Below, piece by piece: positions 1 through 64,000 of a stretch of DNA of 64,000 nt. The notes under the pieces were generated by a model, which was not told where the DNA came from, searched no databases, and saw only the letters and a list, made by a program, of their open reading frames with translations. Position numbers and translations under genes: made by a program. The number at the start of each line of letters is the position of its first letter. The first letter of the stretch is position 1. Origin of the DNA: Enterocloster lavalensis (lineage in GTDB: Bacteria; Bacillota; Clostridia; Lachnospirales; Lachnospiraceae); NCBI RefSeq assembly GCF_902364025.1, contig NZ_CABJCG010000005.1, positions 208,932 through 272,931 on the forward strand, written 5' to 3'.

Positions 1-2
1 TT

Positions 3-47
3 TTGCCGCTGCTGATTATTCTACTGATTTTGGGGTACATAATATGA
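3..47 (+). CDS. 3' end of an upstream membrane-protein gene (partial)
   Basis: The window opens inside a reading frame encoding LPLLIILLILGYII before TGA at 45-47. The stop overlaps the ATG of the next gene (ATGA), which suggests translational coupling. The residues look like a C-terminal transmembrane segment. TPM-domain genes often sit next to small membrane-protein genes, but too little is visible to name this one. Confidence 0.5.
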   Translation: MPLLIILLILGYII

Positions 48-988
48 CAGGGATAAACGGGACGAAAAATGGCAGAATAAAAAGGCGCCTTATTTCCTGC
101 GCGGCTCTGATGATGTGCGTTGTGCTGGCGCTTCTGGCTGCGCCGGTCATGCCGATGGCTGCCGGTCCGGCCGTAGTTTACGGTGCGGGAAACAAGATTG
201 TAGAAGAGGTTCCGGAGGAGCGTATATTCGACAGCGCGGGGCTGTTCGACGCAAGGGAACGGGCTCATCTGGAAGAGATGGCGGCCAGCTACCGGGATGA
301 GATGGGAGTTGATCTGGTGGTGGTGACGGCCTTCAACGACGGCAGGCATACCGCGATGGAATATGCCGACGATTTTTACGATTACGGCGGTTTCGGGGAG
401 GGATCGGATGCGGACGGCGTTCTGTTTCTGATCTATCTGGACCGGCCGGGCTCCGTCACCGGGGATTATTGGATCTCCACCACCGGAGTCATGATCCGGA
501 TTCTCACGGACAAACGCATCGACACCATGAAGGCCAATGTGGTGAGCTTTCTCAAGGATCAGGACTATGTGGGAGCGGCACAGCAGTTTATGCGCGACGC
601 GTCCTATTATGTGGACAAGGGCATTGTGTCAGGGCAGTACAATTACGACTCGGAAACCGGCAGGATCAGCCGATACCACAGTATCCGCTGGTACGAGGCG
701 CTCTTTGCCGTAGCGGTGGCCGCCGGTGTGGCGCTCTCGGCCTGTCTGGGCGTGATGCGCCAGTATTCCATGAAGCCCAGCCGCCGCCAGAAGGAGAATG
801 GTCTGATGGCCTACCGGGCGGGCGCAAATTTCTGTATGAACAATATACAGGACATTCTGGTCAAGCAGTTTACCACCCACACCCGGATTTCCACCTCATC
901 CGGTGGCAGAGCGGGCGGAGGCGGCCGCAGCACCACCCATACCTCCAGCAGCGGCAGGAGCCACGGAGGCGGAGGCGGCAGGTTTTAA
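44..988 (+). CDS. TPM-domain protein with signal/anchor segment and Gly-rich tail
   Basis: 314 residues. An N-terminal positively charged stretch and a hydrophobic segment (residues about 14-45) look like a signal peptide or anchor. A TPM_phosphatase-type domain follows (about 60-190), beginning IFDSAGLFDARER and containing the conserved YADDFYDYGGFG region. A second hydrophobic segment (about 222-238) and a C-terminal tail of Gly, Ser and His ending GGGGGRF complete it. TPM proteins are membrane-tethered extracytoplasmic proteins of poorly defined function, some linked to photosystem repair or acid phosphatase activity. The start overlaps the preceding gene's stop, so the two are probably one operon. 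Domain assignment is by sequence pattern; the function is not known. Confidence 0.8.
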   Translation: MTGINGTKNGRIKRRLISCAALMMCVVLALLAAPVMPMAAGPAVVYGAGNKIVEEVPEERIFDSAGLFDARERAHLEEMAASYRDEMGVDLVVVTAFNDGRHTAMEYADDFYDYGGFGEGSDADGVLFLIYLDRPGSVTGDYWISTTGVMIRILTDKRIDTMKANVVSFLKDQDYVGAAQQFMRDASYYVDKGIVSGQYNYDSETGRISRYHSIRWYEALFAVAVAAGVALSACLGVMRQYSMKPSRRQKENGLMAYRAGANFCMNNIQDILVKQFTTHTRISTSSGGRAGGGGRSTTHTSSSGRSHGGGGGRF

Positions 989-1039
989 GGCACCCGCCCG
1001 TCCCGCTAAACGTTTAAAAAATGGTAAATGCGCGCCCCA

Positions 1040-1068
1040 TGCACATTTTCCGGGATTTATGATATACT
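1040..1068 (+). promoter_or_regulatory. Candidate sigma-A promoter upstream of the GIY-YIG gene
   Basis: TGCACA (1040-1045) and TATACT (1063-1068) are separated by 17 bases. The implied leader to the chosen start at 1236 is about 160 nt. I recognise no riboswitch in it. Confidence 0.4.
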
Positions 1069-1235
1069 ATATTAGAGACTGCAGTCGGCATCATCAAATG
1101 GTAATGCGGTGCGCATCCAGCTGGTGCTTTAAATAGATTACGGGGCGCTTTATCTCCGGGCGGCGATGACAGGTTATGGATGTCGTTGCCGTTTACATAG
1201 CACGCCACCGCAGCACGGGATTAGATTTACAGATT

Positions 1236-1520
1236 ATGGAAGAAAAAAGCAACTACACCTATATATTGACATGTGCGGACGGAACGCTCTACTGCGGTTG
1301 GACAAACCATCTGGAGCAGAGGGTGAAAGCCCATAATGAAGGCCGGGGCGCCAAGTATACCAAGGCGCGCCGGCCCGTTGTGTTATCCTACTGGGAAGCC
1401 TTTGACACCAAGGAGGAAGCGATGCGCAGGGAGTATGCGATCAAGCGGCTGAGACGGGGGGAGAAGCTGCGGTTGATTGAGGCCCGAGACCTGAGCGCCG
1501 GACGGACCGGGAAAATATAA
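1236..1520 (+). CDS. GIY-YIG nuclease superfamily protein (UPF0213/YhbQ-like)
   Basis: 94 residues from the ATG at 1236. A longer in-frame start at 1176 exists but adds residues before the conserved domain. The sequence YTYILTCADGTLYCGWTN matches the single-domain UPF0213 group of GIY-YIG proteins, with YTY and YCG in place of the GIY and YIG signatures. The downstream R-x-x-x-H-N and the KYT...RRP.VL block also fit. Length matches the family (about 80-100 residues). Family members are presumed DNA-acting nucleases, but the role of this subgroup is poorly known. A strong terminator follows directly. Confidence 0.8.
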   Translation: MEEKSNYTYILTCADGTLYCGWTNHLEQRVKAHNEGRGAKYTKARRPVVLSYWEAFDTKEEAMRREYAIKRLRRGEKLRLIEARDLSAGRTGKI

Positions 1521-1538
1521 AAATAGTCATGATACAGA

Positions 1539-1590
1539 GGGTGTGCAAAATCATCTATTTTGATGATTTTGCGACACCCCCTTTATTTAA
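1539..1590 (+). terminator. Rho-independent terminator after the GIY-YIG gene
   Basis: Arms 1539-1555 and 1562-1579 pair over 17 bases with one bulged base and a 6-base loop, followed by CTTTATTTAA. Confidence 0.8.
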
Positions 1591-1668
1591 TATTTAAGTA
1601 TGATGTGCTTTTTTGTACTATAAAGGAAATTGTTTTGTTCACTGACGGCAATATCGCGTTAGAAGTCC

Positions 1669-1920
1669 CTATAACGCCAGAACAAGACACCGTATGCCAT
1701 GTTTGGACTTTACTCGATATCCTACAGAAATAATAACATCCAAATTATAGTGAGCAACCTGCCGTACTACGATTCTTTCCCCTTCTTTTTGAACTATCGC
1801 AAAATTTGCGACAGTTGAGGCCTGATCCTGCAGTTCCTTTTTCAAAGCATTATTAATATGTTTTCCAATTGTTTTTACATCACGCTCAAACAATTCGGCC
1901 ATTTGATTTCGGTTTAAACA
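1669..1920 (-). pseudogene. Remnant of a RhuM-family gene
   Basis: The reading frame encodes MAELFERDVKTIGKHI, then NYNLDVIISVGYRV-type residues (NLDVIISVGYRVKS), which are the hallmarks of RhuM/virulence-RhuM proteins found in genomic islands. Upstream in frame, CLNRNQ precedes the Met, matching the family's internal W-L-x-R-N-Q segment, so the N-terminus has been replaced. The frame stops 77 codons after the Met, far short of the roughly 330 residues of intact members. Base composition is more AT-rich than the flanking genes. I read it as a truncated relic of a mobile island. Confidence 0.7.
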
Positions 1921-1966
1921 TGGGAATAAAAGAATTGCTGCTGCTATTTTCTTATATTTTATGGAT

Positions 1967-2170
1967 AGGAATCAGGCGCTATTTCGGGATGGGAAAAGGT
2001 GATTGCTGACCATACATTGGTGGCCCTGACAATTATGATTGCAGAATCAAGGCCAGAAGCTTCGTGAACTGGATTTATATGATTATTTTACAGAGGCGTG
2101 TGAGGAACTTTATATCCAGGTTTTTGAGGAATGGGCGGATCGAAACGGATTGGATTTCAAAAAGCAGTAA
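1967..2170 (+). pseudogene. Frameshifted remnant of an unidentified gene
   Basis: Two protein-like stretches lie in different frames. 1967-2065 encodes a segment containing GWEKVIADHTLVALTIMIAE and stops at TGA. 2038-2170 encodes LRELDLYDYFTEACEELYIQ then VFEEWADRNGLDFKKQ and stops at TAA. A single frameshift around 2040-2065 would join them, which suggests the 3' end of a broken gene. I do not recognise the family. The neighbouring RhuM relic on the other strand supports a decayed island. Confidence 0.4.
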
Positions 2171-2320
2171 AGTGAAGTGGCGTCTGCCGGTGCAGCAGAC
2201 CCTCGGCTGCTTTAAAAGTTAAGGCAGCCTGCCCATCATTTTTCCACCAAACGCTAGGAAATCCCCTCCGTTTGTGCTATACTGGGAGATACTTACAAAG
2301 AGAAGGGGAGGCAGGCAATT

Positions 2321-2914
2321 ATGGACAAAGTGATTACAGTAAGCCGTGAATTCGGCAGTGGCGGCCGGGAATTGGGGGTACGCCTGGCGGAACATTTTGG
2401 GATTCCCTTTTACGATAAGGAGCTGATCTCCATGGCGGCGGATCACGCCGATATGGCGGAGACGGCATTCCAGCACTACGATGAGAAGCTTCCGGACATG
2501 CATGACCCGTTGGACCGGCATTATTACAACCCATTCTCCGCGGTGTACAAGGTGCCTATGTCGGATCAGATTTTTGTGGCGCAGTCCAGTTTTATCCGAC
2601 GCCTTGCGGAACAGGGCCCCTGCGTGATTGTGGGACGCTGCGCGGACCGTGTGCTGACGGACAGCGTTAATCTGTTCATTTACGCGAAAATGAAGGACCG
2701 AGTGAAGCGTATGGTATCCCTGGAGCCGGAGGCGGATCCCCAGGAGATGGAGAAGCGGATTCGTGAGGTGGACCGCAAGCGCAAGGATTATTACCAGTAT
2801 TATACCGGGGCTCAGTGGGGCAGGGCTCAGAATTATCACCTGTGCGTGGAGAGCGGACTGGTGGGCGTGGACGGTTGCCTGCGGGCGGCGTTGGCGTATC
2901 TGGGTGAGAATTGA
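2321..2914 (+). CDS. Cytidylate kinase-like family protein
   Basis: 197 residues. The N-terminus ITVSREFGSGGRELGVRLAE contains the P-loop-like GSGGRELG typical of the cytidylate kinase-like (AAA_26) family, which is common in Clostridia. FYDKELI and, later, PCVIVGRCADRVL and RVKRM also fit. These proteins resemble Cmk but lack its full nucleotide-monophosphate-binding architecture, and their substrate is not established. RBS AGAAGGGGAGG lies 8-18 bases before the ATG. The gene stands alone and ends at a strong terminator. Confidence 0.8.
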   Translation: MDKVITVSREFGSGGRELGVRLAEHFGIPFYDKELISMAADHADMAETAFQHYDEKLPDMHDPLDRHYYNPFSAVYKVPMSDQIFVAQSSFIRRLAEQGPCVIVGRCADRVLTDSVNLFIYAKMKDRVKRMVSLEPEADPQEMEKRIREVDRKRKDYYQYYTGAQWGRAQNYHLCVESGLVGVDGCLRAALAYLGEN

Positions 2915-2960
2915 TGTGAACGATAGCCGCGTTTACGCGTTGTCAAAGCGGATTTTTAAG

Positions 2961-3010
2961 AAAAGGGGGCGGATAACCTGCAACTTCAGGTTTTCCGCCC
3001 CCTTTTCCAT
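2961..3010. terminator. Bidirectional terminator between convergent genes
   Basis: A long hairpin with arms beginning AAAAGGGGGCGGA (2961) and ending TCCGCCCCCTTTT (to about 3006) gives A- and T-tracts on both strands. It can serve the kinase-like gene (+) and the M56 peptidase gene (-). Confidence 0.8.
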
Positions 3011-3026
3011 GGGAAATACTGATTCA

Positions 3027-5273
3027 TTAGGCGTCCGGGGAGAAAAAGCCGTACCCGGTTGCCAGATTATGCAGGCCGTAGCAGCCCAGCTGATCCCTGG
3101 CATCGATAAACTGGCGGCGGCCCGGCCACCAGGTCCAAAACTGAAGGGCGCCGTACAATTCTGTACCAGGAGCATATCCTGTGGCCTCAGGGGTGTAAAG
3201 GAGGAAGGCAGAACCGGGCCCCAGGGGCGCGCCGTCCGGGCCATCCAGCCCATAGGGGCCGCTGGAGATATAGCGGATGCCGTTTTCGCGCCACTCTTCG
3301 CCTAGTGGATGACCGGTGTCCAGCACCAACTCCTTCAACGTCAGGGACCAGGAGGCGTCGGTGAGACGGGCGAAATCCCCAAAGTTTCCGTGGAACCGGC
3401 AGATGTACTGCACGTCTGCGTCGGAGTCGGTATATTCTCCTGCAAAGGAACCGTCCGGGTTCAGGGTAAGGGTGGTCCGCCATGCCCCGGCTCCGCTGAG
3501 AAATTCCATTTCCAAAGGATGGTTTAAGGGCAGGAAATCGGTTTTCACGGGAACGGCGGGCGTCTGAGTGAGGGTCATAGCTGTCTGAAAATCCTGTAGA
3601 TTTTCAGACATGGTTTTCAAGGGATCTCTGGTGAAGGTCCCGTCTAAATCGTCCAGCCACCACAGTGTTTCGGCCAGCGTTCCAGCTTGATCGAAGGCGG
3701 CTTGAAGGTCCGCGTGGGTATTGAAGAGCTGGACGCTGTGGGCCAGCAGGCCGTTAAGTTCATCCACAAACGTAGAGATGGCTATAGGGTCGAATGTTCC
3801 GTGGAAGGGTGCGCTGAAATTGGTGTCAAAGGAGATACTTTTTTGCTGTACCGTGGTTTCCACACCGTCTTTCAGGAAAAAGAGTTCATAGTGATAGGAG
3901 AAATTCCCCTGATACATGGTGGGCCGGTAGCGCAGCAGATAATCTTCCCCATCCAGGGTACATAGGAAGAGGGCGTTCCATTCCGATGGTGCACGGCTGC
4001 CCCATGCCGACCAGATTTTTGTCCCGTTCTCCTGGAAATCCAGCGAAAGCTCATTTCCGGTTTCGGACAGACGCAGTGTCTCCGGGATACCGTTGTGGTT
4101 TACATCCGTTTCAGGAAGGCCTTTTTCAGAGGGGGTATCGCCCGTGTTGGGTGAGGCCGGTGTTGACGGGAGGAGAGACTGGGAGTGGCCGTTCTGCTCA
4201 TGTTGTCCGGATTGTTCAGGCTTCCCAGATTGCCCATCCAGCCCGGTTCTCCCACTAACCCCCGCCATTTTGGCATTCCGGTCAGTGGCCAGAGCCGTCC
4301 CGGCGGCCAGCACTGTGATCAGGGCCAGATTTATGACCCACAGCGCTGGCTTTTTATAATGCAGCACATGTTTGATCCGGCTTTGCAATCTGCTGTCCCC
4401 AAATGCCAGGGGGCCGATTGGGAGCCGTTTCCCGGTGGAGAGCCGCAGCAGGGTGGAAGAGTAATCGGCCCGGATATCCCGGCCAATGTTTCGCAGAACT
4501 GCCTCGTCACAGGATATTTCCATATCCCTTCCGGCCAGATAAAAGGCCAGCCAGACCAATGGATTAAACCAGTGTATAACCGCCGCCAGCCACGCCAGGG
4601 CCCGGAGACAGGGATCCAGCCTTCGAATGTGGGTCCGCTCATGAAACAGGATGTACTCCCGCTCTTCTTTGGGAAGGTCCGAGGGCAAAAAGATTCTGGG
4701 CCGGAACAGTCCCAGCACAAAGGGGGAGGAAATGTGATCGGCCAGCCAGACCTGTCTCTCCCCCGCAAGGGGAGTGGCCCCCAAAAGCCGCCGTTGCAGC
4801 TGTAATAGAGAGATTAAACTGTAGAGAAGCAACCCTGTTGCACCGCACAGCCAGACAGCCGTCGCGATTGCCAGCAGACCAACAGGGGAGGTGGCAGACT
4901 GTGCAGCCCGGCCTTCCTGGAAATCCGTGATTCCGCCTGTATCCGCTGACTCCTCCGCCACGACAAGAGTATCCGGATCGCTGGAAATGTTGGCCGCGCC
5001 GGAGGAATCAGGTGCGCCCAGGTGGTCGGCCACACGCAGGGGGTCCGTCACCTCCAACCTCCGCTCCAGCAAAACCGGCATTCCGCTGGGAATAATACCC
5101 ACCGGGCTTACGAAGGTTATGGGGCAGAGCAGCCGGAACAGTACCGCCGCCCACAGGGCGTAGGAGAACACCCTGGGCGCTTTTCGCAGGAATAAGCGGA
5201 GAAACAGCACAAGTAAAATGACGAGACTTGCCGTCCCGCTCATTGAGAGTACCATCAGGAACAGACCGCGCAT
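3027..5273 (-). CDS. BlaR1-like M56 membrane metallopeptidase with a non-PBP extracellular region
   Basis: 748 residues. Several N-terminal transmembrane segments (about 1-60 and 125-145) flank a cytoplasmic zinc-protease domain with the HERTH motif at residues 211-215 and the downstream EISCDEAVL segment typical of M56/BlaR1. A last membrane segment near residues 312-328 leads to about 400 extracellular residues. That region contains DVNHNGIPETL, an EF-hand-like or VCBS-type segment, and no S-x-x-K/K-T-G penicillin-binding sensor motifs that I can see. In the family, ligand sensing activates the protease, which inactivates the BlaI-type repressor encoded just upstream (4-base gap). The signal sensed here is unknown, but it is unlikely to be a beta-lactam bound as in classical BlaR1. 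Confidence 0.85.
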   Translation of the reverse strand: MRGLFLMVLSMSGTASLVILLVLFLRLFLRKAPRVFSYALWAAVLFRLLCPITFVSPVGIIPSGMPVLLERRLEVTDPLRVADHLGAPDSSGAANISSDPDTLVVAEESADTGGITDFQEGRAAQSATSPVGLLAIATAVWLCGATGLLLYSLISLLQLQRRLLGATPLAGERQVWLADHISSPFVLGLFRPRIFLPSDLPKEEREYILFHERTHIRRLDPCLRALAWLAAVIHWFNPLVWLAFYLAGRDMEISCDEAVLRNIGRDIRADYSSTLLRLSTGKRLPIGPLAFGDSRLQSRIKHVLHYKKPALWVINLALITVLAAGTALATDRNAKMAGVSGRTGLDGQSGKPEQSGQHEQNGHSQSLLPSTPASPNTGDTPSEKGLPETDVNHNGIPETLRLSETGNELSLDFQENGTKIWSAWGSRAPSEWNALFLCTLDGEDYLLRYRPTMYQGNFSYHYELFFLKDGVETTVQQKSISFDTNFSAPFHGTFDPIAISTFVDELNGLLAHSVQLFNTHADLQAAFDQAGTLAETLWWLDDLDGTFTRDPLKTMSENLQDFQTAMTLTQTPAVPVKTDFLPLNHPLEMEFLSGAGAWRTTLTLNPDGSFAGEYTDSDADVQYICRFHGNFGDFARLTDASWSLTLKELVLDTGHPLGEEWRENGIRYISSGPYGLDGPDGAPLGPGSAFLLYTPEATGYAPGTELYGALQFWTWWPGRRQFIDARDQLGCYGLHNLATGYGFFSPDA

Positions 5274-5277
5274 GTCC

Positions 5278-5637
5278 TCACCTCCTGCTCTTGTCGATGA
5301 GCTGCTGGAGCTGGTCGATCTCCTCGTTGCTCAGCTTTTTTCGAAACGTAAAGGCGGTGAGGAATTTTGGCAGGGATCCGTCAAATGCCTCCTCCACGAA
5401 TTCCTCGCTTTGAAGGGCGGAGAATTCCTCCCGGCTCAGCAGAGAGGTCACCACTCCACCGTCGTTTTGTACAATACCCCGCTGGCACAGCCGCCGCAAG
5501 ACGGTATAGGTGGTGGATTTTTTCCAGGACAGCGTTTCGCGGCACAGCTCTGCCAGCCTGCCGGAGGTCAGCGGTTCGTTGTCCCAGATCAGCGCGGCGA
5601 ACTTTGCCTCTATTTCGCCCAGTCTGTACTGTGTCAT
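5278..5637 (-). CDS. BlaI/MecI-type transcriptional repressor
   Basis: 119 residues, the usual family length. A winged-helix N-terminal domain contains LGEIEAKFAALIW, then TSGRLAEL and WKKSTTYTVLRRLCQRG. The last pair is the recognition helix and following turn (K-S-T-T-Y-T-V-L-R-R-L). The C-terminal helices form the dimerisation region. RBS AAAAAGGAG precedes the ATG. It is the first gene of a two-gene operon with the M56 protease, and a double TACA-N3-TGTA operator lies just upstream, so autorepression relieved by protease-triggered cleavage is the likely circuit. Confidence 0.9.
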   Translation of the reverse strand: MTQYRLGEIEAKFAALIWDNEPLTSGRLAELCRETLSWKKSTTYTVLRRLCQRGIVQNDGGVVTSLLSREEFSALQSEEFVEEAFDGSLPKFLTAFTFRKKLSNEEIDQLQQLIDKSRR

Positions 5638-5659
5638 ATTTTGCAGCTCCTTTTTAAAT

Positions 5660-5710
5660 GTTGGTTTACAAGTTGTAGCCTACTGCTAGTCTACATCATG
5701 TAAACCAATC
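5660..5710 (-). promoter_or_regulatory. Double BlaI-type operator
   Basis: Two 11-bp palindromes, TACAAGTTGTA (5667-5677) and TACATCATGTA (5692-5702), each of the form TACA-N3-TGTA, lie within a larger inverted repeat with arms 5660-5678 and 5691-5710. They sit between the repressor start (5637) and the end of the preceding gene (5713). TACA-TGTA dyads are the known recognition elements of BlaI/MecI/CopY repressors. Confidence 0.75.
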
Positions 5711-5712
5711 TG

Positions 5713-6357
5713 TCAAGAAGCCGTATCGCTGTCGCACGGCAATGTTTTCATAAGGGCATAAAAATACTCATGCTTACCAGTACGAAAATATTCATACCAG
5801 GCCTCAAGCGTGTCTGATTGAAATACATCTAAATACTCGATTATTTGCCTCGCCCACAGTAAAGCCCCGGCGCAGCCGGCTGTAATCAGATTGTGGTCCG
5901 CCACCGACGGCTGATCGACGTAAAAGCGTTGCCCTTTATAACCGGGGGAAAACATGTCAAGAAATCCCGGTCCATTGCTGGTATGCGGACGCTGATCCAG
6001 AAGCCCACAGCCCGCCAGCGCTGTGGTGGCCCCGCAGATTGCGCATACCGCGGCGCCTGCAGATAGAAACTCACCTGCTTTTTCAATAACAGCGCCGTGC
6101 CTTGGGTCGCTCCAGGTATTTGCGCCCGGCAAAATGAGCATACTCGTCTCATCCGCAACCATCTCATCAATTAAGCAGTCAGGCACAATCGTCAGTCCGC
6201 CCATGGTAGTGACGGTTTCCCGGGAAGCGCTGACCGTTTTGAGTGACACACGCTGCGCACCCTTCTTGAAAAAACGCCCGGAGTTCAGCTCTGCGGTGAC
6301 ATACCCCAATTCCCAGTCGGCCAATGTATCGAGAACGTAAACATAGATTGTAAACAT
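5713..6357 (-). CDS. DJ-1/PfpI family protein (type 1 glutamine amidotransferase-like)
   Basis: 214 residues from the ATG at 6357, chosen because GGAGGA lies just upstream; the longer frame to 6447 adds unlikely residues. The protein begins MFTIYVYVLDTLADWELGYV, as in DJ-1/PfpI members. The nucleophile elbow is AVCAICGATTALA with Cys, followed by the expected helix. Members act as chaperones, deglycases, proteases or isocyanide hydratase-like enzymes, and the activity here cannot be fixed. It is transcribed divergently from a WYL-domain regulator 126 bases away, a pairing common in Firmicutes. That regulator is its likely controller. Confidence 0.85.
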   Translation of the reverse strand: MFTIYVYVLDTLADWELGYVTAELNSGRFFKKGAQRVSLKTVSASRETVTTMGGLTIVPDCLIDEMVADETSMLILPGANTWSDPRHGAVIEKAGEFLSAGAAVCAICGATTALAGCGLLDQRPHTSNGPGFLDMFSPGYKGQRFYVDQPSVADHNLITAGCAGALLWARQIIEYLDVFQSDTLEAWYEYFRTGKHEYFYALMKTLPCDSDTAS

Positions 6358-6483
6358 AAAATTCCTCCATTTTAATTTTCTTGTATAGCGCTGTCTCTGA
6401 CAGAATTTTACCATGTGATTGTTGACAACAGTATGGCCATAATCCATACTAATAAAAAAGAAATGTTAAAGGGCGGTTGTCAG

Positions 6484-7416
6484 ATGAAAACAGACAGGCT
6501 TGTGAGCATTATCATGATGCTTCTGGACAAAGAGCGCGTAAGCGCGCAGGAATTAGCAGACAGATTTGAGGTTTCACCCCGGACCATTTACCGCGACATA
6601 GAGACCATCAACATGGCGGGGATTCCGGTCCGCTCAACGCCGGGGGTGGGCGGGGGTTTTGAAATCATGCAGGAGTACAAGCTCGATAAAAATGTTTTTT
6701 CCGCTGCCGACCTCTCCGCCATCCTGATGGGGCTGTCCAGCCTTTCCGGAATGGTGCGGGGAAATGAACTGGTAAACGCCCTTGCAAAGGTCAGGCGTTT
6801 CATCCCCGCTGACAGAGCCAAAGAAATTGAACTGAGAGCAAACCAGATATATATCGATTTAAGTCCCTGGATGGGCAACCGGAATATTCAGCCCTATCTG
6901 GAACTGGTCAAAACGGCTTTGCAGGAAAGCAGGATGCTTTCATTTGAATACGCGGACCGCTTCGGAAATAAGACGGTGCGGACGGTGGAGCCGTACCAGA
7001 TTGTATTGAAGGGCAGCCATTGGTATTTTCAGGGATATTGCCGCAAACGAGAAGATTTTCGCCTGTTCCGACTATCCCGCATTTCAAGCCTGCAAATGAG
7101 CCGGGAAACGTTTTCGCCGCGGGATTATCAAAAACCGGTTTTGGATTTTGGGGATATTTTGAAAACCATGCAGACAACCATCAAGCTTCGCGTTCAAAAA
7201 TCTGCGATGGACCGTCTGCTCGATTTTTGCACCTGCGAACATGCTGTGCCGGACGGCGAGGAATATTATATTGTAAACTTCCCGTTCATTGAAAATGAAT
7301 ATTACTACGATATTCTGATCAGCTTCGGGAATCAATGCGAGTGTCTGGAGCCGCCGCATGTCCGTGCAGAAATGAAACGCCGGATACAAAATATGGCCGC
7401 CCTATATGATGGTTAA
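6484..7416 (+). CDS. YafY-type regulator with HTH and WYL domains
   Basis: 310 residues from the ATG at 6484 (AAAGGGCGG upstream); the frame extends to 6415 but those residues precede the HTH. The N-terminus MKTDRLVSIIMMLLDKERVS leads into a DeoR/HTH_11-type helix-turn-helix (AQELADRFEVSPRTIYRDIE). The WYL region (about 135-215) contains SFEYADRFGN and HWYFQGYCRKREDFRLFRLS, which bears the ligand-binding WYL-type signature (here WYF). WYL domains sense small ligands or nucleic-acid signals. It is divergent from the DJ-1/PfpI gene and probably regulates it. Confidence 0.88.
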   Translation: MKTDRLVSIIMMLLDKERVSAQELADRFEVSPRTIYRDIETINMAGIPVRSTPGVGGGFEIMQEYKLDKNVFSAADLSAILMGLSSLSGMVRGNELVNALAKVRRFIPADRAKEIELRANQIYIDLSPWMGNRNIQPYLELVKTALQESRMLSFEYADRFGNKTVRTVEPYQIVLKGSHWYFQGYCRKREDFRLFRLSRISSLQMSRETFSPRDYQKPVLDFGDILKTMQTTIKLRVQKSAMDRLLDFCTCEHAVPDGEEYYIVNFPFIENEYYYDILISFGNQCECLEPPHVRAEMKRRIQNMAALYDG

Positions 7417-7517
7417 AAATCATTTTGAATGGTGGTAAATCTTAGCAGCATATTTTAAGAGGCCGGGCTCATACTAAGAAGGTACAAAGGAAGTACAAAT
7501 CAGAAACAGGTGAGTCC

Positions 7518-8576
7518 ATGGAAAAGCCCGGTAAGAAACTGAAGAAATTAATTGTCATAACAGGAACCACGGGAGTGGTGTGCGCAGGATTCCGGTATCT
7601 GCTGCCCCTCGTGGCTCCTTTTTTCATAGGATATTTGGTTGCGCTTATGCTGCGCCCCTCGGCGCGCTTTTTGTCCTACCGCCTGCGGCTGCGTATTAAG
7701 GGAAAGACCCGCCATCTGCCCATCGGAGTGGTGGGAGGCGCGGAATTTCTGCTGCTGATCACACTGCTGGGGGCGGGGCTGTACTGGGGGCTTGTGAAGC
7801 TATGCCAGGAAGGCAAGATGCTGGCGCTCCAGCTGCCCATCTGGGTGGAACAGTTCGACCGCTGGCTGACGGGGAGCTGCCGGGAAATGGAGCAGACCTT
7901 CGGCCTGCGGGAGGGCCGGGTGGCCGATGTGGTCAGCGAGATGCTGACCAATCTGATCCAGGCGGGCAAGCAGTCGGCCATGCCGGTGCTGATGGCCAAC
8001 TCCGTCACGGTAATCCGCTGGGGAGTGGGAATTATCGTGGTGTTTGTCGTGCTGTTCCTGGCCGTGGTGCTCTCGCTCCAGGAAATGGACGATCTTCGGG
8101 TGCGGCGGGACCTGTCCGTGTTCCGGCGGGAATTTTCAATGATCGGGAAACGCATCGTGCACACGGGCAAGGCCTGGTTTAAAACCCAGGGTATCATCCT
8201 CAGCCTGATTACCATGCTGTGCATTCTGGGGATGGCGGCCATCGGCAACCCTTACTATATTATGGCGGGAATCGGGATCGGGGTGCTGGACGCCCTGCCT
8301 ATTTTCGGAACGGGAACGGTGCTGATCCCGTGGAGCCTCATTTGCCTGTTCATGGGGCGGTGGGGGAGGGCGCTGGCGCTGTTTGCATTGTACCTGATCT
8401 GTTATCTGATCCGGGAATATCTGGAAACAAAGCTGATGTCCAACCAGGTGGGACTGTCTCCGCTGGAAACGCTGGCGGCGGTGTACGTTGGCTTGCAGCT
8501 GTTTGGATTCCTGGGATTTATATTGGGGCCTCTGGGGCTGCTGCTGATCGAGGATCTGGTGGAAGCGTGGACGTAA
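7518..8576 (+). CDS. AI-2E family integral membrane protein (YtvI-like)
   Basis: 352 residues with about seven hydrophobic segments: a pair at the N-terminus (residues 14-50), one around 75-95, then 170-190, and a C-terminal group from about 230. The layout and the C-terminal PLETLAAVYVGLQLFGFLGF and GPLGLLLIEDL match the AI-2E exporter/PerM family. The subgroup with RYLLPLVAPFFIGYLVALML resembles the sporulation protein YtvI of Bacillus. Substrate is unknown; transport is assumed from the family. The 3' end is overlapped by an oppositely oriented frame. Confidence 0.85.
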   Translation: MEKPGKKLKKLIVITGTTGVVCAGFRYLLPLVAPFFIGYLVALMLRPSARFLSYRLRLRIKGKTRHLPIGVVGGAEFLLLITLLGAGLYWGLVKLCQEGKMLALQLPIWVEQFDRWLTGSCREMEQTFGLREGRVADVVSEMLTNLIQAGKQSAMPVLMANSVTVIRWGVGIIVVFVVLFLAVVLSLQEMDDLRVRRDLSVFRREFSMIGKRIVHTGKAWFKTQGIILSLITMLCILGMAAIGNPYYIMAGIGIGVLDALPIFGTGTVLIPWSLICLFMGRWGRALALFALYLICYLIREYLETKLMSNQVGLSPLETLAAVYVGLQLFGFLGFILGPLGLLLIEDLVEAWT

Positions 8577-9080
8577 GGGGGCCAGCCGGTCGATCGGATC
8601 TTTTAAATCCAGCAGGTACTGGTGGGGCTTCATTGCGATATGGATTCCGTAAGAATCCTTTCGCAGCGATTCCATCCAGTTGTCCCAGCCGCCGATAAAA
8701 ATCTCGATAAAGTCGGGGGAATTTCCCCGGCTTTTAAAGCGTCTGAGGTATTCCTGCCTGGCCCCGGTTTCCGGATAACAGAGTACATAAGGAACACCGG
8801 CCTGCCCCAAACACCTCAGAACCCGCGCTACCGACGGAATGACAAGGTAGTCCTGTGGATTTTGCCGGTGGTATTCCAGAATTGCCTCCCGGTAGGAGGC
8901 CTCCCATCCAAAGATAAAATCCAGTTCCAGACTGGCCTTAAAGGACTCAACCGGCCGCCCGGAGGCCAAAAGCTTGTCAAAATTGGAATACTTAAACGGC
9001 ATACAGCCAAAATCCACTGCGTTTTCGACTTTTTGGCAAAAGGTGGTTTTGCCGATTCCTGAAAATCCGGCTATGATCAT
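8136..9080 (-). CDS. P-loop kinase-like protein, reading through into the convergent gene
   Basis: The start at 9080 follows AAGGAGG at ideal spacing. The N-terminus MIIAGFSGIGKTTFCQKV carries a Walker A motif (G-x-x-G-I-G-K-T-T), and the body to about residue 168 (LLDLKDPIDRLA) looks like a compact nucleotide or shikimate kinase-type fold of uncertain substrate. No stop codon follows there: the frame continues 146 further codons antisense to the end of the AI-2E gene, with low-complexity, Gln- and Arg-rich residues, and stops at 8136. I infer that the functional protein is the first 168 residues and that the native stop was lost, or that the tail is tolerated. A sequencing error near 8577 is an alternative. 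Confidence 0.6.
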   Translation of the reverse strand: MIIAGFSGIGKTTFCQKVENAVDFGCMPFKYSNFDKLLASGRPVESFKASLELDFIFGWEASYREAILEYHRQNPQDYLVIPSVARVLRCLGQAGVPYVLCYPETGARQEYLRRFKSRGNSPDFIEIFIGGWDNWMESLRKDSYGIHIAMKPHQYLLDLKDPIDRLAPLRPRFHQILDQQQPQRPQYKSQESKQLQANVHRRQRFQRRQSHLVGHQLCFQIFPDQITDQVQCKQRQRPPPPPHEQANEAPRDQHRSRSENRQGVQHPDPDSRHNIVRVADGRHPQNAQHGNQAEDDTLGFKPGLARVHDAFPDH

Positions 9081-9350
9081 AGATACCTCCTTGGTTTGGT
9101 CGTGTAGAGGCGTTTCCAAAGCTGAAAATGCCACGTTATGATAATTGATTATAGGCCATGGTCGGAGGCCGCGCCAGTGCAGATTGCGTGCGGGGCCGTC
9201 GGCTTTGTGCGGCCTGTCAGGGGATACGCGGACAGGTATACAAAAAGCCGCCTTTTTGTGAACCGGTGTGGGACGGGGCGGGGGAATGCCGGCATGACTC
9301 AGCCGCCGTCTGGACGGTTGGGAAAATGCCGCCCCGGCCGCCGGAAAACA

Positions 9351-9504
9351 CGTTACGGTACACTTCGTTCCCAGTAACACGCTTTGCAATGCACAGAAAC
9401 GGCAAAAATGCCGTTTCGCGCCGCTATCCTCGGGTTTTCTGTGACTTCCGCTGCGCTCCGCTCACAAAAAACGTCTCGCGGGACATTGCCTGTGAACCGT
9501 AACG
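9351..9504. repeat. 154-bp intergenic element with inverted ends
   Basis: CGTTACGGT (9351-9359) and ACCGTAACG (9496-9504) are exact reverse complements at the element's ends, and both are followed outward or inward by similar CAC/GTG bases. Inside is a perfect 7-bp hairpin AAACGGC/GCCGTTT (9397-9403 and 9410-9416). The rest of 9081-9712 holds no gene I can support. Such small palindromic elements are often dispersed in clostridial genomes, but only one copy is seen here. Confidence 0.45.
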
Positions 9505-9712
9505 AAAACACACGCAGCCAGCCGGAAAACACGCCCCAGGGCTGGTAAACAGGCTGGAAATGTGGTATGATATGCGAAAACCAGGATATGCCAAATGTGG
9601 GACGACATGGGATTGAAACGATGAAATGGACGCCGGAAACAGCGCATATCCGGCTAAGATGTCCGATCAAGGAATCTGCGGTGCAACAATGACAGAAGGA
9701 GGGTTACATAAT

Positions 9713-10507
9713 ATGAAAATTTCAAAGGTGAACGCGGTGTACTTCAGCCCCACATTCAGCTCCGGGGAGATCACCGGGCTGGTGGCCGGGGAGATGGCTT
9801 TGGCCGGAAGTCTCGGACAGGGGGAGAACATTGACTTGTCCAAAACGGAGGAGGATGAGGCGGCTCATGAGTTTGGGCCGGAGGACGTTGTCTGTGTGGG
9901 TGTTCCGTCCTACGGCGGGCGTGTGCCGGGGATCGCAGCCAAGCGTATGGAGAATCTGCGGGGAGACGGGACCGCGGCCGTGGTGATCGCGGTGTACGGC
10001 AACCGGGATTACGACGATACGCTGCTGGAGATGAAAGATATTCTGGCCGAACGGGGATTTACGGTGATCGCCGGATTGGCCGCGATCGCCCAGCATTCCA
10101 TCGCGCCCTCCATCGCCGCCGGGAGACCCGATGAGAAGGACCGCCACGAATTGCGGGAGGCTGCCCGGGCGATTTGGGAGAAACTGGAGGACCTTGCGGC
10201 GCCGGCAGACGGCCAGGTGGAGGTAAAGGGGAAACGCCCTTACAAGGAGTACGGCGGTTCCGCTATGAAGCCAACGGCGGATGAGAGCTGCGTGGGCTGC
10301 GGAACCTGCGCCGAGCAGTGCCCGGTGAAGGCCATCCCGGCAGAGGCGCCGAACACCACGGACCGGGAACGCTGTATTTCCTGCATGCGCTGTATCAAAG
10401 TCTGCCCGGCAGGCGCCAGAAAGCTGGACCCGGCGGGGATTGCGGCGGTGGAGCAGAGGTTGAGCAAGATTTGCGGGGAGCGCAAGGAGAACGAACTGTA
10501 TATTTGA
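9713..10507 (+). CDS. Flavodoxin-ferredoxin fusion protein (EFR1-like)
   Basis: 264 residues from the ATG at 9713, preceded by AGAAGGAGGG; an in-frame start at 9626 has no such site. The N-terminal flavodoxin-like domain begins VNAVYFSPTFSSGEIT (the FMN phosphate-binding loop region) and has VCVGVPSYGGRVPG. The C-terminal domain carries two 4Fe-4S motifs, CVGCGTCAEQCPVKAI and CISCMRCIKVCP. The fusion suggests a small electron carrier linking FMN and iron-sulfur chemistry in anaerobic metabolism. Partners are not visible. It ends at a terminator and appears monocistronic. Confidence 0.88.
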   Translation: MKISKVNAVYFSPTFSSGEITGLVAGEMALAGSLGQGENIDLSKTEEDEAAHEFGPEDVVCVGVPSYGGRVPGIAAKRMENLRGDGTAAVVIAVYGNRDYDDTLLEMKDILAERGFTVIAGLAAIAQHSIAPSIAAGRPDEKDRHELREAARAIWEKLEDLAAPADGQVEVKGKRPYKEYGGSAMKPTADESCVGCGTCAEQCPVKAIPAEAPNTTDRERCISCMRCIKVCPAGARKLDPAGIAAVEQRLSKICGERKENELYI

Positions 10508-10524
10508 GGCGGGAATTAGTTGAG

Positions 10525-10569
10525 GCCGCCGTCCATCCGGGGAATCCGGGTGGGCGGCGGTATTTTTTT
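10525..10569 (+). terminator. Terminator after the flavodoxin-ferredoxin gene
   Basis: GCCGCCGTCC (10525) pairs with the GGGCGGCGG arm ending at 10560, with an inner CCGG/CCGG extension, and is followed by TATTTTTTT. Confidence 0.85.
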
Positions 10570-10820
10570 GAGTGAAATGAGCTGTTGGATAGACTGCAGG
10601 CCATTGCCCTGAGAAATTTAAGCAGTAATGATGCAGAAAGTTGCATCGGTTCGTCTCATAGAGTACAACTACATGCCGAAAATGGGGGTGTTTGGGTCAG
10701 TTGGCATGGCTAAAAGTATAAATACACAAAATATCCAAAATAAATAGATTAATCTGACAAAAAATGAAGTAAATATTAGCACATAAAAAAGAGTTATGGG
10801 TAAATAGTACAAAATGGTAT

Positions 10821-10849
10821 TGGACAATTCAATTTTTAGTGGATAAAAT
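10821..10849 (+). promoter_or_regulatory. Promoter for the 2HCT transporter operon
   Basis: TGGACA (10821-10826) and TAAAAT (10844-10849) are 17 bases apart, 68 bases before the transporter start. The preceding stretch (10570-10820) is AT-rich, holds no gene, and contains short dyads such as ATGCA-N6-TGCAT around 10631 that could be regulator sites. Confidence 0.5.
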
Positions 10850-10916
10850 TAATGTAAACACAATCCCGGGATGTGGTGTCAGGCAATGTTATTTCAAACG
10901 AAAAAAGGGGGATTTT

Positions 10917-12242
10917 ATGTTGGAAAAATTGAAGTCTGAGAAGATATTGGGGATACCGTTGTGGCTGTTTACAATTCTCACAGCTGCTACTCTTTTGATT
11001 GCGAAATTTGACTATCTACCATACAACCTGGCTGGAATGCTTGCGTTCTCAATGATTGTGGGAGCGTTTCTGGGATACATCGGAGACAAAATACCGGTTT
11101 GGAACGCCTGGTTTGGCGGCGGAATTATGCTGACCTGGATTATCATGTCCGCGGTTTACACCTTCAACTGGCTGCCGGAGAGCGCTATTTCCTGTATCGT
11201 AGATATCGGAATTGACGGCGGCTGGAGAGATTTCTTTATCGTCGTTCTGGTGGTGGGATCGATTTGTACGGTCAACCGTAAGATTCTGTTAAAATCTATT
11301 GTGGGGTTTATTCCCACCTGCGTCGTGGGCCTGCTTGCAGCGATTCTGTTTGGAATGGGAGCGGCCCTGATCGTTGGGGTGGACCCGATCCGAGCCATGA
11401 TTTATTATGCGCTCCCTGTAATGGGCGGCGGTACCGGAGCGGGGGCGGTTCCTATGTCTGAGATGTTTGCAGCCGCTACAGGACAGGATTCCGGCACCTG
11501 GTTTGGGCCAGCGTTCGCGGCGCTCTGTGTGGCAGATTCCCTGGCGATCATTTTGGCTTCCTCCCTGAATGTGCTTGGCAAGAAGTTCCCAAGGCTAAGC
11601 GGATACCCCTCTATGATGCGTCCCGGAAAAAAGGAGATCAACTCCCGGGAAACTGTGGAGTCCGCAAAGGCACAGATGCGTCCAGCGACGGTGGAAGAGT
11701 ATGCGCTGGGTCTTGCATTTGCAGTATTTATGTACATTGTGGCAAACTTTTATTCCAAGATTTCACTGATCAACAATGCGGGACTGGGTTTCAGCATCCA
11801 TGCTTTCGCCTGGCTGGTTATTTTTATGGCGGTTCTGATCGGCACGGACATTCTGCCGGAAAAGATTAAGGTGGGCTGCGCCGCGATTTCCAAGTTTTTC
11901 GCCAAATACATGGTATTTGCCCAGATGATCATTATGGGCTGCGCCTCGTCCCTGTACGACTTCGGCGAGATGCTGCTGCCCAAAAATCTGTTTATTATCA
12001 CCATGGTCATGATCGGGGCAATCATCGGCACGGGGGCGTTCGGATATCTGCTGGGCTTCTATCCGGTTGAGATTGCCATGACAGCGGGCTTGTGTCAGGC
12101 GAACGCGGGAAATTCAGGAGATTTGATGACACTGAGCGCTGGCAAACGGCTTGATCTGCTTGCTTTCTCATCCGTGGCAACGCGGATCGGCGGAGCGATT
12201 ACGCTGGTGATCGCAAGTATTTTGTTTGGCTTTTTTGCGTAG
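10917..12242 (+). CDS. 2-hydroxycarboxylate transporter family symporter (CitS/MaeP type)
   Basis: 441 residues from the ATG at 10917 (AAAAAGGGGGA upstream; the frame to 10839 lacks such a site). It has roughly ten or more hydrophobic segments and the first of the family's two conserved glycine-rich re-entrant loops, GGGTGAGAVPMSEMF, with a second glycine-rich region at CQANAGNSGDLMTLSAG. Members carry citrate, malate or related 2-hydroxy acids with sodium or in exchange. It heads an operon with two C45 acyltransferases and a hydrolase, which hints that the imported acid is linked to an amide or ester cleaved by those enzymes. Substrate is inferred only. Confidence 0.9.
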   Translation: MLEKLKSEKILGIPLWLFTILTAATLLIAKFDYLPYNLAGMLAFSMIVGAFLGYIGDKIPVWNAWFGGGIMLTWIIMSAVYTFNWLPESAISCIVDIGIDGGWRDFFIVVLVVGSICTVNRKILLKSIVGFIPTCVVGLLAAILFGMGAALIVGVDPIRAMIYYALPVMGGGTGAGAVPMSEMFAAATGQDSGTWFGPAFAALCVADSLAIILASSLNVLGKKFPRLSGYPSMMRPGKKEINSRETVESAKAQMRPATVEEYALGLAFAVFMYIVANFYSKISLINNAGLGFSIHAFAWLVIFMAVLIGTDILPEKIKVGCAAISKFFAKYMVFAQMIIMGCASSLYDFGEMLLPKNLFIITMVMIGAIIGTGAFGYLLGFYPVEIAMTAGLCQANAGNSGDLMTLSAGKRLDLLAFSSVATRIGGAITLVIASILFGFFA

Positions 12243-12262
12243 AAAATGAGAGGCTTTATGTG

Positions 12263-13357
12263 ATGAAAAAACGAGAATGTTTCAGCCACTATATTTTTAA
12301 AGGTTCTCATTTTGAGGTGGGAATCCAGCATGGAGAAGCGTTTCGCGAAGATATACGGAACCATATGAATATGATTCTGGAACTGGCAGCGGGAAATTCC
12401 GGATTGTCCAGGGATGCTGTTTTGAAGCTTGTGGATGGTTATGAACCGTTTATTGCGAAGTATACACCCGGTTTTATAGAAGAACTGAAAGGGCTTTCGC
12501 AGGGGGCGGGGATTGAATACAGAGAAGCCCTCCTGCTTCAAATGAAACAGGAAATTGTATATGCGGCGAGGTTCGGGAACGCGGTGCCGTCAGATCAGGC
12601 CTGTACTTCCTTTGCGTTTGACAGTACCTATACTTGTGACGGAAAGGTATATAGCGGTCAGAATACCGATCAGGACGGAGAGTTCAGGAATGTTGGAAAT
12701 GTTGTTACGTTTGCTGTGACCGGCAAGCCGCGGATCATGATGTTGGTTCCGGCGGGACAGATAAGCTTTATGGGAATGAACGAATTGGGTATGAGCACAG
12801 CTTGTAATTTTCTTCCCTGTACCGGTTGGAAGACGGGATTTCCGAGGTATTTGCTGTCGCGTTATATGCTGGAGCAGAAAGACTTTGATCAGGCATGCCT
12901 AAGCCTTGAGCGCATAAATTCTATTGCCTCATCCCGGAATATCCTTCTGGCGGATCATAAAGGGCACATGGTGAATTATGAGATCCTGCCGGTGGGCGTG
13001 GGAGAGATCCATGGAAATGGCTCCCTGATTCACACGAATCACTTCGTTCATCCTGAAATGGCGAAGTATGAAAAGAGCAATCCTTATGAGATGGAGGATT
13101 CGCTGGTGCGGTATCAGAGGTTTACAGAACTAAGCGAAGACAATAAAGGGAAAATTGATCTGGCTTTGATTCAGGCGTTTTTGAGAGATCATGGCGACCA
13201 TCCGTGCTACAGCATCTGCATGCATCCCAGTCTCCACAATACATATCGGACCATGGCTTCTTTGGTGTTTGACCTGACAGACCGGGTGATGTATGTGGCG
13301 GCGGGAAATCCATGCCAAAGCCGGTATCAAAAATATACATTTGAAATGCAGCCATAA
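12263..13357 (+). CDS. C45-type acyltransferase/amidase (paralogue 1)
   Basis: 364 residues from the ATG at 12263; a GTG at 12260 is also possible. The predicted N-terminal nucleophile is Cys114 in DQACTSFAF, where C45 (isopenicillin N acyltransferase, acid ceramidase-like) proenzymes cleave themselves. The N-terminal GSHFEVGIQHGEAF and the later GQNTDQD and SLIHTNHFVHPE segments match the family (conserved N-x-D and T-N-H). C45 enzymes break or transfer N-acyl amide bonds, acting on penicillins, N-acyl amino acids or bile-acid-like amides. It lies 20 bases after the 2HCT transporter and is followed by a diverged paralogue. The exact substrate is unknown. Confidence 0.85.
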   Translation: MKKRECFSHYIFKGSHFEVGIQHGEAFREDIRNHMNMILELAAGNSGLSRDAVLKLVDGYEPFIAKYTPGFIEELKGLSQGAGIEYREALLLQMKQEIVYAARFGNAVPSDQACTSFAFDSTYTCDGKVYSGQNTDQDGEFRNVGNVVTFAVTGKPRIMMLVPAGQISFMGMNELGMSTACNFLPCTGWKTGFPRYLLSRYMLEQKDFDQACLSLERINSIASSRNILLADHKGHMVNYEILPVGVGEIHGNGSLIHTNHFVHPEMAKYEKSNPYEMEDSLVRYQRFTELSEDNKGKIDLALIQAFLRDHGDHPCYSICMHPSLHNTYRTMASLVFDLTDRVMYVAAGNPCQSRYQKYTFEMQP

Positions 13358-13403
13358 TGCATAATGGTGCGACTATTTTGTAAGAGAGGGACGGAGGAAC
13401 AGG

Positions 13404-14435
13404 ATGCGCGAATTTAAATATATTACAATCGACGGCAACACACCATATGAAAGGGGAAAACAGCACGGTGAGGCCGCAAGGGAGTTGATCGGTCTTGGGC
13501 TGGACCGTTACCACAGGAAGTTTAAAGCGCCATGGGAGACGGTGCGGGAGAAGGCGGAGCGGTACGTGGAGTTTTTGACGGCGGATTACAGTGATCTTTT
13601 GGACGAAATCCGAGGCATTGGAGACGGTGCGGGCGTTGATTTCGAGGATATGATGGTTCTTAATACCCGCTATGAACTGTCAAAATTTCCGTTTGCCAAA
13701 GAATGCACCACATTTGCCGTCCTGCCTGACGCATCCGAGAACCGGCATGTTTATCTGGGGATGAACTGGGATAACGCGCGCTGGATGCAGGATAGCTCGC
13801 TGCTCTTTCACGTCAATGAGCAGAATGGCATCCGGTATTTCTGCATGACGGAGGCAGGACAGCTGATCCGGCATGGATTCAACAACTTTGGAGTCGGCAT
13901 TGTTACCAACAATCTTGACAGCAAGGCGGATACGGATGGAGTCGGCGTGCCCACGAATTTCATGAGGCGACGGGTAATCACCAGCCGGTCTATGGAGGAG
14001 GCAGTGGATCATATTGTATCGGCACCCAGGGCGGTTTCCTGCAACTTGATGATCGGGTCGGAAAATGGTACCATAGACTTGGAAGTGAATCCGAAGTATG
14101 ACATTCGAATCATACCTGACAATGGTATTCTCACCCATGCGAATCATTTCCGGGTGCACAGGGAGCTGGAAAAGGATTTTGATCAGGCATTTTTCCGGGA
14201 TGTGCGGTTATACTCTCTGTTGGAGCGGAGGCGCGGAAGCATTAACCCGGAATTTATACAGGACTGTTTGAAAGATCATTATCGGGAGAATCCAGAGTCC
14301 GGGGAAGCGGTGTGCAATCATGATGAGCGATGGGCCGTAACCATCGCCTCGCAGATTTATGATCTCACGGCGAAGGAAGCCTTTGTCTGCTGCGGAAATC
14401 CCTGCGAGGGAACGTACCGGCACTACAGTTTATGA
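13404..14435 (+). CDS. C45-type acyltransferase/amidase (paralogue 2)
   Basis: 343 residues. It shows the same architecture as the preceding gene: ERGKQHGEAARELI near the N-terminus, the predicted self-cleavage nucleophile Cys101 in KECTTFAVL, GMNWDNARWM, and LTHANHFRVH. Identity to the neighbour looks low, so this is an old duplication or a separate acquisition, not a recent copy. RBS GGGACGGAGG precedes the ATG at 13404. The two may act on different acyl groups or form a heteromer; neither can be decided from sequence. Confidence 0.85.
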   Translation: MREFKYITIDGNTPYERGKQHGEAARELIGLGLDRYHRKFKAPWETVREKAERYVEFLTADYSDLLDEIRGIGDGAGVDFEDMMVLNTRYELSKFPFAKECTTFAVLPDASENRHVYLGMNWDNARWMQDSSLLFHVNEQNGIRYFCMTEAGQLIRHGFNNFGVGIVTNNLDSKADTDGVGVPTNFMRRRVITSRSMEEAVDHIVSAPRAVSCNLMIGSENGTIDLEVNPKYDIRIIPDNGILTHANHFRVHRELEKDFDQAFFRDVRLYSLLERRRGSINPEFIQDCLKDHYRENPESGEAVCNHDERWAVTIASQIYDLTAKEAFVCCGNPCEGTYRHYSL

Positions 14436-14457
14436 GTGAGAGGCGGGAGGGGAAAAG

Positions 14458-15288
14458 ATGATTAGTTGTAAAGTTCTTGCGGTAACGGATGACCCGGAGG
14501 CGAGGAAGGGGATCGTGGGGGATGCGGACTATAACATGCTTTGGTATTGCAGGGCAGACCCCCGTTTCCAGTATTGGGTGAGGGTTCCCAAGTGTTATCT
14601 GGAGGACGAAAACAGGCGAGGGTATAAGCTGGTCGTTGTGATACACGGCACCGGCTGCGAGGTGGAGCGGTACCTTCAGGCCGCAGCGCCGCTTCTGGAG
14701 GAGCAGCACGTGGTTATGCTGGCGCCGGTATTTCCCAGCGGGTTGTTTGAGCTGAGTGATTTCAACAGTTACAAACTGCTCGCCTGCGACGGCATACGGT
14801 ATGATGAAATTCTGCTTCAGATGATTGAAGAGTTGAGATATCGATATGAGGGCGTTGAGACGGATCAGTTCTTCCTCTGCGGGCATTCCGGAGGCGGCCA
14901 GTTCACAAACCGTTTCCTGTTTGTACACCCGGACCGCTTGACGGCGGTTTCCATCAGTGCGCCTGGAAGGCCTACTTTGATCGATTTTGAACAGGATTAT
15001 TTCATGGGTGTTCGGGATTTAAAAGAACATTTTGGCCATGGGATCGACCTGGAAACATTGAGAAAGGTACATGTACAGATGGTTGTGGGTAGTCTGGACT
15101 GTAAATATGTGGGAGAAAGCCCTTGCGGGTCAACCAGAATTGAGCGTTTGAAATGTCTGAAACAAAATTTTGAGGCTCATGGAATTTCCGTACAGTTGAA
15201 TGTGCTGGACGGAGTGGATCATGAGAGCCTTGAAGGGGACGAAAAGCGGATGGCCGCGTTTGGCGAATTTTTCAAAAAATATATGTGA
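14458..15288 (+). CDS. Alpha/beta hydrolase (esterase/PHB depolymerase-like)
   Basis: 276 residues. The nucleophile elbow is GHSGGG (residues 142-147, Ser144). An oxyanion-loop-like VVIHGTGCEVE lies at about 60-70 and a likely catalytic His in GVDHESLEG near the C-terminus. No signal peptide is visible, so it is probably cytoplasmic. It starts 22 bases after the second C45 gene and shares the operon. Ester or thioester cleavage upstream or downstream of the amidases is a reasonable inference; the substrate is not known. Confidence 0.8.
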   Translation: MISCKVLAVTDDPEARKGIVGDADYNMLWYCRADPRFQYWVRVPKCYLEDENRRGYKLVVVIHGTGCEVERYLQAAAPLLEEQHVVMLAPVFPSGLFELSDFNSYKLLACDGIRYDEILLQMIEELRYRYEGVETDQFFLCGHSGGGQFTNRFLFVHPDRLTAVSISAPGRPTLIDFEQDYFMGVRDLKEHFGHGIDLETLRKVHVQMVVGSLDCKYVGESPCGSTRIERLKCLKQNFEAHGISVQLNVLDGVDHESLEGDEKRMAAFGEFFKKYM

Positions 15289-15367
15289 TATTATGGGCGC
15301 AACGGCAGAAATGGTTTCGGGAGAAAGCATTTCTGCCGTTTGCGGGCAAAAAAGGAGGAGATATACA

Positions 15368-16306
15368 ATGAGCAGCAGTTATTCAAAGTTACAGTATATC
15401 ATTGCGATTGCAGACAAGAAGAGCATTTCCCAAGCCGCCCGCGATTTGTATATTTCCCAGCCTGCGCTGACAAAATATATCAGCACACTGGAGGACGAGC
15501 TTGGAGTCCAGTTGTTTGACCGAACGAGTACGCCGATTCAGCTGACCTATGCGGGGGAGGTTTATCTGGAGTATGCGAAGCTGCAGTCCGGTATGGAAAA
15601 AAAGATGCGGGCAGAGATGGAAGAAATCTCCAAAATGAAGAGGGGCAGAATTAATCTGGGAATTGGAATCGGACAGGGCGAGTATTGGCTGCCGCAAATT
15701 CTGCCGGTGTTTTCGCGCTTGTATCCAGGGATAGAGGTGCACATTTATGACGGCTTTCAACAGGATTATGAGGAGATGCTGGCCCGGGGAAATATCGATA
15801 TTGCAATCTCCTCCTGGACGTCACGTTCCGATAAGTTCCAGTATGAGGAGATCTGTGAGGAGAATATTTTGCTTTATATGTCCCCAGAGGACCACATTTT
15901 AAAGAATATTGATGTTTCCGGCAATGATGCAGACCATCCGGTCTACATCCGCCCGGAATTGTTGAATGGCGCTACGATTATTATGACAAAGCCGGTAAAT
16001 TCTACATCCAGAACCGTCGCGCAGATCCTGACGCTCTGTGATATAAAAGCGGGGAAACGCATGTATGTCGGAAGCTGTAACACGGCATATTCGCTTGCGG
16101 CAGAGGGCATGGGGGTGGCGTTTTTTCCGCGAAGCAGCTATTTTTTCCCGGGTTATCACAAGAAGCCGGTGTGCTGCACGGTGACGGATCCTCCTTGCAG
16201 GAGAAAAATTGTGGCGGCCTACCGGAAGGAAGACCTCCTGTCCAATATCAAGAAAAGTTTTATCGAAGTGGTGAAACAGGTGGTAATAGAAAACCGTCTT
16301 TATTGA
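15368..16306 (+). CDS. LysR-family transcriptional regulator
   Basis: 312 residues from the ATG at 15368, chosen for AAAGGAGGAG upstream; the frame reaches back to 15200 over the hydrolase end. The N-terminal winged HTH reads LQYIIAIADKKSISQAARDL then YISQPALTKYISTLEDELG and LFDR, all canonical for LysR. The effector domain starts near residue 90 (GRINLGIGIGQGEY). It is the last gene of the transporter-C45-hydrolase cluster and is probably its regulator, responding to a pathway intermediate. A terminator follows. Confidence 0.92.
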   Translation: MSSSYSKLQYIIAIADKKSISQAARDLYISQPALTKYISTLEDELGVQLFDRTSTPIQLTYAGEVYLEYAKLQSGMEKKMRAEMEEISKMKRGRINLGIGIGQGEYWLPQILPVFSRLYPGIEVHIYDGFQQDYEEMLARGNIDIAISSWTSRSDKFQYEEICEENILLYMSPEDHILKNIDVSGNDADHPVYIRPELLNGATIIMTKPVNSTSRTVAQILTLCDIKAGKRMYVGSCNTAYSLAAEGMGVAFFPRSSYFFPGYHKKPVCCTVTDPPCRRKIVAAYRKEDLLSNIKKSFIEVVKQVVIENRLY

Positions 16307-16356
16307 GACTGACGGAAGGGGTTAAACGCAGGAGAAGATGGAGCGGAGAGCCGGAT

Positions 16357-16405
16357 ATCAGGGAATGATCATGCAAAATGCGTGTGATTATTCCCTGATT
16401 TTTTT
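16357..16405 (+). terminator. Terminator after the LysR gene
   Basis: ATCAGGGAAT (from 16357) pairs with ATTCCCTGAT (to 16399), extended by ATCA/TGAT, and is followed by a run of T. Confidence 0.85.
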
Positions 16406-16580
16406 ATGCGTTGGCGGAGATTTAAGGGGGATTTTGGGAGTAGGAGGGGCTTTTTTGAACGCGGATAATCCCTGTCTTATTGTGCCCGGATTACTAAGAA
16501 TACAAGAAAATGTTCTCAAAAACCTCAAAAATTGTGCATTATACACAAAAACGGAGTTGAAAGATGCATCAGATTATCGA

Positions 16581-16658
16581 TAGACAACAAAAACAGAGCC
16601 GTATATAATAGTGAGTATATTAGAAATGACGAAGATATTCGAAATAAAGAATATACTC
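16581..16658 (+). promoter_or_regulatory. Promoter with downstream operator-like repeat for the ROK-ABC operon
   Basis: TAGACA (16581-16586) and TATAAT (16604-16609) are 17 bases apart. An inverted repeat GAGTATATT (16613-16621) / AATATACTC (16650-16658) covers the expected transcription start, as an operator would. The leader to the first gene is about 235 nt and contains no gene. No regulator for this operon is encoded in the cluster itself. Confidence 0.55.
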
Positions 16659-16851
16659 CCTCACGGGGCGATCGAAAGACGGGGGCATATTTTTTTACCT
16701 GCAATAGACTGATAATATCAATGATTGTTACATAATTAACAGATAAAAAGGACGGCAGAGGCCGGTTGAAGATTTTCTTTCTTTTTTACCCGGACAGCCG
16801 TTGGGACACAAATAACGGAAGATTTTAAGACTGAATGCAGCAGGGGGTTAT

Positions 16852-17784
16852 ATGGACAGAAAGGTTATTTTATCAGTGGACGTTGGCGGTTCCAAATATG
16901 TGGTGGGCCTGGTTCGGGAGAATGGGCAGATTATCTGCAAGCGCCGGTATAACTGGCGGCACATTTCCGCGGACAGCGTGGTGGAGCAGATCACGGAGGC
17001 CATGCAGCAGGCGATCCGGGAGAATCCGGGCGTTCAGATCAGCGCCGTGGGTATGACGATTCCCGGTCTGGTGGATCCGGCGGCGGGGGTGTGGGTGTCG
17101 GCCCGGTTTATGGGGATTTACGGGCTGCACATCGGAAGGATTTTGACGGAGCGTTTCGGCTACCGGGTGTTTCTGGACAACGACTGTAACGCCAGCGCCA
17201 TCGCGGAGCGGATGTACGGGGTCTGCAAGCGCACGGACCATTTTATCTATCTGACGGTCAGCAACAGCATCGGTGGCGCCCTCTACTTAAACGGGGAACT
17301 GTACCGGGGGGCGTTCGGAAATGCGGGCGAGATCGGAGAGTGTTATGTGGATGATGGACTGGACGGCAGCGGCAGGCGGGACGCGCTGGAGAATTTTGCT
17401 TCCGGCCGCGGGCTGGCGGCCACCTATGTGAAGCTGGGAGGCAGTCCCAAGATCGACGGGGAAGCGCCGGAGGGGCTGACCATTAGCCGACTGGCCCAGA
17501 AAGGGGATCCCATCGCGCTGAAGGCGTTTGAGATGGAAGGCCGGTACCTGGGACAGGTGATCGCCATGTGCTGTTCCGTTCTGGACCCGGAGAAGGTGAT
17601 CCTCGGCGGCGGCGTGGCTTTGGCCTTTGACCAGTATAAAGAGCCGCTGATCCGCACGGTGAAGCAGGAACTGAACATCGGAGGCAAGACGATCCCGCTG
17701 ATCCGCCCCACGGGGCTGGGAGACGACGGAGGCCTGTTGGGTGCGGCCGCGGTAGCGGTTTTGGAATTAAATCATTTTGGGTAA
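16852..17784 (+). CDS. ROK-family sugar kinase-like protein (first of two)
   Basis: 310 residues. ATP-binding signatures are SVDVGGSKYVVG at the N-terminus and, later, GGGVALAFDQY. The sugar-binding region has FLDNDCNASAIAE (the catalytic D-N-D segment). It has no N-terminal HTH, so it is a kinase-type ROK protein. The usual zinc-binding Cys cluster (C-x-C-G-x-x-G-C) is absent: the corresponding region reads GNAGEIGECYVDDGLDGSGR. That departure makes sugar specificity, and even activity, uncertain. It opens the operon that continues through the sugar ABC importer. Confidence 0.85.
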   Translation: MDRKVILSVDVGGSKYVVGLVRENGQIICKRRYNWRHISADSVVEQITEAMQQAIRENPGVQISAVGMTIPGLVDPAAGVWVSARFMGIYGLHIGRILTERFGYRVFLDNDCNASAIAERMYGVCKRTDHFIYLTVSNSIGGALYLNGELYRGAFGNAGEIGECYVDDGLDGSGRRDALENFASGRGLAATYVKLGGSPKIDGEAPEGLTISRLAQKGDPIALKAFEMEGRYLGQVIAMCCSVLDPEKVILGGGVALAFDQYKEPLIRTVKQELNIGGKTIPLIRPTGLGDDGGLLGAAAVAVLELNHFG

Positions 17785-17863
17785 CTGTCCGGGCGGCGGG
17801 ACATTGGCGTATAGAGCCGCTTTAGGGGCTGTCTGAAGAATTACCGTGTTGGAGGTTGGAAGT

Positions 17864-18844
17864 TTGGAGAGAACAGAACGCGTGGTCCTGGGGATCGACG
17901 TAGGAGGGACTAAAGTATGTGCCGGCGTTGTGACGGAGGACGGCCGGGTGTTGGACAAACAGCGCTATCCCCACCGGAACGTTCCGGTTGAGGAGTGGAC
18001 AAAGGAGCTGATGGCGCAGACGGACGCCCTGCTGGAGCGCTGCGGCATGAGGGACCGGATTGCGGCGGTGGGAATCGGCTGCCGGGGTAATGTGGATCAC
18101 CGCAGCCAGCGGCTTATGGCTACCACGATCATGAAGCTCAGCCCGGAATATGATTTCTGCCAGGCGCTGCGCAGCCGGTACGGCCGCCCGGTCTACATCG
18201 ACAACGACGTGAAGGCGGTGGCCTGCGCAGAGATTGTGTTCGGCGCGGGCAGGGAGTGCGGCGATTTTGTCTGCTACAACGTGGGAACCGGAATCGCGGT
18301 GGCCTCCGTGGCGGAGGGACGCCTGATCCGGGGCAGGGACAACAACGCGGGGGAGATCAGCACCGATTATCTGCCGGGAGGCAGGGACGGCGAAGCGACT
18401 CCCGGGCTGGAGGCGGCGGCCTCGGGCAGAGGCATCGAGGACCAGGCCAGAGCGCTTTTGGACGTCTGCCCGGATTCGGCGCTGGCGGCCCAGGGGGAGA
18501 AGCTCACCGCCCGGGACGTGCTGGCGGCCTGCCGGGAGGGAGACCCGCTGGCCGGGAAGGTGGTGCGGCGGGCCCTGTACATGCTGGCAGCCTCGGCGGT
18601 CAATATCCGGCACCTGCTGAACCCGGAGCGGTTTGTATTTGTGGGGGGCGTGATCTCGGACCCCTGGTTTTTCGAACAGCTGCAGGGGACGGTTGAGGAA
18701 CTGTCCCGGGCGGTGGGAGAGCGGTGGGACGCCGTGCTGCAGGTCTCGGAGCTTGGCATCGAACATGCAGGGCTTCTGGGGGCGGCGAGCGTGGCTTTCT
18801 ATAACATGAAACTGAACGAACAAAACCATAAGGAGGTTGAGTAG
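17864..18844 (+). CDS. ROK-family sugar kinase-like protein (second of two)
   Basis: 326 residues from a TTG at 17864 placed 8 bases after GGAGG; a GTG at 17846 is in frame but upstream of that site. It has LGIDVGGTKVCAGVV for ATP binding and VYIDNDVKAVACAEIVFGAG for the active site. As in its neighbour, the zinc Cys motif is missing (NNAGEISTDYLPGGRDGE). It overlaps or abuts the SIS gene that follows, so it belongs to the same transcript. Two non-canonical ROK proteins in tandem may divide the phosphorylation of two sugars or form a heteromer; this is inference. Confidence 0.85.
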   Translation: MERTERVVLGIDVGGTKVCAGVVTEDGRVLDKQRYPHRNVPVEEWTKELMAQTDALLERCGMRDRIAAVGIGCRGNVDHRSQRLMATTIMKLSPEYDFCQALRSRYGRPVYIDNDVKAVACAEIVFGAGRECGDFVCYNVGTGIAVASVAEGRLIRGRDNNAGEISTDYLPGGRDGEATPGLEAAASGRGIEDQARALLDVCPDSALAAQGEKLTARDVLAACREGDPLAGKVVRRALYMLAASAVNIRHLLNPERFVFVGGVISDPWFFEQLQGTVEELSRAVGERWDAVLQVSELGIEHAGLLGAASVAFYNMKLNEQNHKEVE

Positions 18845-18845
18845 G

Positions 18846-20009
18846 ATGGAAATGAAAGAAATTGTGGCGTTAAACGAGCGGTTGCGGGAGCACATTCTCT
18901 CCCTGGCGAAGGCGGAGAGCTGGAAGCGCAACGACGAGCTGATCGCGGAGAGCATCGCCTCGTTTGAGGGGGAGCCGTACCTTGGCGGGATTCAGAATGT
19001 CTACATTGTGGGCCATGGAACGTCCTTTGCTACGGCGTCCAACGCGGAATCCCTGATCGCCCATATCGCGAAGGTCTACGCCAGGGCGCTGCACGCGTAC
19101 CAGCTCAGGGAGTACCCGGAAGAGTTTATCCTGGACCCCGATAAAACGCTGGTGATCGGCGTTACCTGCGGGGGAAATACGGTGAGCGTGAAGCTGGCGC
19201 TGAAGGCGGCCAGGGAAATGGGAGCCCACACCATGCTGATCTCCAACGACGGAAATGCTTCCTGCGCCGAGTTCGCGGACCTGCGGGTCAAGACCGACTG
19301 CAACGTGGAGCAGGCGGCGGATGTTCAGGCTTACAGCGTTTCCCATCTGTTCCTGCTGGAGGCTGCCTACGAGGTGGCGGTGCTTCTGGCGAAAAAGAAC
19401 GGGGCTGCGGATGAGAAGCAGGCGGCCGTTTGGAAGGAAAAATTTGAGGACGTCAGAGCTAAGATGGCCTGTCTGCCGGAACTGTTCGATGAAATGGAAA
19501 AAATTGCCACCTGGTACAAGGGTACCGGAACCGAGAACATGGTGGTTCTGGGAACCGGCCCCAACATGGGCACCATGGTGGAGGGAGCGTTAAAGATTTG
19601 CGAGATGGCCTGGAAGTTCGGAGCCGGAGAGGAGCTGGAGGACTTCGCCCACGGACGTTTCCGCGAGATGGACGGCAAGATTCCGCTGTTCATCATCACC
19701 CCGGACGGAAAAACCAGGGAGAAGGTGCTGGATCTCCTGGCCGGATGCAACATTTCCGGGACGCCCACCGTGCTCTTTACCGGCAGCACCACCCCGGCGG
19801 TGGAGAGGCTGGCCACCCACATCGTCCGCATGCCGGAGGTTGAGGACGAGTATCTGACCCCGTTCCTGTACGTGTTCCCGCTGTGGTTCTTCGGCTACCA
19901 TGTGAGAAAGATGGAGAACGGCCTGGTGGGAGAAAAGCGGTTCGGACTCTTTGCAAAGGATATCGATTTTAAGGCGCACTTCAACGAAGCCGGGGAATGG
20001 ATCGGCTGA
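18846..20009 (+). CDS. SIS-domain sugar isomerase/deglycase (GlmS C-terminal or FrlB-like)
   Basis: 387 residues from the ATG at 18846, 8 bases after AAGGAGG. Two SIS halves are visible: YIVGHGTSFATASNAES and GVTCGGNTVSVKLALKAARE in the first, then VVLGTGPNMGTMVEGALKI with EELEDFAHGRFREMD in the second. The last resembles the E-E-x-x-H-G active-site segment of GlmS-type isomerases and of the FrlB deglycase. In an operon with a solute-binding protein, two permeases and a PfkB kinase, the FrlB-like reading (splitting a fructosamine phosphate into sugar phosphate and amine) is attractive but unproven. Confidence 0.8.
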   Translation: MEMKEIVALNERLREHILSLAKAESWKRNDELIAESIASFEGEPYLGGIQNVYIVGHGTSFATASNAESLIAHIAKVYARALHAYQLREYPEEFILDPDKTLVIGVTCGGNTVSVKLALKAAREMGAHTMLISNDGNASCAEFADLRVKTDCNVEQAADVQAYSVSHLFLLEAAYEVAVLLAKKNGAADEKQAAVWKEKFEDVRAKMACLPELFDEMEKIATWYKGTGTENMVVLGTGPNMGTMVEGALKICEMAWKFGAGEELEDFAHGRFREMDGKIPLFIITPDGKTREKVLDLLAGCNISGTPTVLFTGSTTPAVERLATHIVRMPEVEDEYLTPFLYVFPLWFFGYHVRKMENGLVGEKRFGLFAKDIDFKAHFNEAGEWIG

Positions 20010-20049
20010 CCCGGGTTCTTGAAAAAATAAAAGTGAAAAGGAGAAGTAT

Positions 20050-21414
20050 ATGAAAAAAGCATTGTGTTTTATCATGACGGCGGCATTATTGGCGGGCTCT
20101 TTAGTGGGATGCGGCGGCTCCGGCGGCGCTTCCTCCACCCCGACCCAGGCGGCGGGCGGCTCTGAGGCGGCGGGCGGCGGTTCCGGCGGCTCTTCCGGCG
20201 GCAGCGCTCAGGCGGCGGCGGGCAAGACCACGGCGGACGGCAAGTACGACCTGGTATTCTGGGTGTACTCCGACGCGGTATTAAACGACCAGGGCAAGCT
20301 CTTTGACCAGTGGGTTAAGGAATACTGCGAGGAAAATGAAAATGTAAACTCCATCACCCTGATCGGCAAAAACGACTCCGATCTTCTGACCAGCCTGATG
20401 GCAGGCGTGGGCCTTCCGGACATGTTCTTCGCCAGCGCCCGCGATATGGTGCAGTACAAGGGCGCCATCGACCTTTTGGACCTGTCCTCCATCTACGCTG
20501 AGCCGGAGTACAAGGATGGCTTCTACCCCGCGGCCATCGACGCCATCTCCGAGGACGGCGCGATGTGGGCGGTTCCGTTTATGAGCTATGTTCCGATCAT
20601 TTTCCGCAACACGGACGTGATGACCAAGGCCGGAATCGACTGGGAGAACGAGGATTTGACCTCCTGGGATAAGTTTTACGAGGAGTGCGAGAAGGTAAAG
20701 GCAGCCGGAATCGACGCCACCCATTCCTGGGCTCAGGGCGGCTACTACTGCCCGGGCGCAATCTTGGCCTGCGACGCTCAGAACATGACAGCCGGCGTTG
20801 AGAACGGCGAGACCACCTTAAAGGCTGATCAGCTGGTAAGAACCTTTGAAACCGTGAAAAAGCTGGAAGAATACTCCAACGGCATGTCCTACGACGACGA
20901 GGCTGCGGCTGAGGCCTTCAAGGCCGGCGAGCTGGCGTTTATCGCGGCAGGCCCCTGGAACGAGCCGGACTACAAGAACGCAGGCGTAAACTATGACATT
21001 CAGCTGATTCCTTCCTACGATGAGAACGGTTACACCGGCGGACTTCAGGGCTGGGACTTCATGTATGGCGTGAACACCGGGGACGAGGGCAGAAATGAAG
21101 CGATCCGCGGATGGCTGAAGAAGATGGGTTCCTTTGAAGTACAGCAGAAGTTTGCACAGGTAATCGGACGTTCCATGCTGCGTCAGGACGCGATGGACGC
21201 TCCCGAGACCCAGCAGACCGAGATGTTGACGATTCTGGCCAAGGGCCTGAAATGCGGCATGAACCAGATGGATTTCGGACACAGCAGCGTGTTCTGGACC
21301 AGCGCCATCGCCGATGTGGCTCCCTCCGTGGCTAATGGCAGCATCACACCGGAGCAGGCGGCCGAGCAGTTCATTGAGGGGATCAACGGACTGTACGCCG
21401 AGGCGGGCGAGTAA
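20050..21414 (+). CDS. Sugar ABC transporter solute-binding lipoprotein
   Basis: 454 residues. Lipoprotein signal peptide with lipobox LVGC (Cys near residue 21), followed by a flexible Gly/Ser/Ala linker (to about residue 57), then a MalE/UgpB-type binding fold (LVFWVYSDAVLNDQGKLFDQW, later FIAAGPWNEPDYK). It lies directly before two permease genes of the matching carbohydrate class. Ligand is probably a sugar or sugar conjugate; the operon context suggests an amino-sugar or Amadori-type compound. Confidence 0.92.
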   Translation: MKKALCFIMTAALLAGSLVGCGGSGGASSTPTQAAGGSEAAGGGSGGSSGGSAQAAAGKTTADGKYDLVFWVYSDAVLNDQGKLFDQWVKEYCEENENVNSITLIGKNDSDLLTSLMAGVGLPDMFFASARDMVQYKGAIDLLDLSSIYAEPEYKDGFYPAAIDAISEDGAMWAVPFMSYVPIIFRNTDVMTKAGIDWENEDLTSWDKFYEECEKVKAAGIDATHSWAQGGYYCPGAILACDAQNMTAGVENGETTLKADQLVRTFETVKKLEEYSNGMSYDDEAAAEAFKAGELAFIAAGPWNEPDYKNAGVNYDIQLIPSYDENGYTGGLQGWDFMYGVNTGDEGRNEAIRGWLKKMGSFEVQQKFAQVIGRSMLRQDAMDAPETQQTEMLTILAKGLKCGMNQMDFGHSSVFWTSAIADVAPSVANGSITPEQAAEQFIEGINGLYAEAGE

Positions 21415-21500
21415 TTGCCGGACGATTAAAAAAGATATCAACAAGATTGGATGTGGCCGGATGATTCCGGCCACATCTGAAAGCGAAAGGGGTAAATGCT

Positions 21501-22457
21501 ATGAAGGTAAAAAAAGATCAGACCCCCAAGGCGTCACGCGGTTATAAATGGAAACGGTACTCACTGAACTATTTAGGCTTACTGCCCTTTTTCCTGCTGT
21601 TTGCAGTCTTTATCCTCTATCCGTTCTTCCAGGGCGTGTTTATGAGTTTTACCGACTGGTCCGTGTCCAGCAGGGGAAACGTGAACTTTGTCGGTCTTAC
21701 GAATTACAAATTTGTCCTTTCCGGGAAAGGCACCACCTCCGTCCGGTTTTTAAAATCCGTTCGGAACCTTGCAATCTACGTTCCGATGACCCTGGCCGTC
21801 GGATTGACCCTGTCCCTGAGCCTGGCGTTAATCACGCGCGCTTTGTCTAAAAAGCTCTTCGGCGTGTTTCGGGGAATTTATTTCGTTCCGTACGTGCTTC
21901 CGCTGTTCCTGTGCGCAGGTATCTGGCAGTGGTTCATGACCACCGGAACGGGACTTGTGTCCTCCGCCCTGGCCAATATCGGAATCGGCCGCGGAGTCAC
22001 GTGGGACAGCACGGATATTTACGCCATTGTGTACGTGCTGTTTGTGGACGTCTGGAACTCGGTTGGTTTTAACTACGTTGTGATCAGCGCGGGCATGGCG
22101 GATATCTCGCCGGATATCTACGAGGCCGCGGAGATCGACGGGGCCAGCACCTTCCAGAAAATGAAAAGCATCACGATTCCGCTCCTGGAGCCGATCCTGT
22201 TCTTCGTCATCACCTACGGATTTATCAGCGCGCTTCAGGTTTACGATATTCCCTGGATCATTTCCAGCAGCAGCAACGTGAACAACGCAGGCGGCCCCGG
22301 ACAGGTGATGTCCTTCCCGGTGATTGAGATGGTCCGAAATATCTATCTGGGCGGCAAATCCGGCCTGGGCCGGGCGTGCACCGAGGGCGTGATCCTGATG
22401 ACGGCCATTCTGGCGGTAACCATTGTCCAGTTCAAGGCCAGACGGAAAAAAGTGTAA
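21501..22457 (+). CDS. Sugar ABC transporter permease (MalF type)
   Basis: 318 residues, six predicted transmembrane segments. The cytoplasmic EAA loop reads EAAEIDGASTFQKMKSITIP, as expected for the carbohydrate uptake (CUT1) class. RBS GAAAGGGG precedes the ATG. It pairs with the next gene to form the membrane channel for the lipoprotein encoded upstream. No ATP-binding subunit gene is present in the operon, so a shared MsmX-type ATPase encoded elsewhere is expected. Confidence 0.92.
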   Translation: MKVKKDQTPKASRGYKWKRYSLNYLGLLPFFLLFAVFILYPFFQGVFMSFTDWSVSSRGNVNFVGLTNYKFVLSGKGTTSVRFLKSVRNLAIYVPMTLAVGLTLSLSLALITRALSKKLFGVFRGIYFVPYVLPLFLCAGIWQWFMTTGTGLVSSALANIGIGRGVTWDSTDIYAIVYVLFVDVWNSVGFNYVVISAGMADISPDIYEAAEIDGASTFQKMKSITIPLLEPILFFVITYGFISALQVYDIPWIISSSSNVNNAGGPGQVMSFPVIEMVRNIYLGGKSGLGRACTEGVILMTAILAVTIVQFKARRKKV

Positions 22458-22469
22458 GGAGGGGAAGAG

Positions 22470-23297
22470 ATGAGAGCTAATCGGACGCTTGAAAAATGTA
22501 TTCTGCTACTGCTTGCCTCGGTCTGGGCCCTGGTATGCCTGTTCCCCATCTGGGTGTTGTTCAGCGGCACGTTTTCCCTGGACTCCAGCAACCTGACGCG
22601 GACGTTTTTCCCCAATTCGCTGAGCAACGGTATTTTGAAATGCCGGGAGGCCCTGGTGACCATCGATATCGCCACCGCCACCATCCACACCTTCCTCTAC
22701 ACCGGAATCACCGTGGTGGGAATCCTGCTCATCAGCTCCCTGGCTGCCTATGAGTTTACCTTCTATGAGTTTCCCATGAAGAAGGTGCTGTTCGGCCTGC
22801 TGATGGTCAGCATGATGCTGCCCCAGGTGCTTTACATTATCCCGCTGTACCGCATGGTGTTCAGCATGAAATTAGCTGATACCTTTGCCGGAATTTCCAT
22901 GCCCATGATGGTGTCGGCCCTGTCCGTTTTCATCATGATGCAGTTTCTGGAAGATCTGCCCGCCTCCTTTATCGAGTCCGCGCGGATCGACGGCGCGGGG
23001 CATTTCCAGATTTATAGACGGATCGTGCTGCCGCTTATGCGCAACGGCATCCTGACCACCGTGGTGCTGATGTTCATGAAGATTTGGGGACAGTACCTGT
23101 GGCCGGCCCTGGTGACGGGTCAGAAGATCAAGCCCATCAGCGTGACCGTGGCCAACCTGCTGAATCCCAATTTCTGGGTGGACCCCCGGGTGAAGATCGC
23201 GGCGATGTTGATTGCAATGATCCCGCCCCTTTTGATCTACCTGATTTTCCAGCGTTATGTGATCGAGGGCATTACCATGTCGGGCGTCAAGGGCTGA
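22470..23297 (+). CDS. Sugar ABC transporter permease (MalG type)
   Basis: 275 residues, six predicted membrane segments, EAA-type loop ESARIDGAGHFQIYRRIVLP, and the C-terminal RYVIEGITMSGVKG ending that is typical of MalG-like permeases. It starts 12 bases after the MalF-type gene. Confidence 0.92.
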   Translation: MRANRTLEKCILLLLASVWALVCLFPIWVLFSGTFSLDSSNLTRTFFPNSLSNGILKCREALVTIDIATATIHTFLYTGITVVGILLISSLAAYEFTFYEFPMKKVLFGLLMVSMMLPQVLYIIPLYRMVFSMKLADTFAGISMPMMVSALSVFIMMQFLEDLPASFIESARIDGAGHFQIYRRIVLPLMRNGILTTVVLMFMKIWGQYLWPALVTGQKIKPISVTVANLLNPNFWVDPRVKIAAMLIAMIPPLLIYLIFQRYVIEGITMSGVKG

Positions 23298-23328
23298 CGG
23301 CAATTTAAAATGACAGAAGGAGACGAAA

Positions 23329-24237
23329 ATGAACGAATATGTGATATCGAGGGAAGAACTGAGAAAATGGTGTTCCGTCCCGGTGGATGAGCTGGGGACG
23401 CACCCGGACCGGAAGATGGAGCTGATGATGGGCGAGGATAAGACCGCTCTTCTGGAAGAAATCGGAGATATGATCACCGACGAGGTGATCGCAAATAACG
23501 CGGCAGGCAAGAATACCGTGTGGATTCTGCCGGGCGGAATCGGAAAGGTTTACGACGTGTTCATCCGCAGAGTCAACGAGGAGCGGATCAGCTTAAAAAA
23601 TCTGTATGTGTTCCACGTGGACCAGTGGCTGGACTGGGAGTACCGTTTATTCCCCACCACCAACCTGCGCTTCAGCATGAAGGGTAAAATGCTTCAGTCC
23701 TTCTACGCCAAGATTGACCCGGAGTTAAATGTCCCTGAGGACCAGAGGTATTTCCCCGATCCCGCGGACCCGGACCTGATCGACAACAAGATCGAGGAGC
23801 TGGGCGGCGTGGACACGATTCTGGGCGGCGTCGGCTGCAAGGGACTGATCGGATGGAACGAGCGCCCCATTTCCAATGTGCACCACATCACGCTGGAGCA
23901 GTACGCCAATTCCAAGACACGGGCGGTTCATATGACGGATGAGACCATTATCGCCTACGCGGAGCGGGAGTTCGGCGGCTGCTACGAGGCTCTGCCGCCC
24001 AACGGCATCACCATCGGCATGAAGTCCATGCTGACTGCCAAACGGGCCATTTTCATCGTCATGACCGGTTCCTGGAAGGAGACGGTGGTGCGCGTGGCCA
24101 TGTTCAGCGAGCCCACGGTGGAGTATCCCGTGACGCTGTTCCCCAAGTACGTGCCCCAGTGCATCATGTGCTGCGACCGCAAGACCGCGGACCACGTGAT
24201 CTCCCGGGAGTACCAGGACGCGCCCATTCTCAGATAA
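23329..24237 (+). CDS. NagB/6-phosphogluconolactonase-fold protein lacking the catalytic His
   Basis: 302 residues, longer than typical NagB (about 240-260). NagB-like landmarks are WILPGGIGKVYDVFIRR, YVFHVDQWLDW (equivalent to the M-D-E-Y loop, Asp retained) and GGVGCKGLIGWNERPIS (equivalent to G-I-G-x-D-G-H-I-A-F-N-E). In the last, the His that opens the sugar ring in glucosamine-6-phosphate deaminase is Leu173, and the preceding Asp is Lys. The fold is therefore clear, but classical deaminase chemistry is doubtful. An isomerase or deaminase for another amino-sugar phosphate is possible. It lies between the permease and PfkB kinase genes. Confidence 0.75.
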   Translation: MNEYVISREELRKWCSVPVDELGTHPDRKMELMMGEDKTALLEEIGDMITDEVIANNAAGKNTVWILPGGIGKVYDVFIRRVNEERISLKNLYVFHVDQWLDWEYRLFPTTNLRFSMKGKMLQSFYAKIDPELNVPEDQRYFPDPADPDLIDNKIEELGGVDTILGGVGCKGLIGWNERPISNVHHITLEQYANSKTRAVHMTDETIIAYAEREFGGCYEALPPNGITIGMKSMLTAKRAIFIVMTGSWKETVVRVAMFSEPTVEYPVTLFPKYVPQCIMCCDRKTADHVISREYQDAPILR

Positions 24238-24261
24238 GAACAGGAAAGGAACTGGAATAAC

Positions 24262-25203
24262 ATGGACAGAAATCCACAGGTAATTGTGGCCTATTCCCAC
24301 AATGTCTCCCAGGCCATCCGGGTGCACAAGCTGCCCAGGCCCGGCGAGACGATCCGCGCGCTCCAGGCCAGCGCCGGTATGGACGGCGCCAAGGGCACCA
24401 ACACAGCGGTAGCCTGCTCCCGGGTGGGGGCCCGGGTAGCCATGGTGGCCCACGTCAAGGGCGGCGACTGGTATTACAAGGGCCAGCAGGTGTTAAAAGA
24501 GGCGCAGATCGACGATACATATGTGATTTTGGGGGAAGGTATTAAAGATACCAGCGGCGTGGTGCTCATCGACGACGAGGGCAACAATATGATCGTGCTG
24601 GGGGCCCACAACGAGCAGGCTATCCCGGACGAGGAGATCGACGAGGCGCTGACCGCCATGAAGGACGCTCAGTATTGCGTGACCGGATATGAGATCAACG
24701 AGAAGAGCGTGCGGCACATTCTGCGAAAGGCCAGGGAGCTGGGCATCAAGACCGTGGTGAATCCCTCGCCCATCCCGGATTTTGTGCCGGATTACTGGGG
24801 GGATATCAGCCTCCTGATCCTCAACGAGGTGGAGATCGCCCGCATGCTGGAGCTGGCGGGCGTGGAGTTCGAGGAAGGAAACTGGGAGGACAGCGCCAGG
24901 AAGCTGCGCAAAGCCTACGGAGTCGGGGACATCGTGGTGACTCTGGGCGAGAAGGGATTCTTCTGCCTGGAAGGGGAGGAAACCCACTTCGCGCCGGGAA
25001 TCCGCGTGAAAGCCACGGATACCACCGGGGCCGGGGACGGCTACATGGGCGCAATGACGGCCAGACTGGCCATGGGCGACAGCCTGTTCGAGGCCTGCAA
25101 GTACGCCAACCAATACTGCTCCATCACCGTGCAGCGGGACGGCACCATCAGCAGCTATCCCACGGCGGAGGAGGCGGAGGAAATCTTCGCGCAGAGGGAC
25201 TGA
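24262..25203 (+). CDS. PfkB/ribokinase-family carbohydrate kinase
   Basis: 313 residues. The C-terminal PfkB signature TTGAGDGYMGAMTARLAMG carries the catalytic Asp. The N-terminal sugar-binding region includes ASAGMDGAKGTNTAVACSRVG, as in ribokinase-like enzymes. It is the last gene of the operon and is followed by a strong terminator. In the frl operon of Bacillus subtilis the kinase FrlD is of this family and also ends the operon, which supports the analogy, though a fructosamine substrate is not shown by the sequence. Confidence 0.9.
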   Translation: MDRNPQVIVAYSHNVSQAIRVHKLPRPGETIRALQASAGMDGAKGTNTAVACSRVGARVAMVAHVKGGDWYYKGQQVLKEAQIDDTYVILGEGIKDTSGVVLIDDEGNNMIVLGAHNEQAIPDEEIDEALTAMKDAQYCVTGYEINEKSVRHILRKARELGIKTVVNPSPIPDFVPDYWGDISLLILNEVEIARMLELAGVEFEEGNWEDSARKLRKAYGVGDIVVTLGEKGFFCLEGEETHFAPGIRVKATDTTGAGDGYMGAMTARLAMGDSLFEACKYANQYCSITVQRDGTISSYPTAEEAEEIFAQRD

Positions 25204-25226
25204 AATATAAGTTGAAGATAGAAGAG

Positions 25227-25307
25227 AACGGAAGCCACAGCGGGGCGGCTGGTCGTTGGACGTTTGATGGTCCGGCGGTCGGACGAGGGGCTGTGGCTTC
25301 CGTTTTT
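25227..25307 (+). terminator. Terminator of the ROK-ABC-PfkB operon
   Basis: AACGGAAGCCACAGC (25227-25241) pairs perfectly with GCTGTGGCTTCCGTT (25290-25304), followed by T residues. The 48-base loop contains a smaller partly paired segment. Confidence 0.85.
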
Positions 25308-25353
25308 GTTTGATTGTTATTTTTCAGTCTATTTGTTACATGATAGAAACTGG

Positions 25354-25623
25354 TTATTTATCCCCGTAATGTCCTTTACAGTGGACAATGTAGATACGGC
25401 CGCCTTCCATATGGTAGACTAAACGGTCTTTATCATTGATACGGCGGCTGTATTCACCCCGGAGATCGCCCAGCAAGGGTTCAGGTTTCCCGATTCCCTT
25501 CATGCAGCCGTTGCGCTCAATATCTTTAATCAGCTCATTGATTCGTTTTACCGTCTTTTTGTCCTGGGTTTGCCAATAGAGGTAATCCTCCCAGGCGTCG
25601 TCAGACCAGATTTTTTCACTCAT
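25354..25623 (-). CDS. yoeB: YoeB-type mRNA interferase toxin
   Basis: 89 residues from the ATG at 25623. It starts MSEKIWSDDAWEDYLYWQTQ and ends VYHMEGGRIYIVHCKGHYGDK, closely matching Txe/YoeB toxins, including the GKPEPL segment, the RRINDKDRLVY block and the C-terminal H-Y. YoeB binds the ribosomal A site and cleaves mRNA. The gene overlaps the antitoxin's end by 8 bases, so the two are translationally coupled. Confidence 0.93.
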   Translation of the reverse strand: MSEKIWSDDAWEDYLYWQTQDKKTVKRINELIKDIERNGCMKGIGKPEPLLGDLRGEYSRRINDKDRLVYHMEGGRIYIVHCKGHYGDK

Positions 25624-25885
25624 CCGCAACCTCTATCAGTTCGTGTGCCGTGCCTTTTCCTGCCTGGAGTTCCTGGACAGATTTTTTAACGTAAGCGATA
25701 TTGGATTCTGAATAAAAGGGATCGGCCGCCTGCGTAATTTCAAACGGGATACGGTTTTCGCGTAAAACTGCTTTCACAAACAGATTGATAGCCGTGGAGG
25801 TATTTAAACCGACATTGGAGCAAAAAGCATCGAAGCTGGCTTTATCTTTTTCATCCACCCGTGCGGTTATGGTTGACAGTGCCAT
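25616..25885 (-). CDS. RelB/DinJ-family antitoxin
   Basis: 89 residues from the ATG at 25885, preceded by GGAAAGGAGA. The N-terminus MALSTITARVDEKDKASFDAF and LNTSTAINLFVKAVLRE form a ribbon-helix-helix domain of the RelB/DinJ group. The acidic C-terminus (HELIEVADE) is the usual toxin-wrapping part. YoeB is more often partnered by a YefM/Phd antitoxin, so a RelB-type partner is a less common pairing. It likely represses its own promoter with the toxin as co-repressor. Confidence 0.9.
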   Translation of the reverse strand: MALSTITARVDEKDKASFDAFCSNVGLNTSTAINLFVKAVLRENRIPFEITQAADPFYSESNIAYVKKSVQELQAGKGTAHELIEVADE

Positions 25886-25919
25886 AAAATCATCTCCTTT
25901 CCGTATGTTATTCACCTTT

Positions 25920-25948
25920 ATTATAACACTATAGTATGCTCATAGCAA
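25920..25948 (-). promoter_or_regulatory. Toxin-antitoxin promoter with palindromic operator
   Basis: On the minus strand TTGCTA (25948-25943) and TATAAT (25925-25920) are 17 bases apart. An 8-bp palindrome ACTATAGT (25928-25935) lies within the spacer, as expected for RHH antitoxin autoregulation. Confidence 0.65.
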
Positions 25949-26129
25949 GCTATTGTAATACGAGTATTGATAGTGAGCGGGGAACCGCAAGAAATCCTTT
26001 CATTCCCACCCCACCCGACAGGCGCAGACCTGTCATTTTTAATTGACAACGAATGAATGGAAAATTATCCGAAAAGGGGGGATAATAGGGACAGAAAGAA
26101 GCGACGGCACACAGAAAGAAAGTGAAAGC

Positions 26130-28013
26130 ATGATACAGGACCTGACACAAAAGCAGATACAGCTTTTGAACTGCCTGATGCACCAGGAAAATGCCATCGG
26201 CGCGGAGGAACTGGCCAAGCGGCTGGGGATTTCGGCCAGAACGGTGATGCGCTACCTCTCGGTATTGGCGGAGGAGCTTGAAACCTTCGGCGTGTGCATT
26301 TCCCAGAAGCGGGGGCAGGGCTATGTTTTGGAGGGGGACAGGGCGGCGCTTAAGCCACTGCTCACTCAAAAGGAATACCGTCAGAAGGACGGGGACAAGC
26401 GGATTCATGAGATGATCCTGGAGATCATCGACCAGGACGAGATCACCATCGAGAAGCTCAGCGAGGCCATGTTTTTGAGCCCGTCCACCTTGAACAAGAT
26501 GACCCCGGATGTGAAGGAGTTTCTGGGCAGATACAACCTGACCTTGAGCGGCAAGCCCCATTACGGCCTGTCTATTACCGGTGAGGAGACGGAGATTCGC
26601 ACGCTTTTGGGGGATATCGGGCTGGACTACTGCAACGCCCGGCTGGTGAACACGGGAATCTATAACATTTCCGAGGAGGAGCTCGACCGGGTGGACCGGC
26701 TGGTGTTCGACCGCATTCAGGAGTACGGGCTGATCGTGGCGGACATGGACTTAAACAACCTGATCGCCAGAATCGTTATCGCGCTGTCCCGCAGCCGTAA
26801 AGGGCGGCATGTGACGGGCATGAGCCTGACGGCGCCGGTCACCGGCCACAATTACCAGATGATTTTATCCATCATGGAAACGCTGGGGCAGGAACTGGAA
26901 ATTGAGATCACGGAGGAGGAATGCCTCTACGTGATGGTTTATTCCGGTTTCATCGGCTACGACCTCAGCGTGGCAGACGCCGAGGGCTGCCGGGAAATGC
27001 GCCGGTTTGTGGACGATTTTCTGGATGAGATTTCAGAGCTCACGGGGATCAATTACGACCGGGACGAGAAGGTGATGAACGTATTGAGCCTTCATCTGAA
27101 GGCGCTGATGCAGCGGGCCAGGGCGGGGAATTATTCGCCCAATCCCATTATCGCCCAGATCAAGAACCGCTATCCCCTGGAAATGAACTACGCCATCCTC
27201 ATGGCCCAGCGCTTTGAAGAGCGGTTCGGGGTGTCCATCAACGAGGATGAGATCGGCTACCTCACCGTTTACCTGGGAGTCTACGAGCCCCAGGCCGGGG
27301 AGCGGGTCAAGGCGGTGATTCTCTGCAACTACGGCATCGGGACCTCCCAGATGATTCTGGAGAAAATCCAGAGCGAAATCCAGAATATCCTGATCTGCGG
27401 CGTGTACCCGGTGCGCTACCTGGATCTGGCCCTGGACCGGAGGCCGGACGTGATCCTTTCGGCGGTACCGGTGGAGAATTACGGCGGGGACGTGCCGGTG
27501 ATCGTTTCCCACGATCTGCTCAGCGAGAAGGCAATCGCCGGGATTCAGGAACAGCTCTGGCAGAAGATTTACATTGAGAAGGAGCTGATGCGGTATTTTG
27601 ATCCGGACTGCTTCGGACATATCGACGCCGAGGACCGGTTCGAGGCCATTGAAAAGCTGGGTGGGCTGCTGGTGGAGAAGAAGGGCATCGAACGGGAGGT
27701 CATAGACGCCATCGGGAAACGGGAGCGGATCAGCTCCACGGAGGTGGGAAATCTGGTGGCGGTGCCCCACGTGCTGACGCAGGGAACATTTTCTTCCTGT
27801 ATTGCCATCGGGATTCTGAACCATCCTATTCAGTGGGGAAATGAACGGGTGCAGATGGTATTTCTGGCCTGCTTCAACCAGTCCAGGGACCAGTACGCCC
27901 GGATTTTCAGGACATTGTATAAAGTGGTTCACTCGGACGAGCTGGTGCGCCGCCTCATACAGGCAGAGAACTTTCAGGAGTTTCAAACTATTATGTGCAG
28001 GAGAGAATTGTGA
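26130..28013 (+). CDS. PRD-containing PTS-controlled transcriptional activator (ManR/MtlR type)
   Basis: 627 residues from the ATG at 26130; the frame extends to a TTG at 26043 without a better site. Domain order: HTH (LLNCLMHQENAIGAEELAKRL, then GISARTVMRYLSVL), second HTH-like region, two PRDs (about residues 180-390), an EIIB-like domain with Cys in VILCNYGIGTSQMILEKI, and a C-terminal EIIA-like domain with His in VGNLVAVPHVLT. PTS phosphorylation of PRD and EIIA/B sites controls such activators. Its stop overlaps the EIIA gene start (TGATG), and it surely governs the PTS operon it heads. Confidence 0.93.
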   Translation: MIQDLTQKQIQLLNCLMHQENAIGAEELAKRLGISARTVMRYLSVLAEELETFGVCISQKRGQGYVLEGDRAALKPLLTQKEYRQKDGDKRIHEMILEIIDQDEITIEKLSEAMFLSPSTLNKMTPDVKEFLGRYNLTLSGKPHYGLSITGEETEIRTLLGDIGLDYCNARLVNTGIYNISEEELDRVDRLVFDRIQEYGLIVADMDLNNLIARIVIALSRSRKGRHVTGMSLTAPVTGHNYQMILSIMETLGQELEIEITEEECLYVMVYSGFIGYDLSVADAEGCREMRRFVDDFLDEISELTGINYDRDEKVMNVLSLHLKALMQRARAGNYSPNPIIAQIKNRYPLEMNYAILMAQRFEERFGVSINEDEIGYLTVYLGVYEPQAGERVKAVILCNYGIGTSQMILEKIQSEIQNILICGVYPVRYLDLALDRRPDVILSAVPVENYGGDVPVIVSHDLLSEKAIAGIQEQLWQKIYIEKELMRYFDPDCFGHIDAEDRFEAIEKLGGLLVEKKGIEREVIDAIGKRERISSTEVGNLVAVPHVLTQGTFSSCIAIGILNHPIQWGNERVQMVFLACFNQSRDQYARIFRTLYKVVHSDELVRRLIQAENFQEFQTIMCRREL

Positions 28014-28474
28014 TGACGAAGGAAGTAATCAAGAAGGAATATATTTTTACGGGTATAGAAGTTGCCACCAAGGAGGAGGCACTGCGGGCCATCGCGGAGC
28101 GCGCGGTGGAGCTGGGGTTGTGCCGGGACGTGGAGGAGACTTATGAAGGTTTTATGGAGCGGGAATCCCAGGGCCCCACGGGCATGCAGGACGGCTTCGC
28201 CATCCCCCACACCCGCTGCGAGTCCGTGATTCAGACGGGAATCGTGGTGATGAAGTCCACGAAGGAGCTGGAGTGGGAGTCTTTTGACGGAAAACCGGTG
28301 CAGATCATGATCGCGCTGATCGTACCGAAGGAAAATTATGGAAATGAACATATTCAGATACTGGCCTCCCTGTCCCGGATGCTGATGAAGCAGGATTTCC
28401 GCAGAAAGCTGACGGATTCCGACTCTGCGGAAGAGATTTTTGAGGTGATCCACCAGGCGGTGGCTGCGGAGTAG
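28013..28474 (+). CDS. PTS fructose-type EIIA component
   Basis: 153 residues. The active-site segment is MQDGFAIPHTRCESV, with the phosphorylatable His in the I-P-H motif of EIIA(fru/mtl). It takes phosphate from HPr and passes it to the EIIB encoded next. RBS AGGAG precedes the ATG, which overlaps the regulator's stop. It is separate from EIIB and EIIC, as in several Firmicutes operons. Confidence 0.93.
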   Translation: MTKEVIKKEYIFTGIEVATKEEALRAIAERAVELGLCRDVEETYEGFMERESQGPTGMQDGFAIPHTRCESVIQTGIVVMKSTKELEWESFDGKPVQIMIALIVPKENYGNEHIQILASLSRMLMKQDFRRKLTDSDSAEEIFEVIHQAVAAE

Positions 28475-28638
28475 GGGATTTGGAGTGAGAGCGGGCAGGC
28501 CGCCCTGCGTCCCGGAAGAGACGCTGGGGAGCTGGCCCCGCGCTGCGGATGCGGCCAGGCGGCCGCCCCCGCTGCTTGCAAGTTCTGCCGGAAATACCCG
28601 GCTGGATGATAGAATAAAAAAGAAAAGAGGAAAAAGCA

Positions 28639-28956
28639 ATGGCAAAGAAGAAATTAGTGGCATTATGTGCGTGCACCATGGGATTGGCCCACACCTTTAT
28701 GGCGGCTCAGGCGCTGGAGGACGCGGCCAAGGAGCTGGGATACGATGTGAAGGTGGAGACCCAGGGAGCGGACGGCATCCAGAACGAGCTGACCCCCGCG
28801 GAGATCGCCGAGGCGGATATCATTATCCACGCTGTGGCCATCGCGCCTCAGAACAACGAGCGGTTTGACGCCTACGACATCTATGAGATCGGCCTTCAGG
28901 ACGCGATCAAGAACGCCAAGGGCATTATCCAGGAAATCGAGAGTATGGAAGGCTAA
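28639..28956 (+). CDS. PTS fructose-type EIIB component
   Basis: 105 residues. LVALCACTMGLAHTFMAAQA matches the phosphocysteine loop of fructose-family EIIB, where the usual C-P-T-G-x-A-H-T is C-T-M-G-L-A-H-T. The family's E-T-Q-G segment follows (VETQGADGIQNEL). The 164 bases before it hold no gene. Confidence 0.92.
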   Translation: MAKKKLVALCACTMGLAHTFMAAQALEDAAKELGYDVKVETQGADGIQNELTPAEIAEADIIIHAVAIAPQNNERFDAYDIYEIGLQDAIKNAKGIIQEIESMEG

Positions 28957-28989
28957 ATGAAACAGACCAGAGAAAAGGGGGACTAAGAA

Positions 28990-30252
28990 ATGGCTATTAC
29001 AAAGAGAAGCGCACTGACGGGCCAGGCGGAGAATAAGAACGCGGGCGCGGCCGCAAAACCGGCGCAGAAGGCGCCTGAGGTGCAGGAGAAAAAGGGACTT
29101 TGGGACACGCTGTCCCGCCACGTTATGACCGGTATCAGCAACATGATCCCGTTCCTGATCATGGGCGGATTGATCCTGGCGTTTTCACAGCTGATTCCTT
29201 ACGTGATTCTGGGCGTTGACCCGTCCATGGGCATCGTGGACGCCATGAACAGCGGCGCTTACGAGGGCTTTAACCTTTCACTGCTCAAGTTCGCCAACCT
29301 GTGCGCGGACTTCGGCGGCACGCTGTTTGGGTTCGCAATCCCCATGTTTGCGGCCTTCATGGCAAATTCCATCGGCGGCAAGCTGGCATTTCCGGCCGGT
29401 TTCATCGGCGGCCTGATGGCCACCAAGCCCACCGCGGTGCTGAGCCTGGCGGACGGAACCTGGACCACCACGGCTCCGGTTGCCTCCACCTTCCTGGGAG
29501 CGCTGATTATCGCCATCGCAGCCGGTTATTTTGTAAAATATCTGAACCAGAAAATCAAAGTCAGCCACAACATGCTGGCCTTCAAATCCACCTTCCTGAT
29601 CCCCATGCTGGCGGCTGTGTTCGTCATGCTGGGCATGCATCTGGTGGTAACGCCCCTGGGCGGAATGCTCAACAGCCTGATCAAGGCGGGTCTGTCCGCA
29701 GCCGGAAAGGCCGGTTCCTACGGCTACACCATCGCCCTGTCCGCGGCCACTGCCATTGACCTGGGCGGCCCCATCAACAAAGCGGCAGGTTTCGTGGCCC
29801 TGGGCTTCACCACCGACAAGGTGCTTCCTATCACGGCCCGCGTGGTCGCCATCGTGGTGCCCTCCTTCGGCCTGGGCCTTGCGACCCTGATCGACCGGTT
29901 AGTGGTAAAGCGCCATGTATTTGACAAGCAGTTCTATCCCCAGGGAAAAACCGCCATGTTCCTGGCGCTGATGGGAATCTCCGAGGGCGCGATTCCCTTT
30001 GCCCTGGAAATGCCCAAGGTGATCATTCCCTGCTACATGATCGGCGCAATCTGCGGTTCCCTGGCCGCCACCATTTTCGGCGCGGTGCAGTGGTTCCCCG
30101 AGTCCGCGGTGTGGGCATGGCCTCTGTGTGAGAACATCCCCGCCTATATCGCAGGTATCGTGGTGGGAGCGGTGGTGACCGCCGTGCTGGTGATCTTTAT
30201 CCGCAGCAATATGATGAGCAAGGGAAAACTGACGGTGGATTCCAACGATTGA
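28990..30252 (+). CDS. PTS fructose-type EIIC permease
   Basis: 420 residues with about nine to ten hydrophobic segments, starting after a hydrophilic N-terminus (to about residue 42) and SRHVMTGISNMIPFLIMGGL, the usual first motif of Fru-family EIIC. MGISEGAIPFAL near residue 330 is the conserved G-I-(T/S)-E-G-A-I-P-F loop. Family sugars include fructose, mannose derivatives and 2-O-alpha-mannosyl-glycerate; the substrate here is unknown. Two aminopeptidases and a PLP enzyme follow in the same orientation. Confidence 0.93.
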   Translation: MAITKRSALTGQAENKNAGAAAKPAQKAPEVQEKKGLWDTLSRHVMTGISNMIPFLIMGGLILAFSQLIPYVILGVDPSMGIVDAMNSGAYEGFNLSLLKFANLCADFGGTLFGFAIPMFAAFMANSIGGKLAFPAGFIGGLMATKPTAVLSLADGTWTTTAPVASTFLGALIIAIAAGYFVKYLNQKIKVSHNMLAFKSTFLIPMLAAVFVMLGMHLVVTPLGGMLNSLIKAGLSAAGKAGSYGYTIALSAATAIDLGGPINKAAGFVALGFTTDKVLPITARVVAIVVPSFGLGLATLIDRLVVKRHVFDKQFYPQGKTAMFLALMGISEGAIPFALEMPKVIIPCYMIGAICGSLAATIFGAVQWFPESAVWAWPLCENIPAYIAGIVVGAVVTAVLVIFIRSNMMSKGKLTVDSND

Positions 30253-30285
30253 TTGGACGTTGAGTAAAGGACGGGAGTAGGAGCG

Positions 30286-31371
30286 ATGGCGTTTCATCTG
30301 GAACAGGGCAGGCAGTTTATGGAAGTGAGCGGTCTGGACGGGCTGCTGCTGGTATCGAGGGAAAATAAATTCTACACGGCCGGGCTTTACAGCGGCAGCG
30401 GTTACGTGCTGATCACGGGAAATGGCTGCTACGCCATTGTGGACGGGCGGTACTATGTCCAGCAGAAGGAGCGCATGGCCGCGGCGCCCCGGCAGATGAA
30501 CGCCGCAGCGCTGCTGGCGGACGAAAAATGCGGGTTTTACGGACACATCAACCGGATTTGCGCCGGAGACTCCGTCCGCAGGCTGGGCTTCGAGGCGGAG
30601 GCCGTCTCCTACACACAATACCAGAAACTGGAAAATGGACTGGAGCCTGAGCTGGTTCCGGTGTCGCCGGATTCCATGCGTATGGTGAAGGATGAGGAAG
30701 AAATCGCCTGCATCCGCCGGGCCTGTGAGATCGCTGACCGGGGATATTCCTATATCCTCGGCCAGATTCGGGCGGGGATGACGGAGAAACAGGTGGAGAA
30801 CCGGCTGCTTTACTATATGAAGGAGCTGGGCGCTCAGAAGGAGTCCTTCGACATCATCGTGGCCAGCGGCGTGAACGGCTCCATGCCACACGCCAAGGCT
30901 TCGGACAAAGTCATCGAGCCGGGCGATTTCGTCACCATGGACTTCGGCGTGCGGGTGGGGGAATATTGTTCCGACATCACCCGCACCGTAGTGGTGGAGC
31001 GCGCCGGGGCGCAAATGCGTCAGGTCTACGAGATCGTGAGAGAGGCCCAGGCGGCCGCCGTCCGCGCCGTCCGGCCGGGGAAGCGGTGCAGCGAGATCGA
31101 CCGGGTTGCCAGGGAAATAATTGAGAAGGCCGGGTACGGCCCGGCATTTTCCCATAATCTGGGACATGGCCTAGGCATCGCCTGCCATGAGACGCCGAAT
31201 TTCGCCCCCGGAGACGACCACGTGCTGGTACCCGGGATGGTCATGACCGTGGAGCCGGGGATTTATCTGGAAGGGCTGGGCGGCGTGCGCATCGAGGACG
31301 ACGTGCTGGTGACGGAGAACGGCTGCGAGGTGTTGACGAAGTCGGGGAAAGAGTTGACGGTGGTGGGGTAA
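30286..31371 (+). CDS. M24-family Xaa-Pro aminopeptidase (YpdF/PepQ-like)
   Basis: 361 residues. A creatinase-type N-terminal domain (to about 130) precedes the pita-bread catalytic domain. Metal ligands are visible in VTMDFGVRVGEYCSDITRT (two Asp), FSHNLGHGLGIACHE (His), MTVEPGIYLEGLGG (Glu) and VRIEDDVLV (Glu). The size and lack of signal peptide fit cytoplasmic Xaa-Pro dipeptidase or aminopeptidase. In E. coli the similar YpdF is encoded beside a fructose-like PTS, as here. Confidence 0.92.
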   Translation: MAFHLEQGRQFMEVSGLDGLLLVSRENKFYTAGLYSGSGYVLITGNGCYAIVDGRYYVQQKERMAAAPRQMNAAALLADEKCGFYGHINRICAGDSVRRLGFEAEAVSYTQYQKLENGLEPELVPVSPDSMRMVKDEEEIACIRRACEIADRGYSYILGQIRAGMTEKQVENRLLYYMKELGAQKESFDIIVASGVNGSMPHAKASDKVIEPGDFVTMDFGVRVGEYCSDITRTVVVERAGAQMRQVYEIVREAQAAAVRAVRPGKRCSEIDRVAREIIEKAGYGPAFSHNLGHGLGIACHETPNFAPGDDHVLVPGMVMTVEPGIYLEGLGGVRIEDDVLVTENGCEVLTKSGKELTVVG

Positions 31372-31538
31372 AGGGCTGGCCGTTGGATAAGGAGGCGTCC
31401 GGCGCGATGGCCGCGCCGTTCTGGTGGATGGAAGTCCGCCAGGTCAGGGCGCGGTTTCCATTCAGGTCAGGGCGTAATCTGCCTGGTGAGAATTTTTCAC
31501 ACAGGCAAGTTCTGCCCACCACAATAAGGAGTCTATAG

Positions 31539-32594
31539 ATGAATAAAGAATTTCTAAAAGAACTGTGCGAGGCCCCCGCGGTGGCCTCCAACGAGGGCCG
31601 GGTGCGGGCTGTGCTGCGGAAATACTGCGGCTCCTTCGCCCCGAAGCCCGTCTATGACGGCCTGGGAAGCATGATTTTCACCCAGGAGGGGGAGGGGCCG
31701 TCGGTGATGCTGGCCGCCCACATGGACGAGGTGGGATTTCTGGTGCGTTCCGTTTCCAGCCAGGGTATGCTGATGGTGCTGCCGGTTGGCAGCGTGCGCA
31801 CCTTTTCCCGCTTTATGCAGGAAGTCGTGGTGACCACCTCCGACGGTAGAAGCTACAGAGGCATTCTGAACGCGGAGTACGACAACGGGAAGAAGGAGGC
31901 CACGGGCCTCTACGTGGACCTGGGGCAGGACAGCGCCCGGGAGATCGCGGAAATGGGAATCCGGCCCGGGGACATGGTCACCTTCGCCTCCGGGTTCCAC
32001 GAGTACGAGAACGGCCGCTTTGCGGCCCGGGCGCTGGACGACCGGGCGGGCTGCTTCTGTATGGGCGAGCTGATGAAGCGGATGGCCGGAAAAGTCCATA
32101 AGAACCGTTTGAGCTACGCCTTCACCAGCTCCGAGGAGGTGGGCACCAGGGGCGCGAAGACCGCGGCCAGGGTGGTGGAGCCGGACGTGTGTTTCGTGCT
32201 GGACGTGGCCTGCAACGGCAGCGAATTTGTCCGCGACCACACCAACAACCGCCAGCTGGGGAAGGGCCCCATGATCGTGCATTACGACAAGACCGTGGTG
32301 AGCAACCGGCGTCTGGTGGAGGTGGTGCGGCGCTGCGCGGAGGAACTGGACATACCGGTGCAGGACGACATGTTCTTAAACGGCGGGACCGACGGCGGCG
32401 TGCTCCATCAGGACGGCGCGGGGCACCCCACGGTGGTTCTGGGGATTCCCACCCGTTACGGGCATTCCCCCTATTCCATCGGCTGTTACCGGGACATGGA
32501 GCAGATGGTGGAGCTTTTGGAGCGCGTGCTGGATAAACTGGACGCGCAGGCATACAGAAAAATGGGATTTGAGGCGGAGAGCGATGAACTATAA
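31539..32594 (+). CDS. M42-family aminopeptidase (YpdE/FrvX-like)
   Basis: 351 residues. Zinc-ligand motifs of the M42 family are MLAAHMDEVGFLV, ALDDRAGCF, SSEEVGTRGAKTA and FVLDVACNGSEF, with the final His in YGHSPYS. Such enzymes form large tetrahedral aminopeptidase complexes in the cytoplasm. E. coli ypdE and frvX, both next to fructose-like PTS genes, are the closest functional parallels. The 167-base gap before it holds a direct repeat CAGGTCAGGGCG (31440 and 31463 regions) but no gene. Confidence 0.92.
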   Translation: MNKEFLKELCEAPAVASNEGRVRAVLRKYCGSFAPKPVYDGLGSMIFTQEGEGPSVMLAAHMDEVGFLVRSVSSQGMLMVLPVGSVRTFSRFMQEVVVTTSDGRSYRGILNAEYDNGKKEATGLYVDLGQDSAREIAEMGIRPGDMVTFASGFHEYENGRFAARALDDRAGCFCMGELMKRMAGKVHKNRLSYAFTSSEEVGTRGAKTAARVVEPDVCFVLDVACNGSEFVRDHTNNRQLGKGPMIVHYDKTVVSNRRLVEVVRRCAEELDIPVQDDMFLNGGTDGGVLHQDGAGHPTVVLGIPTRYGHSPYSIGCYRDMEQMVELLERVLDKLDAQAYRKMGFEAESDEL

Positions 32595-33756
32595 TTTTGA
32601 CGAAGTGATCGACAGGCACGGGACGTTCTGTACCCAGTGGGACTATATCCAGGACCGGTTTGGGGAGCGGGATCTGCTTCCGTTCTCCATCTCAGACACG
32701 GATTTTATGGCGCCGGAGCCGGTGCGGCGGAAATTGACGGAGGTGGTGAACCACGGCATCTACGGCTACAGCCGCTGGAACCACGATGCATTTAAAGGCG
32801 CGGTGGCCGGTTATTTTGCCCGGCGCCACGGCGTGGAAATCAGCCTGGACTGGGTGACCTACAGCCCTTCCGTGCTGTACTCCATCGCGGCCCTGTTCCG
32901 GCTTCTGGGCCGGGAGGGGGACCGGGTGCTGGTGTTTGAACCTATGTACGACGCATTTTACCACGTGATCCGGGATAATGGACGGGAGCTGGTTCCCCTG
33001 CGCCTGACGGAGCGCGGCGGCCGGTACGAGATCGACTTTGACCGGTTTGAGGAGCTGGTGAGGGACTGTGACATTTTCCTGCTGTGCAGCCCCCACAACC
33101 CGACAGGGAGAGTCTGGACCCGGGAGGAAATGGACCGGATGGTGGCGCTGTGCCGGGAGTACGGCGTTCCGGTGATCTCCGACGAGATTCACTCGGACGT
33201 GATTCTCACGGAACGGAAGCACTGCTCCATTCTCGGGTACGCGGATCAGTACGATAAGGTGTACCTGGTCAGCTCCTCCAGCAAGACCTTCAACACGCCG
33301 GGGCTGATCGGTTCCTACTGCGTGCTGCCGGACAGGGAAATTCGGGAGCAGTTCATTTCCCGGATGCGCAACCAGGACTTTTTAAATTCCGTCAGCCTTC
33401 CCGGCATGCACGCCATGATTACGGGCTACGGGGAATGCATGGACTATGTGGACCAGCTCTGCGATTACATCCGGGGAAATATGCAGGAGCTCAGAAGCTT
33501 TGTGGATACGGAGCTGGCGGCAAAGGGCGTGAGATTTGTCATACCGGAATCTACCTACCTGGCCTGGATCGATATGAGCGGGGTGAACGCAGACAGCGCC
33601 GCCATCCAGGACGCCCTGGTGCACGTGGGTAAGGTGGGCATCATGCCAGGAAAGACCTATGGAGAGGAGAATTACCTGCGGATGAACCTGGGGTGCCCAA
33701 GGAGTAAGCTGCGGGAAGGGATGGAGCGGATGAGGCGGGCGTTTGACGCGCTGTAG
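32584..33756 (+). CDS. MalY/PatB-type PLP-dependent C-S lyase/aminotransferase
   Basis: 390 residues from the ATG at 32584, inside the end of the M42 gene (11-base overlap), preceded by GGCGGAGAG. Class I/II aminotransferase fold: YSPSVLYSIAALFRLLG, LLCSPHNPTGRVWTREE, VISDEIHSD, and the PLP Lys in SSSSKTFNTPGL. The N-terminal FSISDTDFMAPEPV is characteristic of MalY/PatB cystathionine beta-lyases. In E. coli malXY a PTS permease is also paired with MalY. It ends the PTS operon; what it cleaves or transaminates here is unknown. Confidence 0.9.
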   Translation: MNYNFDEVIDRHGTFCTQWDYIQDRFGERDLLPFSISDTDFMAPEPVRRKLTEVVNHGIYGYSRWNHDAFKGAVAGYFARRHGVEISLDWVTYSPSVLYSIAALFRLLGREGDRVLVFEPMYDAFYHVIRDNGRELVPLRLTERGGRYEIDFDRFEELVRDCDIFLLCSPHNPTGRVWTREEMDRMVALCREYGVPVISDEIHSDVILTERKHCSILGYADQYDKVYLVSSSSKTFNTPGLIGSYCVLPDREIREQFISRMRNQDFLNSVSLPGMHAMITGYGECMDYVDQLCDYIRGNMQELRSFVDTELAAKGVRFVIPESTYLAWIDMSGVNADSAAIQDALVHVGKVGIMPGKTYGEENYLRMNLGCPRSKLREGMERMRRAFDAL

Positions 33757-33773
33757 AAATGGGGAGTAATTGG

Positions 33774-33925
33774 CAGCTGTTCAGGACGGCTCATCATCTT
33801 GACCGAAAAAGACGGTCAAGAAGCATCGGATGTCCATCCGATGTGGAAATTAGTATAGAAAGCAGCTTACAAGCAAGCTTGACGCTGCTCTCTATACCAA
33901 TTTCCCCGCCGTCCTGAACTGTTAC
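33774..33925. repeat. Structured intergenic element, copy A (four nested hairpins)
   Basis: An outer inverted repeat (CAGCTGTTCAGGACGG at 33774 with CCGTCCTGAACTGTTAC ending 33925) encloses three hairpins: CTTGACCG/CGGTCAAG (33798-33805, 33813-33820), CATCGGATG/CATCCGATG (33824-33832, 33835-33843), and a stem of about 20 bp (33845-33866 with 33884-33905). Read on the minus strand it aligns with the element at 53696-53798, sharing the apical loop CGTCAAGCTNGCTTNTAAGC and ACATCGGATG while the stem sequences differ but still pair. It lies between the PTS operon and the proS promoter. Confidence 0.75.
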
Positions 33926-33945
33926 CGGAAATTCGCGCTTTGCCA

Positions 33946-33974
33946 TTGACAAAACCTCCAAAGTGGCGTAAAAT
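33946..33974 (+). promoter_or_regulatory. Promoter of the proS operon
   Basis: A consensus TTGACA (33946-33951) and TAAAAT (33969-33974) with a 17-base spacer, placing the start near 33981, just ahead of the T-box leader. Confidence 0.75.
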
Positions 33975-33980
33975 CGAGTC

Positions 33981-34275
33981 ACGCAAAGAAAAATGACAGG
34001 CTGTGAAAGGGAATAGTAAGCAGGGCGCGCGTCACAGAGAGGGGATCAATGGTGGGAGATCTCTACGAAAGCGGAGGCTGAACCGGCCCCGGAGCTTTGT
34101 ATGATGAATGCAACGTAAATCCGGCGTTAACGGATGAAGAGCGGGTTCCCGGCTGCGGGAGCCAACTTGGGTGGTACCGCCGAGCCATTCGGTCCCATGT
34201 GTCGGTTTTCCGGCATGTGGGAACGGATGGCTTTTTGAGTTACGAACACATTTATTTGAGAAGGAGATTAAAATC
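33981..34275 (+). promoter_or_regulatory. T-box leader controlling proS
   Basis: The leader shows the usual T-box order: an AGTA-type bulge (GAATAGTAAG near 34012), a distal GGTG loop near 34051, a specifier segment CTGAACCGG near 34079, and the conserved T-box TGGGTGGTACCGCC near 34168. Then comes a terminator hairpin whose 5' arm would compete with the antiterminator. The candidate specifier codon CCG (34083-34085) encodes proline, in agreement with proS immediately downstream. Uncharged tRNA-Pro would bind and allow read-through. The exact specifier assignment is by eye. Confidence 0.85.
34184..34236 (+). terminator. T-box regulated terminator
   Basis: GCCATTCGGTCCC (from 34184) pairs, with some G-U pairs, with GGGAACGGATGGC, followed by TTTTT. 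It lies 15 bases downstream of the T-box sequence and 40 bases before proS. Confidence 0.85.
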
Positions 34276-35715
34276 ATGGCAAACGACAAGAAAATGGTGG
34301 AAGCCATCACATCCATGGACGTGGATTTCGCCCAGTGGTACACGGATGTGGTGAAAAAGGCCGAGCTGTGCGACTACGCCAGCGTGAAGGGCTGCATGGT
34401 GATCAAACCCGCGGGCTACGCGATCTGGGAGAACATCCAGAATGAGCTGGACCGCCGGTTCAAGGCCACGGGCGTGCAGAACGTGTACATGCCCCTGTTT
34501 ATCCCGGAGAGCCTGCTGGAGAAGGAGAAGGACCATGTGGAGGGATTCGCCCCAGAGGTGGCCTGGGTGACCCACGGTGGCCTGGAGCCCCTGCAGGAGC
34601 GCATGTGCGTGCGCCCCACCTCCGAGACGCTGTTCTGTGATTTCTACGCTAAGGACATCCATTCCTACCGGGACCTGCCCAGGGTTTACAACCAGTGGTG
34701 TTCCGTGGTGCGCTGGGAGAAAACCACCCGTCCCTTCCTGCGCTCCAGAGAGTTTTTGTGGCAGGAGGGCCACACCGCCCACGCAACCGCCGAGGAGGCC
34801 GAGGAGCGCACCATCCAGATGCTGAACCTGTACGCCGACTTCTGCGAGGAAGTGCTGGCGATTCCGGTTGTGCGGGGCCAGAAGACCGACAAGGAGAAAT
34901 TCGCGGGCGCGGAGGCCACCTACACCATCGAATCCCTGATGCACGATGGCAAGGCGCTGCAGTCCGGCACCAGCCACAACTTCGGCGACGGCTTTGCCAA
35001 GGCATTTGAGATTCAGTTTACGGACAAGGACAACACCCTGAAATATGTGCATCAGACCTCCTGGGGTATGACCACCCGCATGATCGGCGCCATCATCATG
35101 GTACACGGCGACGACAACGGACTGGTGCTGCCGCCCAGAATCGCGCCCATCCAGATTATGGTGGTGCCGGTTCAGCAGCAGAAGCCGGGCGTACTGGACA
35201 AGGCGTTCGAGCTGAAGGAGCGTCTGACCAAGGCCGGATTTTCCGTGAAGGTGGACGATTCCGAGAAGAGCCCGGGCTGGAAGTTCGCGGACTGCGAGAT
35301 GCGCGGAATTCCGCTGCGGGTGGAGATCGGTCCCAAGGATATGGAGAAGAACCAGGCCGTTTTAGTGCGCCGGGACAACCATGAGAAGACCTTCATTTCC
35401 CTGGACGAGCTGGAGAGCAGAGCGGGAGAAATGCTGGATACGATCCAGAACGCCATGTACGAGAAGGCGAAGGCCCATCGGGACGCCCACACCTACGAGG
35501 CGACCCAGTGGGATGAGTTTGTGGACACAATCAACAACAAGCCGGGCTTTGTGAAAGCCATGTGGTGCGGCTGCCAGGAGTGCGAGGACAAGATCAAGGA
35601 GGCCACCGCCGCCACCTCCCGCTGCATGCCCTTTGAGCAGGAGAGCTTATCCGACCACTGCGTCTGCTGCGGCAAGCCGGCGAAAAAGATGGTTTACTGG
35701 GGACGTGCGTATTAA
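34276..35715 (+). CDS. proS: Prolyl-tRNA synthetase, archaeal/short type
   Basis: 479 residues from the ATG at 34276 (AGAAGGAGA upstream). Class II signatures: motif 2 [20 protein letters not shown] region and motif 3 around [31 protein letters not shown] is the T-S-E proline-binding segment. The anticodon-binding domain starts near residue 285 ([11 protein letters not shown]), and a C-terminal zinc-type extension has [10 protein letters not shown] and CVCCGK and ends YWGRAY. This is the short form without the bacterial editing insertion. It charges tRNA-Pro and is controlled by the T-box above. The stop overlaps the next start (TAATG). Confidence 0.96.
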
Positions 35716-37013
35716 TGGAGATCAGAGTTCCGGCTCCTGTGGAGCGGATTATCGGACAACTGAATGAACACGGCTACGAGGCGTATATTGTGGGCGGCTG
35801 CGTCCGGGACATGCTTTTAAACCGGGAGCCGGGGGACTGGGACATCACCACCAGCGCCCTGCCGGGGCAGGTGAAGGAGCTGTTCCACAGAACTGTGGAT
35901 ACCGGAATCCAGCACGGCACGGTGACGGTGATGGTGGGGAAGGAAGGCTACGAGGTGACCACCTTCCGCGTGGACGGCGAGTACGAGGACGGCCGCCATC
36001 CCAAGTCCGTGGCCTTCACGCCCAACCTGACGGAGGACTTAAAACGCCGGGATTTCACCATCAACGCCATGGCTTACAACAAAGCCACCGGGTTTGTGGA
36101 CGAGTTTGGAGGCGTGGAGGACCTGCGGCGGGGGATCATCCGGTGCGTGGGGGAGCCCATGGACCGGTTCACCGAGGACGCGCTGCGGATTCTGCGGGCC
36201 ATCCGGTTTTCAGCCCAGCTGGGGTTTGAGATCGAGGAGCGGACCCTGGAAGCCATCCGGGTCATCGCGCCCAATCTGGCTAAGGTGAGCAAGGAGCGGG
36301 TGCAGGTGGAGCTGACCAAGCTGCTGTGCAGCGCCCACCCGGAGCGGATCGCCCTGGTGTATGAGACGGGGATCAGCCGGTATGTGTCGGGGACGTTTCA
36401 TGAGATTTATGGGGCGGGCATGCCGGGGACGGCAAATGCGCCGGAGGATTACAGCGGCGTCCGCACGGAGGAAAACTCCCCGGCGGCTTCCGGCGGCCTC
36501 TCCGGCCCATCCCCAATCCCTGCGATTCCCGTGTCCATCCCCCCGCAAAAGCACCTGCGCTGGGCCGCCTTCCTTCGAAAAGCCACGCCCGACCAGGCGT
36601 TTACCGTACTAAAGGACCTGAAACTGGACAACGACACCATTTCCCGGGTAAAAACCCTGGTGGACCTGCTGGGCCAGCCCCTGACGCCGGAGAAACCGGC
36701 CCTCCGCCGGGTGATGAGCCGGATTGAACCGGCCCTCTACGACGACCTGCTGGACTTAAAAGAAGCCCTTCTGCCCTTCGGCGTCCCGGAGACGGGGGAC
36801 GATCTGCGCCAGGCGCGGGCCCTCAGCGGGGAGATACGCCGGGACGGCGACTGCCTGGACTTAAAGTCCCTGGCGGTGAAGGGCCGGGACGTGATGGACG
36901 CGGGTGTGAAGCCCGGCAAGGCCGTGGGGGAGACGCTGGCGGCTCTTCTGGAGCTGGTGCTGGAGGATCCGTCCCGGAATACCCGCGATTATCTGTTGCA
37001 ACATCTGAAATAA
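35715..37013 (+). CDS. cca: CCA tRNA nucleotidyltransferase with an inserted Pro/Ser-rich linker
   Basis: 432 residues. The head domain has YIVGGCVRDMLLNREPGDWDITTSA with the G-G-x-x-R-D and catalytic D-x-D motifs, RRDFTINAMAYN for base recognition, and EDALRILRAIRFSAQLGFEI for the neck. Residues about 233-278 form a low-complexity linker rich in Pro, Ser and Gly (for example SGPSPIPAIPVSIPPQ) between neck and body domains, which I do not expect in the family. It adds the CCA end to tRNAs. Start overlaps the proS stop by one base, so the two are coupled. Confidence 0.92.
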   Translation: MEIRVPAPVERIIGQLNEHGYEAYIVGGCVRDMLLNREPGDWDITTSALPGQVKELFHRTVDTGIQHGTVTVMVGKEGYEVTTFRVDGEYEDGRHPKSVAFTPNLTEDLKRRDFTINAMAYNKATGFVDEFGGVEDLRRGIIRCVGEPMDRFTEDALRILRAIRFSAQLGFEIEERTLEAIRVIAPNLAKVSKERVQVELTKLLCSAHPERIALVYETGISRYVSGTFHEIYGAGMPGTANAPEDYSGVRTEENSPAASGGLSGPSPIPAIPVSIPPQKHLRWAAFLRKATPDQAFTVLKDLKLDNDTISRVKTLVDLLGQPLTPEKPALRRVMSRIEPALYDDLLDLKEALLPFGVPETGDDLRQARALSGEIRRDGDCLDLKSLAVKGRDVMDAGVKPGKAVGETLAALLELVLEDPSRNTRDYLLQHLK

Positions 37014-37125
37014 TCATTTATAATAACTGTTGGGGTTCGAGTATTCGAATAAAAGGCGCTCCGGCGCATATCAAAAAACGGCAGGGACGGATTGTCCCCG
37101 CGAAGATCAAAAGGAGGTCAAATCA

Positions 37126-37494
37126 ATGAACGTAATCAGTACAGAAAAGGCACCTGGTGCAATCGGACCGTATTCCCAGGGATTTGAGGTAAACGGTTTT
37201 GTATTTACTTCCGGCCAGATTCCGGTTGATCCGGCAAACGGCGAGGTTCCGGAGGGAATCGCTGCTCAGGCTGAGCAGAGCTGCAAGAACGTAGGCGCGA
37301 TCCTGGAGGCTGTGGGCAGCTGCTACGACAAGGTGTTCAAGACCACCTGCTTCCTGGCTGACATGGGCGATTTCGCCGCATTCAACGAGGTTTACGCAAA
37401 GTACTTCACTTCCAAGCCCGCCAGAAGCTGCGTAGCTGTGAAGACTCTGCCGAAGGGCGTTCTGTGTGAGATCGAGGCCATCGCTGTAAAGTAA
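37126..37494 (+). CDS. ridA: RidA family enamine/imine deaminase
   Basis: 122 residues from the ATG at 37126 (AAGGAGGTC upstream). It contains APGAIGPYSQG, GFVFTSGQIPVDP, and the C-terminal PARSCVAVKTLPKGVLCEIEA with the conserved Arg that binds the substrate carboxylate and the Glu of the active site. RidA removes reactive enamines formed by PLP enzymes such as threonine dehydratase. Length and motifs are typical, and it stands between a short spacer and a strong terminator. Confidence 0.95.
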   Translation: MNVISTEKAPGAIGPYSQGFEVNGFVFTSGQIPVDPANGEVPEGIAAQAEQSCKNVGAILEAVGSCYDKVFKTTCFLADMGDFAAFNEVYAKYFTSKPARSCVAVKTLPKGVLCEIEAIAVK

Positions 37495-37540
37495 TTCCAG
37501 CATAGCCGGAAACCATACGTGGAACAATGAATACAGATAG

Positions 37541-37586
37541 AGGCCGCGCCTTCTTACAGTCATGCGTAAGGGCCGCGGCCTTTTCT
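37541..37586 (+). terminator. Terminator after ridA
   Basis: AGGCCGCG (37541) and CGCGGCCT pair with an extended partial stem (CTTAC/GTAAG), followed by TTTTC. Confidence 0.8.
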
Positions 37587-37590
37587 GAGT

Positions 37591-37657
37591 GGATGCAATG
37601 GGCCGCTGGCGATTGTTTGAATGCAACGGGCCGCTTGGCGAAGCTTGCGGGCAGTTG
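37591..37657 (+). repeat. Short intergenic repeat, copy 1
   Basis: Two direct copies of ATGCAAYGGGCCGCT flank GGCGATTGTTTGA, followed by GGCGAAGCTTGCGGGC. The same words occur in reverse orientation at 50653-50707 (ATGCAAAGGGCC, GCGAAGCCTGCGGGCGATTG, TTTAAATGCAATGG). The unit appears to be about 38 bases and is confined to the intergenic spaces. Confidence 0.55.
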
Positions 37658-37690
37658 ACCCGGCGAACGGAGGAAGGGAGTCTGCGGAGG

Positions 37691-38374
37691 ATGAAATTTC
37701 TGAAATGGCTGCGAAAACCCATGAAATGGATCATATATCTTGCGGTGGCGGGCTGCTGCTTGGTGATAGGAATCAATCTCTACATGCAGGGGACGGTCAA
37801 AAAACGGATCGTGACCCCGGAGCAGGCGGCGGAGCTGGACAAGGTGGACTGTATACTGGTGCTGGGCTGCGGCGTGCGGGACGACGGAAGTCCCTCCGGC
37901 ATGCTGAACGACCGGCTTTTGCAGGGCATCGCCCTGTACAATGCCGGGGTGTCGGACCGGCTGCTCATGAGCGGGGACCACGGGCGGGTGGATTACGACG
38001 AAGTGAACCTGATGAAACAGTTCGCCATCGACCACGGCGTGCCCTCCGAGGACATTTTTATGGACCACGCGGGATTTTCCACCTATGAGAGCATGTACCG
38101 GGCCAGGGACATTTTCCAGGCGGAGCGCATCGTGGTGGTCACCCAGGAGTACCACATGTACCGGGCGCTCTACAACGCTGGGCAGATGGGCATGGACGCC
38201 TACGGCGTGGCCTCCGATCCCAGAAAATACGGCGGCCAGAAGATCCGGGACGCCCGGGAAATGCTGGCCCGGACCAAGGATTTCCTCTACGCCATCGCAA
38301 AGCCCAAGCCCACCTACCTGGGCGAGGCGATTCCGGTCAGCGGAAACGGGGACGCCACCAATGATAAAAATTGA
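37691..38374 (+). CDS. SanA/YdcF-type DUF218 membrane-anchored protein
   Basis: 227 residues from the ATG at 37691; the frame extends to 37589 across a repeat element and is rejected there. A single N-terminal transmembrane helix (residues about 12-30) leads to a DUF218 domain: DCILVLGCGVRDDGSPSGML, RLLMSGDHGR, and IVVVTQEYHMYRALY. SanA/YdcF/ElyC proteins are envelope-related, some affecting vancomycin sensitivity, but their chemistry is poorly known. It ends at a bidirectional terminator. Confidence 0.85.
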   Translation: MKFLKWLRKPMKWIIYLAVAGCCLVIGINLYMQGTVKKRIVTPEQAAELDKVDCILVLGCGVRDDGSPSGMLNDRLLQGIALYNAGVSDRLLMSGDHGRVDYDEVNLMKQFAIDHGVPSEDIFMDHAGFSTYESMYRARDIFQAERIVVVTQEYHMYRALYNAGQMGMDAYGVASDPRKYGGQKIRDAREMLARTKDFLYAIAKPKPTYLGEAIPVSGNGDATNDKN

Positions 38375-38376
38375 CG

Positions 38377-38424
38377 CAAAACGGCTGCGGCTTCACTAAA
38401 ATAGGAAGCAGCAGCCGTTTTTTG
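38377..38424. terminator. Bidirectional terminator between convergent genes
   Basis: AAAACGGCTGC and GCAGCCGTTTT arms with inner CTTC/GAAG pairs; A-tract on one side, T-tract on the other. Confidence 0.8.
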
Positions 38425-38450
38425 ATGGCGCGTTTTGCGGTTCCGCCGGA

Positions 38451-39080
38451 TCAGAGCTTTTCGAAATAGCTCGCATCCTTCCCGCACACCGGGCAGATGA
38501 AATCCGGGGGCAGGGTGTCGGACTCTAAAATATAGCCGCAGACCTTGCAGCGGTAGCCCACCACCGTGCCCGCGTCCTTCTGGTAGGAGGGAGCGTTTGG
38601 CGGGGTGGCGCCGTTTTTCTTATGATGGTAGTTGGAGTAGGTAAGAGCCGGAGCGTTCATATCCAGGGCCTCCGCCTCTATCACCTCGCCTACCACGATT
38701 ACGTGGGTTCCCACGTCCAGGGTGGAGACCACGCGGCAGGCAAAGCGGGCGCAGACGCCGTCCGTGGGATAGGGATTGTTCAGGCCGTCCCGTCCCTGGG
38801 GGATGCCGTCGAACTTGTTGGCATCGCGGCTGCTCTGGAAACCGAACCGCTTGATCTGGTCCATGGTCACGTCGTCGGATAAGACCACGGCGGAAAAGGT
38901 GCCGGAAATCTCGATGAGCTTCAAGGTCTCATTGTTTTTGTTCAGAGCGATGGACAGGCGGGCCGGCTCGGCGGTGACCTGGGTCAGCGTGTTGATGACA
39001 CAGCCTGCGTTTTTGCCGTCCGCGCTGGTGGATACGATATAAACTCCGTAGCTCAGCTTAAAAAATGCTTTTGGATCCAT
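38451..39080 (-). CDS. Flavin reductase-rubredoxin fusion (Hrb-like)
   Basis: 209 residues from the ATG at 39080 (AGAAGGGAG upstream); the frame to 39122 is not preferred. Residues 1-155 form an FMN-binding flavin reductase domain (SYGVYIVSTSADGKNAGCVI and NTLTQVTAEP). The C-terminal 45 residues are a rubredoxin with the four iron ligands in YRCKVCGYIL and FICPVCGKD. This matches high-molecular-weight rubredoxins of acetogens and other anaerobes, which pass electrons to oxygen- or NO-reducing flavodiiron proteins. It is divergent from the sigma-54 regulator. Confidence 0.9.
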   Translation of the reverse strand: MDPKAFFKLSYGVYIVSTSADGKNAGCVINTLTQVTAEPARLSIALNKNNETLKLIEISGTFSAVVLSDDVTMDQIKRFGFQSSRDANKFDGIPQGRDGLNNPYPTDGVCARFACRVVSTLDVGTHVIVVGEVIEAEALDMNAPALTYSNYHHKKNGATPPNAPSYQKDAGTVVGYRCKVCGYILESDTLPPDFICPVCGKDASYFEKL

Positions 39081-39246
39081 AGTATAACTCCCTTCTGTGT
39101 GTTTGAGTGAATGCATTGACATTGAGTTGATTCGTCCGCTATGTTATATTATGTACTATAATAGCAGTATAGCATACGGAAAAGAATAAATCAATAATAA
39201 TTACTATTATTATACAAGAGAGAATCAAAGCAAATGAGGGGATACG
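39081..39246. promoter_or_regulatory. Divergent control region with AT-rich dyad
   Basis: The 166-base region between divergent genes is strongly AT-rich. It contains AATAATAATTACTATTATT (39193-39211), an inverted repeat, and a GCTAT...ATAGC dyad around 39138-39174. No clear single promoter could be chosen by eye for either gene. Confidence 0.35.
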
Positions 39247-41241
39247 ATGGGGAATGATACGCAAAAAACAAGAGTGCCGGAAATCTGCCTGATCGCGCCC
39301 TCCCAGTCCCTGGCGGACCTGACCCGCCGGGTGGCCGCGGACCGGGGCCTTGAGGTGGGGATTTATGTGGCGGTGCTGGACGATGGGATCAAGCTGGCGG
39401 AGGAGCTGATGAGCCGGGGGGCCAGGATTTTCGTCAGCCGCAAGGGGACGGCGGAGGTGCTGGCCAGAAACCATTTTACGGTGGCCAAGATCAGCACCAC
39501 GCTGAACGATTACCTGCGCCATCTGGATTTGTTAAAGGGGTACCAGGGCAAGACGGTGATCGTGGAGTATGTGAGCTTTATCAATGAGCTGAAGCAGCTT
39601 TGCCGCTATCTGGGCGTTGAGAACACCATGATTCTGGGGTACCAGAACGCCACGGAGTACGAACAGTGCGTGAAAATGGCCCTGGACAGCCACGCCACCT
39701 GCTTTATGGGCGGCGGCGCGTCCCTGCCCAACGAGGCCAAGCGGCAGGGCATCCCCTACACGGTGGTGGAAAATACCTACGAGTCGGTGAGCATCGCCCT
39801 GGACGCAGCCCTGCAGCTCTTGAACGTACAGAAGCAGGAGCGGGAAAAGCGCAAGGAATACGAGATTCAGCTGCAAAAGCACCAGATGCTGATGAACTAC
39901 ACCCGGGACGCCATCATCAACGTGGACGCCCGCGGTATGGTCTCCATCATGAACATGGAGGCCCGCCGGATGTTTCATCTGACCCGCAGCGCCGTGGGGC
40001 GGGATATCCGCCGGCTGCTGCCGGAGCTGGAGTTCGACGAGCTGCGGCGGACCCCGGAGCAGGTGGTGGGGCAGATTATCAGGATTCAGGGGCAGCTGCT
40101 CTCCGTCAACAAGATTCCCATCGTGATGGTCGGACAGTTCGAGGGCGCGATCTATTTTTTCCAGAGCGTCCACGACATCCAGAAGAGCGAGCAGAGAATC
40201 CGGCTCCAGCTGCACCAGAAGGGGCTGGTGGCAAAATACCACTTTGAGGACATTCTGGGGACCAGCGCCAGCTTAGAGCGGGTGAAGCTCATCGCCCGCA
40301 GCTACGCCCAGGCGGATTCCTCCATCCTGCTCACCGGGGAGACGGGGACCGGGAAGGAGCTGTTTGCCCAGAGCATCCACAACAGCAGCCCCCGCCGCAA
40401 CGGTCCCTTTGTGGCCATCAACTGCGCGGCCCTGCCCAAGGACCTTTTGAGCAGCCAGCTGTTCGGCTATGAGGAGGGCAGCTTTACCGGGGCGGCCAAG
40501 GGCGGGAAACCGGGTATCTTCGAGCTGGCCCACGGGGGAACGATCTTTTTGGACGAGATCGGGGAGATCCCGGAGGAGACGCAGATTCAGCTTTTGCGGG
40601 TCCTGCAGGAGAAGGAGGTGCGCCGCCTCAGCAGCGACAAGGTGATCCCCATCGACGTCCGGGTGATCTGCGCCACCAACCGGAATCTGGCCCTGGAGGT
40701 GAAGGAGCGCCGGTTCCGCATGGATCTGTTTTTCAGGATCAACGTGCTCAAGCTGGAGATTCCGCCGCTGAGGGCGCGCAAGGAGGATATCCCGCTGCTG
40801 GCGGACCATTTTCTGGAGGAATACTGCCGCGAGGACCGGCTGGAAGAGGTGCTCGCCCGGATGGAGGAGCTGTATCCCAGGATGACGGAATACTCCTGGC
40901 CCGGAAATATACGGGAATTGCAGGCGGTGACGGAGCGCATCGCCATTCTCCTTGACCAGGGCTTTCCCATGGAGATCGACGCCCACATGATGATGGAGGA
41001 GTTCGGCCTGGAGGAAGGAGGGACCAGGGAAATGGACCCGGAGCGGAAAACGAACCCTGGACCGGACGAGCCCCCCAGGCATGAAGAGGGGCCGTCCGCC
41101 CGCGCCATTCCGGCCTGCCGCAGGGAGGATATTATCTGCGCGCTAAAATGCAATCACTACCACAAGCAGAAGGCCGCCGAGTCCCTGGGGATTTCCAGAA
41201 GCACGCTGTGGCGGCTGATTCGGAAATATAAAATTGAATGA
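39247..41241 (+). CDS. PrpR-type sigma-54-dependent activator
   Basis: 664 residues. N-terminal PrpR_N-type sensor (about 15-190, with GARIFVSRKGTAEVLA), a PAS-like segment (about 215-310), then an AAA+ domain with Walker A GETGTGKE at about 364-371, the sigma-54-contacting loop GSFTGA at 411-416 (canonical GAFTGA with Ser in place of Ala), Walker B GGTIFLDEIGEIP, and a C-terminal Fis-type HTH (KQKAAESLGISRSTLWRLIR). It is adjacent to a carrier and hydro-lyase operon that has a -24/-12 promoter, so it is its likely activator, sensing an organic acid. Confidence 0.95.
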   Translation: MGNDTQKTRVPEICLIAPSQSLADLTRRVAADRGLEVGIYVAVLDDGIKLAEELMSRGARIFVSRKGTAEVLARNHFTVAKISTTLNDYLRHLDLLKGYQGKTVIVEYVSFINELKQLCRYLGVENTMILGYQNATEYEQCVKMALDSHATCFMGGGASLPNEAKRQGIPYTVVENTYESVSIALDAALQLLNVQKQEREKRKEYEIQLQKHQMLMNYTRDAIINVDARGMVSIMNMEARRMFHLTRSAVGRDIRRLLPELEFDELRRTPEQVVGQIIRIQGQLLSVNKIPIVMVGQFEGAIYFFQSVHDIQKSEQRIRLQLHQKGLVAKYHFEDILGTSASLERVKLIARSYAQADSSILLTGETGTGKELFAQSIHNSSPRRNGPFVAINCAALPKDLLSSQLFGYEEGSFTGAAKGGKPGIFELAHGGTIFLDEIGEIPEETQIQLLRVLQEKEVRRLSSDKVIPIDVRVICATNRNLALEVKERRFRMDLFFRINVLKLEIPPLRARKEDIPLLADHFLEEYCREDRLEEVLARMEELYPRMTEYSWPGNIRELQAVTERIAILLDQGFPMEIDAHMMMEEFGLEEGGTREMDPERKTNPGPDEPPRHEEGPSARAIPACRREDIICALKCNHYHKQKAAESLGISRSTLWRLIRKYKIE

Positions 41242-41306
41242 TGTTTCAAAATGTTTCAAAACGTTTCTATAAAATGTCTCTGCGACGTGGCCTGGAGAAA
41301 CGTTTT
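41241..41306 (+). promoter_or_regulatory. Candidate enhancer site for the PrpR-type activator
   Basis: Three TTTC-containing words recur at exactly 10-base spacing (ATGTTTCAAA, ATGTTTCAAA, ACGTTTCTAT at 41241-41270). AAAACGTTTC (41258-41267) is the exact reverse complement of GAAACGTTTT (41297-41306). The location, about 60-120 bases before the sigma-54 promoter, suits an upstream activator site. The second dyad followed by T residues could instead be a weak terminator for the regulator gene. Confidence 0.5.
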
Positions 41307-41363
41307 TTTGATATGATCCGGGCTGCTGGATAAAACGCCGGGATTTCAGCGGGAAATGCGGAT

Positions 41364-41378
41364 TGGCATGAATCTTGC
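41364..41378 (+). promoter_or_regulatory. Sigma-54 (-24/-12) promoter
   Basis: TGGCATGAATCTTGC has GG and GC separated by exactly 10 bases, matching TGGCAY-N5-TTGC. It lies 44 bases before the carrier gene and directly downstream of a sigma-54 activator gene. Confidence 0.85.
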
Positions 41379-41421
41379 TATTTATGAGTATTGAAATTAA
41401 TAAAAATCAGGAGGTAAGGGT

Positions 41422-42678
41422 ATGAATTATGCTGCATTGTCACTGGTGTTTTTGATCGGGGCCATACTGATCGGATTTTTCCGAAAGATCAACATGGGGT
41501 TTGTGGCCTTCGGTCTGTCACTGGTCCTGGCTCAGATAGCGGGGGTCAAGTCGGGAACAGTGATCACGGGATTTCCCACCAAGCTGTTTGTAACGCTGCT
41601 GGGAGTCATGTTCCTGTTCAGCATCGCACAGCAGAACCGGACGCTGGAGCTGCTGGCGCGCAAGATTGTGAACATGGCGGGGAACCGGACGAATCTGATC
41701 CCCATTATCGTGTATATTTTCTCCACGATACTGGCGGGCGTGGGACCGGGCACGGTACCAGTTATGAGCCTGATGGCGGTATTTACCTGCTCGCTGGCGG
41801 CTGAGATGAAAACCTCGCCGGTGCTGCTGTCCGCCACATCCGTTCTGGGAGCCGCCGCGGGGGGCCTGACGCCCATCGCGCCCACGGGAATCCTGGGACT
41901 GTCCCTGGCCGAGGAACAAGGGATCACCGGAATCGAGTTCCCTTACGCGGCCAACATGGTCATGGCCATGACCGTCTATTTTATCGTGATCTACATTGTG
42001 CTGAAGGGCTACCGCCTGAAATCCGCCGTCGATCTGTCTGTCAAGGAAAAAATTTCCTTTAACACCCAGCAGAAGATCACCCTGGTGGGCATCGCGGTGC
42101 TGGTGGTAACGGTTATCTTCATGGGATTTGACGTGGGTCTGATGTCCTACACCATCGCCTTCGTGCTGCTGCTGTTCCGCGTTGCGGATGAGAAGAAGTC
42201 CGTGGCTTCCATTCCCTGGGGCACTCTGTTGATGATCAGCGGTATCAACATGCTGATGGCTCTGGTAATCCAGCTGGGCGGAATCGACCTGCTGGCCAGC
42301 GGTCTGGCCAAGCTGATGAGCCCGGTTACGGCTCCCGGCGTCATGGGACTCACCGCGGGCATCATGAGCTGGTTCAGCTCCACCTCCGGCGTGGTTATGC
42401 CCACGCTGATCCCCACGGTCACCGATGTGGCGGCCCAGGTGGGAGGCGGCGTCTCGACCCTTGCGCTGCTCTCCGCCATCACCAACACGGCCAGCGCGGC
42501 CGGAATGAGCCCCATTTCCACCGGCGGCTCCATGGGTCTTGCGGCCTACACCCAGATTGCCAACCCCACCGAGGAGGAGCGCTCCAAGCTGTTCATCCAG
42601 CTGTTCGCGGTGTCCATCGGCGGCGTGATCGTGATCGCGCTCTTTGGCATGACCGGGGTATACGGATTGTTTATGTAA
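41422..42678 (+). CDS. MatC/IT-superfamily dicarboxylate-type carrier
   Basis: 418 residues, about eleven to twelve hydrophobic segments. It resembles MatC_N/DctM-like ion transporter (IT) superfamily members, with duplicated re-entrant motifs around AGVGPGTVPVMSLMAVF and SSTSGVVMPTLIPTVTD. The P-I-A-P-T-G loop (GLTPIAPTGILGLSLAEEQG) supports a carboxylate carrier. Being the first gene downstream of the -24/-12 promoter, and followed by an aconitase-family pair, it probably imports the dicarboxylate or hydroxy-acid that the pair processes. RBS AGGAGG precedes the ATG. Confidence 0.82.
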   Translation: MNYAALSLVFLIGAILIGFFRKINMGFVAFGLSLVLAQIAGVKSGTVITGFPTKLFVTLLGVMFLFSIAQQNRTLELLARKIVNMAGNRTNLIPIIVYIFSTILAGVGPGTVPVMSLMAVFTCSLAAEMKTSPVLLSATSVLGAAAGGLTPIAPTGILGLSLAEEQGITGIEFPYAANMVMAMTVYFIVIYIVLKGYRLKSAVDLSVKEKISFNTQQKITLVGIAVLVVTVIFMGFDVGLMSYTIAFVLLLFRVADEKKSVASIPWGTLLMISGINMLMALVIQLGGIDLLASGLAKLMSPVTAPGVMGLTAGIMSWFSSTSGVVMPTLIPTVTDVAAQVGGGVSTLALLSAITNTASAAGMSPISTGGSMGLAAYTQIANPTEEERSKLFIQLFAVSIGGVIVIALFGMTGVYGLFM

Positions 42679-42698
42679 TATAAGGAGACGAGACAGGT

Positions 42699-43958
42699 AT
42701 GGGATATACAATTTCTGAAAAAATTATGGCCCGGGCCTCGGGAAATGAACACGTCCACGCGGATGACATCCTGTGGGTGGACATTGACCGGGCGATGATG
42801 GACGACGTCCTGGGGCCGCGTCTGGAGATCGACGACCGCCTTCGGGAGATGGGGGTGGACGTGTGGGACCCGGATAAGGTGGTGATCATTTCCGACCACT
42901 ACACGCCGCCCGCCAACCTGCATCAGGCCAACATCGTAAAGTTCACCAGGGAGTGGGCCAAAGAGCACGGGATCAGCCGCTACTATGAGTTCGCAGGGCC
43001 CTGCCATCAGGTGATGGTGGAACACGGCCACGTGCTCCCGGGCAGCGTGGTGGTGGGGACGGATTCCCACACCTGCACCTATGGGGCTCTGGCGGCATTT
43101 GCCACCGGCGTGGGCTCCACGGAGATGGCGGGGGTGCTGGCCACGGGCCAGACCTGGATGAAGGTGCCCCAGACCATGCGGGTGACCTGGAACGGGGAAC
43201 TGCCGGAGCGGGTGATGGCCAAGGACATTTCCTTAAAGACCATCGGCGCGGTGGGGCATTCCGGGGCCACCTACAAGACGCTGGAGTACGCCGGGGATAC
43301 CATCCAGAGGATGATGATGGACGAGCGCCTCTGTCTGACCAATATGGCGGTGGAGGCCGGGGCCAAGGCGGGGATCGTGGGGTACGACGACGTGACCGCG
43401 GAGTATCTGGCCCGTTTCGGGGTCAGCCAGCGGTACGACCACCTGAATTCCGACCCGGACGCCGTGTTCTGCGCGGAGTATGCCTTTAAGGCCGGGGAGC
43501 TGGCGCCCCAGGTGGCCTGCCCCCACGAGGTGGACCACGTGTGTGAAGCCGCAGAGCAGAGCGGGGTACAGATTCATCAGGCATATATCGGCTCCTGCAC
43601 AGGCGGCCGCTATCACGACCTGAAAATGGCGGCGGAGCTTCTGCGGGGCCGGAAAATCGCCCCGGGCCTCCGGCTTTTGGTATCGCCCGCCTCCCGGGAA
43701 ATCTACAATCAGTGCCTGCGGGAGGGCATTCTGGAGGTTCTGGCCGAGGCCGGGGCTACGGTGCTGGCTTCCAGCTGCGGCGCCTGCCTGGGGATTCACT
43801 CCGGCACCCTGGCCGACGGCGAGGTGTGCATTTCCACCACCAACCGGAACTTCATCGGCCGGATGGGGAGCAAGACCAGCAGCGTCTATCTGGCTTCGCC
43901 GGTCACGGTGGCCGCCTCGGCGCTGACGGGCCATATCACGGACCCCAGGGAAATTTGA
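42699..43958 (+). CDS. Aconitase-family hydro-lyase large subunit (LeuC/DmdA-like)
   Basis: 419 residues, the size of LeuC2/homoaconitase-type large subunits. VVVGTDSHTCTYGALAAFAT and GVGSTEMAGVLATGQ match the family; the 4Fe-4S cysteines are in the GTDSHTC, YIGSCTGGR and ASSCGACLG segments. Family reactions include 3-isopropylmalate, homoaconitate, citramalate and 2,3-dimethylmalate (de)hydration. No leuA or leuB is nearby and the pair is under a PrpR-type activator with a carrier, so a catabolic hydroxy-acid dehydratase is more likely than leucine synthesis. Confidence 0.9.
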   Translation: MGYTISEKIMARASGNEHVHADDILWVDIDRAMMDDVLGPRLEIDDRLREMGVDVWDPDKVVIISDHYTPPANLHQANIVKFTREWAKEHGISRYYEFAGPCHQVMVEHGHVLPGSVVVGTDSHTCTYGALAAFATGVGSTEMAGVLATGQTWMKVPQTMRVTWNGELPERVMAKDISLKTIGAVGHSGATYKTLEYAGDTIQRMMMDERLCLTNMAVEAGAKAGIVGYDDVTAEYLARFGVSQRYDHLNSDPDAVFCAEYAFKAGELAPQVACPHEVDHVCEAAEQSGVQIHQAYIGSCTGGRYHDLKMAAELLRGRKIAPGLRLLVSPASREIYNQCLREGILEVLAEAGATVLASSCGACLGIHSGTLADGEVCISTTNRNFIGRMGSKTSSVYLASPVTVAASALTGHITDPREI

Positions 43959-43968
43959 GGAGGGCGTT

Positions 43969-44463
43969 ATGATAAAAGGAAAAGTTTGGAAATATAAGGA
44001 CAACATCAACACGGACATCATCGCGCCGCCCGCCTCGCTGGAGCTCAGTACGGAGGAGGCCGCCCGATTTACCATGGCGCCGGTGGACCCGGACTTCGCT
44101 TCCGGGTTTAAGCCCGGGGACATTTTCGTGGCGGAGCACAACCTGGGTTCCGGCTCCAGCCGGGAGAACGCGCCGCTTATGCTGCGGCAGCTGGGGGTGC
44201 GGACCATCGTGGCCATGGATTACGCCCGGATTTTTTTCCGCAACTGCATCAACGTAGGGATTCTGACCATCGAGTGCCCGGAGACAGACAAGATTTCCAA
44301 GGACGACGTGCTGGAGATCGATTATCTGGGCGGAATGATTTACAACCGGACCACGGGGGAGGAATACCGGTGTAACAGGATACCTGAGCATGTGATGGGG
44401 ATTATCCGCTGCGGGGGATTGATTGAATATTTGAAACAGGAAAAGCTTCCTGGGAGAAGATGA
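43969..44463 (+). CDS. Aconitase-family hydro-lyase small subunit (LeuD/DmdB-like)
   Basis: 164 residues. It begins KGKVWKYKDNINTDIIAPP, carries NLGSGSSRENAPLML (the swivelling-domain G-S-S-R-E motif that binds the substrate carboxylate) and DYARIFFRNCINVGIL. The length is that of short LeuD/DmdB-type subunits. It starts 10 bases after the large subunit with GAGGAGG upstream, and together they form one enzyme. A terminator follows. Confidence 0.92.
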   Translation: MIKGKVWKYKDNINTDIIAPPASLELSTEEAARFTMAPVDPDFASGFKPGDIFVAEHNLGSGSSRENAPLMLRQLGVRTIVAMDYARIFFRNCINVGILTIECPETDKISKDDVLEIDYLGGMIYNRTTGEEYRCNRIPEHVMGIIRCGGLIEYLKQEKLPGRR

Positions 44464-44467
44464 GATA

Positions 44468-44507
44468 GACAGGGGACTGCTGAGATCGCTCGGCAGTCCC
44501 CTGTTGT
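44468..44507. terminator. Bidirectional terminator between hydro-lyase and lysozyme genes
   Basis: ACAGGGGACTGC and GCAGTCCCCTGT pair perfectly around a 12-base loop. Confidence 0.8.
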
Positions 44508-44535
44508 CATTCAGAAGGTTGAAATGCGCCCAAAA

Positions 44536-45696
44536 TTACTGCGGAATCACCAATGTCTGTCCAACATCGATCAGGTTGGGGTCGGCGATGTGGTTGGCCT
44601 GCACCAGGGCCTGGACTGTGGTGCCGAAGCGCAGAGCGATGCCGGATAAGGTGTCGCCGCGAACCACCCGGTATACCAGCACGCTGCTGCTGTCCGGGAG
44701 GCGCAGCACCTGGCCGGGGTAGATCAGGTTAGGATCGGCGATCCCGTTTAAGCTCACCAGTTCCTGGACCGTGGTGCCGAAACGCCGGGCGATGGCCCAG
44801 AGGGTGTCGCCGGGGCGCACGGTGTAGGTGGCCTGCATTTCTCCGCGCCCGGGAATCGTCAGCACCTGGCCGGGGTAGATCAGATTGGGATCGGGGATAT
44901 CATTGGCCTGCACAAGGGCCTCTACGGTGGTGCCGAAGCGCCTTGCGATGGCCCAGAGGGTGTCGCCCGGCCGCACGGTGTAGGTGGCGGAGGCGTCCGG
45001 CGAGCCGGAGTCGTTTCCGCCGTTTATCAGCATGGTGTCCTTGAAATAGTCCAGGTCCACCTGGCCGGATATGCCGGGTACATTTCCCGCGTCCGAATAC
45101 TGGAAGCCGTCCCAGGTGGCCCAGTAGCCCGTGTTGCTGGGAACGGCCGGGCCGTATTCCGCCACCCACAGCGGGTAGGAGGCGAGGGAGGAATCCCAGA
45201 CGCTGGCGGTGTTGTTGGTATCGCTGTACAGGGAGGGGGTGTAGCCAAGGCAGTCCTTTAAGGTCTCCATAAAGGCGGCGCCGATTGCGTTGATCTCCTC
45301 CACGTCCAGCCCAGGAAAGCTCTCAAAGTCCATGGCCGGGTAGAGGTCCACGGTTTTGCCGCGGATCAGGGAACAGAAGAAACGGGCCTGTTCCCTGGCC
45401 TCCTCCTCGTTCTGGGCGGTGACATAGTGGTAATAGCCGATTTTCAGGCCCGCGGCCAGGGCGCCCTGATAGTGGGACTCAAAATATGCGTCCACATAGT
45501 CTGAGCCCTCGCCCGCACGGATGTAGACGGCGTCGATCCCGGACTGCCGCACGGCCTCAAAGTCGATGTCGCCCTGCCATTCGCTCACGTCGATCCCGTG
45601 GTAGACGCGGCTGGCGGCAAAGGAGGTCAGGGACGGCGGTGCGAGAGCCAGAAGCAGAGCCAGGGAAAAGCAGGCTAAGCTGCGAAATTGTCTCAT
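44536..45696 (-). CDS. Secreted GH25 lysozyme with three LysM domains
   Basis: 386 residues. A signal peptide (residues 1-28, cleavage after SFA-A) is followed by a GH25 domain: [61 protein letters not shown] (catalytic acids Asp and Glu) and PLWVAEYGP. Three LysM repeats follow (about 235-285, 288-335, 340-386), each starting Y-x-V-x-x-G-D-T-L. The first two are nearly identical in residues ([20 protein letters not shown]), a recent internal duplication. It is predicted to cleave peptidoglycan outside the cell, either in cell-wall turnover or against neighbours. Confidence 0.93.
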
Positions 45697-45796
45697 AAAT
45701 ATTCAAATCCTTTCTTACAACAGATGATTTTATGCCCATAACAGGCAGTTGTGCGGTATGACAGGAGAAAAATTCAGGCGGCGGGAAAACAGACGG

Positions 45797-45868
45797 AAAA
45801 AATAGGGTCAGAGAGGCGTATGAGCCTCATTTTTACCGGTTTTTCCGCCATTTGAACTAATATATAAT
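45797..45868 (+). promoter_or_regulatory. Candidate arc operon control region
   Basis: TATAAT (45863-45868) has only a weak -35 (TTTTCC, 45841-45846), as in activator-dependent promoters. Just upstream lie TAGGGTCA (45803-45810) and TCATTTTT (45827-45834). The same two words occur in the same order upstream of the liv operon (52281-52288 and 52310-52317). The remaining leader to arcA (about 160 bases) holds no gene. Confidence 0.4.
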
Positions 45869-46031
45869 ATGAGACGGGCCGGGGATTGGTTCGGACCTTG
45901 TTCATCTGAGGGTGTTTTCAGGCGTTTTGGAAAATCATTTTAAAATACAATAAATTTGTCTGATCTTGTCCGACGCGTCCGCTCATTTCAGGATAGTATG
46001 AAATCAAGAACACGAAAAGCGAGGGAATGCG

Positions 46032-47258
46032 ATGCCAATCCATGTAAAAAGTGAGATCGGAACACTAAAACGGGTGATGCTCCACCGTCCGGGGCAGGAG
46101 CTGGAGCACCTGGTCCCCGGGGAGCTGGAACGGCTTTTGTTTGACGATATCCCATATCTGAGGGCCGCCAGGCAGGAGCACGACGTATTCGCCGGGATAC
46201 TGCGGGAGCAGGGGGTGGAGGTGGTCTATCTGGAGGACCTGATGGCCGGAACGTTAAAGGGCAGGCCCCAGCTTCGGGAGCGCTTCATCCGCCAGTTTAT
46301 CGAGGAGGGCGGGAATATCGCCCAGAAGTTCAAGGACCAGCTGTTCCGGCTGCTGGACGGAATTCCGGACGAGCGGGAGCTGGTGCAGAAGACCATGGCC
46401 GGGGTGAGGATGAATGAGCTGAAGGCGGGGGGACACAGTCCTCTGGCGGATCGGGTGAGGCCGGACAGCCGGTTCATACTGGACCCCATCCCTAACCTGT
46501 ACTTTACCCGGGACCCCTTTGCCTCCATCGGCTGCGGGGTGAGCCTCAACTACATGTATTCCAGAACCAGAAGGCGGGAGACCATCTACGGGTCCTACAT
46601 TCTGGAGGAACACCCGGACTTTGCGGGGAGCACGCCTTTTTATTACCGGCGGGACTATCCGTTTTCCATCGAGGGCGGCGATATCCTGAATTTGAGCCGC
46701 CGTGTGCTGGCCGTGGGCATTTCCCAGCGGACCACGCCGGAGGCCATCGAGCTGCTGGCCCAGAACATTTTCGGGGACGACACGGCGGAGATCGAGACGA
46801 TCCTGGCCTTCGATATCCCCAGCATCCGGGCCTACATGCACCTGGACACGGTAATGACCCAGATCGATTACGACAAATTTACGGTGCATCCCGGGATTCT
46901 TGGGAGCCTCAGGGTGTATGAGATCTGCCGGGGCGACCACCGGGATACGTTAAATGTCACGGAGCTGGACAGCTCCCTGCCGGTGATCCTGGGCACCCAC
47001 CTGGGGTTGGATCAGGTCACCATGATCCGCTGCGGCGGGAAGGACCGGGTGGCGTCGGAGCGGGAGCAGTGGAACGACGGCTCCAACACCCTTTGCATCG
47101 CGCCGGGCAAGGTGGTGGTCTACGACCGGAACTACATTACCAACGGGATTCTCAGGGAGAACGGCGTGGAGGTGCTGGAGATGCCAAGCTCGGAGCTGTC
47201 CCGGGGCAGAGGGGGCCCGCGCTGCATGAGTATGCCGCTGTGGCGGGAAGATGTGTAG
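46032..47258 (+). CDS. arcA: Arginine deiminase
   Basis: 408 residues. Substrate and catalytic landmarks: [33 protein letters not shown] with Glu and Asp, the [13 protein letters not shown] segment with His, and the C-terminal [15 protein letters not shown] with the nucleophile Cys398. It converts arginine to citrulline and ammonia, the first step of the ADI pathway. RBS GAGGGA lies ahead of the ATG. arcB and arcC follow in order. Confidence 0.96.
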
Positions 47259-47296
47259 CGCTATATAATGGATTGATTGAAGAGGAGGATACGAAA

Positions 47297-48289
47297 ATGG
47301 GAATGAATGTAAGAGGAAGAAGCTTTCTGAAACTGCTGGACTACACCCCCCAGGAGATCCGCTATCTGCTGGATCTCTCGAAGGAGTTTAAGGCGATGAA
47401 GCGCAGTGGGACGCCCCACTGCTACCTGCCCGGCAAAAATATTGTGCTGATTTTTGAGAAGACGTCCACCAGGACCCGCTGCGCCTTTGAGGTGGCGGCC
47501 CGGGATCTGGGCATGGGAGTCACCTATCTGGATCCGGGCAGCAGCCAGATGGGCAAAAAGGAGAGCATCCCGGACACCGCCCGGGTGCTGGGAAGAATGT
47601 ACGACGGCATCGAGTACCGCGGTTTTGACCAGAAGCTGGTGGAGCAGCTGGCCGAATACTCCGGCGTGCCGGTCTATAACGGCCTGACCGACCAGTTCCA
47701 TCCCACCCAGATGCTGGCGGACCTTCTGACCATCGAGGAGAAGTTCGGATGTCTGAAGGGCCTGAATTTCACCTACATGGGCGACGCCCGCAATAATATG
47801 GGCAATTCCCTGATGGTGGCCTGCGCGAAAATGGGCCTGAACTTTACGGCCTGCGCGCCGAAGGAGCTGTTCCCGGCTGAGGATCTGGTGCGGGAGGCGG
47901 AGCGCATCGCCGCGGAGAACGGCAGCACCGTGCGCCTGACCGAGGACGTGACCGAGGGAGCCACAGGGGCGGACATCATCTACACGGATATCTGGGTGTC
48001 CATGGGCGAGCCGGACGAGGTCTGGGATACCCGCATCCGCCTGCTGCGTCCCTACCAGGTGAACCGCAGCCTGATGGAGAAGGCCGGCCCCGGCGCTCTG
48101 TTTATGCACTGCCTGCCCTCCTTCCACGACACCAAAACCGTGATTGGGGCCCAGATTGCGGAGAAATTCGGCCTGACGGAGATGGAAGTGACCGACGAGG
48201 TGTTCGAATCCAGCCAGTCGGTGGTGTTCGACGAGGCGGAGAACCGGATGCATACCATCAAAGCGGTGTTGTACGCGACTTTGTGTTGA
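47297..48289 (+). CDS. arcB: Ornithine carbamoyltransferase (catabolic)
   Basis: 330 residues from the ATG at 47297 (AGAGGAGGA upstream). Carbamoyl-phosphate binding motif STRTR (residues 57-61), [33 protein letters not shown], and the HCLPSFHD active-site Cys segment. In this operon it phosphorolyses citrulline to ornithine and carbamoyl phosphate. Position between arcA and arcC supports the catabolic role. Confidence 0.96.
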
Positions 48290-48316
48290 GAACCGGTCCC
48301 GTTTTCAGGAGGCATT

Positions 48317-49501
48317 ATGAAACGTAATAAAAAACGGATTGTGGTGGCGCTGGGAGGCAACGCCCTGGGAAATACCCCGGCGCAGCAGCTGAAGCAGGTG
48401 CGGGCGGCGGCCGGGATCATTGCGGACCTGGCCGCGGAGGGCCACGAGCTGATCATCGGCCACGGAAACGGGCCCCAGGTGGGGATCATCAACTCGGCCA
48501 TGAACTACGCGGCCCAGTGCGGCCCGAGAACGCCCTATATGCCCTTTGCCGAGTGCGGGGCAATGTCCCAGGGTTTTATCGGCTACCATCTCCAGCAGGC
48601 CCTCCAGCAGAGCCTGCAGAGGCGGGGGATCGGCAAGACGGTGGTCAGCGTTGTGACCCAGGTGGAGGTGGATCCCCAGGACCCGGCATTTTTACATCCC
48701 ACCAAACCCATTGGGAATTTTTACACCCGTGAGGAGGCGGAAGAGATCAGCGCCGAGCGGGGATTTACCTTTGTTGAGGACGCGGGGAGGGGCTACCGCA
48801 GGGTGGTGCCGTCCCCAAGGCCCAGGCGGATCGTGGAGCTGGGCGCCATCCGCAAGATGGTGCAGAGCGGCCTGCTGGTTATCGCCGCAGGCGGAGGCGG
48901 GATTCCGGTTGTGGAGGAGGATGGGGAGCTGCGCGGCATCGACGCGGTGGTGGACAAGGATATGTCCTGCAGCCGCCTGGCGGTCCAGATGAAGGCCGAT
49001 ATGCTACTGATTCTCACGGCCGTGGACCGGGTCTGTATCAATTTCAACCGGCCGGACCAGAAGGCGCTGGACCGGATGACCATCGGCCAGGCGCAGGAAT
49101 ACATAAAAGAGGGACAATTCGCGCCGGGCAGCATGCTGCCCAAGGTGGAGGCCTGCCTGGAGTTCGCAGAAGCCCTGCCGGGGCGGGCGGCGGTGATCAC
49201 GTCCCTGGAGAGCGCCCGGGCGGCCCTGGAAGGGCTGAGTGGCACGTGGATCCGGTCGGAGGAGACGGTCCCCGGCGGGATGGCCCGGTATGGATCGGAC
49301 TTGTGTGGAGAGGCCCGGTGTGGAGCGGACCGATGTGAAGCGGCCCGGTATGGATCGGACTCGTATGGAGCGGACCGGTATGGAGAGGCCCGGTATGGAT
49401 CGGACTCGTATGGAGCTGCCCCGGCTGAAACCGCCCCCCAAGGCGCGCCCGCGTGTCCTGCGTTCCAGGAGGACGGCGACGTGTTGGTTACTGCAATCTG
49501 A
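48317..49501 (+). CDS. arcC: Carbamate kinase with a repetitive C-terminal tail
   Basis: 394 residues, about 80 more than usual. The kinase core (to about residue 316) is canonical: IVVALGGNALGNTP, IIGHGNGPQVG, VIAAGGGGIPVV, GIDAVVDKD and the family's usual end LESARAALEGLSGTWI. It makes ATP from carbamoyl phosphate. After the core, residues 324-368 are nine tandem pentapeptides (RYGSD, LCGEA, RCGAD, RCEAA, RYGSD, SYGAD, RYGEA, RYGSD, SYGAA) and then a short linker to residue 394. The repeat is a 15-bp DNA unit in frame; its role is unknown and it may be a slippage-born addition. Confidence 0.93.
   Translation: MKRNKKRIVVALGGNALGNTPAQQLKQVRAAAGIIADLAAEGHELIIGHGNGPQVGIINSAMNYAAQCGPRTPYMPFAECGAMSQGFIGYHLQQALQQSLQRRGIGKTVVSVVTQVEVDPQDPAFLHPTKPIGNFYTREEAEEISAERGFTFVEDAGRGYRRVVPSPRPRRIVELGAIRKMVQSGLLVIAAGGGGIPVVEEDGELRGIDAVVDKDMSCSRLAVQMKADMLLILTAVDRVCINFNRPDQKALDRMTIGQAQEYIKEGQFAPGSMLPKVEACLEFAEALPGRAAVITSLESARAALEGLSGTWIRSEETVPGGMARYGSDLCGEARCGADRCEAARYGSDSYGADRYGEARYGSDSYGAAPAETAPQGAPACPAFQEDGDVLVTAI
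49286..49420 (+). repeat. 15-bp in-frame minisatellite in arcC (nine units)
   Basis: Nine units resembling CGGTATGGAKCGGAC encode nine pentapeptides. Units 1, 5 and 8 are identical in residues (RYGSD), and units 5-6 closely match units 8-9, showing a recent duplication of pairs. Confidence 0.85.
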
Positions 49502-49551
49502 AATTTGAAATTGAATTATACCCTGCAGAGAAAGGGAGGAAGGATATTATT

Positions 49552-50652
49552 ATGGCTTTTAAATTACCTGAATACCATCATCCGGATTTTACCCAGCCCA
49601 TGTTTGTGAACGCCCCGGACGTAAAGTTTGAGGAGGCGGAAATGGACGGTGTGGCGCCGGAATATTACCACAGCACCTCCATGTACCCGGAGTATTTCAA
49701 GATCAATGGGAAATGGGTGCTGGCGGAGGAGAGCCGCATGGATTCCAGCGTGGTGATCTGTGACGACGGCCACCTGGCGGTGGTGGAGAACCGAAACCTG
49801 AAAAAGGGAGATAAAGTGATCCTGGGCCGCAGCGAGAAGGCCGAGGAGGGCATTTACATGCACTGCAACGGCTTTACGGCGGAGGGCGAGGATCTGGACG
49901 ACCAGTTCGTGTTCCGCCAGGGCAGGAGCCGCGAGACTTCCTACGCCCGGGACTACGACAACCTGTTCGAGCTGCTCCGGCACGAGCGGGAGCACGGGAA
50001 TATCGTCTGGGTCATGGGTCCGGCGTTTTCCTTCGACTACGACGCCAGAGCCGCCATGCAGGCCCTGGTGGAGAACGGTTACGCCCACGGCCTGATGGCC
50101 GGAAACGCCCTGGCCACCCACGACCTGGAGGGCGCGCTGTTGCACACGGCCCTTGGGCAGGACATTTACACCCAGAAATCCCAGCCCAACGGCCACTACA
50201 ACCACCTGGACGTGATTAACAAGGTGCGCAGAAGCGGCTCTATCCCCCAGTTTATCGAGGACTACAAGATCGACAACGGGATCATTTACAGCTGCGTGAA
50301 GAACGGCGTGCCCATGGTGCTGACCGGGTCCATCCGGGACGACGGCCCCATGCCCGAGGTGATCGGGGACGCCTACAGGGGTCAGACCGAGATGCGTGGC
50401 CTGGTGCGCGGCGCCACCACGGTGATCTGCCTGGCTACCATGCTGCACACCATCGCCACCGGAAATATGACGCCCTCCTTCCGGGTGATGCCGGACGGCC
50501 AGATCCGCCCCGTGTACCTGTACACCGTGGATGCGGACGAGTTTGTGGTGAATAAACTTCTGGACCGCGGAAGCCTGTCCGCCACCACCATTGTGACCAA
50601 TGTCCAGGACTTTATCGCCATCGTGGCCAAGGGGTTGGGCGTGATGAAATAA
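49552..50652 (+). CDS. LOR/SDH-type ornithine cyclodeaminase
   Basis: 366 residues from the ATG at 49552 (GGGAGGAAGG upstream). Long stretches match the LOR/SDH conserved domain (TIGR00300-like) found in archaeal ornithine cyclodeaminase and in the C-terminal half of cyanobacterial ArgZ/AgrE: VWVMGPAFSFDYDARAAMQA, GLMAGNALATHDLEGALLHT, NGVPMVLTGSIRDDGPMPEV and GSLSATTIVTNVQDFI. The predicted reaction turns ornithine into proline and ammonia using bound NAD. It lies 50 bases after arcC, so ornithine made by ArcB would be consumed here and not exported; no arcD exchanger gene is present. Family assignment is from memory of motifs. Confidence 0.75.
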   Translation: MAFKLPEYHHPDFTQPMFVNAPDVKFEEAEMDGVAPEYYHSTSMYPEYFKINGKWVLAEESRMDSSVVICDDGHLAVVENRNLKKGDKVILGRSEKAEEGIYMHCNGFTAEGEDLDDQFVFRQGRSRETSYARDYDNLFELLRHEREHGNIVWVMGPAFSFDYDARAAMQALVENGYAHGLMAGNALATHDLEGALLHTALGQDIYTQKSQPNGHYNHLDVINKVRRSGSIPQFIEDYKIDNGIIYSCVKNGVPMVLTGSIRDDGPMPEVIGDAYRGQTEMRGLVRGATTVICLATMLHTIATGNMTPSFRVMPDGQIRPVYLYTVDADEFVVNKLLDRGSLSATTIVTNVQDFIAIVAKGLGVMK

Positions 50653-50707
50653 CGGGTCCATTGCATTTAAACAATCGCCCGCAGGCTTCGCGTGGCCCTT
50701 TGCATAC
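50653..50707 (-). repeat. Short intergenic repeat, copy 2
   Basis: On the minus strand it reads ATGCAAAGGGCC, then GCGAAGCCTGCGGGCGATTG, then TTTAAATGCAATGG, matching the words of the element at 37591-37657 in partly permuted order. Confidence 0.55.
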
Positions 50708-50710
50708 AAT

Positions 50711-50746
50711 AAAAGGCGCAGGCCGTAGATTGGCCTGCGCCTTTTG
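50711..50746. terminator. Terminator after the ornithine cyclodeaminase gene
   Basis: AAAAGGCGCAGGCC and GGCCTGCGCCTTTT pair perfectly around a short loop; it works on both strands, serving the convergent AraC-type gene too. Confidence 0.9.
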
Positions 50747-50808
50747 GCGGGATATTTCCCGGCAATGCGCTGTCCGGCGTCGCCGCTGCGCCCGACGGCG
50801 CATATCTC

Positions 50809-52059
50809 TTACAGCGTGTTTTCCTGAATCTCAATGCTCTGCCGGAACGCCCCCGGGGTCATGGTGCGGAACCGCAGGAAGTTGCGGGTCAGGGTCTTGG
50901 CGCTGTTGTAGCCCACGTCGATGGCGATCTGGGTGATGCTCTTGTCGGTGCGCTTGAGCAGCTCAGAAGCCCGGTTGACGCGCACGAAGTTTAAAAAGTC
51001 GGAGAAATTCTTCTCAACCTGATACAGGAGGATGGTGTTTAACTCCTTCAGCGAAATATGGAACTGCTCCGCCGTGCTCTGGGGCGTCAGATGCTCCGCA
51101 TAGTTCCGGTAAATATACGTTACGATCTCATAGGCATCTCTTGTCATCCTGATATCGCATATTTCATAGACATTCTGATACGTTTTCCGAAAATCATTGG
51201 CTTTCATTCCGACCCGGGCCGCAAATACCTTGCAGATGTGGGAGCTGTCCACAAATCCCAGGATTTCCGCCAGCTCCTCCATGGTTAGGTTGGTATACAG
51301 CAGGAAATTGATGGTTTTTCCCACCCGCATCTCATTTAACAAATCAAAAAAGGACAACCCGGTGGTCTGGGTGATATAGGCGCTGATGGAGGACTCGCTC
51401 ATGAAGAAGAGCTTGGACAGATTGGCCAGAGTCAGCTTCTCGCTGAGGTGGTTGTACATGTAGTGGAGGATATCGCTTTTCTGAATCCCCGTCCGGGCAG
51501 GCGGGGACGCGGTCTTGCTGCGCTCACCGGCCCTGAGATAGAGGACAATCAGCTCCACCAGCTTGTTTTTCACGTAGAGGGAGTGGAGACGGCCGCTCTC
51601 CTCCGCGGGTTTCACGGACTCCACCCCCGTCTCGGCCCGAAGCTGCTCGAAAACGGTGCGGATTTCCGTATATTCCTCTTTGCCGCACTGCACCACCGGG
51701 CAGCCCGTCATCTCCTCGATCAGGCTTAAGGGCTGGCTGTCGGTGTTGTAAATGGATTTGATGATGGCGTTGATATTGTCGAAATAGTAGGCAAGGAGAT
51801 AATACTGCAGGGGGGAATCCACCTGGATCACATCGGAAATCTGCCAGGGCAGGATGGACACGATGGTGCCCGGCTTCAGCTCGTACTCCCGGTCCTGGAG
51901 CTTTAAAATGCCCTGGCCCTCGTTGATCAGCCAGAAACGGGACATCTGATGGATCAGGGGCGTGGTGGGGGTATCGATCACCTCGGTGTCGATGCTGCAA
52001 ATCCTGCGGTAATCCAGATTGGAGCAGTAACCATTTTGAATCGGCACTATTTTTCCCAT
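50809..52059 (-). CDS. AraC-type regulator with two HTH_18 domains
   Basis: 416 residues from the ATG at 52059, preceded by AAAGGAGG; the frame extends to 52185 over the promoter. N-terminal cupin-like sensor (about 15-160, with FWLINEGQGILKLQDREYEL). Two AraC-type DNA-binding regions follow: the first (about 200-290) has KLTLANLSKLFFMSESSISA and MEELAEILGFVDSSHICKVF; the second (about 320-410) has HLTPQSTAEQFHISLKELNT and ITQIAIDVGYNSAKTLTRNF then PGAFR. Single AraC domains are normal, so the duplication is unusual. It lies between the arc and liv operons and is divergent from liv. Confidence 0.9.
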   Translation of the reverse strand: MGKIVPIQNGYCSNLDYRRICSIDTEVIDTPTTPLIHQMSRFWLINEGQGILKLQDREYELKPGTIVSILPWQISDVIQVDSPLQYYLLAYYFDNINAIIKSIYNTDSQPLSLIEEMTGCPVVQCGKEEYTEIRTVFEQLRAETGVESVKPAEESGRLHSLYVKNKLVELIVLYLRAGERSKTASPPARTGIQKSDILHYMYNHLSEKLTLANLSKLFFMSESSISAYITQTTGLSFFDLLNEMRVGKTINFLLYTNLTMEELAEILGFVDSSHICKVFAARVGMKANDFRKTYQNVYEICDIRMTRDAYEIVTYIYRNYAEHLTPQSTAEQFHISLKELNTILLYQVEKNFSDFLNFVRVNRASELLKRTDKSITQIAIDVGYNSAKTLTRNFLRFRTMTPGAFRQSIEIQENTL

Positions 52060-52140
52060 GCTGCGGCCTCCTTTGTCGGACGTAATACCGGAAAGACCAA
52101 AATCCCGGCTGTTTTGCCATAGGAACGGTTCTCTAACGTC

Positions 52141-52169
52141 ATTATAGCGTGGCGGCAGGGATGGGGCAA
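52141..52169 (-). promoter_or_regulatory. Promoter of the AraC-type gene
   Basis: On the minus strand TTGCCC (52169-52164) and TATAAT (52146-52141), 17-base spacer, with CGC before the -10. The PucR-type gene has the same -35, -10 and spacing. Confidence 0.65.
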
Positions 52170-52275
52170 GAGAAAATAGGGACATTTCCGGGGGTGTTTT
52201 TCTGTATTTTAATGGGGGTTTGGCCGGATCAGCCGGATTTTACGCATAAATTTCCTTCAAAATGAAAAAAAATTC

Positions 52276-52365
52276 AAAAATAGGGTCAAATGAACGAAAG
52301 TACAAAAGGTCATTTTTAAATATGGATTTTTGTACGATTGCAAAAATGATAGATTCGTTTAAAAT
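52276..52365 (+). promoter_or_regulatory. liv operon promoter with upstream regulator sites
   Basis: TTGCAA (52338-52343) and TAAAAT (52360-52365), 16-base spacer. Immediately upstream is a dyad GTACAAAA (52300-52307) / TTTTGTAC (52328-52335), and before it TAGGGTCA (52281-52288) with TCATTTTT (52310-52317). The position next to the -35 suits an activator, probably the divergent AraC-type protein. Confidence 0.5.
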
Positions 52366-52386
52366 TTAAAATTAGTACAGATATAC

Positions 52387-52436
52387 AAAAAAATGGATTT
52401 GCGGAAGGGGGAAATGGGACAAAAGTCCATTTTTTT
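52387..52436 (+). promoter_or_regulatory. Attenuator-like hairpins in the liv leader
   Basis: AAAAAAATGGA (52387-52397) is an exact reverse complement of TCCATTTTTTT (52426-52436), giving a terminator-shaped hairpin with a T-tract. A smaller hairpin GGAC-AAAA-GTCC (52417-52428) uses some of the same bases and would exclude it. This arrangement can act as a switch ahead of the first gene; what would control it is unknown. Confidence 0.4.
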
Positions 52437-52514
52437 GCAGGATAACCTGTCGGTCAAAAGGGGATGCACCCCTCATAAAATTTAATTTTTTTACCAGGAG
52501 GAAGGAGAAAGATT

Positions 52515-53693
52515 ATGCGTAGAAAGTTTAAGAGGATTGCAGCGGCGGCGATGGCCACGGCGATGGCGCTCTCAGTGGCGGCCTGTGGAGGCAGCAAAAA
52601 GGACAGTGACAAGATCATACTGGGTTACATGGGCCCCCTGACCGGGGAATCCGCTCTCTGGGGGGAGGTGGAATCCAACACCCTGAAAATGCTGGTGGAG
52701 GAGACCAACGCAAACGGCGGCATCATCGGCAAACAGATTGAGCTGAAAATCTACGACAACCGGGGCGACGCGGTGGAGACCACCAACGCGGCCCGCAAGG
52801 CGCTCCAGAACGACGGCGTGGTGGCCTTCATCGGCCCGGACTCCTCCTCGGGTGCCATCGCCCTGGCGGAGGTGTGCGAGGAATACAAGGTCCCCCATAT
52901 CACCACCACGGGCACCAACTACAAGGTGACCCAGCGGGAGGAGGACGGTTCTGTCCGGCCCTACGCATTCCGCATCTGCCTGTCCGACCCGCAGCTGGGC
53001 GATATCATGGGCGGTTACGCTAAGGACAAGCTGGGCTACCAGAAGGTTGCCATTCTCTACGAGATTAGCAGCGAGTATTCCCTGGGAATCACCCAGAACT
53101 TTACCAATTCCTTTGAGGCCAAGGGCGGCCAGGTGACGATCACCGAGGCCTATAAGACCGGCGACGTGGATTTCCGGGCCCAGCTCTCCAAGATCAAGGA
53201 AAACGGGGATTTCGACGCGCTGATGATCCCGGCCAACTACAAGGAGGTGGGCCTGATCGCCAAGCAGGCGCGGTCGCTGGGCATCGAAGTGCCGTTTTTG
53301 GGCGTGGACGCCTGGATGATGCAGGACCTGTTTGAGATCGCAAAGGACGAGGTACAGGGAGCGGTGTTCCCCTGCGCCATGGACGTGAACGACGAGAGCC
53401 TTCAGGAATTCAAGAACGCCTTCCAGGAGAAGTGGAATATGGACCCGGACAAGGGCGGCACGGATGCGTACCTGGCTTACGACTGCTTCGAGCTGGTCAA
53501 GTACGCCATCGAGACGGCGGGCGAGGCGGATCCCCAGAAGATCCGGGACGCTATGGAAAATGCTAAAGACGTGCAGTGTCTGACCAGCGTGATTTCCATG
53601 GACCCGCAGACCCACAACCCCGTCCGCACCGCTTCCATTTTCCAGATTCAGGGAACGGATTTTGTAAAACTCGACGAGTACCGCATGGAATAA
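52515..53693 (+). CDS. LivJ-type ABC solute-binding lipoprotein
   Basis: 392 residues. Lipoprotein signal with the lipobox SVAAC (Cys near residue 24), then a type I periplasmic-binding fold: IILGYMGPLTGESALWGEVE, FIGPDSSSGAIALAEVCEEY, GYQKVAILYEISSEYSLGIT, and DAYLAYDCFELVKYAIETA. The family binds branched-chain amino acids but also amides, urea, hydroxybenzoates and other small molecules. RBS AGGAGGAAGGAG is strong. It heads the Liv-SDR-NodB operon, so the ligand is likely the compound that the downstream enzymes degrade. Confidence 0.92.
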   Translation: MRRKFKRIAAAAMATAMALSVAACGGSKKDSDKIILGYMGPLTGESALWGEVESNTLKMLVEETNANGGIIGKQIELKIYDNRGDAVETTNAARKALQNDGVVAFIGPDSSSGAIALAEVCEEYKVPHITTTGTNYKVTQREEDGSVRPYAFRICLSDPQLGDIMGGYAKDKLGYQKVAILYEISSEYSLGITQNFTNSFEAKGGQVTITEAYKTGDVDFRAQLSKIKENGDFDALMIPANYKEVGLIAKQARSLGIEVPFLGVDAWMMQDLFEIAKDEVQGAVFPCAMDVNDESLQEFKNAFQEKWNMDPDKGGTDAYLAYDCFELVKYAIETAGEADPQKIRDAMENAKDVQCLTSVISMDPQTHNPVRTASIFQIQGTDFVKLDEYRME

Positions 53694-53695
53694 CA

Positions 53696-53798
53696 GTAAC
53701 AGTTCAGACGGCGGGAAAATTGACGCGGAAAGCCGCGTCAAGCTCGCTTATAAGCGGATTTCCGTGTCAATTTTCACATCGGATGTCTGAACTGTTAC
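53696..53798. repeat. Structured intergenic element, copy B
   Basis: A perfect 14-bp outer stem, GTAACAGTTCAGAC (53696-53709) with GTCTGAACTGTTAC (53785-53798), encloses an inner stem of about 21 bp with two mismatches (53716-53736 and 53754-53774) and a loop GTCAAGCTCGCTTATAA. ACATCGGATG follows the inner stem. It is the shorter homologue, in the opposite orientation, of the element at 33774-33925. It lies inside the liv operon between the binding protein and the first permease, where it could also tune relative expression. Confidence 0.8.
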
Positions 53799-53823
53799 GA
53801 ATAATAGGAGGGAGGGAACAGGA

Positions 53824-54699
53824 TTGTTCTTTCAACAGTTGATAAACGGGCTGTCCATCGGAAGCATCTACGCGCTGATGGCGGTGGGGTATTCCCTGAT
53901 CTACAGCCTTTTGAACTTTACGAACTTCGCCCACAGCATCACCGTCACCATCGGAGCCTTCTGCGCATTTTTCTTCCTGTCGCAGCTGGTGCAGAACCTG
54001 TTCCTGGGGATTCTCATCGCGGTGCTGGCGGCCGGGGGGCTGGCCATGCTGATCGAGCTTTTGGGATACCGGCCGCTGTTAAAGAAAAAGGCCCGCCGGA
54101 TCTACCTGCTGATCACCGGCCTTGGAATTTCCACCATGTGCGAGAACCTGATCATCATCAGCTTCAGCAGCCGGTTCAGGGTGTACCCGGTGAACTTTTC
54201 CAACGAGTCTATTAACCTCTTTGGGGCCAGCGTTGGACAGGTGGACCTGATCATTTTCGTGGTGAGCATCACGGCCCTGGTGCTGGTGGAGCTGTTTATC
54301 CGCAAGTCCCGGGTGGGCCTGGCCATACGGGGGGCGTCCTACGATCTGGACGCCACCTCCCTGATGGGCGTGAACGTGCAGAAGCTGATTTTGCTGGTAT
54401 TTTTGATCGCAGGCTCCCTGGCCGGCCTGGCGGGGGCTCTTCTGGGCGCGAAATACACGGCCTTCCCGACGCTGGGCACGGCCATGACCAACAAGGCGTT
54501 TATCAGCTCGGTGTTCGGCGGCCTGGGAAGCATCCCCGGCGCGGTGCTGGGGGCGATCACGCTGGGGATCGGCGAGACCATGATTTCCAGCTATATTTCC
54601 TCCTCCATGCGGGACATTTTCGCCTACGCGCTGCTGGTGATCGTGCTGTTCGTCCGCCCGTCGGGGCTGATGGGAAAAGCCACGGAGGACAAGGCATGA
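53824..54699 (+). CDS. LivH-type ABC permease
   Basis: 291 residues, starting at a TTG (53824) placed after AGGAGGGAGGG. About eight hydrophobic segments; LINGLSIGSIYALMAVGYSL is the LivH N-terminal motif, and the cytoplasmic loop reads AIRGASYDLDATSLMGVNVQ. First of two permeases of the Liv transporter. Confidence 0.92.
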   Translation: MFFQQLINGLSIGSIYALMAVGYSLIYSLLNFTNFAHSITVTIGAFCAFFFLSQLVQNLFLGILIAVLAAGGLAMLIELLGYRPLLKKKARRIYLLITGLGISTMCENLIIISFSSRFRVYPVNFSNESINLFGASVGQVDLIIFVVSITALVLVELFIRKSRVGLAIRGASYDLDATSLMGVNVQKLILLVFLIAGSLAGLAGALLGAKYTAFPTLGTAMTNKAFISSVFGGLGSIPGAVLGAITLGIGETMISSYISSSMRDIFAYALLVIVLFVRPSGLMGKATEDKA

Positions 54700-54712
54700 G
54701 GGAGGTGCGAAG

Positions 54713-55588
54713 ATGAATTATTGGATGGGTGTTGCGACACTGACCGGCATTTATATGATTGCGATTCTGGGCGTTTCCATTCTCACCGGGTTCACGGGCC
54801 TGTTTTCCATGGGCCACGCGGGTTTTATGGCAATCGGGGCCTACACCTCCGCCCTGATCACCAAGACCTTCCACGTGCCCATTCTGGTGGGCGTGTTCTG
54901 CGGGATGCTGACCGCCCTGGTGATCGGGCTGATCATCGGCTATCCCACGCTGAAGCTGAAGGGGGATTATTTTGTAATCGCCACCCTGGGAATCGGGGAG
55001 GTGACCAAGCTGATCATCGAGAACATGCCGAATCTCACCGGTGGCGCCAGGGGCCTGACGGACGTGCCAAAGGGGGCTACCTTCCCGGTGGTGCTCTGTT
55101 TCCTGGTGGTGATCGTGTGGGGCCTGCGCAATTTCCTGCGCAGCAAGCACGGGCGCAACTGCATAGCGGTGCGGGAGGAGGAGCTGGCCACGGCGTCCAT
55201 CGGGGCAAACGTGGCCAATTACAAGATGCTGGCAATGGGGATCAGCTGCGCGCTCTGCGGTATTTCCGGCGCGCTTTTAGCCCACTATATGCATTATCTG
55301 AATCCCACCATGTTCAATATGGTGAAGTCGGACGAGCTGGTAATGACGGTGATTTTGGGCGGCTGCGGCAGCCTGACCGGTACCATCGTGGCCTCCATGA
55401 TCCTGGTGCCCTTGCCCGAGATTCTGCGCTTCGGCTCCGTCCAGGAGTGGCGCATGGTATTCTACGGCCTGCTGGTGGTATTGGTGATCATCTTTAAGCC
55501 TTCGGGCCTGATGGGGACCAAGGAGTTCAGCATACAGGGGATGCGGGATCTGGGAGACAAAGCCAAGAAGAAATGGAAGGAGCGGTAG
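54713..55588 (+). CDS. LivM-type ABC permease
   Basis: 291 residues with about eight to nine hydrophobic segments; YMIAILGVSILTGFTGLFSM and GHAGFMAIGAYTSALIT are typical of LivM (S-x-G-H-A-G-F-x-A-I-G-A-Y). The loop AVREEELATASIGANVANYK matches the family's EAA-like region. It starts 13 bases after LivH. Confidence 0.93.
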   Translation: MNYWMGVATLTGIYMIAILGVSILTGFTGLFSMGHAGFMAIGAYTSALITKTFHVPILVGVFCGMLTALVIGLIIGYPTLKLKGDYFVIATLGIGEVTKLIIENMPNLTGGARGLTDVPKGATFPVVLCFLVVIVWGLRNFLRSKHGRNCIAVREEELATASIGANVANYKMLAMGISCALCGISGALLAHYMHYLNPTMFNMVKSDELVMTVILGGCGSLTGTIVASMILVPLPEILRFGSVQEWRMVFYGLLVVLVIIFKPSGLMGTKEFSIQGMRDLGDKAKKKWKER

Positions 55589-55591
55589 CCC

Positions 55592-56368
55592 ATGGCGCAG
55601 CAGGAATACATATTGCAGCTACAGAATGTCGTGAAGCGCTTTGGCGGCATCACGGCTTCCAACGATATAACCATCAATGTGCCCCGGGGCAGCATCTACG
55701 GCATCATCGGGCCCAACGGGGCGGGCAAGACCACGCTGTTCAACATGATTACCGGGGTGTACGATACCACGGAGGGCAAGGTGCTCTTTGAGGGACAGCA
55801 GGTCAACGGGCTGCCCACCCACGTGATCGCGGCCAGGGGAATCGCCCGGACCTTTCAGAATATCCGCCTGTTTGGGGACCTGTCGGTCTACGACAATCTG
55901 CTGACCGCCTGCCAGAAGAACATCACCTACGGCCTTCTGGACGGAATCCTGCGCACGGAGAAGTGCCGGAGCCAGGAGCGGGAGAGCCGGGAATTCTGCG
56001 ACCGTCTGCTGGAGGAGGTGGGGCTGTCGGACCAGAGGCAGCAGCGGGCCAACAACCTGCCCTACGGCATGCAGCGGCGGCTGGAGATCGCCAGGGCCCT
56101 GGCAACCCGGCCCAAGCTGATTCTGCTGGACGAGCCGGCGGCCGGGATGAATGAGGAGGAGAGCGACAAGCTGTCGGAATTCATCCGGGAGATACGGGAG
56201 AAAAAGGACGTGACCGTGGTGATCATTGACCACCACATGGACGTGATCATGGCGATCTGCGACCAGATCAGCGTGCTCAACTTCGGGACGCTGCTGGCGG
56301 AGGGAAAGCCCGATGAGATTCAGAACAATCCGGAAGTGATTTCCGCGTACTTGGGGGTGGATGAGTAA
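55592..56368 (+). CDS. LivG-type ABC ATPase
   Basis: 258 residues. Walker A GPNGAGKTTLFNMITGVY near residues 38-55, a divergent signature LPYGMQRRLEIARALATRP in place of L-S-G-G-Q, Walker B LILLDEPAAGMNEEE and the H-loop IDHHMDVIM. The P-A-A-G-(M/L)-N after Walker B is a LivG trademark. Its stop overlaps the LivF start by one base. Confidence 0.95.
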   Translation: MAQQEYILQLQNVVKRFGGITASNDITINVPRGSIYGIIGPNGAGKTTLFNMITGVYDTTEGKVLFEGQQVNGLPTHVIAARGIARTFQNIRLFGDLSVYDNLLTACQKNITYGLLDGILRTEKCRSQERESREFCDRLLEEVGLSDQRQQRANNLPYGMQRRLEIARALATRPKLILLDEPAAGMNEEESDKLSEFIREIREKKDVTVVIIDHHMDVIMAICDQISVLNFGTLLAEGKPDEIQNNPEVISAYLGVDE

Positions 56369-57072
56369 TGCTTAGAGTGGAGAATCTCAGCTTTTCATAT
56401 GGTAAAATCCAGGCGATCCGCAACGTCAGCTTCGAGCTGGACAAGGGCGAGATCATGGCGATCGTGGGAGCCAACGGCGCGGGAAAATCCTCCCTCATGA
56501 AGTGCATCGCCGGGCTGTTAAAGCCACAGTGGGGGGAAGTCTACCTGAATGACCGGAAAATGGAGCCGGCCGCCTACAAGGTAGTGGAGCAGGGCGTGTG
56601 CCTGGTGCCCGAGGGGCGGTGGATTTTCCCCAACCTGACGGTGGAGGAGAATCTGATGCTGGGCGGATACACCAGCAAGAACCGGGCCGCAGGTATTGAG
56701 CGGGCTTACGGGATGTTCCCGCGGCTGGAGGAACGAAGGAAACAGCGGGCGGGTACCATGTCCGGCGGCGAGCAGCAGATGCTGGCCATCGCCAGGGGAC
56801 TGATGGCAAATCCCAAGGTGCTGCTTCTGGACGAGCCGTCCCTGGGGCTTGCTCCGCTGATTGTCAATGATATCATGTCCATTATCCGGCAGATCAACGG
56901 GGAGGGGATCTCCGTGCTGCTGGTGGAGCAGAACGCCCGCAAGGCCCTGTCCATCGCCCACCACGCCTGCGTGCTGGAGCAGGGACGGATCGTCAAGACG
57001 GGAACCGGGGCGGAGCTGGCCGCCGATGAGAGCATCGTGGCGGCGTATCTGGGAAAAACGAAAAAGCGGTAG
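56368..57072 (+). CDS. LivF-type ABC ATPase
   Basis: 234 residues. Walker A GANGAGKSSLMKCIAGLL, signature MSGGEQQMLAIARGLM, Walker B VLLLDEPSLGLAPLIV, and VEQNARKALSIAHHACVLE at the H-loop (Gln in place of the His, usual for LivF). Completes the ABC transporter. Confidence 0.95.
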   Translation: MLRVENLSFSYGKIQAIRNVSFELDKGEIMAIVGANGAGKSSLMKCIAGLLKPQWGEVYLNDRKMEPAAYKVVEQGVCLVPEGRWIFPNLTVEENLMLGGYTSKNRAAGIERAYGMFPRLEERRKQRAGTMSGGEQQMLAIARGLMANPKVLLLDEPSLGLAPLIVNDIMSIIRQINGEGISVLLVEQNARKALSIAHHACVLEQGRIVKTGTGAELAADESIVAAYLGKTKKR

Positions 57073-57086
57073 AGGAGGAATCTGGC

Positions 57087-57863
57087 GTGGAGGAGCGTGT
57101 ACAGAAGGCAATGTTTGATTATTTCCGTCTGGAGGGACAGGCGGCTATCGTGACCGGGTCGGGCAACGGCATCGGCCGCGCCACGGCGATTATGCTGGCG
57201 GACCTGGGCGCGCGGGTGATGGTTTGCGATATCGAGGGAGACAGCGCAAAAAAGGTGGCGGAGGAGATCGGCGGACGGGGCGGTACGGCCCTTTACAACC
57301 GCTGCGATGTGACCAATCTGGAGGAGATCCGGGACACCATCGGGAAGACGGCGGAGGCCTTTGGTGGTGTGGATATTCTGGTCAACAACGCGGCGGGATT
57401 CGGCGGGGGCAAGACCTTCGACAGGATGACCTATGAGGAATGGGACCGGCTGATCCGCATCAACCTGACCGGAGCTTATATGTTTACCAACGAGGTGCTG
57501 CCTTATATGGTGAAAAAGCAGCACGGGAAGATTTGCATGGTCAGCTCGGGCGCGGCCCTTGGATATGATTTCTCCGATCCCCACTATGCGGCCTCCAAGG
57601 CCGGGATGATCGGACTGGCAAAGGAGTTGTCCCAGGAGCTGGCTAAGCACCGGATCAATGTGAACGCGCTGGGAACCGGGCTGACGGACACCCGCATGGC
57701 CCATCTGCCGGGGCGTTCCTGGGAGGATGAGACAAAGGGCCTGCCCTGGCACCGTGTGGGGACGCCCGAGGACCAGGCGGCGGCTATCGTGTTTCTGGTG
57801 TCCGAGGCGGCGGAGTATATTACCGGACAGGTGCTCTGTCCCAACGGCGGGGCATGGATGTAG
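57087..57863 (+). CDS. Short-chain dehydrogenase/reductase 1
   Basis: 258 residues from a GTG at 57087 after AGAGGAGGA; an internal ATG at codon 9 is possible. The Rossmann motif is TGSGNGIGRA (from residue 23), NNAAG lies in the fourth strand, and the catalytic Ser (MVSSGAAL) and Tyr167-x-x-x-Lys171 (YAASK) are intact. The ending VLCPNGGAWM fits classical SDRs. NAD(P)-dependent oxidation or reduction of an alcohol/ketone is expected. It starts 14 bases after LivF and has a paralogue next to it. Confidence 0.92.
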   Translation: MEERVQKAMFDYFRLEGQAAIVTGSGNGIGRATAIMLADLGARVMVCDIEGDSAKKVAEEIGGRGGTALYNRCDVTNLEEIRDTIGKTAEAFGGVDILVNNAAGFGGGKTFDRMTYEEWDRLIRINLTGAYMFTNEVLPYMVKKQHGKICMVSSGAALGYDFSDPHYAASKAGMIGLAKELSQELAKHRINVNALGTGLTDTRMAHLPGRSWEDETKGLPWHRVGTPEDQAAAIVFLVSEAAEYITGQVLCPNGGAWM

Positions 57864-57982
57864 GTTTGGGGAGCCGGGCGGCTGTCCGGCCGACTGCGTT
57901 TCCGGCGGGATGCGGGTATGGGGCGCGGGGAGTAAAGGCGTCTGCCGTGCCGGAGGCGGTTTGATTTTAGGAAAGGAAACAG

Positions 57983-58759
57983 GTGCGTTTTATGGAATAT
58001 GATTATCTGAAAATAGCCGGACAGTCCGCAATCGTCACAGGCGGCGGCCGGGGAATCGGGAGAGCGACGGCGCTGGCACTGGGGCGCTTTGGCGTGAAGG
58101 TAGTTGTCTGCGACGTCCGTGACGACTGGGGCGAGGACGCGGTCCGGGAGATCCGGGAGGGAGGCGGAACCGCCATGTATTGCCACTGCGACGTGGCGGA
58201 CCCGGGGCAGGTGAAGGAGCTTGTGAAGGCCGCGGTGGAGGCCTATGGAACCGTGGATATCCTGGTAAACAACGCGGGCATCGGCAGCGTTTCCCTGCCT
58301 TTTGAGGAGATCACGGACGAGGACTGGGACCGCATGCTGCGGGTGGACCTCACCGCGCCTTTTTATCTCTGCCGGGAGGTGATTCCCTACATGAAGGCGA
58401 AGCAGCACGGCAAGATCATCAACATCAGCTCCGGGTCCGGGATCATCGGCTGCGAGTTCTGTTCCCATTACGCCTCGGCCAAGGCCGGGCTGATCGGGTT
58501 CACCCAGTCCATCGCAAAGGAGCTGGGCAAGGACCACATCAACGCCAACGCCATCGCGGTGCCCACCACTCAGACGCCTATGCTGAAGGAGACGGATTTC
58601 GACGTGTTTGTGGAGGACGAGCTGCGGGATATCCCATGGGGGCGCATCGGCACGCCGGAGGACATCGCGGACATGGTGTTGTATTTGTCCTCAGACGCAT
58701 CGGAGTATGTCACCGGCCAGGTGCTGGCCCCAAATGGGGGGAGACGGACGCCGGTTTAA
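57983..58759 (+). CDS. Short-chain dehydrogenase/reductase 2
   Basis: 258 residues from the GTG at 57983; an ATG three codons on (57992) is as plausible and gives an N-terminus aligned with its paralogue (MEYDYLKIAGQSAIVTGGG). TGGGRGIGRA, NNAGI and the YASAK motif (Tyr163, Lys167) are intact. Two related SDRs in one operon suggest two successive oxidations or alternative stereochemistry. The 119 bases before it hold no gene. Confidence 0.9.
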   Translation: MRFMEYDYLKIAGQSAIVTGGGRGIGRATALALGRFGVKVVVCDVRDDWGEDAVREIREGGGTAMYCHCDVADPGQVKELVKAAVEAYGTVDILVNNAGIGSVSLPFEEITDEDWDRMLRVDLTAPFYLCREVIPYMKAKQHGKIINISSGSGIIGCEFCSHYASAKAGLIGFTQSIAKELGKDHINANAIAVPTTQTPMLKETDFDVFVEDELRDIPWGRIGTPEDIADMVLYLSSDASEYVTGQVLAPNGGRRTPV

Positions 58760-58830
58760 GAGGAGCGAAAGGGCGGTTTGCGCGCAGGCGGGCCGGGCTG
58801 TTCCGGTTGGGACGCCTGTCTGTGATGGCA

Positions 58831-58959
58831 GGAGAGTCGGCCTGGGCGGCGGAAAGCTGCTCGGGCAACGAAAAGCTGCTCGGACGACTGAGAACCGGCC
58901 TGGGCGGCGGAAAGCAGCTCGGGTGACTGAGAACCGGCCTGGGCGCCGGAAAGCGGACC
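58831..58959 (+). repeat. Tandem repeat between SDR and NodB genes (three units)
   Basis: CGGCCTGGGCGGCGGAAAGC recurs three times (about 58839, 58896 and 58935, the last with one change), with GACTGAGAAC before the last two copies and CTCGG after the first two. The unit is about 39 bases where complete. It fills most of the 234-base gap and has no coding role I can support. Confidence 0.7.
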
Positions 58960-58993
58960 CGAACAGAATATTACGGATAGAAGGAGCAAATAT

Positions 58994-59848
58994 ATGAGAT
59001 GGCCTAACGGAGCGAAGAGTGCGTTTGCTTTAGGGTTTGACCTGGACGGCGACACCATTTGGCGCAACAAGACAAAAACGCTGCCTAAGGGCAGCGGCTA
59101 CATCAAGGGGCCTTCCATCGGCCAATACGGCACGAAAAAGGGCGCGCTGCGGGTGCTGGAAATTCTGGATGAATTTTCTTTAAAATCCACATGGTTTATT
59201 CCGGCCAACATTGTAATGGAGCATCCGGGTCTGGTGGAGACCATACTGGACCGGGGGCATGAGATCGGCCACCATGGACTGGACCACACCGGGGAGTACG
59301 GAGCGACCTTCCAGGAGCAGAGAGAGCGCATAGAGCGCTGTCAGGAGATATTTGAGAAATATACCGGGCGGTGGGCCCTGGGCTTTAGGCCCACAGGGGC
59401 TTTGCTGCCGGAGACGGAGCGGTGGATTTACTCGGAGGGCGGGTTTGTGTACTCCAGCGCCGGGATCAGCGGCGAGGCCTGCGGCTGGTACGAGGTGGAG
59501 GGGGAACTCACCGGTGCGGTAAATATCCCCTGCCGGGACGAGCAGATGGACGACTACGTGCAGACGGTGTTCCACTCCTACCCGGCGGTGCTGGTGGGGA
59601 TGCCCCGCATCGCGCCCTACGAGAACGCGTATTCCAACTGGGTCCGCGAGGTGGAGGGTATGGTGCGTATGGGAAATTCCGGCTCCACGGCCTTCCACCC
59701 GCAGATCGCGGGTACGCCGGGGAGAGCGGTGATATTTAGCAGTTTCTGCGAATATCTGGCGTCCAACCGGGACGTGTGGTGCGCCACCTGCCTGGAGATA
59801 GCGGATTTTTATAAAGCGGCAATGGAGGGGAATGACGATGCTCATTGA
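58994..59848 (+). CDS. NodB-fold (polysaccharide deacetylase family) hydrolase 1
   Basis: 284 residues, no signal peptide, so cytoplasmic. The NodB metal site is visible: FDLDGD (Asp16, Asp18) and HHGLDH (His94, His98 as H-x-x-x-H). FRPTGALLPETE gives the conserved F-R-x-P-x-G-like segment. Cytoplasmic members of this family include allantoinase PuuE and cyclic-imide hydrolases as well as sugar deacetylases, so a cyclic amide or N-acyl substrate is plausible. The stop overlaps the next, related gene by 11 bases. Confidence 0.85.
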   Translation: MRWPNGAKSAFALGFDLDGDTIWRNKTKTLPKGSGYIKGPSIGQYGTKKGALRVLEILDEFSLKSTWFIPANIVMEHPGLVETILDRGHEIGHHGLDHTGEYGATFQEQRERIERCQEIFEKYTGRWALGFRPTGALLPETERWIYSEGGFVYSSAGISGEACGWYEVEGELTGAVNIPCRDEQMDDYVQTVFHSYPAVLVGMPRIAPYENAYSNWVREVEGMVRMGNSGSTAFHPQIAGTPGRAVIFSSFCEYLASNRDVWCATCLEIADFYKAAMEGNDDAH

Positions 59849-60659
59849 AAAGACGGCATGGCCGTCCAATAAAACATGCGCGGCTATGATCAGCGTGAAT
59901 CTGGACGCCGAGTTTTTCGGCAAGATTTATTATCCGGACGTCAACGTGGACGAGGGCGATATCCTGCGCCTGGGCCGCACCGGCATCCGTTTTGGGCTGC
60001 CGAAGCTTTTGGAGGTGCTGGACCGCTTTGGGGTGAAGGCAACCTTCTTTATACCGGGAGCCGTGGTGAAGCGTTACCCGGAGGCGGTGGCCTCCATCGT
60101 GGAGCGCGGGCATGAGATCGGCTGCCACGGAAACAACCATGAAATTCTGGCCCACATGACCGTAGAGGAGCAGCGGGCGGCGCTGACGGAGGCGAGGGAT
60201 CTTCTGACAAAGGCGGCGGGTAAGGCGCCTGCGGGATTTCGGATGCCGGAGGGAGAGATCAGCGAGGAGACGCTGGCGCTGGTGAAAACGCTGGGATTTT
60301 CCTACTCCAGTTCCTTGTCCGACGACGACGTGCCCTATGTGCGGGAGTCCTGCGGGCTTCTGGAGCTGCCTATTCACTGGGAATTGTTCGACCTGCCTTA
60401 TTTTGCGTTCACATTTGATCCGCCCATCCCTCCGGGACAGTCCCGCAGCGCCCGCATGGACGACGTGCTGAAGAACTGGCTCTACGAGCTGGAGGGCGCC
60501 AGGCGGTTCGGGACGCTGTTCAACCTTCAGCTGGACCCTCAGGCCATCGGCGAACAGGGGCGCATTTTCATGTTGGAGGAGCTTCTGACGGAGATACAGA
60601 AGGCGGAGGACGTTTGGGTAGCGACGGGCGAAGAGATCGCCGCGTTTTTTGGAGCATAA
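59838..60659 (+). CDS. NodB-fold (polysaccharide deacetylase family) hydrolase 2
   Basis: 273 residues from the ATG at 59838, seven bases after GGAGGGG; an ATG at 59832 is too close to that site. SVNLDAEFFG carries Asp23 and Glu25 in place of the two Asp, and CHGNNH supplies His97 and His101. GFRMPEGEISEETL is the F-R-x-P-x-G segment. The V-N-x-D-x-E start is common among PuuE-like and related cytoplasmic amidohydrolases. The overlap with the preceding paralogue suggests equal expression and possibly a heteromer. Confidence 0.85.
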   Translation: MLIEKTAWPSNKTCAAMISVNLDAEFFGKIYYPDVNVDEGDILRLGRTGIRFGLPKLLEVLDRFGVKATFFIPGAVVKRYPEAVASIVERGHEIGCHGNNHEILAHMTVEEQRAALTEARDLLTKAAGKAPAGFRMPEGEISEETLALVKTLGFSYSSSLSDDDVPYVRESCGLLELPIHWELFDLPYFAFTFDPPIPPGQSRSARMDDVLKNWLYELEGARRFGTLFNLQLDPQAIGEQGRIFMLEELLTEIQKAEDVWVATGEEIAAFFGA

Positions 60660-60671
60660 AGGAGGTATATT

Positions 60672-61985
60672 TTGGCAGAAGCAGCACTGAATGCAATGGC
60701 CCAGCAGCTGGTGGACCTGACCCTGTGCAAGACGCGCTACGATGCGTGGGATTTGCAGTGGTACACCGAGGGGCCGTTCTGGAGAAGAACAAACATGCGT
60801 TATTCCCGGGAGTACAAGATTATCCCGGACTATGAGATCGGGGACATGAAGCACGGCAAGACTCTGGAGAATATTCTGGACGAGTCGGAGAGCCTTACAA
60901 AGAGCCTGGAGCAGTACAAGGTGAACGCGGGGGAGAAGGAGATGCAGAGGGTCAATTACCTTCTGGATCATGTGCAGAACTTAAACGTCCGCGCCCGGAT
61001 GCTCCTGGGGGAACGGTTTTCCTTTGATCAGATGACGGACGGGCTTTACTGCCTGGTGGCGCCTGCCACGGATTGTCAAAAATTTGACGATATTTTGGAG
61101 GAGCTGAACCAGGCGCTGCCGGGGACCGGGTCCGTGCAGGAGAAGATTGTGGGGTTCCGCAAGAAGCTGGCGATTCCGCCGGAGCACCTGCTGGCCGTGA
61201 TCAAGGATTCCACCCAGGTGTTTCACGACATTGCCGTGAAGCGCATGGACGTGACCGGCAACAGCATGCCCAGGGTGCGGGTGCGGGAGCTGCCCAATCA
61301 GGACATGGTATTTCTGTCCATTCTCTTTGGGTACGACTACAACCACATCGAGTACGAGCGGAATTTCAACCTGCTGTACCCCTGGACCGTGGACAAGGTG
61401 GTGGAGTATGTGGGGCATGAGATGGAGCCGGGGCATCTGACTTATTTTGAGAAGCGGCTTCAGACCATGATCGACACCTGCTGGCCGGAAATGTCCATCG
61501 TGTCCCAGTTCTCCACCTCCAACGCCTTCGGCGAGGGCTCGGCCCGCCACGTGATCTCCATGAGTTTCGATAACTCGGTGGAGAAATTGACGGAGTTTGA
61601 GCGGGAAGTCATTTTCAGGAACGCGGGAATCGATCCGGGGCTGGCGGAGCTTATGCCGCTGTGGCATCGTTTCTGCGAGCTCTCCGGCTACGGAAAGCTG
61701 GAGGCCAGCCGGAAGATCTGGGATCAGGTGTGGACGCAGGAGGAGGCCGGGCGCTTCCTGGAGCGCTACGGGTTCGCCGAGCCGGGAACCGGGGCGGAAA
61801 TCGTTGGACACATGGCGGAGGACGACGGGCATTTTGTGGCCCACGACTACTCGCGGGACGTGGTGAGGGAGTATTTCAATTCCGTGACCGAGGATGTGAC
61901 GCAGCAGTGGAAGCTGTACGAAAAGTTGTGTTGCGCCCATGTTTCCATGCGGGGGATTAAGGATCGGACGTTTCAGGTGGAATGA
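60672..61985 (+). CDS. HExxPGH metallopeptidase-like protein (DUF885-related)
   Basis: 437 residues from a TTG at 60672 after AAAGGAGG. The probable zinc site is HEMEPGH (residues 249-255), the H-E-x-x-P-G-H pattern of DUF885 proteins, within VVEYVGHEMEPGHLTYFEKR. The N-terminal third is helical with no signal peptide. Downstream, NAFGEGSARHV and EREVIFRNAGIDPGLAELMP also fit a helical metallopeptidase. DUF885 members are about 550-600 residues, so this is a shorter relative. It is the last gene of the operon, and peptide or amide hydrolysis of a pathway intermediate is inferred. Confidence 0.7.
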   Translation: MAEAALNAMAQQLVDLTLCKTRYDAWDLQWYTEGPFWRRTNMRYSREYKIIPDYEIGDMKHGKTLENILDESESLTKSLEQYKVNAGEKEMQRVNYLLDHVQNLNVRARMLLGERFSFDQMTDGLYCLVAPATDCQKFDDILEELNQALPGTGSVQEKIVGFRKKLAIPPEHLLAVIKDSTQVFHDIAVKRMDVTGNSMPRVRVRELPNQDMVFLSILFGYDYNHIEYERNFNLLYPWTVDKVVEYVGHEMEPGHLTYFEKRLQTMIDTCWPEMSIVSQFSTSNAFGEGSARHVISMSFDNSVEKLTEFEREVIFRNAGIDPGLAELMPLWHRFCELSGYGKLEASRKIWDQVWTQEEAGRFLERYGFAEPGTGAEIVGHMAEDDGHFVAHDYSRDVVREYFNSVTEDVTQQWKLYEKLCCAHVSMRGIKDRTFQVE

Positions 61986-61998
61986 ATAGGAGATAGGA

Positions 61999-62042
61999 AG
62001 CAGCAGCGCCGGTTTGAATTAAATCCTGGCGCTGCTGTTTTG
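61999..62042. terminator. Terminator at the end of the liv operon
   Basis: AGCAGCAGCGCC (from about 61999) pairs with GGCGCTGCTG, followed by TTTT; it lies between convergent genes. Confidence 0.8.
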
Positions 62043-62082
62043 TGTTCGGAAATGGGAGGGGGACAGTGATTGCGGGCGCCCC

Positions 62083-63780
62083 CTACGGGTCCAGGTCCCG
62101 GTCCAGGATTCCGGCCTGGATCAGGGTCTGGATTTTCAGGCCCAGGGACAGGTTGAACACGGTCTCGCTGTCGGACAAATCTTTTCCCAGTATCTGGGAA
62201 ATTTTGTTCAGCCGGGCGTACAGCGTATTTTTGTGGATGTACAGCAGGTTGCAGATGGCGGAGGGCGAGGCGCAGCAGGTGATGTAGGCGGTCAGCGTGG
62301 GGAGCAGGTCCCCGCTGTGCCGGCTGTCATAGTCCGTGATCGGCTGAATGTATTCCTGGTATACCTGCAGCAGGGGCGCGAAATCCACCTGGTTGGAGCG
62401 GTCGAAGAAGAAGCGGAGGATGCCCAGCTCGTCGTAATAGCAGGACGCCTTGTTCAGGGAGTGCTGGGAGATGGCCAGGGCTTTGAGCGCCTGCAGATAG
62501 CCCTGCCTCACCCGCTCGGTGGGCACGATTCCGCTGATCCCCACGCCGTTGTACTGTTCCTGCAAAAACTCGCGGAATAGGCTGATGACGCGCTCAAAAT
62601 CCGGCTTGCCGCGGGAGACCAGTTGTTTGGGCAACAGGGTCACGATGTAGTCCTTCCGCTCAAACAGGAAAAAGTTGATGGTGCCCATGGCATTTACCAG
62701 GTGGTCGTACAGGGCGTTGAACTGCTGGCTGGTGAGCAGCTCGTGGAAAAAAGTGTCCGAGGTGCTTTGGGGAGTCCGGCCTGCGATGAGCACGTAGTAT
62801 TCGTCGTAAATTACCTTCTGCACCAGCCCGTATTTCTGCATGAGCTTGCGGAAATCCGTCTGCTCCGACTCCACCAGCTCGTCCAGCAGGAAGTCGTAAT
62901 ACCGGTTCACCGTATGGGCGATCTCATCGGACTTGATAATCTCAAATTTCATGATCGCCAGAATCTGCTGAATTTTGATGCTGCGCTCCGGGGACAGCGC
63001 GTCCGTGCGCTCGTCCAGGGAGAGGAGAAGGTAGCCATAACAGTTGCCCTCGTCCACGATAGGGAAAATGAAGATCCGGCAGCCCTGTTTGCGGCAGTAA
63101 TGGTTCCGGTACAGATAACCGTTGATCCGATTGCCGTTGATGCCCTCCGCCAGGCAGGTCTGGCTTGCCGCCGGAGGATTGGGGATGGATTCCAGGGCGG
63201 ATTCCCAGTTGAAGGAATCCTCGTTGCAGAACGGGTTCAATACCAGGTAGCCGGAGGTGTCGTGGGTATTTTGCAGGTGAAAATCCGACGTAACGAAGGC
63301 CACGGGGCATTCCAGCAGCTCCGCGGCGATGCGGATGATACTCTCCCCTTTTCCCTTGTGGTGGAGCAGCTCCTTGGAGAGTCGTTCCATGGTCTCTAAG
63401 GAGGCCTCGGCCAGCCGCTGCATCCCGCTATAGGCCAGCTGGCAGCACTGGGAAACGGTTCGGGATATGTCGGAATCCCTGGGGATCAGAAACGTGGGAA
63501 GGAGGCGCTCCGCGTCCGAAGGAAATGTGATATCGTCTCCGTAGCGCACGGCGGCGCAGGAGCGGTGGGTAAGGACTTCTAGCATCTGGCCGTTTAAGTG
63601 CCGCCCGGTTCCCCTGGGAAAGAACAGCAGAGTCTGCTCTTCGACGGAATCGGGGAAGCTGGGATTTTCCGGCTCGAAGATAACGATTTGATGAATTTCC
63701 GCGGTCTGCATGTGTTCCGGCGGTTGGGCGGCGGGCAGCAGAAGCCCGCTGCTGACGAGGTTATTTAAATTCAGATCCAT
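62083..63780 (-). CDS. PucR-type transcriptional regulator
   Basis: 565 residues. A long N-terminal sensor region, GAF-like around residues 150-280 (PVAFVTSDFHLQNTHDTSGY), a middle GGDEF-like/CdaR region (about 330-430), and a C-terminal HTH_30 domain: LTAYITCCASPSAICNLLYI then HKNTLYARLNKISQILG, the PucR hallmark. PucR-type proteins control purine, amino-acid or other nitrogen-compound catabolism. It is convergent with the liv-SDR-NodB operon and probably regulates it together with the tandem AraC protein. RBS AAGGAGG lies 13 bases upstream, slightly far. Confidence 0.9.
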   Translation of the reverse strand: MDLNLNNLVSSGLLLPAAQPPEHMQTAEIHQIVIFEPENPSFPDSVEEQTLLFFPRGTGRHLNGQMLEVLTHRSCAAVRYGDDITFPSDAERLLPTFLIPRDSDISRTVSQCCQLAYSGMQRLAEASLETMERLSKELLHHKGKGESIIRIAAELLECPVAFVTSDFHLQNTHDTSGYLVLNPFCNEDSFNWESALESIPNPPAASQTCLAEGINGNRINGYLYRNHYCRKQGCRIFIFPIVDEGNCYGYLLLSLDERTDALSPERSIKIQQILAIMKFEIIKSDEIAHTVNRYYDFLLDELVESEQTDFRKLMQKYGLVQKVIYDEYYVLIAGRTPQSTSDTFFHELLTSQQFNALYDHLVNAMGTINFFLFERKDYIVTLLPKQLVSRGKPDFERVISLFREFLQEQYNGVGISGIVPTERVRQGYLQALKALAISQHSLNKASCYYDELGILRFFFDRSNQVDFAPLLQVYQEYIQPITDYDSRHSGDLLPTLTAYITCCASPSAICNLLYIHKNTLYARLNKISQILGKDLSDSETVFNLSLGLKIQTLIQAGILDRDLDP

Positions 63781-63827
63781 GAGTTCGTGAGGCCTCCTTG
63801 GTATGGTGTGGCGTTGTGATTGCTTCT

Positions 63828-63856
63828 ATTATAGCGTCCATGAGGGCAGCGGGCAA
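63828..63856 (-). promoter_or_regulatory. Promoter of the PucR-type gene
   Basis: On the minus strand TTGCCC (63856-63851) and TATAAT (63833-63828) with a 17-base spacer, matching the promoter of the AraC-type gene at 52141-52169 in both hexamers and spacing. Confidence 0.65.
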
Positions 63857-63939
63857 GAGAGAAACAAAAACACAGAAAAACATGCCGGAACACGGAATAG
63901 GGGCTTCCACAGACGCCCTGTTTGTGATAGGATTAAGGA

Positions 63940-63959
63940 AATGTATCTCTAGTTACATT
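63940..63959. other. 20-bp imperfect palindrome near the window end
   Basis: AATGTATCTCTAGTTACATT pairs AATGTA with TACATT and most of the centre. It lies upstream of whatever gene follows beyond 64000 and could be an operator. A second small dyad, TGCAGA-N5-TCTGCA, follows at 63964-63980. No gene is visible in 63857-64000. Confidence 0.35.
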
Positions 63960-64000
63960 CGATTGCAGAGTTCTTCTGCAACGGTCTATGGCCAGATCGG

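Follow-up and report, generated by a model that had tools for sequence, protein, structure and literature searches.

A conserved clostridial operon joining a complete and a degenerate NodB-fold protein to an orphan HExxPGH protein: a candidate route for a small amino-acid-like amide

Introduction

A block of genes in Enterocloster lavalensis combines a Liv-type importer with two short-chain dehydrogenases (SDRs), two NodB-fold proteins and a metallohydrolase of no matched family, and raises the question of whether such a set forms a dedicated pathway and, if so, for which kind of compound. The block lies in a 64,000-nucleotide stretch of contig NZ_CABJCG010000005.1, henceforth referred to as the window, whose DNA is ~95% identical to that of Clostridium asparagiforme. 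No description of the gene set was found in the accessible part of the open-access literature, where absence is weak evidence.

Results

Gene organization and recurrence

All gene calls and open reading frame coordinates of the initial annotation were present, and Pfam and NCBIfam concur with them. The features are as follows:

50809..52185, minus strand: AraC-type regulator, divergent from the operon (PF12833 in two stretches, corresponding to two HTH regions)
52515..53693, plus strand: SBP, Liv/HAAT-type solute-binding protein (PF13458, 165 bits; lipobox by eye)
53694..53823, no strand: SBP-LivH gap, ~105-nt palindrome belonging to a dispersed repeat family
53824..54699, plus strand: LivH-type permease (PF02653, 131.8 bits)
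54713..55588, plus strand: LivM-type permease (PF02653, 137.5 bits)
55592..56368, plus strand: LivG-type ATPase (PF00005, PF12399)
56368..57072, plus strand: LivF-type ATPase (PF00005)
57087..57863, plus strand: SDR1, NAD-type short-chain dehydrogenase (PF13561/PF00106)
57983..58759, plus strand: SDR2, second NAD-type short-chain dehydrogenase (PF13561, 212 bits)
58994..59848, plus strand: NodB-A, NodB-fold hydrolase in which all metal-binding and catalytic residues are present (PF01522, 58.4 bits)
59832..60659, plus strand: NodB-B, degenerate NodB-fold partner (PF01522, 90.7 bits; 17-nt overlap with NodB-A)
60672..61985, plus strand: M, orphan HExxPGH...E metallohydrolase with a predicted DUF885-like fold
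62083..63780, minus strand: PucR-type regulator, convergent (PF13556, 61.2 bits)

The same-strand genes, previously counted as nine, number ten (SBP, LivH, LivM, LivG, LivF, SDR1, SDR2, NodB-A, NodB-B and M), and the junction gaps from SBP to M are 130, 13, 3, -1, 14, 119, 234, -17 and 12 nt. Two of the longer spacings (57864-57982 and 58760-58993) had been recognized, but the third, 130 nt between SBP and LivH, had been omitted.

The proposal of a dedicated and conserved catabolic operon withstood a comparison of nine other loci encoding a close M homologue, which asked whether the genes rarely occur together. At eight of the nine, A and B adjoin M or lie one gene away and Liv genes are present, and SDR1 was found at seven. 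As other genomes carry it too, the gene set is not a product of chance. It differs between genomes in SDR2 (seen only in the window, L001, L002, L012 and L013 among the loci compared), in where SDR1 lies and, in genome G784, in gene order; LivF of L013 lies at 12908-13609 on the minus strand. As a rough measure of co-localization, 24 of 56 M clusters share the exact size of their longest contig with a NodB-A or NodB-B cluster, counted among the 120 clusters listed for each of M, NodB-A and NodB-B and restricted to those whose longest contig reaches 8 kb; P0090 (a 259-residue piece) was set aside along with shorter contigs, and the count lacks one NodB-B entry (10,095, equal to no M entry). In genome G169 the contig carrying M has no NodB gene, and the NodB pair lies on a different contig without clear pathway genes. 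A scan of viral contigs with A1 gave 17 pattern matches and no relatives.

Both regulators have counterparts elsewhere. In L013 an AraC homologue (46% identical) likewise heads the cluster in divergent orientation, and a PucR homologue is present in L002 and in L001, where it is 64% identical and occupies the same end of the cluster. None was seen in L003, L012, L013, L014 or L017, and the L004 and L005 stretches end inside M.

Importer and dehydrogenases

The operon shares with HAAT/Liv ABC importers the full SBP-H-M-G-F set, and Pfam matches comprise Peripla_BP_6, two BPD_transp_2, two ABC_tran and the BCA C-terminus on LivG. It differs from importers of a curated substrate class in that SBP, LivH and LivM, the three proteins scanned, fall under the Liv and urea cut-offs (score/cut-off in bits: LivH 175.4/379, LivM 172/366, UrtB 126.4/250.3, SBP 129.9/477). 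The acidic residue of the SBP motif GVDAW/TTEGA is D or E in all eight aligned sequences, window included, and aligns with D/E of 3td9, 4gnr, 3ipc and 4n0q. The nearest solved SBPs are of the amino-acid type; naming a substrate from SBP was abandoned, since these structures give a class only.

The dehydrogenases combine the Pfam match of classical SDRs with the SYK residues and an Asp after strand 2, which we take to be catalytic and a mark of NAD-type enzymes, respectively. YxxxK and CDIE occur in 7/7 aligned SDR1 sequences, window included. A substrate name was not drawn from the SDRs, as the matched families are too broad.

The NodB pair

NodB-A and NodB-B both exceed the curated PF01522 cut-off of 23.1 bits, and inspection of their sequences by eye showed no signal peptide. 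They differ in the five active residues of the fold, namely the base Asp, the metal-binding Asp/His/His and the catalytic His (DDHHH). NodB-A has all five, as do all nine aligned sequences (window included) and 105 of the 107 homologues ungapped at these positions, 13 of the 120 listed having been set aside for gaps. The full set occurs in none of the 114 ungapped NodB-B homologues among the 120 listed (6 set aside for gaps); in the listed homologues the base Asp is replaced by Asn (113/118) and the catalytic His by Asp (114/117), while the first metal His is retained in 107/119. With one complete and one degenerate copy, the pair is, judged from sequence, probably heteromeric, as the initial annotation had suggested. 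NodB-B thus looks like the catalytically dead half of a putative two-part enzyme; by analogy with PuuE, which works without metal, it may instead act by another mechanism. Unpaired NodB relatives have the complete set in 11/11 cases. Degeneracy of one copy is not a rule, as both copies are complete in a second NodB pair of genome G015.

Assignment of the two proteins to the small-molecule NodB subgroup (3rxz/3qbu/PuuE) was borne out by PDB sequence matches and by fold comparison: the fold is nearer to this subgroup than to other NodB proteins, and the predicted model of NodB-B groups with small-site members. The best PDB sequence match to both is 3RXZ from Mycobacterium smegmatis (E 5.7e-25 for NodB-A, 7.3e-39 for NodB-B), an uncharacterized structure for which we know of no partner or pathway. 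BA3943 (7bkf, 6hpa), a CE4-family pseudoenzyme by the titles of its entries, belongs to a different NodB subgroup and is not, as far as we know, a tandem partner. According to the accessible text of PMC10967932, 3RXZ retains all five active residues, as NodB-A does, whereas NodB-B lacks two of them; the same text describes PuuE as non-metal-dependent, in contrast to NodB-A, which keeps its metal ligands. HpPgdA/HP0310 (3QBU) is a NodB protein that binds metal and has a covered site for small molecules; it showed no activity towards allantoin, N-acetyl dipeptides or N-acetyl polyamines, and genes of its relatives lie near importers and peptidases (PMC3084791, accessible sections). Those sections describe a homotetramer and mention no degenerate partner, unlike the combination of NodB-A with NodB-B.

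The orphan protein M

M is uncommon, being present in 3 of 145 relatives, and matched no Pfam or NCBIfam family. Its predicted model has the DUF885 fold, and it carries HExxPGH with a downstream Glu, which we take to be the DUF885 family motif. This zinc motif is near-invariant among the homologues listed (H249, E250 and H255 in 119/119, E288 in 116/118). DUF885 proteins and M32 carboxypeptidases are the closest known systems; M differs in giving no match to PF05960 (DUF885) in Pfam at a maximum E of 10, a search in which HMMER filters drop most weak matches, and in being shorter, at 437 residues, than the DUF885 chains 3IUK and 3O0Y (550 and 585). A PDB sequence search gave nothing credible, and hhalign of M against a Deinococcus protein annotated as DUF885 gave no profile match (probability 0.2). 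Membership of DUF885 by sequence was therefore rejected, the agreement being in fold only. Among 72,556 plasmid records one contains a match to M, from Deinococcus (27.9% over 41% of M), and hhalign backs it as a distant relative (probability 96.3).

Genomic contexts of related NodB genes

Related NodB genes often adjoin amide hydrolases, SDRs and amino-acid, peptide or Liv importers, and these contexts support the nitrogenous, amide-type substrate proposed earlier. A parallel is a Burkholderiales cluster of the order LysR-ArgH-AA-ABC-NodB-NodB-MmgE/PrpD (L048, L049, also L050 and L051), which, like the operon, has a tandem NodB pair and an amino-acid importer. In L048 and L049 one copy is again complete and one degenerate, although there the B copy lacks the metal ligands whereas NodB-B of the operon lacks the base and acid. 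Where the operon has the SDR and M, the Burkholderia clusters have an argH-like lyase and MmgE/PrpD, and neither an amide hydrolase nor an SDR adjoins them. Polysaccharide genes lie 1.5 kb downstream of the pair in L048.

Discussion

The data are best accounted for by a regulated catabolic operon that would import a small amino-acid-like amide and break it down through an A/B complex, M and SDR oxidation, a reading that we regard as about evenly poised between right and wrong. The substrate would be small and amino-acid-like, bearing a secondary alcohol as well as C-N bonds of the amide type, and would enter through the Liv-type ABC system. NodB-A and NodB-B would form a mixed oligomer, A serving as metal catalyst and degenerate B in assembly or substrate fit, that hydrolyses one C-N bond (an acyl amide or a ring amide); M, as a zinc hydrolase with a DUF885 fold, would cleave a second, peptide-like bond, and the two SDRs would oxidize hydroxyl groups with NAD+. 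The gene set, its conservation and the active-site states are observed, and the folds of M and NodB-B come from predicted models; complex formation, the reactions, the order of steps and the substrate class are what we infer. Weighing against this reading are the inactivity of HpPgdA on the compounds listed above, a possible different mechanism of NodB-B, the two complete copies of the second G015 pair, the arrangement in G169, the sugar-acid genes sharing the G784 cluster, the gene content of the Burkholderia clusters and the breadth of the SDR families.

The version given in the initial annotation is a narrower form of this explanation, in which the NodB pair opens an amino-acid-derived cyclic imide, hydantoin, lactam or imidazolone and M cleaves the open-chain amide. 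It draws on the kinship of both proteins with PuuE, which opens allantoin, on hydantoinase-family genes around two haloarchaeal NodB genes and on a TRZ/ATZ-type amidohydrolase within the G013 cluster. The NodB pair of G786 also adjoins an amino-acid ABC and a gene of the Asp/Glu/hydantoin-racemase family, but that domain (PF01177) is broad and no racemase emerged from the NCBIfam scan. As the window operon has no hydantoinase or carbamoylase, the PuuE model cut-off is missed and NodB-A retains the metal site that PuuE does not depend on, we consider ring opening rather unlikely.

A sugar-linked substrate appears less likely still. Here the substrate would be an amino sugar or sugar acid conjugated to an amino acid, perhaps a glycated amino acid or an N-glycan stub like GlcNAc-Asn; A/B would deacylate it, M would cut the amide and the SDRs would oxidize sugar hydroxyls. 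Genes for an IlvD/EDD dehydratase, KDPG aldolase, KDG-type PfkB kinase and 2-hydroxyacid dehydrogenase surround SDR1, A, B and M in G784, and a G169 contig holds IlvD/EDD, a NodB and amidohydrolases; at ~5-8 kb from a Paracoccus NodB there are genes for a sugar kinase, uxuA and mannitol dehydrogenase, and a Sagittula NodB adjoins an isoaspartyl peptidase. However, no such genes occur in the window operon or in the stretches of L001, L003, L004 and L012 examined, those of G784 may belong to a neighboring operon, and sugars are rarely taken up by Liv-type systems. The earlier interpretation stands as to the conserved catabolic operon, the NodB subgroup, a probably heteromeric NodB pair and the amide-type substrate, but its scheme leaves the sugar-acid genes of the G784 cluster unexplained.

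Recycling of peptides or peptidoglycan fragments, in which M would be an ordinary peptidase and the NodB substrate a muropeptide-like or D-amino-acid peptide that loses its acetyl group, is improbable. M32 and M42 peptidases and a C45 hydrolase lie near a NodB in G013, and HpPgdA-like genes adjoin D-Ala-D-Ala peptidases in the accessible sections of PMC3084791; against this, the Pfam matches of the operon include no muropeptide or amino-sugar enzyme, NodB-A and NodB-B lack a visible signal peptide and NodB-B groups with small-site proteins. Purine/ureide catabolism under PucR control is very improbable and was rejected on model scores and missing genes: a PucR-type regulator is present and TIGR03212 (PuuE) matches weakly, yet NodB-A and NodB-B score 71.5 and 81.6 bits against an equivalog cut-off of 424.6, which makes allantoin itself unlikely, no allantoate, ureidoglycolate or purine enzyme is among the Pfam matches at 50.8-63.8 kb (nor are allantoin genes near the operon), and no PucR homologue was seen at several related loci. 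Plain polysaccharide deacetylation, suggested by polysaccharide genes following the B. pyrrocinia NodB pair and by capsule and glycosyltransferase genes at least 6 kb upstream of the Paracoccus NodB, is not favored because no signal peptide was seen by eye and the matches are to the small-site subgroup.

Extending the preferred reading of an imported amino-acid-like amide, it is possible, if somewhat doubtful, that small-molecule NodB hydrolases turned into hetero-oligomers pairing an active with a dead subunit in Clostridia and, separately, in Burkholderiales. In Clostridia such an oligomer would act alongside M, which would represent a zinc amide hydrolase family not known before, and both would serve a so far undescribed pathway of gut and digester bacteria that handles a hydroxylated conjugate of an amino acid. 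If so, this would hint at what two groups of orphan genes do, namely the M family and the small-molecule NodB proteins that keep their metal site (3rxz, HpPgdA). It would also provide an example of an active enzyme paired with a degenerate one in which the division seems to have come about repeatedly, and would reveal a route by which gut Enterocloster and clostridia of digesters obtain a nutrient. The single binding protein offers a direct handle for a substrate search.

Intergenic repeats

The repeat noted earlier at 58760-58993 is real (39-nt unit, 58872-58954) but not part of the system, because the homologous gap measures only 52 nt in C. asparagiforme, and L001 has 35 nt there. The palindrome of the SBP-LivH gap is strong (-57.8 kcal/mol, z -10.8 by fold computation); its family is dispersed in the genus, with matches in 14 of 17 genus genomes, and is not operon-specific.

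Organization of the operon

The operon encodes, in order, the Liv/HAAT solute-binding protein (SBP), LivH, LivM, LivG, LivF, SDR1, SDR2, NodB-A, NodB-B and the HExxPGH protein, henceforth referred to as M. It lies between two regulator genes:

52515-61985, operon of ten same-strand genes
50809-52185, minus strand, AraC-type regulator gene, divergent from the operon
62083-63780, minus strand, PucR-type regulator gene, convergent with the operon

Pfam and NCBIfam searches of the cluster identified a Liv/HAAT ABC set, two classical SDRs, two PF01522 (NodB) proteins and the AraC and PucR regulators; M matched no family in either database. Successive junctions between the ten genes measure 130, 13, 3, -1, 14, 119, 234, -17 and 12 nt. 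The nearest genome compared was that of [Clostridium] asparagiforme DSM 15981 (G001), whose DNA (L002/L018) is 94-96% identical to the window. Directly upstream, at 46032-50652, arginine deiminase-like and ornithine carbamoyltransferase-like genes were recognized by eye, and this stretch also encodes an amino-acid kinase of carbamate kinase type (PF00696) and an ArgZ-like C-domain protein (PF21570).

The window SBP scored under the curated cut-offs. The position of the acid with which amino-acid-binding relatives hold the amino group was occupied by D or E in 8/8 aligned sequences. Catalytic residues were kept in 7/7 aligned SDR1 and 4/4 aligned SDR2 sequences, together with an Asp of the kind that favors NAD.

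Co-occurrence of the gene set

The initial annotation had proposed a catabolic operon that opens a nitrogenous ring or N-acyl compound, and the gene-neighborhood check bore out its grouping of the NodB and M genes. Nine other loci carry a close M homologue (51-97% identical): L001-L005 (L002 being G001) and those of genomes G013, G015, G169 and G784; L003-L005 come from related digester genomes, and L004 and L005 stop inside M. NodB-A and NodB-B genes lie directly beside M in seven of the nine and one gene apart in L017, hence at or one gene from M in 8/9. The Liv SBP and permeases were present in 8/9 loci (in L005 the contig stops within the SBP; the L017 copies lie downstream), SDR1 homologues in 7/9 (exceptions: L005, which is cut, and L014, which has none) and SDR2 in 4/9 (L001, L002, L012 and L013).

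The exception is the M locus of G169 (L014), whose contig carries no NodB gene and where M has class-III aminotransferase, succinyl-CoA-ligase-like and PF07969 amidohydrolase genes in its vicinity; a NodB pair of G169 is on a separate contig that shows no evident pathway genes. The distant M of G185 (24% identical) also has no such neighbors. A rough co-localization test of M versus NodB clusters, matched by size of longest contig, gave 24/56, pointing toward co-occurrence.

M is rare. In overlapping genome samples it was found in 3/145 relatives of G001, 3/398 phylum-sample genomes (counting the distant G185 copy) and 2/391 class-sample genomes, while searches around G169 (2/149) and G784 (1/148) returned only genomes found before. 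At E 1e-40, 3/291 class genomes had NodB-B, and two of the three also carry M. A distant M relative was also observed on a Deinococcus plasmid (L019 1561-15019) amid peptide ABC, DUF885, SDR, RraA, KPR and peptidase genes.

Active-site residues of the NodB pair

The two NodB proteins differ in their active-site residues, whose roles we assumed from the CE4 motifs.

Table. Active-site residues by position among aligned homologues (120 listed of 133 found for NodB-A; 120 listed of 198 found for NodB-B)
Residue; NodB-A; NodB-B
Base Asp; 114/114; Asn in 113/118
Metal Asp; 114/114; Asp/Glu in 119/119
Metal His (two); 116/117 and 116/118; 107/119 and 115/119
Catalytic His; 110/114; Asp in 114/117, never His
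All five (ungapped sequences among those listed); 105/107; 0/114

PMC10967932 describes 3RXZ and 3QBU as the sole members of their subclass with all five residues. Pairs were then compared with unpaired proteins, the G185, L050 and L051 pairs being outside the comparison. All five residues were retained in 11/11 unpaired NodB proteins, two of which are mutual orthologues. The pairs of G786 and of G169 contig C1 showed the clostridial lesion pattern. In two Burkholderia tandem pairs the first copy is complete and the second has lost the metal Asp and both metal His while keeping the catalytic His. One G015 pair is complete in both copies. Judged from these alignments, the full set appears to be kept in unpaired enzymes and usually not in paired ones, with lesions differing between the two lineages. 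This pattern is consistent with an active subunit and a degenerate partner. As a counterpoint, PuuE, which has the NodB fold, works without metal, according to PMC10967932.

Variant operons and neighbors of related NodB genes

Variation of the operon between genomes was telling. A TRZ/ATZ-type amidohydrolase gene sits between SDR1 and SBP in G013. In G784, IclR, KDPG aldolase, KDG-type kinase, amino-acid-type ABC, 2-hydroxyacid dehydrogenase and IlvD/EDD dehydratase genes are interspersed with SDR1, NodB-A, NodB-B, M and Liv genes. Among the findings, this G784 mix hints most strongly that the substrate is not purely an amino acid.

Twelve plasmid stretches near the top of lists of 625 and 335 records were inspected as examples rather than as a survey.

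Table. Genes neighboring NodB genes in inspected stretches
Sagittula; SDR, isoaspartyl peptidase, creatininase-family, peptide ABC
Agrobacterium; SDR, GGT, peptide-type ABC
Acuticoccus; GGT, ABC; Liv genes farther along
Two haloarchaea; two SDRs, ArgE/DapE deacylase, Liv or hydantoinase genes
Paracoccus; two SDRs, amidase, ABC importer
Two Burkholderia; argH-like, amino-acid ABC, MmgE/PrpD
Rhizobium; argH-like, amino-acid ABC, agmatinase
Thermomicrobium; none of these gene types adjoining

The Burkholderia plasmid clusters (L048 6918-15151 and L049 6960-15151) comprise LysR, an argH-like lyase, amino-acid ABC genes, the tandem NodB pair and MmgE/PrpD; in Paraburkholderia (L050) and Caballeronia (L051), whose records are unannotated, a tandem pair with ArgH, SBP and MmgE relatives was recognized by similarity. 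Third NodB genes accompany a C45-type hydrolase gene (PF03417) in C. asparagiforme (L034 6652-9937), followed by an AspT-type transporter, and in G013 (L046 3801-10159), followed by M32 and M42 peptidase genes. The G169 NodB context includes M20, two amidohydrolases and acetamidase/formamidase, and the second G015 pair (L047 711-4356; both copies complete) adjoins a RidA-family gene (PF01042).

Proposed pathway

The importer would take up an amino-acid-like compound, one C-N bond of which would be hydrolyzed by a NodB-A/NodB-B complex with NodB-A as the catalyst. M would hydrolyze a second amide and the NAD-linked SDRs would carry out oxidation, under AraC and PucR regulation in the window's lineage. 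We give about even chances to this substrate class, in which the bond cleaved by NodB may lie in a ring, in an acyl group or within a sugar conjugate. Searches of the open-access literature turned up no description of the gene set. Its parts have known folds; what looks new is the way they are combined, the family of M and the recurrent pairing of putatively active and degenerate NodB proteins.

Repeats at the gene junctions

The repeat at 58760-58993 and the SBP-LivH palindrome are outside the operon's machinery. The former gap, between SDR2 and NodB-A, contains a GC-rich tandem repeat of a 39-nt unit at 58872-58954; DSM 15981 lacks the repeat, and its corresponding gap is 52 nt. The carbamate-kinase-like gene carries a second GC-rich tandem repeat (49285-49416; 15-nt unit), in frame, at its 3' end, and neither tandem repeat could be aligned to C. 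asparagiforme DSM 15981. The palindrome (~105 nt at 53694-53802, z -10.8) belongs to a dispersed palindromic repeat family with matches in 14/17 genomes of the genus, including 59 match rows in G001, some of which are the two strands of one palindrome. Its half-site GTAACAGTTCAGAC occurred 16 times forward and 14 times in reverse, compared with 0 for the control.
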